DNA of 36,463 bases from Chloroflexota bacterium (GTDB taxonomy: Bacteria > Chloroflexota > Dormibacteria > Dormibacterales > Dormibacteraceae), in assembly GCA_005882115.1 (NCBI GenBank), contig VBEG01000057.1, positions 1 to 36,463 on the forward strand. Reading direction: 5' to 3'. Under the pieces are notes generated by a model. That model searched no databases. It was not told the origin of the DNA and worked only from the letters and a program-made list of their open reading frames with translations. Numbering within the stretch: position 1 is the first letter of the stretch; each line of letters opens with the position of its first letter. This document shows, in pieces, positions 1 to 36,463 of the stretch. Both the position numbers and the translations under genes were made by a program.

Positions 1-40
1 TCAACAGCGCAATGGCGCGTCATCTGAGTCCGAAGTCTTG

Positions 41-115
41 ACGCAGTTTGTCAGCAGAGGCACACAGTGTCACGGCGTGTCACGGGTAAGCTGTCAGGCA
101 ATCAGACACTACGGC
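41..115. repeat. TGTCA-rich cluster at window edge
   Basis: Several TGTCA/TGTCAC words lie close together, two of them (GTGTCA) exactly 10 bp apart, followed by CTGTCAGG and an inverted GACAC. The composition and 10-bp spacing resemble the arm repeats next to the three tRNA-derived att copies further right. No tRNA-derived core is visible to its left inside the window. It may be the degenerate arm of a further element, or chance. Positions 1-154 hold no gene that I can support. Confidence 0.3.
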
Positions 116-154
116 GCCGACAGATGTCTCTGCCACGTCCGGCGGCGCCACGGT

Positions 155-1645
155 TCACGGTTTGCTGGTATTGGCTTCAACGACTGGAGCCGGAAGAGGG
201 ACGACGCTCCAGGTTACCCCGCCATCACTGGTCGTACGCAGTGAGCTGATACCGGGCTCGCTGTTCGTGTCTGTGGTAGCCGCCCACCCGTGCATCGGAT
301 CGATGAACTGCATCCTCGAGAATTGATCCCAGTCCGTCAAGTAGCCATTGGGGTCACGGGGAGCAACGAGGACAGTCCATCGTTGTCCTGCGTCATCTGT
401 GCGTATCACGCGACGAACGCTGTAGCCGGTGGGCGCGAGCTCGGAGATTGTCGCAATCCAATGATTCGGGTCGATGAAGATGATCCGCGATACGCCCGTG
501 GCGTCGGTAGGCAATCGCACCGGTTCAGACCAATGGGCGCCGCCATCCGAGGTGCTGTAAGCGTAGGCAAGATCGGGGCCTCCACATGAGGAGGCGCTGC
601 AGTAGTAAGACGTAAGGACTCCGTCCCGAGTGTTGAAGACCCGCGAATCCATGCGCATAAAGGTGGCACTCGCGGGTATTTGTTCTGGCCGTCCGGCGAG
701 CTCCGCTTTCCATGTTGCCCCACCGTCGCGGGAGAGATACAGGGTTCCCGCTTGGGTGAAATATCCCACAGAAGACGGAAGTGGGAAGAGGGCTCCTGAC
801 CCGTTCGGGCTCAGTTCGAAACGCGCGATTCGAGTCCAGTGCGCGCCGCTGTCGGTTGTATGGAAGACAACATATGCATGCATTTGAGCATCGGGAATGT
901 TCGCCCAGCCCTCGTGTGGGTTGAGGAAGGCGGCGGAAGCACCGGCCGGAAGACCATAGGATGCCCAGTGAACGCCGCCGTCAGTCGAGTGAAAGATGCT
1001 GGCGCCGGAGCAGCACCCCGACACCACCAGCACTTCCGTTCCGTCCGCGCCTGAGACAACTGTCGGCGCATTCGGTCCATCCCAACTCAGCACAGAGCGC
1101 CAGTGTTGTCCGGCGTCCTCGGTCCGGAACAGATAGGTCTCGGGGTCGGGTCCGGTGGTGTAGTAGGTAATCCAGCCAACCGTTTGGTTCGCGAAGTCTT
1201 GCGCTTGGACCTGGCACTGTGCGCTGCCGATCACGCATTGCCTCGGCGAGTCTGACCTGGGCTTCGCTGGTTGCTGTGCCGCGACCTCGCAATGAGTCAG
1301 ACAGGTATCTACGTGAAGAAAGGGAACGGGCTCCGCCAGCTGAGACGGTCCATGGCTGGCGGGACTGCTCGACTTCATGTGAAGCTCGCGAGCGGTAAGA
1401 ACGAGAACGGCGACAATCGCGACCACGAGTAGGGCAGCCACGAAAAACATGAACCGGGGACCTTCGATTGACCTGGAATCCCAAGATCGAACGGAGTCGC
1501 GGGCTCCGCTGCGCGGCGTTGAGGCGGCGGCGGCCGCTCGGGAATGCCTTGCGCTCTGGAGAATGCGTGCCTCGAGGCCTCGCGGCGGCTGCAGCCGGGT
1601 CGCTTCTTCCGCGAGCGCCTGACGAAGCTCCTTGATAGTGTTCAC
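155..1645 (-). CDS. membrane-anchored Asp-box beta-propeller protein, possible ECF anti-sigma/sensor
   Basis: A 496-residue protein starting with GTG, whose first codon overlaps the sigma-factor stop by GTGA, so the two are translationally coupled. Residues 1-64 are a charged, probably cytoplasmic segment. Residues 66-84 form one strongly hydrophobic membrane helix. The rest is probably extracytoplasmic. It carries about seven Asp-box/BNR-type motifs of the S/T-x-D-x-G-x-x-W form, near residues 175-182, 220-227, 263-270, 305-312, 365-372, 415-423 and 471-479, which suggests a beta-propeller. Several cysteines (115/119, 137/144, 211/212, 349/354) could form disulfides. Small membrane proteins encoded directly after ECF sigma genes are often anti-sigma factors, so I infer that the N-terminal segment may hold the sigma factor and the propeller may sense a ligand. 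No recognised anti-sigma zinc motif (HxxxCxxC) is seen. Enzymatic sialidase activity is unlikely. Confidence 0.8.
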   Translation of the reverse strand: MNTIKELRQALAEEATRLQPPRGLEARILQSARHSRAAAAASTPRSGARDSVRSWDSRSIEGPRFMFFVAALLVVAIVAVLVLTARELHMKSSSPASHGPSQLAEPVPFLHVDTCLTHCEVAAQQPAKPRSDSPRQCVIGSAQCQVQAQDFANQTVGWITYYTTGPDPETYLFRTEDAGQHWRSVLSWDGPNAPTVVSGADGTEVLVVSGCCSGASIFHSTDGGVHWASYGLPAGASAAFLNPHEGWANIPDAQMHAYVVFHTTDSGAHWTRIARFELSPNGSGALFPLPSSVGYFTQAGTLYLSRDGGATWKAELAGRPEQIPASATFMRMDSRVFNTRDGVLTSYYCSASSCGGPDLAYAYSTSDGGAHWSEPVRLPTDATGVSRIIFIDPNHWIATISELAPTGYSVRRVIRTDDAGQRWTVLVAPRDPNGYLTDWDQFSRMQFIDPMHGWAATTDTNSEPGISSLRTTSDGGVTWSVVPLPAPVVEANTSKP

Positions 1646-2181
1646 AGCTCCTCCTCAGCTAGGTCAACCCGCAAACGGCGCAGAGCTCGATGGACTCGTG
1701 AACGCGCCGCCGTCGCAGTAATGCCTAGGCTTGCCGCCACTTCCGCGCTGCTCATGTCTTCGTAAAAGCGGAGGAATACCGCGGCTCGGTCCTCTGGGCT
1801 CAGGCGGGCAAGTGCCCTTAACAGGTCCTCGCGTTGATCGGCGCTGTCCGCGGGATCCGGCGATCCGCGTCGGGTGTCGTTAACGCGAATCACGGACCAC
1901 CAGCGCTCGCTCCGCATGCTGCGGCTCCGGTTGGCGACGATCGATAGAAACCAGGTTCGAAAGTGGGCACTGGAACGAAGCTGGCCCAGCGATCGCCAGG
2001 CGCGCAAGGTCGCTTCCTGGACTGCATCCTCGGCACGACCAGGATCGTTGAGCATCGTGGCCGCCAAGCGATACCCAGCGGCGATGTGTGGTTCGATCAG
2101 ACGCTCAAAGGAGGCCTGGTCGCCGCTTCGCGCCGCAGATAGAAGCCCTGACTCGCCACCCAGAACAGCTACCTGCTGCAC
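1642..2181 (-). CDS. RNA polymerase sigma factor, ECF subfamily
   Basis: An ECF sigma-70 family protein that directs core RNA polymerase to a small regulon. Region 2 is seen in the stretch containing ERLIEPHIAAGYRLA, the acidic EDAVQEATLRAW segment and the FRTWFLSIVANR promoter-melting helix. Region 4 is the C-terminal helix-turn-helix with LSPEDRAAVFLRFYEDMS and AASLGITATAARSRVHRALR. The reading frame is open to an ATG at 2280, giving 212 residues. However, the first 33 residues are not family-like, and the GTG at 2181 has a GAGG eight bases upstream and gives 179 residues, the usual ECF size. I therefore prefer 2181. The stop overlaps the start of the downstream beta-propeller membrane protein by 4 bp, the layout of a sigma/anti-sigma pair. 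It belongs to cargo block D. The target promoter is unknown. Confidence 0.93.
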   Translation of the reverse strand: MQQVAVLGGESGLLSAARSGDQASFERLIEPHIAAGYRLAATMLNDPGRAEDAVQEATLRAWRSLGQLRSSAHFRTWFLSIVANRSRSMRSERWWSVIRVNDTRRGSPDPADSADQREDLLRALARLSPEDRAAVFLRFYEDMSSAEVAASLGITATAARSRVHRALRRLRVDLAEEEL

Positions 2182-2380
2182 TTGTGGGACCTCTGTCGGC
2201 CATTCTGCGCCACACCAATAAGACCCGCCGAGAGGCCTTGACTGTTGCAGCGCAGCTCGATATGAGAGTGTCGTTCGCATAGCGACACCCGCTCGGATCC
2301 ACCCTCAGCGCGCTCGAGCCGGTCGCGCTGCTAGAAATCCCGAGCGGGGGCAGGAAGTCGTCACCGGCCCCCGCGAGGCT

Positions 2381-2659
2381 TCACCTAAATGTTCGCGAGC
2401 CCGTCCTCTGATCGGTTGTGAGAGATTTGCTGCTGCCGATCGACCTAGGAGCACCGAGTCCCGATCCCGAACGGTCGTGAGCAATCTGTTCGGCACGAAT
2501 CTCGCGCACCGCCACGACTCCGCGGGTCGCTGGTGTCGCTGACCGCTCGGCAGTGGCGACGATTGCTATCGCAAGTACCGCCGCAAACAGAGTCGCGACG
2601 ATCGCGACCAGCGTCGAAAACGAGTGCCTCGAAACAGTGAGTGTTTGCTGGGCCTGCAA
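2381..2659 (-). CDS. small single-pass membrane protein, unknown function
   Basis: A 92-residue open frame beginning with TTG. What makes it credible is a strong ribosome binding site, AGGAGGGA on the minus strand (plus positions 2666-2673), seven bases before the TTG. The protein has a short N-terminal tail with two basic residues and then a long hydrophobic stretch at about residues 15-37, rich in Val, Ala, Ile and Leu. A polar, arginine-rich tail of about 55 residues follows. I do not recognise a family. It lies upstream of the sigma-factor gene on the same strand, about 100 bp from the longest possible sigma start. It could encode a small exported or membrane partner of the sigma/propeller pair. 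The C-terminal half has weak coding character, so the 3' end may be decayed. Confidence 0.5.
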   Translation of the reverse strand: MQAQQTLTVSRHSFSTLVAIVATLFAAVLAIAIVATAERSATPATRGVVAVREIRAEQIAHDRSGSGLGAPRSIGSSKSLTTDQRTGSRTFR

Positions 2660-2817
2660 ACTTGGTCCCTCCTATTTACGTGAGAGCGCCAAATCACCCG
2701 CGCAACCAGAAAACGCTCGAGTCGACGAGCGGTGGCGCTTTGCGCATAGCCATAAGACCCGCGGACAAGCCCGACCGTTGCATGGGTCTCGACAACGGCT
2801 GCGGAGTAGCTGCAAGC

Positions 2818-2865
2818 CATCGGCCGAAGGCCTTCTTGTCGCCCATCAGCGGCCGAACTTGCACA
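2818..2865. repeat. right-end sequence shared by blocks D and C
   Basis: This stretch aligns with 7186-7227 with a few small gaps. The longest shared words are CGCCCATCAGC and CGAACTTGCACA. Both copies end about 6-10 bp before the displaced tRNA 3' half. The match means that two neighbouring cargo blocks end in the same way, so they are probably relatives that used the same terminal sequence. Confidence 0.6.
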
Positions 2866-2874
2866 AGAAAATTC

Positions 2875-2995
2875 TGGTGCTCGCGCAGGGAGTCAAACCC
2901 TGAACCTTGGGATTAAGAGGCTGCGGGCAGGAAGTGTCAGGGATTGTCAGGGAGTGTCAGAGAGTGTCTGCGTGAAGGTGTCAGTTAAGGTGTCA
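2875..2995 (-). repeat. att copy 1: tRNA-Lys 3' half plus arm repeats
   Basis: Positions 2875-2919 match the 3' half of the intact tRNA-Lys gene, from the anticodon loop through the T arm and acceptor strand to CCA, with two substitutions. To the right, 2920-2995 holds CTGCGGGCA and then 10-bp units of the form GTGTCAGGGA (four, the last incomplete), then GTGAAGGTGTCA and GTTAAGGTGTCA. The 5' half of the tRNA is absent, so this is not a functional tRNA. It reads as a displaced attachment-site half joined to the end of block C. Confidence 0.85.
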
Positions 2996-3066
2996 AGGGT
3001 CACGTTCTCCTGGCCAGCCACAGCAGGCGTGAGCCAGGTCTGATAGCGTCGCCCCATCCGTCGCTA

Positions 3067-3786
3067 ATGACGCAAGTTGTCGCCGGCACTGTTGCTTTTC
3101 TGGCAATAGTCATGTACGCCTGGACGGCGCTGCGGTTCGCGAACTATCCGGCTCCCTGGAGCGCTCCCTGGCACACCAAAGCCCTGGACCGCTGGCCCGC
3201 TGCAGGTAATGCGGCGCTTCGCGCCCTGGTTCTCGGCGCGTTGGCAGTCGTCTTTGCGTGGCCGTACGTCCAAGGCCCGAGCTCCCCCATTCGGGTGAGG
3301 CCAAGTCCACCGCCCGTGGCGACTTTCCATGCCGGATCGCTTGACTTGACCTGGCTATTGCCGGTGCTTGGAATCGCCTGTCTCGTCGGACTGAGCTACC
3401 TAGTCGCCCGCTTAGCTCCGCACGGTTGGGGCCGACGACGAAAGTCGGCTTCTGCGGCGATCAGCACGGACATCGCGACCCTGCGGGACCTCACCGACCA
3501 GGCTTTGCTGGAGCTCTTGACTCAGAGTGATCCGCGGCGCGCAATCCTTGCTTGCTACGCGCTGATGGAAAGCGGCTTGGCAAAGAGGGGACTTCCCCGG
3601 AGTCCTGAGGAAACCGCGCTCGAGTACGCACGGCGTCTCTTGGCGACCGCCGGCGCCCCACCGGCGGCGCTCCGATCCTTGACCGGACTTTTTGAGCTAG
3701 CCGGTTTTTCGGGACACGCAATCAACGAGACCATGCGACAAACCGCGATTAGCTCGCTCAGAGCGATCGGTGAGGCCACCCAATGA
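3067..3786 (+). CDS. DUF4129 domain membrane protein
   Basis: A 239-residue protein with three probable membrane helices (about residues 5-22, 50-67 and 95-115) and a cytoplasmic C-terminal DUF4129-like domain. In that domain one sees DPRRAILACYALMESGL, then RSPEETALEYARRLL and a final LFELAGFS segment, the usual order in this family. DUF4129 proteins are commonly encoded beside MoxR ATPases and DUF58 proteins, as here, but the biochemical role is not established. It is the first gene of the operon; its stop overlaps the next start by ATGA (3783-3786). It starts 71 bp after the arm repeats of att copy 1, so any promoter must lie in or beside the arm. Confidence 0.85.
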   Translation: MTQVVAGTVAFLAIVMYAWTALRFANYPAPWSAPWHTKALDRWPAAGNAALRALVLGALAVVFAWPYVQGPSSPIRVRPSPPPVATFHAGSLDLTWLLPVLGIACLVGLSYLVARLAPHGWGRRRKSASAAISTDIATLRDLTDQALLELLTQSDPRRAILACYALMESGLAKRGLPRSPEETALEYARRLLATAGAPPAALRSLTGLFELAGFSGHAINETMRQTAISSLRAIGEATQ

Positions 3787-4277
3787 AGTGGTCGCTACGA
3801 GAGGGCAGCCTCGTGACCGCGGTCGCTGCGCTGGTGCTTGTGGTCCAGCCCGACATCCTCGCAGCGGTAGTTAGGGTCTGGATCGCGGTCCTCGCACTGC
3901 TTGCGACAGGGGCCGTGCTGAAAAGAGTCTTCGGACCCATCCCGGCGGAGCCGCCTCCTGTCCACTCGGTTACCGCTCGCGAGCTTGGACTCGTCCGCGG
4001 GATGAGTGAGAACGACCAGGCCAAGGACTTCCTTCTGGCCGTTGACTACCAGCTCTTTCCGTTTCTGCAGGGGACGCTCCGCGAGATCGCTGCGCAACGC
4101 CTGCTTGTCAATCACAGAGTCGTGCTCGAGCGTGATCCCGACCGGGCGCGCAAGATTCTCGGCGATGACGCCTGGCAGCTTGTGCGACCCACGCCTGAAG
4201 GTTCGGACCAGCCACGTTGGGACGCAGTCACGATCGCGCAGCTCGACGCCGTGACCGACGCTCTCGAGAAGGCCTGA
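3783..4277 (+). CDS. small membrane protein of the MoxR/DUF58 operon
   Basis: A 164-residue protein. Two adjacent hydrophobic segments near residues 10-28 and 29-46 form a likely membrane hairpin. A soluble C-terminal part of about 110 residues follows, containing ENDQAKDFLLAVDYQLFPFL and a basic/acidic helix-forming stretch. The start overlaps the preceding stop by four bases and the stop is four bases before the MoxR gene, so it is surely cotranscribed. I do not recognise a named family. Position and topology suggest an accessory membrane component of the MoxR/DUF58 system. Confidence 0.8.
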   Translation: MKWSLREGSLVTAVAALVLVVQPDILAAVVRVWIAVLALLATGAVLKRVFGPIPAEPPPVHSVTARELGLVRGMSENDQAKDFLLAVDYQLFPFLQGTLREIAAQRLLVNHRVVLERDPDRARKILGDDAWQLVRPTPEGSDQPRWDAVTIAQLDAVTDALEKA

Positions 4278-4280
4278 CGC

Positions 4281-5261
4281 ATGGCGGCGCGATTGGACGT
4301 GGTGGAGTTTCAGCGTCAGGCCGACCGCATTATCAACGAGGTCTCGAGAGCCTTGGTCGGCAAGCACGACGCGCTGAGATTGGCGCTCGTCGCAATGGCG
4401 GCCGACGGCCACATCCTGATCGAGGATCTCCCCGGGTTGGGCAAGACTCTGATGGCACGATCATTCGCGAGCGCACTGGGTCTCGACTTCAAGCGCGTCC
4501 AGTTCACGCCAGATCTAATGCCGGCGGACATCACCGGGACATCCATCTACAACCAAGCATCCGGCGGGTTCGAGTTCCGTTCAGGACCCGTTTTCACCAA
4601 CCTGCTGTTGGCGGACGAGATCAACCGCGCACCCGCCAAGACCCAGGCTGCTCTGTTAGAGGCGATGCAGGAGCGACAGGTTACGGTCGACGGCGAGACA
4701 CGCCCTCTCGATGTCCCATTTCTGGTCATCGCAACACAAAACCCCCTCGAGTTCGAAGGTACGTATCCCCTTCCGGAAGCCCAGCTGGACCGCTTTCTCA
4801 GTCGCCTCGCGATCGGCTACCCGGACCCGGACGACGAGGCCCAAATACTGAAGCAGCGCGTGGAGCGCCACGAGGATGAGGTTGTCATCAGCCAGGTCAT
4901 GGACAAGGTTGGTTTCAGGAAGATGCAGAAGGCGTTGGAGGAGATTCACGTGTCGCGCGCGGTGATCCGCTACATCGTCGCCCTGGTTGGGGCGACCCGC
5001 GCCAATTCACAACTTCAGGTGGGAGCGAGCCCGCGCGGCGCGCTTGCCCTGATGAAGCTTGCCAGAGGTTGGGCCGCGCTTGATGGGCGTGACTTTGTCC
5101 TGCCGGATGACGTGAAGACCCTGGCCGTTCCAGCCCTCGCCCACCGCGTCTCGCTGAAGCCGGAGCTCTGGATCCAGGACCAGGGCACGCAGCAGGCGAT
5201 TCTGGAAACAATCGCATCCGTACCCACCCCCTCCGCATCTGAGCTAGCGCGCGAAGCTTGA
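4281..5261 (+). CDS. MoxR-family AAA+ ATPase
   Basis: A 326-residue AAA+ ATPase of the MoxR type. Walker A is visible at residues 49-56 (DLPGLGKT) and Walker B at 108-115 (LLLADEIN), followed by the family hallmark RAPAKTQAALLEAMQE. Sensor 1 is in ATQNPLEFEGTYPLPEAQLD. A C-terminal lid domain includes GASPRGALALMKLARGWA. The length is normal for the family. MoxR proteins act as chaperone-like ATPases that assemble or activate partners, often with VWA or DUF58 proteins. Here the next gene is DUF58 and the stop overlaps its start (TTGA), so the partner assignment is firm by context. The substrate is unknown. Confidence 0.96.
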   Translation: MAARLDVVEFQRQADRIINEVSRALVGKHDALRLALVAMAADGHILIEDLPGLGKTLMARSFASALGLDFKRVQFTPDLMPADITGTSIYNQASGGFEFRSGPVFTNLLLADEINRAPAKTQAALLEAMQERQVTVDGETRPLDVPFLVIATQNPLEFEGTYPLPEAQLDRFLSRLAIGYPDPDDEAQILKQRVERHEDEVVISQVMDKVGFRKMQKALEEIHVSRAVIRYIVALVGATRANSQLQVGASPRGALALMKLARGWAALDGRDFVLPDDVKTLAVPALAHRVSLKPELWIQDQGTQQAILETIASVPTPSASELAREA

Positions 5262-6529
5262 CCAGATTCCGCTCATCTCGCCTCGTTCCGTATTCGTTGA
5301 TCGTGGGTGGTGGGATCGCCTTGTCACTGGCCCTTGGTCGCGTCGAGCCGGGGCTGATTGCGACGCCTTTTCTGGTCGTCGTTGTAGTGGCGGCAGTCCT
5401 CAGCCGTTCTCGAGTGCATCTTGAGGTGCGAGTGTCGGTAGATCGAACCAAGGCGCTGGAGGGAGACGAACTGGAATTCGCTGTCCAGGTCACCAGCCGG
5501 ATGGGAACGGTCGAGGCCGCATTCCTCCTCGACCCACTGCCAGGTGTAGACGTCGTCGACCAGCCGCCCACGGTACTTGTTGCCGCTGGCACGACGGTAT
5601 CGACTCGCGGCCGCGTTCGATGCCGCAGATGGGGAATTCACAAGATTGGCTCCGGCCGCATCGTGGCGCGAGACATCGCCTCGACATTTGTCTATCAGCA
5701 GGCGGCCGAGTCAGCGACTGCAGTGAAGGTCTATCCGCGACCGGAGCGGTTGCGGTCACTGCTCCGGCCGCACGCGCTCCGGCCCAGGTTCGGCAGCCTC
5801 GTCTCGCGAGCTGCGGGCGCAGGGCTCGAGTTCGCCGACATTCGCGAGTTCCAGCCCGGCGATCAGCGGCGCCACATCAACTGGAAGGCAACCGCCAGGC
5901 ACCGCCGCATCCACGTCAATCTTTTCCATCCGGAATGGAGCTCCGACATAGTCATCCTCCTCGACACCTTCTCTGATGTCGCTGGAGATGAGGTTTCAAG
6001 CCTCGACCTCACGGTTCGCGCCGCCACGTCTGCGGCCATCGCGTGCATTGGCCGACGCGATCGGATCGGTTTGCTCGTGGTCGGCCGTGAGATCAACTGG
6101 CTGTTGCCTGGGCTGGGGACCCGTCAGCTCTATCAAATCGTCGACTCGGTCATGCAGACTCGGCTGGCGTTCACTTACTCCTGGCCCACCACTGACGCAA
6201 TACCCAAGCGTGTGATACCGGCCGGCGCGCTCGTAATCGCCCTCACACCATTGATAGACCGGCGCATGCCAGCCATCCTTGGTGATCTCCTTTCCCGCGG
6301 ACACGATATCGCCGTGGTCGAGATCTCCGCCCCCGCAGTCTTGCCCCCTCCCTCAAATCAGCGCGAAGACCTGGCGCGTCGACTTTGGGCCCTACACCGT
6401 GAAGCCCAGCGTCACCGCCTTCGGCAAATTGGCCTGGCCGTTTCAGCTTGGAAACCAGGTCAATCATTCCAAATGCCACTGATGGAGCTTCAAAGATTCA
6501 GAAGAACTTCGCGGCGCGTCAACGGCTGA
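5258..6529 (+). CDS. DUF58 family protein (VWA-like), MoxR partner
   Basis: A 423-residue protein with TTG start overlapping the MoxR stop. Two hydrophobic segments at about residues 8-24 and 28-45 anchor it in the membrane. A beta-rich middle region follows. The DUF58 core carries the signature EFQPGDQRRHINWKATAR near residues 195-215, followed by DIVILLDTFSDV, which resembles the start of a von Willebrand A fold with a MIDAS-like Asp. The length is usual for DUF58 proteins. In other bacteria such proteins work with MoxR ATPases in envelope-linked processes; the specific job here cannot be told. It is part of the block C operon. Confidence 0.93.
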   Translation: MTRFRSSRLVPYSLIVGGGIALSLALGRVEPGLIATPFLVVVVVAAVLSRSRVHLEVRVSVDRTKALEGDELEFAVQVTSRMGTVEAAFLLDPLPGVDVVDQPPTVLVAAGTTVSTRGRVRCRRWGIHKIGSGRIVARDIASTFVYQQAAESATAVKVYPRPERLRSLLRPHALRPRFGSLVSRAAGAGLEFADIREFQPGDQRRHINWKATARHRRIHVNLFHPEWSSDIVILLDTFSDVAGDEVSSLDLTVRAATSAAIACIGRRDRIGLLVVGREINWLLPGLGTRQLYQIVDSVMQTRLAFTYSWPTTDAIPKRVIPAGALVIALTPLIDRRMPAILGDLLSRGHDIAVVEISAPAVLPPPSNQREDLARRLWALHREAQRHRLRQIGLAVSAWKPGQSFQMPLMELQRFRRTSRRVNG

Positions 6530-6942
6530 TTGTCGCGACCATTGCCGCACTAACCGCTGGCGGAATTGCGGCAGCGCTGGGCGCGTCTGGCTCTCGCTGG
6601 CCGGCGGCGATCTCTTGGGTGTGCGTGGTGGTTGTTCTGACGGCCTTATTGCGGGCTTCAAGTGCGCTATTCACCGCAGCTCTTGGCGCCCTGTGCCTTA
6701 TCGCTGTGATCGAGATTCTCCAGGGCTCGATTCCCGCTCTTGCTGCTCCGCTGTTCGGCGGTGCCCTGCTCGGATTGGCCGAGTTGAGCTACTGGTCATT
6801 CGATTTGCGGATGTCGGTTCCCCAATCGAGCGCCACGATTCGACGGCGAGCAGGGGTCATTGCGAGCGTGGTCGTGGTCGGGGCCGGAACCAGCGCGCTG
6901 CTTCTCGCGCTTCTCGGGCTGGTGGGGACCCTCGGCATCTAG
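6448..6942 (+). CDS. hydrophobic protein at end of MoxR/DUF58 operon
   Basis: An open frame of 164 residues with about four to five membrane helices (near residues 27-47, 52-68, 71-92, 96-116 and 135-160). The start is unclear. A TTG at 6448 would overlap DUF58 by 82 bp, and the first about 25 residues look like out-of-frame DUF58 coding sequence. A CTG that overlaps the DUF58 stop (CTGA at 6526-6529) would give coupling like the other junctions in this operon. I recognise no family. After the stop, 6943-7185 holds no supported gene. Confidence 0.7.
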   Translation: METRSIIPNATDGASKIQKNFAARQRLIVATIAALTAGGIAAALGASGSRWPAAISWVCVVVVLTALLRASSALFTAALGALCLIAVIEILQGSIPALAAPLFGGALLGLAELSYWSFDLRMSVPQSSATIRRRAGVIASVVVVGAGTSALLLALLGLVGTLGI

Positions 6943-7185
6943 CTCTGCCCCACGAGCGACATATGCAGTGGATTTGTCGTCAATCCAAAAGGTGTGAGTT
7001 ACAGCGGCGAACCGCGGTCGCCTGACGCCTATGCCCCCGTGCTTGGCGCAACTTGAACATCGTCCGTCTGCCATCATTGCCAGGGCCGCTTGGTACCTCA
7101 GCTCAGCCGCGCTCATCTCTCCCATGCGCAGGAGTTCAAGCATCAGCCGAACCAGGTGTTAAGACTCAACCGAAGTACTGATCAG

Positions 7186-7227
7186 CATCGGCGGACGGCT
7201 TTCTCGCCCATCAGCCGAACTTGCACA
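7186..7227. repeat. right-end sequence of block C, matching block D
   Basis: The partner of 2818-2865; it ends just before the displaced tRNA 3' half at 7234. It shares CGCCCATCAGC and CGAACTTGCACA with the other copy, with small deletions relative to it. Confidence 0.6.
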
Positions 7228-7233
7228 GCACGG

Positions 7234-7344
7234 TGGTGCTCGCGCACGAAGTCGAACCCTGAACCTTGGGATTAAGAGGCTGCGGGCACTGCGCGTCAGG
7301 GAGTATCCGAGAGTGCCTGCGTGAAGGTGTCCATTAAGGTGTCA
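7234..7344 (-). repeat. att copy 2: tRNA-Lys 3' half plus arm repeats
   Basis: Positions 7234-7278 match the tRNA-Lys 3' half with three substitutions clustered in the T arm. The arm at 7279-7344 has CTGCGGGCA, three degenerate 10-bp units (one fewer than in the other copies), then GTGAAGGTGTCC and ATTAAGGTGTCA. It marks the right end of block C and the left end of block B. The T-arm changes would disrupt pairing, so no functional tRNA is expected. Confidence 0.85.
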
Positions 7345-8260
7345 CGACACGTGGCACATTTCGATCCACGTTGCGCCCACCTACGAAGTCGCGCCTAACA
7401 ACATCTGCAAGGCTGGTCACTGGAACCGACGGATAGCGACGGCGCACTTCTGACGCGTCAAACGCCTTTGGCGTGGTATCCATGACGATTCCCGCCTGGA
7501 TCTGTCTTGCCAGGCTCGGATTCAGCCGGCCCATCAATATTGCTGTCAGCCTCATCGCGAGTGGTGGTATGTGGCTAACCGTGCCGCCCAGTCCTGCCTC
7601 CTGTCGGAAAACGTCAAGGAACGCCGTCATGCTCAGGTTCTCAGGGCCACCGACCTCGATCACCTCACCGCGCATACCCGGGTCGATGATTGCCAGCTCG
7701 ACGAAGCGACCGACGTCTGACGCTGACACCCAGTTGATCGGATTACGACCGCGGCCAAAGACCTGAGTCCTGCCTTTCTCGAGCAGCGGACGGCCCAGCA
7801 CTTCACACCAGGTCTCCATGTAGGAGGTCGGCCGGAGGATGGTCCAGGCCAGTCCGCTGGCCTTCAGGTCCTGCTCAGCCACGTACTTCATTCTCATGAG
7901 GTCCATCGGGTGATCAGGAGCCGCGTCTTTGACCGAGGTCAGCACGAAGCGATCTACATTCGCCTCGCGCGCGGCCCGGATGAGGTTGCGATTGCCGTCT
8001 CGATCGATGGTGGCTGGGCTGGCGTCCTTGGTCCCCACGAATCCCTGAATCGCCGAGACCACCGCTTGAGCTCCCTCGACGGCCCGCCTGACGGCGGTCA
8101 GGTCGCGGACGTCGCCTTCGACGATCTCGACGCCCGCACCTTCGAGGTGGGCTGCTCGGCCGCGATCACGCGTCAGCACGCGAACCCGGAATCCCCGCGC
8201 CTGGAGCAGACCGACGACTTTGGTCCCGAGGCGGCCGGTGCCGCCGGCCACGCTGATCAT
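7334..8260 (-). CDS. NmrA-like NAD(P)-binding oxidoreductase
   Basis: A 308-residue protein of the NmrA/atypical short-chain dehydrogenase group. The N-terminal Rossmann motif GGTGRLG is at residues 6-12, followed by the VRVLTRD segment that contacts the cofactor. The middle has FVLTSVKDAAPDHP and the WTILRPTSYMETW region typical of this group. The frame is open far upstream, but the ATG at 8260 begins directly before the Rossmann strand and overlaps the SnoaL stop (ATGA), so it is the start. Two-gene operon with the SnoaL-like protein, divergent from the STAND regulator. The last codons (RVVTP and the stop) lie inside the arm repeats of att copy 2, so the C-terminus is partly element end. 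The substrate is unknown. Confidence 0.92.
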   Translation of the reverse strand: MISVAGGTGRLGTKVVGLLQARGFRVRVLTRDRGRAAHLEGAGVEIVEGDVRDLTAVRRAVEGAQAVVSAIQGFVGTKDASPATIDRDGNRNLIRAAREANVDRFVLTSVKDAAPDHPMDLMRMKYVAEQDLKASGLAWTILRPTSYMETWCEVLGRPLLEKGRTQVFGRGRNPINWVSASDVGRFVELAIIDPGMRGEVIEVGGPENLSMTAFLDVFRQEAGLGGTVSHIPPLAMRLTAILMGRLNPSLARQIQAGIVMDTTPKAFDASEVRRRYPSVPVTSLADVVRRDFVGGRNVDRNVPRVVTP

Positions 8261-8703
8261 CGTCGGCTCTCTGCGGATGCCGCCGGATCGGGCAACACGC
8301 CGACTTTGATGAGAAAGTCTGTTGTGTCGACGACGTCCCAATGCTCGGCCAGCCGACCGTCTCGAAGCAGGAAGATGTCCACACCGTGGGCGGCCACGTT
8401 TTTGCCGGTCGGTGCGAAACCGAACCAATCGCCGACATGCGTGCCTTGGTTCGACCACATGATCGCGACTTTGTCGCCCTCGGCAATCACGTGCTCGATC
8501 GTGAAATGGGGGTTGAAGGCCGCGCGGACCATGCTGGCGCGCTGCTTGAGGCCCTCCGCCCCCTGGCTCTGATGCGGGAAGGGGTTGTGCTCTACATGCT
8601 CTGGCCAGGCAATCTGATCGAGGAGTTCCAGGCGTCCCTCGTTCAGGACCTCCTCATAGAGGGTCCGAATCGTCTGTTTGTTCGTGATTTCTCGCTCGGG
8701 CAT
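8257..8703 (-). CDS. SnoaL-like polyketide cyclase/ester cyclase family protein
   Basis: A 148-residue protein of the NTF2-like fold, SnoaL-like group. Visible features are the N-terminal helix NKQTIRTLYEEVLNEGRLELLD, then the WPEHVEHNP pocket segment, the GDKVAIMWSNQGTHVGDWFG strand pair, and HGVDIFLLRDGRLAEHWDV, the typical family ending. The ATG at 8703 is preceded by a GGAGAAG ribosome binding site, which decides the start over the longer open frame. It is the first gene of a pair with the NmrA-like reductase. Function could be small-molecule cyclase, hydrolase or simply ligand binding; members of this family are frequent in soil bacteria without known substrates. Confidence 0.9.
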   Translation of the reverse strand: MPEREITNKQTIRTLYEEVLNEGRLELLDQIAWPEHVEHNPFPHQSQGAEGLKQRASMVRAAFNPHFTIEHVIAEGDKVAIMWSNQGTHVGDWFGFAPTGKNVAAHGVDIFLLRDGRLAEHWDVVDTTDFLIKVGVLPDPAASAESRR

Positions 8704-8794
8704 GGCTCTTCTCCTTATCTCGAGGCCTAGGCGCATTTGGCCGGCGGTGCTCGATTGATCATGTTGCGAAGCGGCGGCCGGCGCCATGAAACTA

Positions 8795-8825
8795 AGTCAC
8801 CGTTTGAGTCACCGATTTGAGTGAC
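8795..8825. promoter_or_regulatory. direct repeats overlapping the STAND regulator start
   Basis: AGTCACCGTTTG at 8795-8806 is followed directly by AGTCACCGATTTG at 8807-8819 and AGTGAC at 8820-8825, so GTCAC recurs every 12-13 bp and ends as its inverse GTGAC. The TTG start of the XRE-STAND protein lies inside the second unit. The site sits in the 113-bp gap between divergent genes. It is a good candidate operator for that regulator. Confidence 0.5.
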
Positions 8826-11129
8826 ATCGACCAGGCTCTGGGTCGGACGCTGAAGCGCCTGCGCCTGGCAGCCGGGATGACGCAAGAGGAGCTCGCGGAA
8901 CGAGCGGGAATCAGCGCGCGAACCGTAAGCGACGTCGAACGCGGTCTGCGGACGCTGGTCCACCACGACACGGCCCGGCGGCTCACATCTGCGCTCGGCC
9001 TGGGCGATGAGCAACGCCTGGGGTTTGAGGTGCTTGCGCGCGGCGGCCCGCCTGGCCGGCCACCTCTCCCAACGCCGTCCGGGTTGCCGACTCCGCTGAC
9101 CCCGTGCCTCGGCCGATTCAAGGAGCTGGAAGCCATCAAAGGCGCCCTGCTGGGCGGCGATGTGCGGCTTCTCACGCTCACAGGCCCCGGCGGCATCGGC
9201 AAGACGCGCCTCGGCGTCGAGGCTGCGCGCGAAATCGAGACGTCCTGGCCTGACGGCGTGTTCTTCATCTCGCTGGGCGAGTTGAAGAATGCGTCCTTGG
9301 TCGCGCCTGAGCTTGCCAAAGCGGTCGGCGCAGTTGAATCTGGCCCCGGGCTACAGGAAGTGTTGATCAGGCGCCTCGCCGAAAAGCGAGCATTGATCGT
9401 GCTCGATACCTTCGAGCATTTGGCCGCCGCTGCGCCGGTGGTCTATGCGCTGCTCTTGGGATGTCCCAAAACCACCTTCCTCGTGACAAGTCGAAGCGCT
9501 TTGCGGTTGCGCGGAGAGCACGAGTTTCCGGTGCCGCCGCTCGAGTCGCCACCTGACACGGGCGGCGATCCACTCGATGACGTCATGAGGTGGCCGGCGA
9601 CAACGCTGTTTTGGCACCGGGTGCGGGCGGTGCAGCCTGCCCTGACGCTGGATCGGCAAAGCGCTTCGCTGGTGATCGACATCTGCCGCAAGCTGGATGG
9701 TCTTCCCCTGGCGATCGAGCTGGCGGCGGCACGCGTCAAGCATCTGCCCCTCGCCGCCATACGTGACCAGCTCGAGCATCGGCTGGAGCTGCTCGTCGGC
9801 GGGCCCCTCGACCTGCCGGTGCGCCAGCGCGCCATCCGCGACACGGTCGCTTGGAGTCATGACCTGCTCGACGGTCGAGCTCAAACGCTCTTACGCCGCC
9901 TTTCCATATTCGCCGGCGGCTGGGCTCTTGATGACATCGACGACATCTGCGGCCCCGCGGTAGATATCGGCGGCGCGCTCGATGGTGTGAGTGCGCTGGT
10001 CGATCAGAGCCTGATCGTGGTCGATCGGCACGGGCCCGACGGGCGGTTCGACATGCTGGACGTGGTCAGGGAGTACGCAGCCAGCCAGCTCGTTGAGGCC
10101 GGCGAGAGCCGGGAGGTCGCCCGCCGGCACGCCCTCCATTACCTGAGCATCGTTGAGGACGCGGAGCCCAGACTTGTCCGGGCCGGCCACGAGCGTTGGT
10201 TCCATCGCCTCGAAGTCGAGCGCGGCAACCTTCGAGCCGGAATGACGTGGGCGATCGATCACGGGGAGACGGTTCTGGCGCTGCGATATATGGTCGCGCT
10301 CTGGCGTTACTGGCGGCACTTTGGTGAGTTCGCAGAGGGCAGGCGCTGGTTGCATGCGGCGCTGGCGATGCCTGGAGAGACACCGGCTTCCCTGCGTGCC
10401 AAAGCATTGTGGGCGGCGGGTGCTCTCGCGTTTCCGCAGGCCGACCACGACAGCATGGCTGTCCTGGCCTCCGAGGCTTATGAGCTCGCGCTGCAGAGCG
10501 AAGATCGGATGGATCTCCGGAACGCACTCACCAGCGTAGGCATGGTCGCGATGGTGCGAGCTCAGTACCAAGAGGCGCTGCCGTCGTTTCGCGAGGCTGT
10601 GGCGATCTGTCAATCCCTTGGTTTGAGCTGGCAGCTCGGAACGTCGTATCTGAACCTGGGCACGGCTCTGCTTCACGCGGGTTTCGGCGAAGAGGCGGTG
10701 TCCACGCTGCAGGAAGGGCTTCGCGTCTATCGCGAGCTTGGCGACGACGTGTTTGCCGCCCGGATCAACAACACGATGGCCCATGCGGCTCTAGCGCGTG
10801 GGGACATCGAGGAAGCCGGTCGCCTTGCGCGCGAAGCGCTCTTGTCGGTCGCCGAACAGGGAGAGCGGCAGGGTATCGGGGAGGGGCTGCAGGTGTTGGC
10901 CGCGGTCGCGGCCGCGCGCTCTGAACCGGAGCGTGCAGCCAGACTCGCGGGTGCGGCGGCGGCGGCCAGGGAGATGATCGCCGCGCGCCCCGGGCCATTT
11001 GACGTGGCGATCCCGAGACGCTTCATAGAGACCAGCGAGAAGGCCGTCGGCGCGAAGCGGTGGCATCGGTCGTGGCAGACCGGTCACGCCCTGAGCATCG
11101 AGGCTGCCGTTGCGTACGCGCTTGCATAG
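8817..11129 (+). CDS. XRE-family STAND ATPase transcriptional regulator with TPR-like C-terminus
   Basis: A 770-residue signal-transducing regulator. Residues 7-65 are an XRE-type helix-turn-helix with GMTQEELAERAGISARTVSD. A STAND/NB-ARC-like ATPase follows, with Walker A LTGPGGIGKTRL near residue 121-132, Walker B ALIVLDTFEHL near 190-200, a TSRSALRLRGEHEFPVPPL sensor segment and the GLPLAIELAAARVKHLPL motif. The C-terminal half is helical, with TPR-like repeats (for example AEGRRWLHAALAM and REAVAICQSLGLSWQLG). This architecture is common in actinobacteria and Chloroflexota. The start is TTG at 8817 with no clear ribosome binding site. It is divergent from the SnoaL/NmrA pair, so these are its most likely targets. 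The inducing ligand is unknown. Confidence 0.93.
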   Translation: MSDIDQALGRTLKRLRLAAGMTQEELAERAGISARTVSDVERGLRTLVHHDTARRLTSALGLGDEQRLGFEVLARGGPPGRPPLPTPSGLPTPLTPCLGRFKELEAIKGALLGGDVRLLTLTGPGGIGKTRLGVEAAREIETSWPDGVFFISLGELKNASLVAPELAKAVGAVESGPGLQEVLIRRLAEKRALIVLDTFEHLAAAAPVVYALLLGCPKTTFLVTSRSALRLRGEHEFPVPPLESPPDTGGDPLDDVMRWPATTLFWHRVRAVQPALTLDRQSASLVIDICRKLDGLPLAIELAAARVKHLPLAAIRDQLEHRLELLVGGPLDLPVRQRAIRDTVAWSHDLLDGRAQTLLRRLSIFAGGWALDDIDDICGPAVDIGGALDGVSALVDQSLIVVDRHGPDGRFDMLDVVREYAASQLVEAGESREVARRHALHYLSIVEDAEPRLVRAGHERWFHRLEVERGNLRAGMTWAIDHGETVLALRYMVALWRYWRHFGEFAEGRRWLHAALAMPGETPASLRAKALWAAGALAFPQADHDSMAVLASEAYELALQSEDRMDLRNALTSVGMVAMVRAQYQEALPSFREAVAICQSLGLSWQLGTSYLNLGTALLHAGFGEEAVSTLQEGLRVYRELGDDVFAARINNTMAHAALARGDIEEAGRLAREALLSVAEQGERQGIGEGLQVLAAVAAARSEPERAARLAGAAAAAREMIAARPGPFDVAIPRRFIETSEKAVGAKRWHRSWQTGHALSIEAAVAYALA

Positions 11130-11592
11130 GTCGGGTTGTTTCGAAATTAACGTGTCAACGAGCTGGGTCGATGGCTGCCAGGACCGCCATGTACCTTTGC
11201 TCAGTCACGGTCGTGCGGGTGTCGTGGCAGCGCGATGGTGTCTCAGACGGCGCCATGCGATAGCGCTGTCTTCATCTCCCGCTATTCGACACAGAGCGCC
11301 GACCGGATGCGATGCGACACCCGAACATCGGAGCAATGAAGCTAAGCTGGCTGGCTCGCGAACATCGCCTCAAAACTTGGACAGGCGCATTGCCTGTGTT
11401 CCGGAGGACCATCGGTCGCGCACGATTCTCTTTCGCGCAGGCTGCGGAAGATCATCATGGGTCGGGGTAGCGCCACGCGCTTCGTTTCGCGTGCTGTCGA
11501 CGCGGCTGGCCAGGTAGTACCAGTAACACGTGGGGTCGGCTATAGCCATCGCCCCGCCTAACTCGGCAAACAAAGGCTTCCAATTGAACATC
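11130..11592. other. 463-bp stretch without a supported gene
   Basis: No open frame here has convincing coding character. A 73-codon minus-strand frame at 11370-11591 starts one base after the stop of the ABM-like gene (TGA-G-ATG). Its first half (MFNWKPLFAELGGAMAIAD) could be real, but the rest is low-complexity arginine-rich and it has no homologue I recognise. The stretch may be decayed DNA between the two gene sets of block B. Confidence 0.5.
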
Positions 11593-11937
11593 TCAGATTG
11601 ATCCAGCCGGCGTCCCTGCTAGTTCTAGAGCCTTGGCATCGAATTGCACGGCGTTGACTTGCCAGCAGGACATGGGCGCACGCTCGCCGGTGGAGATTCG
11701 CAAGATAGCCGACAATGCCTCGCGAAACACGGTGCTGCTAGGCCGGCGCTGCGCTTGTTCCTCGGTATCCCAGAAGGTCAACATCATCCCATCTCCCGTA
11801 GCTCTGTTCTCGAGATTCACGGCGCCTCGAAAACCTGGCTCAGACAGCAGGGCCGGGAGAAGTAACTCCGTCACGGCGCGATTCATTTCGTGCCTATTAG
11901 GCGGGGTTGTGCCGCCTTGAACAACCATCGCGTACAT
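11593..11937 (-). CDS. ABM-like (antibiotic biosynthesis monooxygenase fold) protein
   Basis: A 114-residue protein that looks like a dimeric alpha/beta-barrel member. It has an initial beta strand MYAMVVQG, a helix spanning NRAVTELLLPALLSEPGF, then RGAVNLENRATGDGMMLTFWDTEEQAQ, where the WDTEEQA turn is typical. The ATG has a strong AAGGAGG ribosome binding site upstream. It is divergent from the TetR gene across a 62-bp gap holding two palindromes, so it is probably repressed by that TetR protein. A role in quinone or small-molecule oxidation or degradation is possible but unproven. Confidence 0.8.
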   Translation of the reverse strand: MYAMVVQGGTTPPNRHEMNRAVTELLLPALLSEPGFRGAVNLENRATGDGMMLTFWDTEEQAQRRPSSTVFREALSAILRISTGERAPMSCWQVNAVQFDAKALELAGTPAGSI

Positions 11938-11956
11938 CTCAGCTCCTCCTTCAATA

Positions 11957-11986
11957 CTATAGTGGCACTATAGCGCACTAGAGTGC
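11957..11986. promoter_or_regulatory. two palindromic operators between ABM-like and tetR genes
   Basis: CTATAGTG-G-CACTATAG (11957-11973) is a perfect 8+1+8 inverted repeat. GCACT-AG-AGTGC (11975-11986) is a second palindrome sharing the CACTA word. Both lie in the gap between divergent genes, as expected for TetR-family operators. The AT-rich first palindrome may overlap the core promoters. Confidence 0.75.
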
Positions 11987-11999
11987 TACTTTAGGAGGA

Positions 12000-12629
12000 A
12001 TGAAAGCGGCTGTCAAGTCCCATCAGCGACCAATCTCCCGGCATCAGAAACGTGAGCCTCCTGGCCGCCGGGCGATCGCGGCCGCTGCCCGCAAACTCTT
12101 CAGAGTGCGCGGCTACGCGCGTACGACCATCGAAGCGATCGCGCAGGAGGCAGGGTATGCCGTGCCAACCGTGTACTTCCACTTCGGCACAAAAGCCGCG
12201 ATCGTCGGCTACTTGATAGACCAGATGGAAGCCGAGGACATCGTGCCGGTGTTCCAGAAGTTGCTGCAAGAAGGCGATCCCATTCGCATGCTCCAGGGAA
12301 CGGCACACATTGCCCGGATGTCGTGTGAGCGGTGGTGGGACGTGTACGTGCTAGTGCGGTCAGCCGGCCGCACGGATCCGGCTCTGTCGAAAGCCTCCAA
12401 GAAGTTGGACAGCGGGCGTCTGTACGGGCTGCGTATCTTCGCCGAGGCATTAGACCGCGGTGGCCACCTTCGTGATGACCTGAATGGCCGCCGGGCGACA
12501 GACATTTTGTGGGCGGTTGCCTCCGAGGACACATACCAGCGATTGGTCATTGAGCGAGGTTGGACCCATGATGAATTCGAGCTGTGGCTAGGCGAGTCCC
12601 TCAAGCGGGGACTGTTAGGAGTCACATAG
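12000..12629 (+). CDS. TetR family transcriptional regulator
   Basis: A 209-residue TetR-type repressor. The N-terminal DNA-binding domain runs from about residue 20 to 70 with RRAIAAAARKLFRVRGYART, then IEAIAQEAGYAVPTVYFHF, the classic TetR recognition-helix region, and GTKAAIVGYLI. The C-terminal ligand domain is helical and includes DRNGRRATDILWAVASEDTYQRL-like segments ending in WLGESLKRGLLG. The ATG at 12000 follows AGGAGG after only one base, which is unusually tight, so the true start may differ slightly. It is divergent from the ABM-like gene with shared palindromes, and most likely represses both. From 12630 to 12732 there is no gene, only a short inverted repeat (GTGGAT at 12701 and ATCCAC at 12718). 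Confidence 0.93.
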   Translation: MKAAVKSHQRPISRHQKREPPGRRAIAAAARKLFRVRGYARTTIEAIAQEAGYAVPTVYFHFGTKAAIVGYLIDQMEAEDIVPVFQKLLQEGDPIRMLQGTAHIARMSCERWWDVYVLVRSAGRTDPALSKASKKLDSGRLYGLRIFAEALDRGGHLRDDLNGRRATDILWAVASEDTYQRLVIERGWTHDEFELWLGESLKRGLLGVT

Positions 12630-12732
12630 GAGGGCCAGGCTGAATGCCCCGGGCTCCAGATTTCCGCTACCGTCCACGATCCAGGCCGATGTCTGGACCT
12701 GTGGATCCCGATCTGCAATCCACGAGAAATAT

Positions 12733-12854
12733 TGGTGCTCGCGCAGGGAGTCGAACCCTGAACCTTGGGATTTAGGAGGCTGCGGGCACCCAGTGTCAGG
12801 GAGGGTCTGAGAGTGTCAGGGAGTCTCTACGTGAAGGTGTCCATTAAGGTGTCA
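12733..12854 (-). repeat. att copy 3: tRNA-Lys 3' half plus arm repeats
   Basis: Positions 12733-12778 match the tRNA-Lys 3' half. There is one T-loop substitution and an altered anticodon-loop end carrying one extra base. The arm at 12779-12854 has CTGCGGGCA, four 10-bp units of GTGTCAGGGA type, then GTGAAGGTGTCC and ATTAAGGTGTCA. It joins blocks B and A. The tRNA 5' half is absent. Confidence 0.87.
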
Positions 12855-12862
12855 CATTGCGC

Positions 12863-13393
12863 TCAACTGGGCGCTTCAGCATGGCCTCCGCTAATCCGGA
12901 CCGCGAACAGCAGAAACAGGGTCACCAGAGGGATACGGCTGAAGACAGACCAGCCCGGGGAATTCGGATCTATGAGCGTTGCCTCGATCTGCGCCAGCAC
13001 GAAAACCCCCACCTGCACCCCGATCACAAGCCACCACCCCCAGCCCCATCGGCGAACAAGTAAGACGATGGACGCGAGGAGGTCGAGCGCTCCGATCGCG
13101 CAGAGCTCAATCGCAAAACGTGCGTGCACTGAGGCTGCGTGCACTGAGGCGACGCCTTCTGTGTATTGCTCCGTCCACTCGTCGGAGCCAGCGAAGAAGC
13201 ACACCAAGGACCCGAACCCGACCACGGCGGCCGACGCATATAGCGGCCACCGGTGGGCATGACCGCGCACGAAGATGTCGAAGAGGATCACGTTGCAAGC
13301 AATCAAGGCGATGCCGATGGAAATCCAGGCGACTACTGTGAGCCAGGTGGGCACGCGTACATGTTCAATCAGATCTCGCTGAAGAGCCAGCAC
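12863..13393 (-). CDS. four-helix membrane protein, unknown function
   Basis: A 176-residue protein with four clear membrane helices (about residues 18-40, 49-68, 92-113 and 119-140) and perhaps a fifth near 152-167. The loop between helices two and three contains a short duplication (VHAASVHA), which in DNA is a tandem copy of GTGCACTGAGGC. I do not recognise a family. The stop lies nine bases after the arm repeats of att copy 3, so the gene occupies the very end of block A. The gene upstream on the same strand is the broken LuxR-type regulator. Confidence 0.7.
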   Translation of the reverse strand: MLALQRDLIEHVRVPTWLTVVAWISIGIALIACNVILFDIFVRGHAHRWPLYASAAVVGFGSLVCFFAGSDEWTEQYTEGVASVHAASVHARFAIELCAIGALDLLASIVLLVRRWGWGWWLVIGVQVGVFVLAQIEATLIDPNSPGWSVFSRIPLVTLFLLFAVRISGGHAEAPS

Positions 13394-13430
13394 CCCGATG
13401 CAATGGTCAGGTCTGCGAGCATGGGGAGTG

Positions 13431-14520
13431 TCACGAAGATGCGGTACGGGCGAGGATGTTCGAGACGTGCCGTTCGACCGTTTTCCGCGATAAGAAGAGC
13501 CTGCTGGCGATCTCAGGGTTGCTGTGACCTTCGCCTATGAGCGTGGCGATCTGCCTTTCTCTTTCGCTTAGCGTGTCCAATGGCCGCTCGCCGCGCTTGG
13601 CCTGTCCTCTGCGCCAGGTCCGCACGCCCAGGCGCCGCAGGCCGAGATCCGCCATCTGCTGCTCGGTGGACGCACCCACGGCAGCGGCCAGCTCGCCGGC
13701 CTGACGAAACTCTTCCGCCGCCCGGCGGCTGTCACGCGTTTGGAGTGCCGCGGCAAGGTCCAGCCTCGTCCACAGGAGCGAAGCCACCAGGCCGAGCCGC
13801 CTCCGCTCTGCAACGAGAGCCTCGAGCTCGGCAATTCCGGACAGGTCATGCCTGGCGACTGCAAGGAGAGCCGCCACGTGGCGACGCCACAGCGCGTCGT
13901 TCAAGACCGCGTCGCGTCCGTCTTCGTCCCAGCTTTCGAGCTGACCTTCGGCCTCTTCGATTCGACCGCGCGAATGCCTCACCCGCCTTGAGCGTGTGCT
14001 CGCGGGAGCATCGCCGGCAGCCAGCGGCAATCGAGTCCTGGCGGCTGGCAGCGACGTGCAGTTCTATCTCCTGGCTCCGGGTCTGGCTAGCGCACCTGGC
14101 CAGCCAGACAAAAATGCTCTGGTGGAGGTGCATCCGGAAATGGGGCTCCCGTTGGCGAGTGATTTCGCGCTCGAGACTGCTGATCGCGTCGCGCCAGTCG
14201 CCACGAGACAGCCAGGCCTCGTGGCGGAGGCTGTGAATCGACCAGTCGCCCACCTTGCTCATGGCGAAGCGATCACTCTCGCCCGCCAGGCGCCGCTCCA
14301 GCTCGAGACATTCGGTGATCACCTCATCCGCCTCGCCGAGTCGACTCGCCTCGAGCAGCTTGCTCAGCAAATTTGTACCCGATGTGAGTACAAGCATTGG
14401 GAGCATTCGCTCACGCGCTCGCTTCCATGCCCTCCGCCCGCTGTCCAGCGCTTCACCGATACGGCCGGCGAACATCAATGCGGCCGCGCGGTCATGGTCT
14501 GCCCAGACGGCTCCTTCGGG
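13431..14520 (-). pseudogene. truncated, frameshifted LuxR-type (LAL/MalT-like) regulator
   Basis: Two minus-strand frames together encode the C-terminal part of a large LuxR-type regulator. From about 14520 down to about 13990 one frame gives helical TPR-like sequence (FAGRIGEALDSGRRAWKRAR, LGEADEVITECLELERRL). Near 13970-14000 the coding character moves to another frame ([15 protein letters not shown] onward), which ends in a LuxR helix-turn-helix, [21 protein letters not shown] followed by [14 protein letters not shown]. The stop cuts the last helix short. The N-terminal ATPase domain is missing; an in-frame TAG stands just upstream of 14520. So there are three lesions: loss of the N-terminus, an internal frameshift and loss of the C-terminal end. 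It is not expected to work. From 14521 to 14731 I see no gene. Confidence 0.75.
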
Positions 14521-14731
14521 CTACCTCGGTTCGGCCCACATCTCTACGTATTAGGCATAGAGGGTGACCCGGACGTCACGCCGAAGACCTTCGACTACGT
14601 TGAAGGAAATCCAGTTGAAGGCGTCGTGCAATACGGTGGACCCTCATGCGCCACTCAGTTTGGTGTTGCGCCCGGCCTTGACGCAACTCGCGCGCGCTAC
14701 GTCTACCCGGAATGTGATGGGCGATCAGCCA

Positions 14732-15721
14732 CTAGGGAGAAGGGAGCTGGCCGGTAGGCTGATAGTAGACCTCAATGACCTTGCGTCGCACTTCGATGAT
14801 GTCTGGATTGGAGGCCTGAACACCCGCCGTAACAAGGCTTCCTGCGACGAAATAAAAGCCCAGCCGAGTTGCAGCTTCAGCGCTGCTTTGGGGTGGCGGA
14901 CACCCGAGTAATGCGTCTGCCTCTAATGCCAGGGCCTGCATCATATGACCTCCTTGCGTTTGGGATAGCCCCTCGGTTGGGTTACCCGCAGCTGAACTGA
15001 ATAGGCGGTACAAGCCCACTACGGTCGGAATGAACCGACTTCCGGTGACCAACTGAAATGCGGCAATCTCGGCCGAGAACGCCCGCACTTCACCATCTAG
15101 GTATTGGCTCCGGCTTGGCGGCCTTGGCTCCTGTCCGGTCGCAAAGTTCTCCAAGTGCTCCAGTTCATGGATTAGAGCAATGCCAGCCCACTCCCTGGTC
15201 ATCGCAAAGGGAAGGATCTGAAGCATGTTGAGGTCAGAGCGGGGCAGAACTTGTAGAGTTGGACCCTTCGCGAGTGGGTGGCCAGGCGGGGCTACAACAA
15301 GCAATCCGCCGTTGTAAATGCCGGACTCGAGCGTGAGGATGCCGTAGTTTCCGTTGGTATCCGCCTCAGCACCGTAGACTGCCCAGAGCAATCCATGCTG
15401 GCGAAACGTTGCTAAGTCGCGCAGCCACTTCATACCTACATCCTCATCGACGTTTGGCCGAGACGGGAGTTTGGAAATCACCCAATCTAGTCCGGCGTTG
15501 TACAAGGTCCTGATCTCTTGAGGTGACAGCATCGGGTCGGGATCTGGAAAACGCTCAGCCTGCTTCTCGGGGTACTTCTCCTGAATCACCTCCGTCAGGG
15601 ACCGCCAGGCAGTACCGAGCGAACCTAGAGTGCCATCCTGCGACAGTTCTCGCCAGCTACTCCCATCCCACCAAAGCCGGCCGTCTTCCGACACGGCCAT
15701 CCGAGTCCATGGCGACTCCAT
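14732..15721 (-). CDS. putative HExxH metallopeptidase with WWDG-type N-terminus
   Basis: A 329-residue protein of no family I can name. Near the N-terminus, residues 17-24 (WWDGSSWR) resemble the short WDG-x-x-W motif of DUF2510-type domains. The central region holds HELEH at residues 185-189, a zinc-binding HExxH motif in a helix (ALIHELEHLENFATG). Downstream, GEVRAFSAEIAAFQ has glutamates at about 211 and 218 that could supply the third ligand of a gluzincin-like site. No signal peptide or membrane helix is obvious. The ATG at 15721 is preferred because the open frame before it lacks protein-like character. From 15722 to 15915 there is no gene. It belongs to block A; protease activity is inferred from the motif only. 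Confidence 0.75.
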   Translation of the reverse strand: MESPWTRMAVSEDGRLWWDGSSWRELSQDGTLGSLGTAWRSLTEVIQEKYPEKQAERFPDPDPMLSPQEIRTLYNAGLDWVISKLPSRPNVDEDVGMKWLRDLATFRQHGLLWAVYGAEADTNGNYGILTLESGIYNGGLLVVAPPGHPLAKGPTLQVLPRSDLNMLQILPFAMTREWAGIALIHELEHLENFATGQEPRPPSRSQYLDGEVRAFSAEIAAFQLVTGSRFIPTVVGLYRLFSSAAGNPTEGLSQTQGGHMMQALALEADALLGCPPPQSSAEAATRLGFYFVAGSLVTAGVQASNPDIIEVRRKVIEVYYQPTGQLPSP

Positions 15722-15915
15722 ATTCAGACCTCCCCGACCCTGGCCGTAGCCTACGTTCAGCAGTCTGAACTGTTCAAGACACGCCGTTCGCGGGCTTTGG
15801 CCGGCCTGGCGACTTGGATGTCCCGCCGAAACCGCAGTTGAGGCCTGGTGCAAGACCGCTCAAGGGGGAGGATCGGGACACGGCGCGACCCTATATCTAT
15901 CAACCCCAAACATGT

Positions 15916-15991
<76 letters not shown>

Positions 15992-16079
15992 GCGTTAGAA
16001 GGGATCGCGCCTCGATTCTAAGGGTCTCGGGCGATTAACAGCCTGGGTGCCATTTCACGCAAAGGCGACATAGGTTGAC

Positions 16080-16397
16080 GTGGTGTCCGCTCGCGTCCCG
16101 CTCGACGTCGACCTCGAAGACAAACTTCTCTACGGGCTGACGCCGACCAGGCTTGCCTACCTCGTGATCGGTTTGCTTGCTGCATTTTCCATCTGGTCAA
16201 CGCACTGGGCGCCATTGCCCGTTCGCGCGGCCTGCGCCATTGTGGTCGGAGCAGTCGCCGTGACCGCGGCATGGGGCCGCTGGCGGGGGCGAGCGCTCGA
16301 CAGTTGGGTGATCGACTTCGCCGCCTTCTGTGCAGCTACGTATCAACTCAGATGGAACGCGCCGCGCCTGTTCAGCCGGCCGCGCTCTCGACCATGA
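16080..16397 (+). CDS. PrgI-like small membrane protein
   Basis: A 105-residue protein that looks like the PrgI family, small membrane proteins found beside VirB4-type ATPases in type IV secretion loci. It begins with a conserved-looking VPLDVDLEDKLLYGLTPTRL segment and has two membrane helices at about residues 26-42 and 47-65. A short basic C-terminus follows. The start is GTG at 16080 (or the next GTG at 16083). The stop overlaps the ATG of the VirB4-like gene by four bases (16394-16397), so the two are coupled. It is the first gene after the tRNA on the chromosomal side. Confidence 0.8.
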   Translation: MVSARVPLDVDLEDKLLYGLTPTRLAYLVIGLLAAFSIWSTHWAPLPVRAACAIVVGAVAVTAAWGRWRGRALDSWVIDFAAFCAATYQLRWNAPRLFSRPRSRP

Positions 16398-18439
16398 TCC
16401 GCCTCGCGCGACGAGAGCCGATGCTCATCGCGAACATCGCGAACAGCGCGCCCGGACTCACCATACTCGAAACGTCTCCGATCGGCTTCGCGGGTGCAGC
16501 CGAGGACGATCGCCGCCGTTGGCTCATCTCGTTCCGCCGCATGCTCGACGGCCTCGACGCGCCGCTCCAGGTCGTGATCGACGTCGTGCCCGGCCCAGAC
16601 CACAAAACCAACACGTCGCATCCGGTTCCGCGCGACCTCGACGACATGCGGGGCGCGGACATCGAGTTCGCGGCCGCCGTGAGGCGGTCCTCGACGGCTC
16701 ACTCGACAAGAACCCGACTTGTCATCGCGGAAAAATATGCGGCTCGTATACAGGCCGCACTTACGGAAATCGGCATCAGCACCAACCCCGTCGCACCAAT
16801 TGCCAACTTCGCCTTCGGCCGCGAGCTCGCGTCGCGATTCCAGCATGTCGGCGGCCTCAGCCGCAGCTGGTACATCGACCGTCTGCCCGGCACCGAGATC
16901 GAGCCGGGCTGGCTCTTCATGCTCTGTCCGCCGGGTCTGGCCGTCAGCCTCGCGTGGCACGCCGTTCCCCTGCCCGCCGCCTGGATCGTCCACTACCTGC
17001 AGCGTCAGCTGGTCAGCATGCGCGCCACCCGTCTGCTGGATGGCAACTCAGGCATCTCCGATCCGACGCTCGCCGGGGCGCTTCCGAACGCTGAGGACCT
17101 GCAACGCAGACTGGCCTCGAGCCAGGACAAAGCGTTCCACGTCGCGGTCTACCTGACCCTGACCTCGCCCACGGCCACCGACCTGGACATCGGCTCGCGC
17201 CGAATCGAGTCCGCCGGTCGCGCGATCCTGTGCGACCTCCAGCCCTGCACCTTCCGCATGCTCGATGGCTTTCTGGCCACGCGGCCCGGAGGAGCCGATC
17301 GGCTGCAGCGAAAACGCGTGCTCGACTCGACTGCTCTCACCACCTTCTTTCCCTGGTGGGAACCCGACCTGCAACAACCGAACGGACTTTTCATCGGCCG
17401 CGGCCGGGCCACCGGGGCCCCGGTCCTTGTCGATCCATTCGATCAGCGCCGGTACGCGAACGCCAACATCGGCATCTTCGGACATTCAGGTGCCGGCAAG
17501 ACATACCTCTTGTCGACGCTTGCCATGGGCGCCCTCGGCCGTGGTATCCAGGTCTACATCGTCGACCCCGAGCACGAGTACGGCCGCCTCGCGAGCGAGC
17601 TGGGAGGCGCCAACATCCAGCTGGCCCTCGGATCGGGACACGCGCTCAATGTCCTCGACCTGCGGCCGTCCGATCGTCGAGACGAAGCCTGGATCGGTCC
17701 CGCCGCGGCCGACGCGATTGATCTCTGCGCGTGTCTATGTGGCCGGCTCGATGAGTCCGAGCGTGCGCAGCTCGAGGCGGCCGTCCGCCTGGCGTACGAC
17801 GAAGTCGCGCAGCCGGTCCTGCGTGACGTCGCCCAGCGCCTACCGCCGAAATCGCGAGTTGCGTTGATTCTCCATCGCTGGGTGCGCGGCAGCCTGGGCG
17901 AGATGTTCAGCGCGCCGACCAACGTCGACCTCGAAGCGCCGATCGTCGCCTTCGGCATGCGCGAGCTGCGCGACGAGATGATCGCGCCCGTCCATTTCCT
18001 GCTCGCCGAGGCATTGTGGACGCGTATCAAACGGCGCGACCGCCGGCGAATGCTTCTCATCGACGAGCTCGGGCTGCTTTTCGAAGATGCGACCATGCGT
18101 CGTTTCGTGGTCAGTCTCGCAAGGCGGATCCGCAAGTACGACGGCGCATTGGTCTTTGCGACGCAAAATCCAGGCGACCTGCTGTCATCCGACCAGGGCT
18201 CGGTGGTCGCGACCAATCCAGCAGTCCTCTTTCTCGGCGCCCAGCGCCCAGGCGAAGCCGCCAAGCTGCAAGAGGTTTTCCACCTGAGCCCGCAACAGCG
18301 GGGCGCCCTCGAGGTCGCTCAGCGTGGCGATTTCCTCCTCGCCGCTGGCACGGATCGACTCGCCGTCCACATCCAGGCGCCGCCCTGGCAGGAAGACGCG
18401 ATGCAGCTCGCTCGAACAGCGGCGCGGCCGCCGCCCTGA
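16394..18439 (+). CDS. VirB4/TraC-like type IV secretion ATPase
   Basis: A 681-residue ATPase. The frame is open further upstream, but the ATG at 16394 overlaps the PrgI-like stop (ATGA) and starts a sensible N-terminus, so it is chosen. Walker A (GHSGAGKT) is near residues 362-369 and Walker B (MLLIDELG) near 553-560. The VirB4-typical FATQNPGDLLSS segment follows, with GAQRPGEAAKLQEVFHLS near the C-terminus. The N-terminal half is the poorly conserved region usual in VirB4. These ATPases power conjugation or protein export machines. Here only the PrgI-like partner is present and no coupling protein, relaxase or VirB6/VirB8 is in the window, so its present role is uncertain. Confidence 0.88.
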   Translation: MIRLARREPMLIANIANSAPGLTILETSPIGFAGAAEDDRRRWLISFRRMLDGLDAPLQVVIDVVPGPDHKTNTSHPVPRDLDDMRGADIEFAAAVRRSSTAHSTRTRLVIAEKYAARIQAALTEIGISTNPVAPIANFAFGRELASRFQHVGGLSRSWYIDRLPGTEIEPGWLFMLCPPGLAVSLAWHAVPLPAAWIVHYLQRQLVSMRATRLLDGNSGISDPTLAGALPNAEDLQRRLASSQDKAFHVAVYLTLTSPTATDLDIGSRRIESAGRAILCDLQPCTFRMLDGFLATRPGGADRLQRKRVLDSTALTTFFPWWEPDLQQPNGLFIGRGRATGAPVLVDPFDQRRYANANIGIFGHSGAGKTYLLSTLAMGALGRGIQVYIVDPEHEYGRLASELGGANIQLALGSGHALNVLDLRPSDRRDEAWIGPAAADAIDLCACLCGRLDESERAQLEAAVRLAYDEVAQPVLRDVAQRLPPKSRVALILHRWVRGSLGEMFSAPTNVDLEAPIVAFGMRELRDEMIAPVHFLLAEALWTRIKRRDRRRMLLIDELGLLFEDATMRRFVVSLARRIRKYDGALVFATQNPGDLLSSDQGSVVATNPAVLFLGAQRPGEAAKLQEVFHLSPQQRGALEVAQRGDFLLAAGTDRLAVHIQAPPWQEDAMQLARTAARPPP

Positions 18440-18460
18440 CGCGTAGGCTTACCTCCCGAA

Positions 18461-19051
18461 ATGGCGCGGGTCCTGCATTACCGGCTGTACGGGCTGGCCG
18501 AGCACCGAGTCGACCGTCTTCACGAGCAGTTCGACCTCCTCGCGAACGCCCGCGCGTGGCGCTGCGGCAAGCCGTGGATCGCCAGCTCCGAATCGCGCGG
18601 CCTTTTCGAGATGGAGTTCTTCCGCCACCTCAAGAATGAAGAGAGCAGGGAGTTGAGCGCCGCCGGCTTCGTGAAGATGGCCGGCGACGAAACCGACGCG
18701 CTGATCATCACGATCTTTCTGCGCGACCTCAGCGCCGAGTACCGAATCCGCACCTCGATCCGCGACGAAGACCACCCCCTTTTGAAGCTAAGACGCCTCG
18801 ACTTCGACGCCGGTCGTCTACCGGGTGGCCAATCGCTCGAGGAGGTGCTCGCCAAGCGCCCTGTGATCAAGAAGGTCGAAGGCGAGCGCATCCTCTTCTA
18901 TCCGCCGACGTTCCGGCTGCACTCGATGAGCCCGCCCAGTCCCGAGTGGGCGTACGCCCTGTGTGGAATCCGCGCCTACGCGCCCACGCTGCTGGAGGCC
19001 GAGCAGGAGGCGCTCAAGATCTTGCGAGGGTTCGGGCACCTTGCCACCTGA
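18461..19051 (+). CDS. hypothetical protein downstream of VirB4-like gene
   Basis: A 196-residue soluble protein that I do not recognise. It is rich in charged residues with alternating strand and helix character. Notable segments are HYRLYGLAEHRVDRLHEQFD at the N-terminus, LIITIFLRDLSAEYRIRTSI in the middle and a proline-rich FYPPTFRLHSMSPPSPEWAY near the C-terminus. There is no signal peptide or membrane helix. It follows the VirB4-like gene by 21 bp and overlaps the hydrolase start, so it belongs to the same transcription unit. Confidence 0.8.
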   Translation: MARVLHYRLYGLAEHRVDRLHEQFDLLANARAWRCGKPWIASSESRGLFEMEFFRHLKNEESRELSAAGFVKMAGDETDALIITIFLRDLSAEYRIRTSIRDEDHPLLKLRRLDFDAGRLPGGQSLEEVLAKRPVIKKVEGERILFYPPTFRLHSMSPPSPEWAYALCGIRAYAPTLLEAEQEALKILRGFGHLAT

Positions 19052-19877
19052 GACCACCGTCGCCGCGGAGGGCTCAGTCAACTCGACCGATGGCACCCGG
19101 CTCGCAGTAAGAGCGTGGCCGGAGCCGACCGCACAAATCACTTTCGCGGTGGTGCATGGCCTGGGCGAGCACAGCGGGCGATACGAGCGATTCGCCCGCG
19201 GGATGGCGCGGTTCCAGATGGCCACCTACGCGGTCGACCTCCGCGGACACGGCAAAAGCGCAGGGCAACGGGGCCACGTCGACTCGTGGTCGCGATGGGT
19301 CGATGACACGGCGGCTTTCGTCGCTTACGTGGAAAGCCAGACCACCGGGGAGGTCGTCCCCCTCGGCCACTCGTTTGGCGGCGTGGTGATGCTGAGCGCC
19401 GTGCGCTCGGGCAGGCTGACGCGCACCAAACGATTCGTCCTCTCGAGCCCAGCGCTCAAGCTGTACGTCAAAGTCCCGGCCTGGAAGGCGAGCGGAGCCA
19501 GAGTCCTCTCCGCGATCGCGCCCAGGCTGGCGCTCGACAACGAAGTCGACCCGGGGACGGTCTCGCGAATTCCGGAAGTCGTCTCCGCCTACCGGAGCGA
19601 TCCGCTCGTCCACGGGAAGATCTCGAGCCGCCTCTTCGAGGAGTGGCGGCGAGCCGCGGCCGACAACCTTGCGCACGCAGACGAGATCAAGCTCCCGTTT
19701 CTCATCCTGGCCGGCACCGACGACCACCTGATCGACCCTGCCGGCAGCCAGGAGCTGCACGAGAAAACATCCGCCCGGAGCGATCTACGGCTGCTCGACG
19801 GCCGCTACCACGAGCCCTTCAACGACCTGGGCAGCCATGAGGTATTCACGACAATCGCCGATTGGTTGCGGGCATGA
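19041..19877 (+). CDS. alpha/beta hydrolase, monoacylglycerol lipase-like
   Basis: A serine hydrolase of the S33/Hydrolase_4 type, about 278 residues from the TTG at 19041. The frame is open to 18963, but that part is out-of-frame coding sequence of the previous gene. The family pattern VHGLGEHSGRYERFA and the oxyanion segment DLRGHGKSAGQRGHV closely resemble monoacylglycerol lipases. The nucleophile elbow is GHSFGG. The acidic residue is in LILAGTDDHLIDP and the catalytic histidine in GRYHEPFND, so the triad looks complete. Likely substrates are lipid esters. The stop overlaps the next start by ATGA. Confidence 0.9.
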   Translation: MPPETTVAAEGSVNSTDGTRLAVRAWPEPTAQITFAVVHGLGEHSGRYERFARGMARFQMATYAVDLRGHGKSAGQRGHVDSWSRWVDDTAAFVAYVESQTTGEVVPLGHSFGGVVMLSAVRSGRLTRTKRFVLSSPALKLYVKVPAWKASGARVLSAIAPRLALDNEVDPGTVSRIPEVVSAYRSDPLVHGKISSRLFEEWRRAAADNLAHADEIKLPFLILAGTDDHLIDPAGSQELHEKTSARSDLRLLDGRYHEPFNDLGSHEVFTTIADWLRA

Positions 19878-20173
19878 TCGCCGCCGGTTTGCTCGATTCC
19901 CGCTTGAACCTCGACCCAGGCTCCTGGCTGGCGTGGATCGTCGTCGGCCTGATCGCGGGTGCGATCGCGGCGCGCGTCGTCGCGGGGCGCGGATTCGGCT
20001 GCCTGGCCGACATCGTGGTCGGCGTGGCCGGCGCGATCATCGGTGGGTTCCTGCTCAGCTCGCTGTTCGGTATGACCGGCAACGTCGGCTTTTTCGGCAG
20101 CATCGTGGTCGCCTTCATCGGCGCCGCCGCGCTGCTGGCGGTGCTCAAGCTGGTTTCCGGAGGACGCCTCTAA
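19874..20173 (+). CDS. GlsB/YeaQ/YmgE family membrane protein
   Basis: A 99-residue, very hydrophobic protein with three membrane helices (about residues 14-33, 43-64 and 73-92) and the glycine-rich pattern WIVVGLIAGAIAARV ... IVVGVAGAIIGGFLL of the small 'transglycosylase-associated' stress proteins. The ATG at 19874 overlaps the hydrolase stop and is chosen over an upstream TTG at 19862. The stop codon lies in the loop of a strong hairpin that probably ends transcription. The molecular role of this family is not established. Confidence 0.9.
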   Translation: MIAAGLLDSRLNLDPGSWLAWIVVGLIAGAIAARVVAGRGFGCLADIVVGVAGAIIGGFLLSSLFGMTGNVGFFGSIVVAFIGAAALLAVLKLVSGGRL

Positions 20174-20185
20174 AGCGAGGCGTCC
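20162..20185. terminator. hairpin between convergent genes, stop codon in the loop
   Basis: GGACGCCTC (20162-20170) and GAGGCGTCC (20177-20185) form a perfect 9-bp stem with loop TAAAGC. The TAA in the loop is the stop codon of the GlsB-type gene. The hairpin ends three bases before the stop of the convergent transporter gene, so it can serve both directions. There is no long T tract, so strict intrinsic termination is not assured. Confidence 0.7.
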
Positions 20186-20187
20186 GT

Positions 20188-21816
20188 CTAGCCCGCGGCG
20201 GTCCTGACTTCCTCTCTCTCTTCCACTGGCTGCGCAGCCGTTTCGCGCTTGCGCCTCTTGATCAGAAGCGTCGTCAGTGCCGTCAAGGCAAGGAATGCAA
20301 TTGGGAGGACGAACGTCGCCTTCATCGCGTCGATGTACGCGCTCACGAAGACCGCGTGCGCAATCGCCTCGACTTGTGCGGCCACCGTCGGCGGGATGTT
20401 GGCGGGGAGGCGCGCACCAGTCTCGCCCGCGCCGATCTCGAATCCCTTCGAGGAAACATTCGTGAACGCGGCCACGAACTGATCGCGGAACACCGCCGGC
20501 AGCGCACTGGCGTGGCTGACCGCCTGGTTGTGAAGCGTGGTCGCAAGCTGGTTCTGCAAAAGCGCTCCGACCACGGCGCTGCCGACGGCAGCCCCTAGCT
20601 GCCGGATCGTGTTGAGCACACCTGACGCGGCGCCGGCCACGCGGGGCTCGATGTTGCGCATCGCGACTGTGGTCATCGGCGCGAAGGTCATCCCGATGCC
20701 AAGTCCGGCCACGATCGCGGGTGCGAGAAAGTTGATCCAGGTCGAGTCAGGCCCGGCAACAAACGCCATGGTGCCCATGCCGATCGTGAACAGCGTGATC
20801 CCCGCCATCAGGATGTACTTGCCCCCGACGCGATCCGCAAGGCGGCCCGCGAACGGCGCTGTGACCATCGAGGTGAGCGACATCGGCGCCAGCGTTAACC
20901 CAGCGACGAGGGCCGAGAAACCGCGCGCCGACTGCAGGTAGATGGTGAAGGGCAGGAACATGCTCAGCATGCCGAAGCTGATTGCCGCGGAGATCCAGTT
21001 CGCGACCGCGAAATTGCGATCTGCAAACAGGGAGAGAGGGACTAGCGGCTCGGCCTGGTAGCGCTCCCAGATGATGAACAGGACCATCAGTACTGCGCCG
21101 GCCCCAATGACCTCTGGGATGGTGATCGGGTAAGACCCGATCTGGCCCCAGTTGTAGCGCTCGCCCTCGATCAGGCCGAAGACGATCGCGAACAGTCCCG
21201 CGGTCGCGACGATGATGCCCATGACGTCCCAGCCGTGATGCCGGCCTGGGCGGAGGTCCGGGATGATCGCAAAGGTGGCGATCAAAGCCGCGATTCCGAT
21301 CGGCACGTTGATGTAGAAGATCCAGCGCCAATCGATGTAGGTAATGATCGCGCCGCCCAGTGTTGGTCCAGCCACGGTGGCAAGGCCGGCGACGCCGCCC
21401 CAGATTCCAAATGCCGCACCGCGCCGCTCGGGCGGAAAGATCGATGTCAGGATGGCCAGCGTCTGTGGCGTGAGGAGCGCACCGCCGACTCCCTGCAGGA
21501 TGCGAGCGGCGATCAACTGCGCCGGGTCTTGCGAGAGGCCACATAGCGCCGAAGCGACCGTGAAGATGAACAGTCCGATCGCGAACAAGCTGCGCTGCCC
21601 ATAAAGGTCACCGAGGCGGCCGGCCGTGATCAGCAGCACCGCGTAGACGAGCACATACGCGTTGAGGACCCAGAGGATCTGGTCGAGCGTCGTGTTGAGC
21701 GCGGTGCTCATGGCCGGGATCGCCACATTCACGATCGTGGTGTCGAGCATGATCATAAAAAATCCCGTGGTCAAAACCAGAAGCACGAGCCACGGGTTAG
21801 TGCGCGCGCGAGCCAT
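20188..21816 (-). CDS. DHA2 family MFS multidrug efflux transporter (EmrB/QacA type)
   Basis: A 542-residue transporter with about 14 membrane helices, the length and topology of the DHA2 drug:H+ antiporters. The family motif LDTTIVNVAIP is at residues 24-34. The MFS motif between helices two and three is GRLGDLYGQR at about 66-75, and RILQGVGGALLTP follows near 106-118, the helix-4/5 motif. A large loop near residues 430-480 is typical of the group. The start (ATG at 21816) lies 20 bp inside the end of the PadR gene, so PadR probably controls this exporter. The substrate is unknown; hydrophobic drugs or cations are usual. Confidence 0.94.
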   Translation of the reverse strand: MARARTNPWLVLLVLTTGFFMIMLDTTIVNVAIPAMSTALNTTLDQILWVLNAYVLVYAVLLITAGRLGDLYGQRSLFAIGLFIFTVASALCGLSQDPAQLIAARILQGVGGALLTPQTLAILTSIFPPERRGAAFGIWGGVAGLATVAGPTLGGAIITYIDWRWIFYINVPIGIAALIATFAIIPDLRPGRHHGWDVMGIIVATAGLFAIVFGLIEGERYNWGQIGSYPITIPEVIGAGAVLMVLFIIWERYQAEPLVPLSLFADRNFAVANWISAAISFGMLSMFLPFTIYLQSARGFSALVAGLTLAPMSLTSMVTAPFAGRLADRVGGKYILMAGITLFTIGMGTMAFVAGPDSTWINFLAPAIVAGLGIGMTFAPMTTVAMRNIEPRVAGAASGVLNTIRQLGAAVGSAVVGALLQNQLATTLHNQAVSHASALPAVFRDQFVAAFTNVSSKGFEIGAGETGARLPANIPPTVAAQVEAIAHAVFVSAYIDAMKATFVLPIAFLALTALTTLLIKRRKRETAAQPVEEREEVRTAAG

Positions 21817-22423
21817 GTTTCCTCCTCAACTTTTCATAGTCGGGATCGATACCGACGTTCCACTCCAGCCTTCCGTCGTTGATCTCTTTTTCCAGATTGG
21901 TGACCCACCTGCGCTCGGCATCGAGCATCGCGATCTTGTGTTCGAGCTCGATCAGGGCGAGGCGGCTGACACCCTGAGCCCGAACCTCTGCCAGGATTCC
22001 GTTGAGTTTTTCGGTCGTGGCCTTCAGCGCGAGCGTCCGATTGCGTAGATGCTCGGCTGCTTCGGAGGCGCTGAGGTGATGCATGAACATCAGGCCGGCC
22101 GCGAAGTGCGGGTACTCGCGCCGCGGCCGCGCGAGGATGTCACTGACCACGCCGACCAGGACCTCACGACCTGACTTGGTGAGCCGGTAGATCGTCCGCT
22201 CGGGCCGCCGTCCTTCTTTCTCGCGCTCGGTAGGCACAATCCAGCCATTCCGCTCGAGCACCTCGACGGTGTGATAAAGCGATCCGAAGTTGAGCCGAAT
22301 GAACTCGTCGTGGTGGCGATCGCGCATCGTCGAGGCGAGCTCGTAAGGATGCATCGGCCGCTCGTCCAGTAGCTGAAGGATTGAGAGCGCCAGGGGGGAA
22401 ACTTCCGCCTCTAGTTCACGCAT
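21797..22423 (-). CDS. PadR family transcriptional regulator
   Basis: A 208-residue PadR-type repressor. The winged-helix domain spans about residues 10-90: LALSILQLLDERPMHPYELA, NFGSLYHTVEVLERNGWI, then the wing RRPERTIYRLTKSGRE. The C-terminal part (about 95-190) is a long helical domain of the virulence-activator-alpha type used for dimerisation. The ATG at 22423 is overlapped by an 18-bp palindrome and no ribosome binding site is visible, so the mRNA may be leaderless or nearly so. The 3' end overlaps the DHA2 transporter, giving the usual regulator-exporter pair. Confidence 0.94.
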   Translation of the reverse strand: MRELEAEVSPLALSILQLLDERPMHPYELASTMRDRHHDEFIRLNFGSLYHTVEVLERNGWIVPTEREKEGRRPERTIYRLTKSGREVLVGVVSDILARPRREYPHFAAGLMFMHHLSASEAAEHLRNRTLALKATTEKLNGILAEVRAQGVSRLALIELEHKIAMLDAERRWVTNLEKEINDGRLEWNVGIDPDYEKLRRKHGSRAH

Positions 22424-22453
22424 ATTCCAAATGGAATATACGCCAGAGTATAT
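22422..22453. promoter_or_regulatory. two overlapping dyads at the padR start, likely autoregulatory operator
   Basis: ATATTCCA-AA-TGGAATAT (22422-22439) is a perfect inverted repeat that includes part of the PadR start codon. ATATAC-GCCAGA-GTATAT (22436-22453) is a second one that overlaps it. On the minus strand the second contains TATACT, a fair -10 element, which would place the transcription start close to the ATG. Bound PadR would block both promoter and start. Confidence 0.7.
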
Positions 22454-22489
22454 CCGGCTGCAAGTACTCCGGCCGGAGTCCAGTGAGCC

Positions 22490-23005
22490 CTACTCCGGCA
22501 AGACAGACTCCGCATTCAGCTGTTTCTCGTACCAGGCGACGTCCCAGTAGCGGCCAAACTTCCGTCCCTGCTCGGTGAAGAGAGCGACTCGTTTGAATCC
22601 GAACTTCTCGTGGAGCGCAATTGACGCCGGGTTCGGGAGAGCGATGCCCCCATATGCCCGGTGCACGTCCTCTCTTTTGAGGGAGTCGAACAGCCTCTCG
22701 TAGAGCCGGGAGCCGGCGCCCTTGCCGATCACCTCGGGAGCGAGGTACACGCTGGTCTCCACAGAGGTCTGATACGCGGGCCGTGACTTGAACCGGCTGC
22801 TCGACGCGTAACCCACGATCTGGCCGTCGTTGACCGCGACGAAGAGTCGGTGCCGGCCGGTGTCGTGGTAGTGGCTGAACCACTGGCGGCGAGCCTCCAG
22901 GCTCGTCGGTTCCAGGTCGAACGTGTAGTGCGTCTCGACCACGTAGTGGTTGTAGATCTCGTTGATCGCCGCCAGGTCTTTTTCGGTCGCTGCCCGGACG
23001 TGCAT
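22490..23005 (-). CDS. GNAT family N-acetyltransferase, phosphinothricin acetyltransferase-like
   Basis: A 171-residue acetyl-CoA-dependent acyltransferase. It follows the pattern of the Pat/Bar-like subgroup: VRAATEKDLAAINEIYNHYV at the start, the THYTFDLEPTS segment, LFVAVNDGQIVGYASSSRF, the acetyl-CoA loop VIGKGAGSRLYERL, and NPASIALHEKFGFKRV with WYEKQL near the end. The ATG at 23005 is preferred; a GTG five codons earlier is possible and the open frame continues to 23218 without family resemblance. The gene lies 48 bp from the divergent folB start. Amino-acid analogues or small amines are likely acceptors. Confidence 0.92.
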   Translation of the reverse strand: MHVRAATEKDLAAINEIYNHYVVETHYTFDLEPTSLEARRQWFSHYHDTGRHRLFVAVNDGQIVGYASSSRFKSRPAYQTSVETSVYLAPEVIGKGAGSRLYERLFDSLKREDVHRAYGGIALPNPASIALHEKFGFKRVALFTEQGRKFGRYWDVAWYEKQLNAESVLPE

Positions 23006-23053
23006 GCCTGCGTGAATCACGCCGCACAGTCTATTTCCAGACAATTGGGCACG

Positions 23054-23410
23054 ATGGATCGCATCGAGTTGCGCGGGATGTCCTTTCACGGGCGCCACGG
23101 AGTCCGCGACGCCGAGCGCGACCAGACACAGGAGTTCAAGGTGGACATCGAGATTGACGCCGATCTCGCCGAACCTGGACGTACCGACCGGCTCGCTGAC
23201 ACCATCGACTACACGCAAGTCCGCGCGGCGGCTCGCGAGGTCATCGAAGGGGAATCGAAGAAGCTGCTCGAGTCACTGGCCGCCGCGATCGCCGAGCGTA
23301 TCCTTACCATGCCGCGGGTCAAGGCTGTGTCAGTGCGCGTGGCCAAAAGTCCGGCGAGCATGCAACCCATCGAGGCGGCCGCCGTGCGCATTAATAGGAC
23401 GCGCGCATGA
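23054..23410 (+). CDS. folB: dihydroneopterin aldolase
   Basis: A 118-residue enzyme that cleaves 7,8-dihydroneopterin to 6-hydroxymethyl-7,8-dihydropterin in folate synthesis. The family order is visible: IELRGMSFHGRHGV at the N-terminus (usual G-x-HGV), ERDQTQEFKVDIEIDAD, then DTIDYTQVRA with the conserved tyrosine, ESLAAAIAERIL with the substrate glutamate, and VSVRVAKSPASM with the catalytic lysine region. The ATG at 23054 fits the usual N-terminus. The stop overlaps the larC start by four bases; it is the first gene of a folB-larC-folD-folC operon. FolK and FolP are not in the window. Confidence 0.93.
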   Translation: MDRIELRGMSFHGRHGVRDAERDQTQEFKVDIEIDADLAEPGRTDRLADTIDYTQVRAAAREVIEGESKKLLESLAAAIAERILTMPRVKAVSVRVAKSPASMQPIEAAAVRINRTRA

Positions 23411-24561
23411 CCATCGCCTATTTCGACTGCTTCGCCGGAATCTCAGGCGACATGACGCTCGGTGCGCTTGTCGACTGCGGTGCGGACAGGGCGCTGCTCG
23501 ACGCCGTCGTGGAATCGCTTCGCCTGGGCGACGAGGTCACGATCGAGGTCCGTCGCGAGGCCCGAGGCCACGCGGCAGGCACCCGCGTTCTGGTCGGCGT
23601 GCGCGACCGCGTCGAGCGAACCGTGCCGGCGCTGCGCGAAGTCGTCGAGCAGGCGGACGCGCCGGATTCGGTCAAGACGCAGGCCCTCGATGCCATCAAC
23701 CGCCTCGCACGCGCCGAGTCCGAGATTCACGGCCTGCCCGAAGAGCAAGTTCACCTGCACGAGCTCGGCGGCGCGGACACCCTGGTCGACGTCGTGGGCG
23801 CTTTCTGGCTCCTCCATGCGCTTGACGTACGCAAAGTATTCGCCTCGCCTTTGCCCGCCCCGCGGGGAATCAAGCACGGGATGCCGCTGCCAGCTCCCGC
23901 CAGCCTTCGCGTCATCGAGGGCACGGGCGCGGTGCTGCAACCGATTGACGAGACTCGCGAGCTCGTGACGCCGACGGGTGCGGCGATCCTCGCCGCGTGT
24001 GCGACATTCGAGCGACCCAGCATGTCGCTCCGGCGCGTCGGTTACGGCATCGGGTCGTATGAGGCGCCGGGCAACGCCCTCGCGGTCTGGCTCGGCGACG
24101 AGGTCTCCGCCGAAACCGCTGTGACGCTCGTGGAGACGAACCTGGACGATATGGCGCCGAACCTGATCGCCGCCCTATGCGAAGACCTGATGAGCGCCGG
24201 AGCGCTCGACGTCGCCGTCGTGCCGGCGGTCATGAAAAAAGGCCGGCCGGGACACCTGCTGACCGTCATGGCGCCGCCCGAGCTGGTCGGTTCGCTGACG
24301 GACCACCTGCTGCGGCACAGCACGACGCTCGGCGTGCGGCTCACCCACGTCGATCGGGTCATCGCGGGGCGGCGGGTGATCGAAGTCGAGACCCCGCTTG
24401 GTTCATCACGCGTCAAGGTCAAAGAGCTCGGCGGCCGCGCACTCGACGTCGCGCCGGAGTACGAAGACTGCCGACGGATCGCCCACGAGCGAGGCATTGA
24501 CCTGCGCGACGTGATGCGCGTCGTAACCGAAGCAGCCAGACGCGAGCTCGGTCTCGTATGA
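23407..24561 (+). CDS. larC: nickel pincer cofactor nickel-insertion protein LarC
   Basis: A 384-residue single-frame LarC. It is the CTP-dependent cyclometallase that inserts nickel into the pyridinium bis-thiocarboxylate cofactor used by lactate racemase and relatives. Family marks are YFDCFAGISGDMTLGAL at the N-terminus, VHLHELGGADTLVDVVG, PLPAPRGIKHGMPLPAPA, RELVTPTGAAIL, VETNLDDMAPNLIAAL and a MKKGRPGHLL segment near the C-terminal CTP-binding part. In some lactobacilli this protein is made by frameshifting from two frames; here it is one uninterrupted frame. It overlaps folB and folD by ATGA on both sides. LarA, LarB and LarE are not in the window. Confidence 0.95.
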   Translation: MTIAYFDCFAGISGDMTLGALVDCGADRALLDAVVESLRLGDEVTIEVRREARGHAAGTRVLVGVRDRVERTVPALREVVEQADAPDSVKTQALDAINRLARAESEIHGLPEEQVHLHELGGADTLVDVVGAFWLLHALDVRKVFASPLPAPRGIKHGMPLPAPASLRVIEGTGAVLQPIDETRELVTPTGAAILAACATFERPSMSLRRVGYGIGSYEAPGNALAVWLGDEVSAETAVTLVETNLDDMAPNLIAALCEDLMSAGALDVAVVPAVMKKGRPGHLLTVMAPPELVGSLTDHLLRHSTTLGVRLTHVDRVIAGRRVIEVETPLGSSRVKVKELGGRALDVAPEYEDCRRIAHERGIDLRDVMRVVTEAARRELGLV

Positions 24562-25409
24562 CGGCCCGCGTGCTCGACGGCAGAGCCGTCGCGAAACAGA
24601 TCTACGAAGAGGTCACCGCGGCCGTCAGCGAGCGCGTGTCTCGAGGCAGCTCGCGGCCGCGGCTCGCGACCGTGCTCGTGGGTGAGGATCCCGCATCCGC
24701 GAAATACGTCGAGCTGAAGCAACGCAACGCGCACAGCGTGGGCATCGAGTCCGAGGACCACCGCCTGCCGTCGAACACGACCACCGATGAGCTGCTCTCC
24801 CTCGTCGAGCAGATAAACCGCGACGAAAACGTGAGCGCGATCCTGATCCAGCAGCCCACCCCCAAACAGATCGACATGCGGCAAATCGTGTTCGCCCTGG
24901 ATCCCGTCAAGGATGTCGACGGTTTCCATCCGCTCAACGCGGGCCTGGTTGCCCTCGGGCTGCCCGGAGGCGTCGAACCTTGCACGCCCGCCGGCATCAT
25001 CGAACTGCTGCTGCGCTCTGGCATCGCGATCGAGGGCGCGAATGCGGTGGTGGTCGGTCGCAGCAACCTGGTCGGCAAGCCGACGGCCTTGCTCCTGCTC
25101 AAACGCCACGCGACCGTGACCCTGTGTCACACGCGAACGAAGGACCTCGCGAGTCACACGTTGACCGCCGACATTCTGGTCGCCGCAGCCGGCCGCGCCC
25201 ACCTCGTGGGCAAGGAGATGGTCAAGGCGGGGGCCGTAGTCGTGGACGTCAGCACCAACTGGGTCGATGGCCGCCAGGTGGGCGACCTTGGCGCGGGCGT
25301 CGAAACCGTTGCCGGATGGCTCACCCCCAACCCAGGTGGTGTCGGTCCAATGACGCGCGCCATGCTGATCCGGAACACCTTCGAGGCCGAGGTTCGCCGG
25401 AAGGGGTAG
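24558..25409 (+). CDS. folD: methylenetetrahydrofolate dehydrogenase / methenyltetrahydrofolate cyclohydrolase
   Basis: A 283-residue bifunctional one-carbon enzyme interconverting methylene-, methenyl- and formyl-tetrahydrofolate, cytoplasmic. Conserved segments are LVGEDPASAKYVELKQR with the catalytic YxxxK, SAILIQQPTPKQID (usual form QLPLP), DPVKDVDGFHPLNAGL, PCTPAGIIELL, the NADP-binding VVVGRSNLVGKPTALLLL, ADILVAAAGRAHLV and the C-terminal TPNPGGVGPMTRAMLIRNT. Length is normal. QQPTP in place of the common QLPLP is a mild deviation. The start overlaps larC by four bases, and folC begins two bases after the stop. Confidence 0.97.
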   Translation: MTARVLDGRAVAKQIYEEVTAAVSERVSRGSSRPRLATVLVGEDPASAKYVELKQRNAHSVGIESEDHRLPSNTTTDELLSLVEQINRDENVSAILIQQPTPKQIDMRQIVFALDPVKDVDGFHPLNAGLVALGLPGGVEPCTPAGIIELLLRSGIAIEGANAVVVGRSNLVGKPTALLLLKRHATVTLCHTRTKDLASHTLTADILVAAAGRAHLVGKEMVKAGAVVVDVSTNWVDGRQVGDLGAGVETVAGWLTPNPGGVGPMTRAMLIRNTFEAEVRRKG

Positions 25410-25411
25410 GA

Positions 25412-26698
25412 GTGCAAGCAAGGCGCTCACAGCTGACCTACCAGCAAGCCCTCGACTTCATCTCGAAGCAAGGGCGCTTTGCGATGAAGCTCGGAACCGA
25501 GCGAACCCGCGCCATCCTCGACCGGCTCGGCGCGCCGGACCGCGAGCTTCGCGGCGCGTTGATCGCGGGCACGAACGGCAAGGGATCCACGGGCGCGTGC
25601 CTGACGTCGATCCTTCGCGCGGCCGGCCACGGCGTGGGCTTCATGCCCAAGCCACACCTCGTCTCGTACACGGAGCGAATCGAGCTCAACGGCAGCCCCA
25701 TCAGCGAAGGCGATTTCGTCGCGACGCTGGAAGCTCTGATGCCGACTCTGGACGAGGTGGCGTCCGAAATGGGCCCTGCCACCGAGTTCGAGATGCTGAC
25801 CGCCATGGCTATCGCCTATCTCGCACCGCGGATCGAGCTCTTGGTGTGCGAGGTCGGTCTGGGAGGACGGCTCGACGCGACGAACGCGCTCGACCTCGGG
25901 ATTGCGGTCATCACCAACGTCGACCTCGACCATCAGAAGTACCTCGGCAGCACAATTGGAGAGATCGCGCGCGAGAAGGCGGCCATCATCAAGCACGGCA
26001 ACCGGGTGGTCACGGGCTGCGAAGGTGAAGCTCTCGCGATCGTCGAGGCGCAGGCGGACGCGATGGCCGCTCAGGTGTGGCGCCTTGGTCGCGACGTCAT
26101 CGTCGACGCGATCTCACTCGGCTGGGGGGGACACGAGCTGAGCGTCCGGGGTCCGGATTTCGCGCACCGCGATCTTCGGCTCCCTTTGGTCGGCGACTAT
26201 CAGCCGGCAAACGCAGCGCTCGCCGTGGCCGCCGCGCGCCTGCTCGGCGTTGTGGGAGACGACGCGATCCGCGAAGGACTCGCATCGACCAATTGGCCGG
26301 GACGCTTGCAGGTGATCGGCCAGCACCCACGCGTGATCGTCGATGGGGGCCACAACCCGGCTGCCATGGTCAAGGCGGGCACCGCGCTCCGCCGGCTCAT
26401 CGGCTCGGAGAAACTTGTCGCCGTCTTCGGGATGTTGAGCGAGCGCGACCCGGTCAAGCTGCTCGGCGCCCTCCGCACGATGCGCCCGGACGCGGTGGTC
26501 TTCACCGAAGCGGCAAGCGCGCAGGGCCACGCGATCGCCCCCGAAAATCTGGCCTCGCTCTACGGCCCGGATGCCTATGTGGCGCCTTCGGCAAGAGCCG
26601 CCATCGACATGGCACGCGAGCTCGCGGGCCCGTCGGGCAACGTACTGGTCGGCGGATCGCTCTACCTCGTGGGAGAGGTCCTGTCCCTCAAGGACTAG
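25412..26698 (+). CDS. folC: folylpolyglutamate synthase / dihydrofolate synthase
   Basis: A 428-residue Mur-ligase-like enzyme that adds glutamate to folates (and, in bifunctional forms, to dihydropteroate). It starts at GTG 25412, right after the folD stop; an upstream open frame to 24980 is out-of-frame folD. Seen are LTYQQALDFI at the N-terminus, the P-loop LIAGTNGKGSTGACLTSIL, PHLVSYTERIELNG, VCEVGLGGRLDATNAL, TNVDLDHQKYLGSTI with a metal-binding histidine, EKAAIIKHGNRVV, and the C-terminal domain with VIVDGGHNPAA. Length is normal. The 3' end overlaps the convergent membrane-protein gene by 11 bp. Confidence 0.96.
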   Translation: MQARRSQLTYQQALDFISKQGRFAMKLGTERTRAILDRLGAPDRELRGALIAGTNGKGSTGACLTSILRAAGHGVGFMPKPHLVSYTERIELNGSPISEGDFVATLEALMPTLDEVASEMGPATEFEMLTAMAIAYLAPRIELLVCEVGLGGRLDATNALDLGIAVITNVDLDHQKYLGSTIGEIAREKAAIIKHGNRVVTGCEGEALAIVEAQADAMAAQVWRLGRDVIVDAISLGWGGHELSVRGPDFAHRDLRLPLVGDYQPANAALAVAAARLLGVVGDDAIREGLASTNWPGRLQVIGQHPRVIVDGGHNPAAMVKAGTALRRLIGSEKLVAVFGMLSERDPVKLLGALRTMRPDAVVFTEAASAQGHAIAPENLASLYGPDAYVAPSARAAIDMARELAGPSGNVLVGGSLYLVGEVLSLKD

Positions 26699-27086
26699 CG
26701 CGCAGGTAGCGCACGCAGAGGTACACGCTGCCCGAGATCATGGGCAGCAGAAGGGCCAGGCCAAGTGCGGCCCACAAGAATCCTCCGCTGATGGCAAGCC
26801 CGACCATGAGGACAACCGACAGCGCGATGCCGCCGCTGCCCAGCTTCAGATCCCTCGACGATCGAGCACGGGACTGGGGTTCGACCAAGATTGCGGCAGT
26901 GGTCGGTGCCAATCCTGGCCGGTGCCTCGCCGCGAATCCATAGATCACAAGGCTGATCCCGGCGAGGGCGCTAAGGAGCGTGATGACTTCGGCGATCAGG
27001 CCCTCTCGCGTGTCCGATACGCGAGTGACCGCGGCGACCGCGATCGCAATCAGCGCCATGCCGGCGACGACGGCAAGCCAGCGCAC
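26688..27086 (-). CDS. small membrane protein, unknown function
   Basis: A 132-residue protein with four membrane helices (about residues 3-20, 33-52, 86-104 and 105-126) and a short polar loop between the second and third. No family recognised. It starts with GTG directly after the SDR stop (TGAGTG), so it is the second gene of that unit. Its end runs 11 bp into the convergent folC gene. Confidence 0.7.
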   Translation of the reverse strand: MRWLAVVAGMALIAIAVAAVTRVSDTREGLIAEVITLLSALAGISLVIYGFAARHRPGLAPTTAAILVEPQSRARSSRDLKLGSGGIALSVVLMVGLAISGGFLWAALGLALLLPMISGSVYLCVRYLRASP

Positions 27087-27869
27087 TCAGCCGGGAGCCA
27101 CAACCAGGCTCTTGCGAAGCCGGCGCATGCCGCGCAGCCACCGATCGTAGTCGTCCGCCTTGCGCCGGAAGTATTCGGCGACCTCGGGATGGGGCAGGAT
27201 GAGAAATCGCTCTTCTGCGATGCCCTGGACGACCGCCTGGGCCACCGCTTCGGGCTCGAGCGCACCCTCGGTAAGGAAGTTCACCCCGAGTTGGGCCTGC
27301 TCAGCCGCGAGCATGTCCGTCTTGACCCCCTGCGGACACAGGCAGGAGACCCGAATCCCAGCATCTCCGTGCACGATGGCGAGCCATTCGAAGAAGGAAA
27401 GGGCGGCCGCCTTGGTGACGCCATAGGGAGCCGCGAAGAAATGGTTCAAGAGGCCCGCCGCGGACACCGTTCCGACGATGTAGCCCTCTTTCCGAGCGAG
27501 CATCCCCGGCAGAAGATGCCTCGCGACCAGGACATGAGACATCACGTTGACGTCCCAGATGCGCTGCCACTGATCATTGGGTGTCTCCGGACCACCTCCG
27601 ACCGCGATCCCCGCGTTCGAACAGAAAACGTCGATGCGGCCATGAGTCGATTCGACATGCGTGATGAGGTGGTGGATGTCGCTCTCGCGAGACACGTCGC
27701 ACTGAATCGCGGTCGCCCCGATTTCTCGCGCGACCTCGGCGAGTCGAAGGCCGTCGATGTCCGCGATGAAGACGGCCAGGGGCTCCGCCGAGGCGAACCT
27801 GGTGGCAAGCGCGCGACCGATGCCTCGCGCGGCGCCGGTCACCACGATGACCCGATTCTTCAGCTCCAT
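27087..27869 (-). CDS. short-chain dehydrogenase/reductase
   Basis: A 260-residue classical SDR. The cofactor motif TGAARGIG is at residues 11-18, the SNAG motif at 84-87, and the catalytic triad is Ser136 (GTVSAAG), Tyr149 and Lys153 (YGVTK). A D-x-D pair after the second strand (ADID) suggests NAD preference. The ATG at 27869 is chosen over an ATG 17 codons upstream because it stands directly before the Rossmann strand and has AGGAGG a few bases upstream. It is divergent from the HxlR regulator and followed immediately by the small membrane protein. The substrate is unknown. Confidence 0.94.
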   Translation of the reverse strand: MELKNRVIVVTGAARGIGRALATRFASAEPLAVFIADIDGLRLAEVAREIGATAIQCDVSRESDIHHLITHVESTHGRIDVFCSNAGIAVGGGPETPNDQWQRIWDVNVMSHVLVARHLLPGMLARKEGYIVGTVSAAGLLNHFFAAPYGVTKAAALSFFEWLAIVHGDAGIRVSCLCPQGVKTDMLAAEQAQLGVNFLTEGALEPEAVAQAVVQGIAEERFLILPHPEVAEYFRRKADDYDRWLRGMRRLRKSLVVAPG

Positions 27870-28026
27870 CGACACCTCCTGAGTCGGCTCACCTGAAGTT
27901 TTCCAAGCCTCCTGAGACATCCGACCATGTAATCACCGACCCTGATTGTGGCCGGAAAAATTTTCTTGTGGAAAACACCAGCCGGGTCCTTTCCGAGACT
28001 TGCGATAGCGCATAGAATCTCTCCCC
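27870..28026. promoter_or_regulatory. divergent promoter region between SDR and hxlR genes
   Basis: A 157-bp gap between divergent starts. It is more AT-rich than its surroundings around 27953-27977, where GAAAA-A-TTTTC (27955-27965) forms a small palindrome and GGAAAAC repeats part of it 6 bp later. This is a plausible HxlR binding and promoter region for both genes. Exact -10 and -35 elements are not certain. Confidence 0.45.
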
Positions 28027-28365
28027 ATGGTCGGAGGGGGCCTTGACTACAGCGCGTCCTTTCAGCGCGCGATCGAGCTGATAGGGAAACGCTGGACCGG
28101 GGCGGTGGTCAAAGCTCTCATCCCGGCGCCTGCTCGTTTCAATCAGCTGCTCGCAGGCATCCCTGGCATCAGCGACCGAGTGTTGACCGAACGTCTTCGC
28201 GAGCTGGAGACAGAAGGCATCGTCGAGCGTCTCGTCGACCCTGGGCCGCCGGTCAGAGTGAGCTATCGATTGACCGCACGCGGGCGTGCGCTCGAGCCAG
28301 TGCTCTCCGCCGTCTCCGCGTGGGCTGAGAGCTGGCTTGCGACAGCCGCCGCCGCCGTCGGCTGA
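28027..28365 (+). CDS. HxlR family transcriptional regulator
   Basis: A 112-residue winged-helix regulator of the HxlR type. It follows the family closely: YSASFQRAIELIGKRWTGAVV at the N-terminus, ALIPAPARFNQLLAGIPGIS, then DRVLTERLRELETEGIVERL and the wing VSYRLTARGRALEPVLSAVSAWAE. Length is typical. HxlR proteins usually respond to oxidants, aldehydes or quinones, and control a neighbouring oxidoreductase; here the divergent SDR is the obvious target. The usual N-terminal sensor cysteine is not seen. The stretch 28366-28509 has no gene. Confidence 0.93.
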   Translation: MVGGGLDYSASFQRAIELIGKRWTGAVVKALIPAPARFNQLLAGIPGISDRVLTERLRELETEGIVERLVDPGPPVRVSYRLTARGRALEPVLSAVSAWAESWLATAAAAVG

Positions 28366-28509
28366 GGACCGCCCCCCAACTTTTCGCATCTCACCTCGGG
28401 CCCTCCCTTCCTCCACCGTGCCGTTCCCTCCCCCTCCGGCACACCTCGATCGAGCCTAGGATTCGCAAACACGAAGCACAACCCAGCCTGTTAAGAGGAT
28501 TAAAAAGGC

Positions 28510-29124
28510 ATGGCGAACACGACTGATAGGCTTTACCGAATGCCGATTGGCGATTTTCTCCGCCGGCGGCCCGAGGCGCAAACCTGCCAGGCCTGCGGAT
28601 CGCCACTACCTCACGGCGCGGTCTTCTGTCCCTCTTGCGGAGTCAGGGCCGACGATCCCCAGGCCGAGCCGCTGCACATCGTCGACCGCACGACGGGCCT
28701 CTTCAACGATAGGTTCGTGCGCCCTGTGCTCGAAGACGAGCTGGCGCGCGCGCACCGCTACCAGCGCAACCTCGGCGTCCTCCTGATCGAGGCCAACGGA
28801 TCACTCCCCGCCGACGAGGCCCTCAAGACGATGGCCGCCGCGCTCGCCAGCACTGTCCGCGACGTCGACACCCCTGGAGTCCTGGGGCGCACGCCCCCCC
28901 AGCTGCTCGCGGTCCTGCCCGACACAGATGTGGCTGGCACGGCTCACGCCGCCAATCGTGTCCTCGCCGCCGTCAACGACGCCTTGAAGCCGCAGGGCGC
29001 GCAGGCGGCTGTCGGCCTCGTTTGCGTCCGGCCGGGTCAGCGCGTGCGGGCGGGGGCCGTCATCGAAAGTGCAGGCCGCTCGCTGCGGTCGGGCCGTCCC
29101 GAGATGATGGGCAAGCCCGCCTGA
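28510..29124 (+). CDS. zinc-ribbon protein with degenerate GGDEF-like domain
   Basis: A 204-residue protein. Residues 26-43 hold CQAC...CPSC, a four-cysteine zinc ribbon (C26, C29, C40, C43). After a short linker, residues 58-70 (VDRTTGLFNDRFV) match the start of GGDEF domains (usual form D-x-LTGL-x-NR). LARAHRYQRNLGVLLIEANG also fits. Where the GGDEF signature should stand, the sequence reads GRTPPQLLAVLPDTD (about 126-140), so the active-site residues are lost. Cyclase activity is not expected; it may bind nucleotide or act as a scaffold. The ATG at 28510 has AAGAGG upstream. The C-terminal end overlaps the next open frame. Confidence 0.8.
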   Translation: MANTTDRLYRMPIGDFLRRRPEAQTCQACGSPLPHGAVFCPSCGVRADDPQAEPLHIVDRTTGLFNDRFVRPVLEDELARAHRYQRNLGVLLIEANGSLPADEALKTMAAALASTVRDVDTPGVLGRTPPQLLAVLPDTDVAGTAHAANRVLAAVNDALKPQGAQAAVGLVCVRPGQRVRAGAVIESAGRSLRSGRPEMMGKPA

Positions 29125-29687
29125 CGCTCGAGATCTACCTCGCGCGCCATGGCGAGACCGAGTGGAGCTCCTCCGGTCGCCACACCGGGAGCACCGATAT
29201 ACCCCTGACGCCGACAGGTGAGGAAAAGGCGAAGGCGCTGCGTCCACGCCTGAGCGCCCTGCAATTCGATGTCGTCTACTCGAGCCCCATGCAGAGGGCG
29301 CGCCGCACGGCCGAGCTCGCCGGATTCGCCGATCCCCAGGTCACCCCGCTACTCCGGGAGGCCGACTACGGCCGCTACGAAGGCCTTACCTCCCAACAGA
29401 TCCACCAGCAAGACCCTGGCTGGGAGCTGTACAAAGACGGTTCTCCCGGCGGCGAGACATCCGCCCAGATCTACGCCCGAGCAGAGCGCTTCATCGAACT
29501 CGCCTCGAGCCGCGGCGAGGGCAGGGTCCTCGCATTCGCGCACGGCCACATCCTTCGCGCGGTCGGTGCGGCCTGGATCCACGCGGACATCACGGTCGCC
29601 ACGGGGCTGTGGCTCGATGTCGCCACGCTCTGCATGCTGCGCGACGGCGAGCGCGGGCAGGTCATCGCGCTGTGGAACGCGTCCTGA
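29121..29687 (+). CDS. histidine phosphatase family protein, possible alpha-ribazole phosphatase
   Basis: A phosphoglycerate-mutase-like histidine phosphatase. The catalytic RHGETEW motif is near the N-terminus, then GRHTGSTDIPLTPTGEEKA, VYSSPMQRARRTAELAG, a conserved acidic LREADYGRYEGLT, PGGETSAQIYARAERFI and FAHGHILRAVGAAWI with the second catalytic histidine. This layout fits CobC-type alpha-ribazole phosphatases as well as general PGM-like enzymes. The B12 genes about 1.2 kb to the right favour CobC, but this is inference. The start is uncertain: a CTG at 29121 overlaps the previous stop (CTGA), while the only standard start is a TTG at 29022, whose 33-residue extension looks non-coding. 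Confidence 0.85.
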   Translation: MTLEIYLARHGETEWSSSGRHTGSTDIPLTPTGEEKAKALRPRLSALQFDVVYSSPMQRARRTAELAGFADPQVTPLLREADYGRYEGLTSQQIHQQDPGWELYKDGSPGGETSAQIYARAERFIELASSRGEGRVLAFAHGHILRAVGAAWIHADITVATGLWLDVATLCMLRDGERGQVIALWNAS

Positions 29688-29693
29688 TTCGCG

Positions 29694-29813
29694 CCACGCC
29701 TGAAGCCGCCGCGCCTGACGCCTCCACGCTTGACGCGGCCACGCCTGACGCGCCCACGCCTGACGCCACCACGCCTGACGCCGCTATGCGTGACGCCGCT
29801 ACGTCTTATGCCG
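29694..29813 (+). repeat. eight tandem 15-bp repeats
   Basis: Eight units of CCACGCCTGACGCCN follow each other without gaps; units 4 to 6 are near-identical and the outer ones diverge. The last unit contains the stop codon of the cupin gene. In one plus-strand frame the units read as a pentapeptide of the ATPDA type, but no start or host gene is evident. It fills the gap between two convergent genes. Confidence 0.9.
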
Positions 29814-30134
29814 CACCGTCCACGTCCGGCTCCGCACCCCGGGGAGGCCGGCGAACACGAGGTACGCGGACGTCGCGACGTCGGCGTGATACGTATGCCG
29901 CTCTCCTGGATTGATCAGCAACATCTCCCCAGGCCCGACCTCGCCTGACTGGGCGCCATCGTCGAAATGCAGGCTGCCGCCCGTGACGATCAGCGCGACG
30001 GGAATCGCGTTGCGGTGCTCGGGCACTGACTGGCCGGGCTGGAGGCGCAGACCGACAACTCGCATCGAGCCGCAGTCGGCGATCTGCTCAAACCCGAACG
30101 CGCGCGGCGGCTCTCCCACCTCAGGCCCAGACAC
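29799..30134 (-). CDS. small cupin-domain protein
   Basis: A 111-residue single-domain cupin. Residues 23-40 (SMRVVGLRLQPGQSVPEH) begin the barrel, with VALIVTGGSLHFDDG in the middle, then the second cupin motif VGPGEMLLINPGERHTYHA with two histidines (80 and 83). A YLVFAG strand closes it. The first motif has a single clear histidine, so metal binding may be incomplete. The longest open frame reaches 30512, but that part is antisense to the ComB-family gene. GTG at 30134 is chosen; a GTG five codons upstream is also possible. The start stands base-to-base with the divergent ComB start. Function unknown. Confidence 0.75.
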   Translation of the reverse strand: MSGPEVGEPPRAFGFEQIADCGSMRVVGLRLQPGQSVPEHRNAIPVALIVTGGSLHFDDGAQSGEVGPGEMLLINPGERHTYHADVATSAYLVFAGLPGVRSRTWTVRHKT

Positions 30135-30803
30135 GTGAACATCATCCACGTCACCGGCATCGAGGGTGCGCGCGAGGCACGAGGCATGGTGGTCGTGATC
30201 GATGTCCTTCGCTCGTTCACCGTCAGCGCTTACGCCCTCGCCGGCGGGGCGCGCGAGTGCCGCCTCGTGAAGACCGTCGCGGAGGCGCGCGCGCTGGCCG
30301 ATGCGACGCCTGGCGCACTCCTGTGCGCAGAGGAGGACGCCCTCCCGGTCGAGGGAATCCCGATCAGCAACTCGCCGACGATGATCCTCGAGCAGGACCT
30401 CCAGGGTCGCGTGCTGATCCAGCGGTCGACGGCGGGCACGCAAGCCGTGGCTGCCGTCCAGGGTGGCGACATCTTCGCCTCGAGCTTGGTCGTCGCCACA
30501 GCGACCGCGCAAGCCTGCGTGTTAAGGAACCCGGAGACGCTGACGATCGTCGCCTCCGCCGACCACCCGGAGGACCATGCGTGCGCGCGCTACATCGACG
30601 CGGTGATCCGCGGCGGGCACCCGGACCTGCACCGTCTGCTGCAGCCGCTGCGCGAGAGCGAACGCTACCAGCGTGCGCTCAGCGGAACCTGGCCGGGCTT
30701 TCCCACCAAGGACCTCGAGCTGGCCCTCGTCGCGGACCGCTTCGCCTTTGCAATGCCGGTGACCAGGGAAAGCGGGTATTTGCGTTTGACTGCAAGCTTT
30801 TGA
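30135..30803 (+). CDS. ComB-family 2-phosphosulfolactate phosphatase
   Basis: A 222-residue protein of the ComB family, Mg-dependent phosphatases first known from coenzyme M synthesis. Family marks are VVVIDVLRSFTVSAYALAGGA at the N-terminus, with a conserved DVLR, then LCAEEDALPVEGIPISNSPT, QRSTAGTQAV, ASADHPEDHACARYIDAVI and a KDLELALVADRF segment near the C-terminus. The start is GTG at 30135, adjacent to the divergent cupin start. No coenzyme M pathway genes are near, so in this bacterium the true substrate is uncertain. Confidence 0.88.
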   Translation: MNIIHVTGIEGAREARGMVVVIDVLRSFTVSAYALAGGARECRLVKTVAEARALADATPGALLCAEEDALPVEGIPISNSPTMILEQDLQGRVLIQRSTAGTQAVAAVQGGDIFASSLVVATATAQACVLRNPETLTIVASADHPEDHACARYIDAVIRGGHPDLHRLLQPLRESERYQRALSGTWPGFPTKDLELALVADRFAFAMPVTRESGYLRLTASF

Positions 30804-30822
30804 TGCCGGAGAACGTCGCCCT

Positions 30823-30879
30823 ACCGCCTCCGTCACCGCCTCCGTCACCCCCGCCTCCGTCGCCCCACCGCCTCTCGCC
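30823..30879. repeat. 12-bp imperfect tandem repeats
   Basis: About four imperfect copies of CCGCCTCCGTCA fill the gap between the convergent ComB-family gene and cobS. The first two copies are exact, the last two carry insertions and changes. No hairpin terminator is evident here. Confidence 0.75.
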
Positions 30880-31611
30880 CTAGCGAACCGCGAATACGAG
30901 CAGAACCGCGAGCTGGCACAGCTCGGCGGTGGCGCCGCAGACGTCACCCGTCGCGCCGCCCAATCTGCGCCGGGCCAGACCCGCGACGGCAATGGCTGTC
31001 AGGCCCACGAAGGGAAGCGCGAGCAGCGCCCGCCGCCAATCGATCGCGCCGGCGACCAGGGCCGTGGCCGAGCCGAGCACCAGGTCCAGCCCGCGATGCC
31101 TTGCATCCCATGCCGCAACGCCCAATCCGCTGGTTCTGACGTAAGGGACGAAAGCGATCACCGACAGGGTGGCCAGGCGCGACAGCGCGCCGCCGACCAC
31201 CAGCGCGGCAAGCCCTCGGGCAGGCGACATCGACGACAGCGCGGCGACGTCCAGCAGCAGAACCGCGACGATCGCGGTGACCCCGAACGTTCCCAGCCGC
31301 GGGTCACGCATCACCTCCAGGCGGCGCGAGGGATCCCCGCCCCCGAGCAAGCCGTCCGCCGTGTCGGCGAGGCCGTCGAGATGGATGGCACCCGTCAACA
31401 CACATAGAAACGCGACCGCGAACGCCGCAGCCAGGAGGGGAGACGTTAAGGCGCTGAGGACGGCGAAGGTGGCGCCCGCGGCCAGGCCGATGAGCGCTCC
31501 GATCGCCGGGAAGTAGGCCCGTCCGAGCCTCTCGCCCGAGCTTCCGTCGGCGTTGGCCACCGGGAGCACGGTCAGAAATGACATGGCGGCGCGCAGCGAA
31601 CGGATCGTCAC
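30880..31611 (-). CDS. cobS: adenosylcobinamide-GDP ribazoletransferase
   Basis: A 243-residue integral membrane enzyme that joins adenosylcobinamide-GDP and alpha-ribazole (phosphate) to give adenosylcobalamin (phosphate). The signature GAIHLDGLADTADGLLGG is clear, followed by RRLEVMRDPRLGTFG. It has about six to seven membrane helices and the C-terminal GGATGDVCGATAEL motif of the family. The GTG at 31611 overlaps the cobU stop by GTGA; the open frame continues upstream without family resemblance. It is the last gene of the B12 operon. Confidence 0.95.
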   Translation of the reverse strand: MTIRSLRAAMSFLTVLPVANADGSSGERLGRAYFPAIGALIGLAAGATFAVLSALTSPLLAAAFAVAFLCVLTGAIHLDGLADTADGLLGGGDPSRRLEVMRDPRLGTFGVTAIVAVLLLDVAALSSMSPARGLAALVVGGALSRLATLSVIAFVPYVRTSGLGVAAWDARHRGLDLVLGSATALVAGAIDWRRALLALPFVGLTAIAVAGLARRRLGGATGDVCGATAELCQLAVLLVFAVR

Positions 31612-32141
31612 GTCGGGTCGATGATCGGGTCCATCGGCTTCAGCTCGAGCGCACGCCCGGCGACCATCAGGAGAGAACGCTCGGCGCAATCGGCAAAAGC
31701 GACGTTGACCGCACCCAGCACGTCGCGATAGGCGCGCGCCAGCTCGTTGGCGGGCACGATGCCCAGTCCCACCTCGTTGGTGACGACGACCCCACGCCGA
31801 TGAGCGAGAGTGCGAGCGGCATCACCAGCCAGCGCGAGGATCGAATCAGCACCCCGACCCGCGCCCATCAGGTTGGACACCCACAGGGTCAGGCAGTCGA
31901 CGATGACGAAATCCGTCCCCGGAGCCGAGTCGATCGCCGCCTGCAGGTCGAGCGGCGCCTCCACCGTCGACCACGCGTCCGGCCGCCCGCCGCGATGCCT
32001 CTCGATGCGCAAAGCCATCTCAGCGTCGCCTGCCGTGGCGGTCGCGATGAAGGTCACCGAACCTCGTGCCTCACGGCCCAGGCGGTCGGCAAGGCGTGAC
32101 TTGCCGCTCCGCGCGCCTCCCAGGAGCAGCACGAACCCCAT
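31608..32141 (-). CDS. cobU: adenosylcobinamide kinase / adenosylcobinamide-phosphate guanylyltransferase
   Basis: A 177-residue bifunctional enzyme that phosphorylates adenosylcobinamide and transfers GMP to it. The P-loop LLGGARSGKS is at residues 6-15. The region IERHRGGRPDAWSTVEAP contains the histidine thought to carry GMP. FVIVDCLTLWVSN and VVTNEVGLGIVPANELARAYRD are strongly conserved. The ATG at 32141 overlaps the cobO stop by one base (TGATG) and fits the family length; the longer open frame is antisense or out of frame with cobO. It is also called cobP in aerobic-pathway organisms. Confidence 0.96.
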   Translation of the reverse strand: MGFVLLLGGARSGKSRLADRLGREARGSVTFIATATAGDAEMALRIERHRGGRPDAWSTVEAPLDLQAAIDSAPGTDFVIVDCLTLWVSNLMGAGRGADSILALAGDAARTLAHRRGVVVTNEVGLGIVPANELARAYRDVLGAVNVAFADCAERSLLMVAGRALELKPMDPIIDPT

Positions 32142-32707
32142 CAGAAGTCGATGCCGCGGATCGCGCGGACGCCGCGATCGAATGCGTGCTTGAGGTTGCG
32201 CATCTCTGTCACGGTGTCCGCAAGCTCGATGAGCGCCGGCGGAGCATCGCGCCCTGTCGCGATCACGTTCACCGACACCGGTCGAGCCGCGATCGCCGCC
32301 ACGACCTCCTCCGTGGAGATCCAGCCCCAGTTCATCGGGTACGTGATCTCGTCGAGCACGACAAGGCCGTAAGCCCCCGCCTGGATCTTCTCCTGGGCGA
32401 CCCGCCAGGCCTCTCGCGCGATCGCCTCGGTGCGGTCCAGGTCGCGCGAGTCCCAGGTGAACCCGTCGCCGATGGTCCACCACTCGACGCCCAGCCTGGT
32501 GGCTGCCTCCTTCTCGCCGACCTTCCATTTGTCGGACTTCATGAACTGGATCACGCATACCTTCCAGCCCCGCGCGACCGCGCGCAGCGCGGTGCCGAAA
32601 GCCGCGGTCGACTTGCCCTTGCCATTTCCCGTGTTCACGATCACGACCGACGGGGCTTTGCGCGAAGCCCTCGGCGGTGCGTGCAGCGGCACCTCTGGCG
32701 GGCTCAT
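32141..32707 (-). CDS. cobO: cob(I)yrinic acid a,c-diamide adenosyltransferase
   Basis: A 188-residue corrinoid adenosyltransferase of the CobA/CobO/BtuR type that makes the Co-C bond from ATP. The P-loop-like VNTGNGKGKSTAAFG stands near residue 24-38. The family continues with VIQFMKSDKWKVGE, GLVVLDEITYPMNWGWI, VNVIATGRDAPPALIELADTV and a C-terminal KHAFDRGVRAIRGIDF. The start overlaps the stop of the ABC ATPase by ATGA. It acts on imported or partly built corrinoid before CobU and CobS. Confidence 0.96.
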   Translation of the reverse strand: MSPPEVPLHAPPRASRKAPSVVIVNTGNGKGKSTAAFGTALRAVARGWKVCVIQFMKSDKWKVGEKEAATRLGVEWWTIGDGFTWDSRDLDRTEAIAREAWRVAQEKIQAGAYGLVVLDEITYPMNWGWISTEEVVAAIAARPVSVNVIATGRDAPPALIELADTVTEMRNLKHAFDRGVRAIRGIDF

Positions 32708-33477
32708 CTGCGCACGGGAACCACCGCGGTTCCCGACCCGTTCATATCGATCACCCTGACCTCAGCTCCATAGTGCGCGGAGATAGTCGGTTCGGTCAGG
32801 ACTTGCGCAGCAGTCCCCGTCGCGACCAAGCGGCCTTCCACCAAGAGGGCGAGGCGGTCCGAGTACTGACCGGCGAGCGTCAGCTCGTGCATGGCCGCGA
32901 TCACGGTCAGCTCCTGCTCGTGGCGGAGCTGATCGATCAGCTCGAGCACGGATTGCTGGCGCCCGACATCCAAAGACGTCGTCGGTTCGTCGATGAGAAG
33001 GACGGGTGCCCCCTGTGCGAGCGCACGCGCGATTGCCGCCCGCTGCCTCTCGCCTCCACTCAGCTTGTCCAACGAGCGCGCGGCAAGCTCGTCGAGCGCA
33101 AGCCTTCGCAGGACATCCTTCACGACCCGCCGATCATGCGAGCTCTCTCTGCCGAGGTAGCCCAGGTGCGGCGACCTGCCCAGGAGGACGTACTGCGCCA
33201 CGGTCATGCCCGCCGGCATCTGCGGCTCCTGGACCAGCATCGCGATGCCACGCGCGAGATTTCGCGAGCTCAGTCCGGTGACTGGGTGTCCGCCGATCAC
33301 GATGTCGCCCTGAAAAGGTACGAGACGGGCGATCGCACGCAGGATCGTCGTCTTGCCCGCACCGTTGGGCCCGATCAGCGACAGCCACTCGCCGGACGCG
33401 ACGGTCAAATCCAGGTCCCGGACCACAGGCCGGCCCTCGTAACCGACCGAAACAGAGGTGAGGACGACCGAGCTCAT
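32704..33477 (-). CDS. btuD: ABC transporter ATP-binding protein, corrinoid/iron-complex type
   Basis: A 257-residue ABC ATPase of the FecE/BtuD group. Walker A is SLIGPNGAGKTTILRA near residue 33-48, the signature is LSGGERQRAAIARAL near 137-151, Walker B is PVLLIDEPTTSLD near 156-168, and the H-loop histidine is in AAMHELTLAG. It overlaps both neighbours by four bases (cobO and the permease). Iron-siderophore systems look very similar; the riboswitch and the cob genes in the same operon make B12 or cobinamide the likely cargo. Confidence 0.93.
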   Translation of the reverse strand: MSSVVLTSVSVGYEGRPVVRDLDLTVASGEWLSLIGPNGAGKTTILRAIARLVPFQGDIVIGGHPVTGLSSRNLARGIAMLVQEPQMPAGMTVAQYVLLGRSPHLGYLGRESSHDRRVVKDVLRRLALDELAARSLDKLSGGERQRAAIARALAQGAPVLLIDEPTTSLDVGRQQSVLELIDQLRHEQELTVIAAMHELTLAGQYSDRLALLVEGRLVATGTAAQVLTEPTISAHYGAEVRVIDMNGSGTAVVPVRR

Positions 33478-34574
33478 AGCGGCGCCCCCCGAGTCGACCT
33501 CATGACGACGATGAAGAACGGCGCCCCGAGGAACGCCGTGATCACGCCGATCGGGAGCTCTGCCGGGGCCACGATCGTGCGCGCCGCGGTATCGGCCAGG
33601 ACCAGGAACGCGGCGCCGAAGAGCACCGACAGAGGGATCACGACGCGATAGCTGCGGCCGACCAGCAGGCGAATCGTGTGCGGAATGATGATGCCGACAA
33701 ACGCGATGGTCCCCCCGACCGCCACCACCGCCGCGGTGCCCAGCGTGGCCGCGACGACCACGATCAGACGAATCCGGCGCGTCGAGATGCCAAGGCTCGT
33801 GATCTCGTCCTCGCCAAGCGTCAGGGCGTCGAGCAGCCGGCGGTGCAAGAAGATCACGGCCACGCTCAGAGCCACATAGGGAAGCACCAGCAGCACGTCA
33901 TCCCACCCGGCGGTGACGAGCCGCCCGAGGATCCATGAGTAGACCATGCGGATGGAGCTGGTCTGCGTTTGCTGCACATACGACTGGATCGAGTTGAAGA
34001 AAGTCGCGATGGCCACGCCGGCCAGGATCAATCCTGTCGCCGACCGCAGCCCGGTGACGCTGCGGCCAAGGGCATAGGCGCCGGCCACCGCCGCCCCCGC
34101 TCCTACGAATGCGGCCAGCGGGACGATGTTGATGCCGGACACCGAGGTGCCAGGCGCGAAGGCGATCGCCAGCGTGGCACCGAGGTTCGCGCCCGCGGCA
34201 GCTCCGAGCAGGTAAGGGTCGGCTAGCGGGTTGCGAAACACGCCTTGATACGCGGCGCCCGCCACCGCCAGGGTGCCTCCGACCAGGACGCCCAGGACGA
34301 CCCGCGGAAAACGCAGCGACCACAGGATGTTGGCCTGGCCGGGATCGATCGACGAGGCGGTACCGAACCATGGGAGAGGAGCCAGCAGCGCCCGCGCAAC
34401 CGTGCCTAGGCCAATGTGGACGGGGCCTGCGAGCACACCGATCGCGCAGCACAGGAGCAGGGCGACACAGCCGGCCGCAGCCCAGATCCAGGGGAGCCGC
34501 GGCAGGCCGCGGAGCAGCGTGGGACTGCCGCCCGCCAAGCGCCTTGCCGAGGCCGGCTTGACTCCGACCGTCAC
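33474..34574 (-). CDS. btuC: ABC transporter permease, FecCD/BtuC type
   Basis: A 366-residue membrane protein with about nine to ten helices. Family marks are LRFPRVVLGVLVGGTLAVAG, AYQGVFRNPLADPYLLGAAA, GVAIATFFNSIQSYVQQ and the cytoplasmic LGEDEITSLGISTRRIRL coupling helix that contacts the ATPase, then GTIAFVGIIIPHTIRLLVG. The GTG at 34574 overlaps the stop of the binding-protein gene by GTGA and is chosen over a longer out-of-frame-looking extension. Assigned to B12 transport from the operon and riboswitch. Confidence 0.93.
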   Translation of the reverse strand: MTVGVKPASARRLAGGSPTLLRGLPRLPWIWAAAGCVALLLCCAIGVLAGPVHIGLGTVARALLAPLPWFGTASSIDPGQANILWSLRFPRVVLGVLVGGTLAVAGAAYQGVFRNPLADPYLLGAAAGANLGATLAIAFAPGTSVSGINIVPLAAFVGAGAAVAGAYALGRSVTGLRSATGLILAGVAIATFFNSIQSYVQQTQTSSIRMVYSWILGRLVTAGWDDVLLVLPYVALSVAVIFLHRRLLDALTLGEDEITSLGISTRRIRLIVVVAATLGTAAVVAVGGTIAFVGIIIPHTIRLLVGRSYRVVIPLSVLFGAAFLVLADTAARTIVAPAELPIGVITAFLGAPFFIVVMRSTRGAPL

Positions 34575-35530
34575 GCCGCCTTCTCGACCTGCTGGACATG
34601 AGTCGCGACGGCTTGCATGAAGTCGATGATTCGCGGTCCCCAGCGCGACGCGATGTCGTCGTCGACCCCGATCACCTGGCCCGTCCTGACCGCGGCGATC
34701 ACGCCCCAACCAGGGCGCGCCCCGACGGTGCGCAGGTCCTGCTGGCAGCACTTCGTGTCCGCCAGCACGATCAGGTCGGGATTCGACGCCACGATGAACT
34801 CGGCCGACAGCTGCGGATAGTCGGGCGTGGCGGAGGTCGCGGCGTCGGCGATGTTGGTCAGCCCTAGCAGCTTGTACACCTGCCCGATGAACGTGGCCGA
34901 GGTCGCCGAGTAGTACGTGTTGTCGAGTTCGTGATAAACGCGCAGCTGACGCGCAGGTTTGGCAACGGAGGCGACGAAGGAGCCGACCTGTGATCGCATC
35001 TTCGCGACGAGCGAATCCGCGTCGGACGGGTGACCCGCGGCCGCGCCGAGCTGCCGGATCTGCAGATACGAGTCGTCCAGGTTCTTGGCCGCGGGCTCGA
35101 TCAGGATCGGGACGTTGAGCGCCTGCATGCCGTGCACCAGGCCGCCCAGGTCATCCGCCGCCACCACCAGGTCGGGCGCGTAGCCGGCGATCGCCTCGAT
35201 GTTGGGCGTGAACCCCGACAGCTTGGTCTTGGGAACGTTCGACGGATAGTTCGACTGGTCGTCGACCGCGATCACCTGGGAACCCGCGCCGATGGCGAAC
35301 AGCATCTCGGTCGCGGTGGAGGAAAGAGACACGATGCGGTGCGGCTGCTTCGTGATGTTCACCGTTCTGCCGTCCGGCTGCGCGATGGTCACCGGAAAGT
35401 GCGCGGTCTGAGCGCTGGGTGTCGCCGATTGCGCACCTCCGCACGACGTCAGCGCGAAGCAAACGGCGAAGGCGAACATTCCGATCGGGCCGGCCAGTTT
35501 CGCGCTGGCCTCTGGCTGATGCTGCTGCAT
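34571..35530 (-). CDS. btuF: corrinoid ABC transporter substrate-binding lipoprotein, BtuF-like
   Basis: A 319-residue exported binding protein. A basic N-terminus and hydrophobic core (MFAFAVCFALTSC) end in a lipobox with the cysteine at about residue 30, so it is a lipoprotein held at the outer face of the membrane. The periplasmic-binding fold of the BtuF/FhuD type follows: PHRIVSLSSTATEMLFAIGAG, then LSGFTPNIEAIAGYAPDLVV and ASNPDLIVLADT. A CC pair (TKCCQQD) is notable. The ATG at 35530 has GGAGGA nine bases upstream. This GGAGG can pair with a leader segment, as noted for the riboswitch. Confidence 0.92.
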   Translation of the reverse strand: MQQHQPEASAKLAGPIGMFAFAVCFALTSCGGAQSATPSAQTAHFPVTIAQPDGRTVNITKQPHRIVSLSSTATEMLFAIGAGSQVIAVDDQSNYPSNVPKTKLSGFTPNIEAIAGYAPDLVVAADDLGGLVHGMQALNVPILIEPAAKNLDDSYLQIRQLGAAAGHPSDADSLVAKMRSQVGSFVASVAKPARQLRVYHELDNTYYSATSATFIGQVYKLLGLTNIADAATSATPDYPQLSAEFIVASNPDLIVLADTKCCQQDLRTVGARPGWGVIAAVRTGQVIGVDDDIASRWGPRIIDFMQAVATHVQQVEKAA

Positions 35531-35539
35531 CGAACCTGT

Positions 35540-35775
35540 CCTCCGGCGGCAACCACCCCACCTGGCAGGGAAACCTCGCCGCAGGAGGCATCCCCACTGA
35601 TCCGCGCAAGTGGGACGACCGCTCAAGGAATGGGTCTCCTGGCTTGTGGATCACAGCGTGTCGGCCGCCTTCCCAAGGACTTCGCCTCAGTGGCCGCAGG
35701 CCGAACGCTCCCCACTCACAGTTGCGCGACAGCGCCGGATTTGGACCGGCTTCCCGCATTCGGTGAGCTATTCAG
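35540..35775 (-). ncRNA. cobalamin riboswitch with Shine-Dalgarno-sequestering stem
   Basis: The minus strand before btuF carries the classic B12 aptamer pieces in order: GGGAAGCCGGTCCAAATCC (around 35735-35755), CGCAACTGTGAGTGG, GCCACTGAGG with GGGAAGGC, and the B12 box AAGCCAGGAGACC (35633-35645). Downstream, a small hairpin of CCCACT/AGTGGG is visible. Then CCTCCTGCGGC (35578-35588) can pair at 10 of 11 positions with GCCGCCGGAGG (35540-35550), which contains the btuF ribosome binding site. This points to translational control: with B12 bound, the ribosome binding site is masked. The limits of the aptamer are approximate. A CATAAT near 35788 could be its -10. Confidence 0.93.
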
Positions 35776-35788
35776 TTGTGCGAATTCA

Positions 35789-36463
35789 TTATGAGCGGTC
35801 AGAAACGCCCGCCTCGTCGAACGTCGCCATCTCATTGAGCAGGCGCACCGCCGCGCGAACGATGGGAAGGGCGAGCGCGGCGCCAGTCCCCTCGCCGAGC
35901 CGGAGGTCGAGGTCGAGCAGCGGATGCAGTCCGAGCCGATCCAGGACCGCGCCGTGGCCGAGCTCTTGCGAGCGGTGAGAGGCGATCATGTAACCGCTCG
36001 CCGCCGGTTCCATCGCCGCCGCCACCAGCGCCGAAGCGCCAGAGATGAAGCCGTCGATGATCGCGGGTTTACGACCTTCCGCGGCGGCAAGGATCACGCC
36101 CACCAGGCCCGCGATCTCCAGTCCACCCACCGCCGCCAGGGTGTCGATGGGGCCGCGTGCGATGGAGCCGGCATTGACCTGCAGCGCACCTCTGACCGCG
36201 TCCAGCTTGCGCCTGAGCCCTTCGTCATCGACCCCGGTACCTCGACCCACAACGAGCTCTGGCTCCAGCCCCGTCAGCGCGCAGATCAACGCCGCGGACG
36301 CGGTCGTGTTGCCGATGCCCATATCGCCCGTCAGCGCGACATCGACCGCCGGCGCCTGCTCGCGAACGAGCGAACGTCCGACCTCGATTGCCCGCTCCGC
36401 CTCGTCGACTGTCATCGCCGGCCCGCGCGTGATGCTGTCCGTACCGCGCCGCACTTTCACCGC
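35789..36463 (-). CDS. cobT: nicotinate-nucleotide-dimethylbenzimidazole phosphoribosyltransferase, 5' end beyond window
   Basis: The C-terminal about 224 residues of CobT, which makes alpha-ribazole phosphate from dimethylbenzimidazole and nicotinate mononucleotide. The family has about 350 residues, so roughly the first third lies to the right of the window. Clear marks are GDMGIGNTTASAALICAL, VGRGTGVDDEGLRRK, IDTLAAVGGLEIAGLVG, IIDGFISGASALVA, ASHRSQELGH and LRLGEGTGAALAL, which holds the catalytic glutamate. The stop lies just before the riboswitch, so cobT either precedes it in one transcript or has its own promoter further right. Confidence 0.96.
   Translation of the reverse strand, partial: AVKVRRGTDSITRGPAMTVDEAERAIEVGRSLVREQAPAVDVALTGDMGIGNTTASAALICALTGLEPELVVGRGTGVDDEGLRRKLDAVRGALQVNAGSIARGPIDTLAAVGGLEIAGLVGVILAAAEGRKPAIIDGFISGASALVAAAMEPAASGYMIASHRSQELGHGAVLDRLGLHPLLDLDLRLGEGTGAALALPIVRAAVRLLNEMATFDEAGVSDRS

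Follow-up and report, generated by a model that had tools for sequence, protein, structure and literature searches.

The window analysed here, a stretch of 36,463 nucleotides, is one entire contig of a 3.36 Mb MAG (96.5% complete) of Candidatus Dormibacterota. It contains an intact tRNA-Lys (CTT) gene and a chain of elements, each of which ends with an arm of short repeats and a copy of the 3' half of this tRNA (Table 1). Outward from the tRNA, the order is element A, arm and core, element B, arm and core, element C, arm and core, element D and a last arm at the contig end, with core-to-core lengths of 3183, 5499 and 4359 bp. The cores in the window, 43-45 bp long, repeat the 3' half of tRNA-Lys from about position 32 to 76 of the tRNA. 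The arms are built of 10-bp units, which in copy 1 (2934-2973) read GTGTCAGGGA TTGTCAGGGA GTGTCAGAGA GTGTCTGCGT, and they are closed by a tail of two units that read AAGGTGTC(A/C) in all three copies and are spaced 12 bp apart. A sequence-only reading of this stretch had counted four, three and four 10-bp units in copies 1-3, each time followed by two 12-bp units, and had taken the repeats for att arms at a tRNA. We found the same numbers, and each copy is indeed preceded by a tRNA-Lys 3' half. The decayed arm of the fourth element carries the GACGCAG spacer that is present in full arms; the contig stops short of its core.

Table 1. Positions of the tRNA gene, cores, arms, tails and elements in the window
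Feature	Position	Strand	Evidence or remark
Intact tRNA-Lys (CTT), integration target (attB gene)	15916..15991	-	ARAGORN; Rfam tRNA 68 bits
Core copy 1, tRNA-Lys 3' half	2875..2919	.	blastn to tRNA 1-45, 95.6%
P-type arm copy 1: leader + four 10-bp units (2934-2973)	2920..2974	+	55 bp = canonical 117 minus 62
Tail copy 1: two AAGGTGTCA units, 12-bp spacing; proposed integrase arm-type sites	2975..2995	+
Core copy 2, tRNA-Lys 3' half	7234..7278	.	blastn 93.3%
P-type arm copy 2: leader + three 10-bp units (7293-7322)	7279..7323	+	45 bp = 117 minus 72
Tail copy 2: two 12-bp-spaced units	7324..7344	+	Tail pattern match
Core copy 3, tRNA-Lys 3' half	12733..12775	.	blastn 95.3% over 43 bp
P-type arm copy 3: leader + four 10-bp units (12793-12832)	12779..12833	+	55 bp = 117 minus 62
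Tail copy 3: two 12-bp-spaced units	12834..12854	+	Tail pattern match
Decayed arm of fourth element (GAGTCCGAAGTCTTGACGCAG.. TGTCA units)	1..108	+	Direct repeat family, TGTCA cluster
Element C: DUF4129, MoxR-type AAA and DUF58 genes; without recombinase	2920..7233	.	Pfam
Element B: NmrA/epimerase, SnoaL, HTH-NB-ARC-TPR regulator, ABM, TetR; without recombinase	7279..12732	.
Element A: LuxR-type and uncharacterised genes	12780..15915	.
Element D (partial): ECF sigma factor and BNR/YCF48-like protein	109..2874	.	Pfam
Conserved chromosomal flank: PrgI and TraG/VirB4-like genes adjoining tRNA-Lys	16080..18439	+

Element B, whose HTH-NB-ARC-TPR regulator is a large protein, has a homologous cassette in another genome (G003; 71% DNA identity over 3.8 kb). 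The ECF sigma factor and BNR/YCF48-like protein (109-2280 in the window) are recurrent cargo, present also at loci L044, L051, L058 and L149 and in the arrays of G022. A short conserved sequence like CCATAAGACCCGCCGAAGGCCnCTACTGTTGCAG occurs twice in element D (2215-2250 and 2748-2783) as well as in the arrays of other genomes (L023, L024). PrgI-like and TraG/VirB4-like genes lie beside the chromosomal tRNA-Lys in the relatives checked, with no further conjugation genes noticed there. Rfam, run at its gathering threshold on the first 16.5 kb, detected no family but tRNA.

The repetition is far beyond chance: the triple-unit pattern matched 5 times in the window versus 0.01 expected from shuffles and the tail pattern 3 times versus 0.00, and a search of the whole genome with the tail pattern returned the three window sites only. 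Among the 16 arms of canonical length in relatives, self-identity peaked at a lag of 10 (z = 19.6) and of 20 (z = 14.1), and lags 8, 12, 18 and 22 alone were otherwise positive, weakly. As far as spacing in the sequence can tell, such a 10-bp period fits units that would all face the same side of the helix, as had been proposed.

Is this arm plan a common motif in relatives of the window genome? Among 42 genomes of the family, at least 15 have arm-bearing tRNA-Lys halves, a count that includes the window genome; the relatives' genomes are all MAGs, and arrays often stop at contig ends. At least seven cores stand in a row in G022, and the site is empty in G016, where the J-domain gene that elsewhere forms the array border begins about 190 bp past the tRNA-Lys. 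A full arm consists of two blocks of about four 10-bp units on either side of a TGACGC spacer. Of 40 arms, 16 have the 12-bp pair 117 bp from the core and 23, counting these, have it at 115-118 bp; distances of 107 and 127 bp are seen as well. The 115-118 bp distance holds across three arm types that have little sequence in common: type 1 arms, such as the full 117-bp arm of L042, contain GTGTCA inside both the 10-bp and the 12-bp units, while type 2 arms have GTCTCA or GGATCA in their 10-bp units and keep GGTGTCA in the tail. On the P' side, many of the relatives' cassettes have the same 12-bp pair roughly 75-110 bp from the core, and the cassettes of family f1 use both GGTGTCA and GCTGTCA.

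A parallel family of tandem arrays, with its own fixed arm length of 83 bp, occupies tRNA-Asn(GTT) (L204, L205, L206-L209, L182). Its GTTGCTGTACGA site lies exactly 83 bp from the core in 9 of 12 arms; of the other three, one measures 84 bp, one 73 bp, and one (L204 16939) is without the GTTGCTGTACGA site. In the tRNA-Asn array of G022, an integrase gene is located in the neighbouring element (L182:3542-4696). Since one-unit steps are seen in the tRNA-Lys arms as well as in the tRNA-Asn arms, 10-bp length changes have taken place in two att families.

Aligning arms across genomes and counting their units thus upheld the idea that unit number varies by one 10-bp unit (117, 107 and 127 bp at tRNA-Lys; 83 and 73 bp at tRNA-Asn). 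The four- and three-unit arms of the window are, however, not the typical form, which in relatives is the longer arm of two blocks. The window arms (55, 45 and 55 bp) each fit one 62- or 72-bp deletion between full-arm blocks, with 48/55, 34/45 and 47/55 identical bases under this model, and block-to-block recombination or slippage thus outweighs single-unit slippage here. The same alignments bear on whether a lost common gene, of which only the translated end is left, gave rise to the repeats, a reading for which we found no support: length steps of 10 bp break any frame, arm types of equal geometry diverge in sequence, and no protein family was seen to cover the arms. We consider a lost gene practically excluded and the arms to be conserved non-coding DNA, in agreement with the sequence-only reading.

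Which protein might recognise the 12-bp pair? In integrase-bearing elements of the same class (families f2 and f4), GGTGTCA pairs lie between the tRNA and the integrase gene at tRNA-Phe (L168, L171), tRNA-Cys (L163, L224, L228) and tRNA-Thr (L227). All seven integrases closest to that of L168 have a GGTGTCA pair with at most 2 mismatches; any pair at 11-13 bp spacing was present in 7-8% of control regions. At tRNA-Lys(CTT) itself, the integrases L202 and L203 of genus g5, from the same family as the window, adjoin the gene and have GGCTACA pairs as arms. The integrases L238 and L241 of family f4 adjoin it too, with GCTGTCA pairs on the integrase side; f4 also has separate tRNA-Lys halves, some of them in these same genomes (G080, G066), whose arms end in GCTGTCA pairs. 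The enzymes are tyrosine integrases; the catalytic residues R, K, HxxR, H and Y are invariant in 12 of them, and their closest solved structures include entries titled 'Int protein' and 'Integrase', which we take to be Tn1549-type Int and lambda Int. Because the same pair recurs beside tRNA and integrase gene in these elements, we interpret the 12-bp pair as a putative arm-type site of a tyrosine integrase. The overall layout is that of attP arms: the core is an internal part of the tRNA gene that is duplicated at the element ends, and short direct arm-type sites flank the core on both sides in relatives, whereas the P' side in the window has lost them. Further integrase genes were noticed in passing, namely a second, truncated one on the far side of the tRNA-Phe region (L168:12540-12914) and three in a row on contig C90 of G013.

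An integrase with the exact arms of the cassettes at tRNA-Lys was not found among the 42 family genomes, and no parent ICE or IME with these arms at tRNA-Lys was found within the family. One array-bearing genome, G014, gave zero PF00589 matches. The window's own genome yielded no cognate integrase either: none of its six integrase matches has a tail nearby, and one of them is Xer-like, one runs to a contig end and the rest are short or truncated. Viral contigs contained four tail matches, all without core, and no core-arm junction, and the integrase's relatives in phages and plasmids were below 40% identity among the matches listed. A tail scan of other contigs returned 84 stretches, with a tRNA-Lys core within 400 bp in Dormibacterota/Chloroflexi relatives only; the remaining stretches, which lack a core, were taken as chance matches.

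The 10-bp units behave differently from the pair. Obvious 10-bp unit blocks are missing from the arms of the g5 and f4 integrase elements at tRNA-Lys, the P arms read in f4 tRNA-Lys and f2 tRNA-Phe elements show no obvious run of such units, and no run of at least four was present in 20 further loci, many of them integrase-bearing. One may argue that the arm domain of the integrase binds all TGTCA units, of 10 bp and 12 bp alike, as in the arms of lambda or of ICEs, with no separate excision factor. The GTGTCA that both unit kinds of type 1 arms contain would suit this arrangement, as would the ICEMlSym attP, which requires five 10-bp arm-type sites (PMC11963761). It agrees poorly, however, with type 2 arms, where the 10-bp units have departed from the motif while the tail retains it, and with the f4 and f2 elements, which possess the tail pair and no obvious 10-bp run in their P arms; we judge it unlikely, though a real contender. 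The P arms of f4 and f2 make another factor the likelier reader of the 10-bp units. Some excision factors and wHTH relatives polymerise with one DNA turn per subunit, and since such stacking on direct repeats is known (PMC11963761), we infer that a cooperative accessory (excision) factor probably binds the 10-bp units. A gene for an HTH_17 protein lies next to the tRNA-Cys half of L162 (about 6968-7120). Of the earlier proposal that a recombinase arm domain or an excision factor binds the repeats, the part concerning a recombinase seems sound for the 12-bp pair, which recurs in integrase-bearing elements, but it probably does not extend to the 10-bp units, and the two kinds of repeat have to be treated apart.

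The cassettes have moved horizontally between genera, as their identity lies far above that of the flanking gene. Positions 12890-13421 of the window share 90.3% DNA identity with a G026 cassette, versus 70.9% for the VirB4-like flank gene; the corresponding values are 94.6% versus 72.5% for G022 and G026, and 89.7-95.6% versus 69.7% for G008 and G017. Core-to-core distances in the arrays range from 0.6 to 10.5 kb. No recombinase was found in the cassettes with Pfam, applied to the window cargo and to 68 cassette proteins, or with phmmer searches for integrases in the array loci. The 68 proteins showed no relaxase or conjugation genes among the 25 commonest of their 75 Pfam families, and no transposase among these. 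Matches to defence systems were limited to 5 families at 1e-8 among the 68 proteins, and these few matches rule out a defence island as such.

The arrays could also be scars of transposon ends, with a DDE transposase (IS481, IS21 or Tn7-like) having made the junctions and TGTCA serving as its binding site. TGTCA repeats do resemble some transposon ends, and many of these tRNAs have an IS481 element at a distance of about 10 bp. Against this origin, the duplications are 45-47 bp long and comprise exactly the tRNA 3' half instead of a short target duplication, elements of the same class and with the same arms have a tyrosine integrase next to the tRNA, and a transposase is lacking in the listed cassette families. 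We regard it as very improbable, and dropped it with the discovery of the integrase elements at tRNA-Phe, -Cys and -Thr. The IS481-family element itself encodes a transposase of 391-392 aa (NCBIfam IS481, 292-295 bits) and has four end repeats of ~24 bp, CATCAGCCGAAG (L290-L301). Most copies inspected lie about 8-15 bp past the 3' end of tRNAs or tRNA halves (Lys, Asn, Arg-CCT, Gln, Thr), so that it looks like an insertion sequence with a preference for tRNA 3' flanks; two decayed ends of it are present in the window (2802-2865 and 7140-7227).

Are the window arrays still part of a living system? They may be pure fossils, in a lineage where mobility ended long ago and the arm repeats persist by descent only. 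The window arms are the 62-72 bp deletion forms, no P' tail lies closer than 260 bp to any of the four cores, and truncation affects most of the genome's integrase-like genes, all of which speaks for relics. On the other hand, the geometry is tight throughout the family, cassettes are 90-95% identical between genera, and element A in the window contains a gene 90% identical to that of another genome. We give the fossil state slightly less than an even chance. The tightly kept geometry and the high cassette identity between genera indicate that the system was active more recently elsewhere, and the collapsed arms and lost P' pairs that the four elements of the window are probably stranded relics. 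A transient helper integrase and fossil sites in the window genome both fit these observations.

How do the arrays compare with known systems? CIMEs of 1.2-13 kb in tandem accretion are described in Streptococcus agalactiae (tRNALys CTT) and S. salivarius (PMC7563491). Like these, the Dormibacterota elements have att sites but no integrase and lie one behind the other at a gene's 3' end, and tRNA-Lys CTT is a shared target. Their tRNA-half cores and 12-bp pair match the att sites of autonomous elements, and integrase, relaxase and conjugation genes are absent from the cassettes (Pfam, among the 25 commonest of 75 families; phmmer), although the 10-bp blocks are not shared with integrase-bearing elements. 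Unlike CIMEs, the arrays reach at least seven cores, no resident ICE or IME was seen beside them, conjugation genes are missing, and the P arms are large, with phased blocks of 10-bp units at a fixed distance. In Dehalococcoides, a genus of Chloroflexota, tandem islands at ssrA are likewise bounded by repeated copies of the 3' end of an RNA gene and can lack the integration module, as do 15 of them; their enzyme is the serine recombinase DsiB and their repeats measure 20 bp (PMC3146451). The enzymes linked to the Dormibacterota arrays are tyrosine integrases instead, the target is tRNA-Lys, and the repeat is a tRNA half of 45-47 bp. The attP sites of lambda, of Tn916-type elements and of ICEMlSym-R7A (IntS/RdfS) also have arms with short arm-type repeats around the core (PMC11963761), but the Dormibacterota plan is more repetitive, with eight phased units in one arm and a separate 12-bp pair. 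Integron arrays resemble it in that tandem cargo cassettes, drawn from a pool common to species, each end in a recombination site. The sites here are, however, tRNA halves with double-strand arm repeats and not attC, the cassettes are larger, and no integron integrase is adjacent; three of the integrases scored 38-51 bits with the integron integrase model, versus its cut-off of 265 bits. The literature search brought up no account of such elements in Dormibacterota, only unrelated papers. Structurally, the arrays belong with the tandem integrase-less elements, i.e. CIMEs and ssrA islands; new are the host group, the array length without an autonomous element seen alongside, the use of two tRNA loci and a P arm of strict plan that is built from units.

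In summary, we consider it highly probable that the repeats are P-type arms at the distal ends of tandem, integrase-less, CIME-like cassettes that enter the 3' half of tRNA-Lys(CTT). A tyrosine integrase supplied by another element would bind the 12-bp pairs through its N-terminal arm domain and recombine the tRNA-half cores. The 10-bp units might be occupied, one subunit per helical turn, by an accessory factor, in all likelihood an excision protein of the RDF/Xis type, which would set the direction of the reaction. More speculatively, and with rather little confidence on our part, the Dormibacterota elements at tRNA-Lys(CTT) and tRNA-Asn(GTT) could constitute integron-like short cargo cassettes that an integrase acting in trans inserts and removes, with the 10-bp blocks as a control arm tunable in single helical turns.

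The tail motif offers a sequence tag for finding, in metagenomes, integrase-less elements that annotation normally misses, and the 117-bp arm with its 10-bp steps is a natural length series for the dependence of an integrase complex, or of a stacked excision factor, on DNA phase. For this little-studied soil lineage, the arrays represent a hotspot of gene capture, in which two tRNA genes gather cassettes that lack a recombinase of their own and are mobile between genera.
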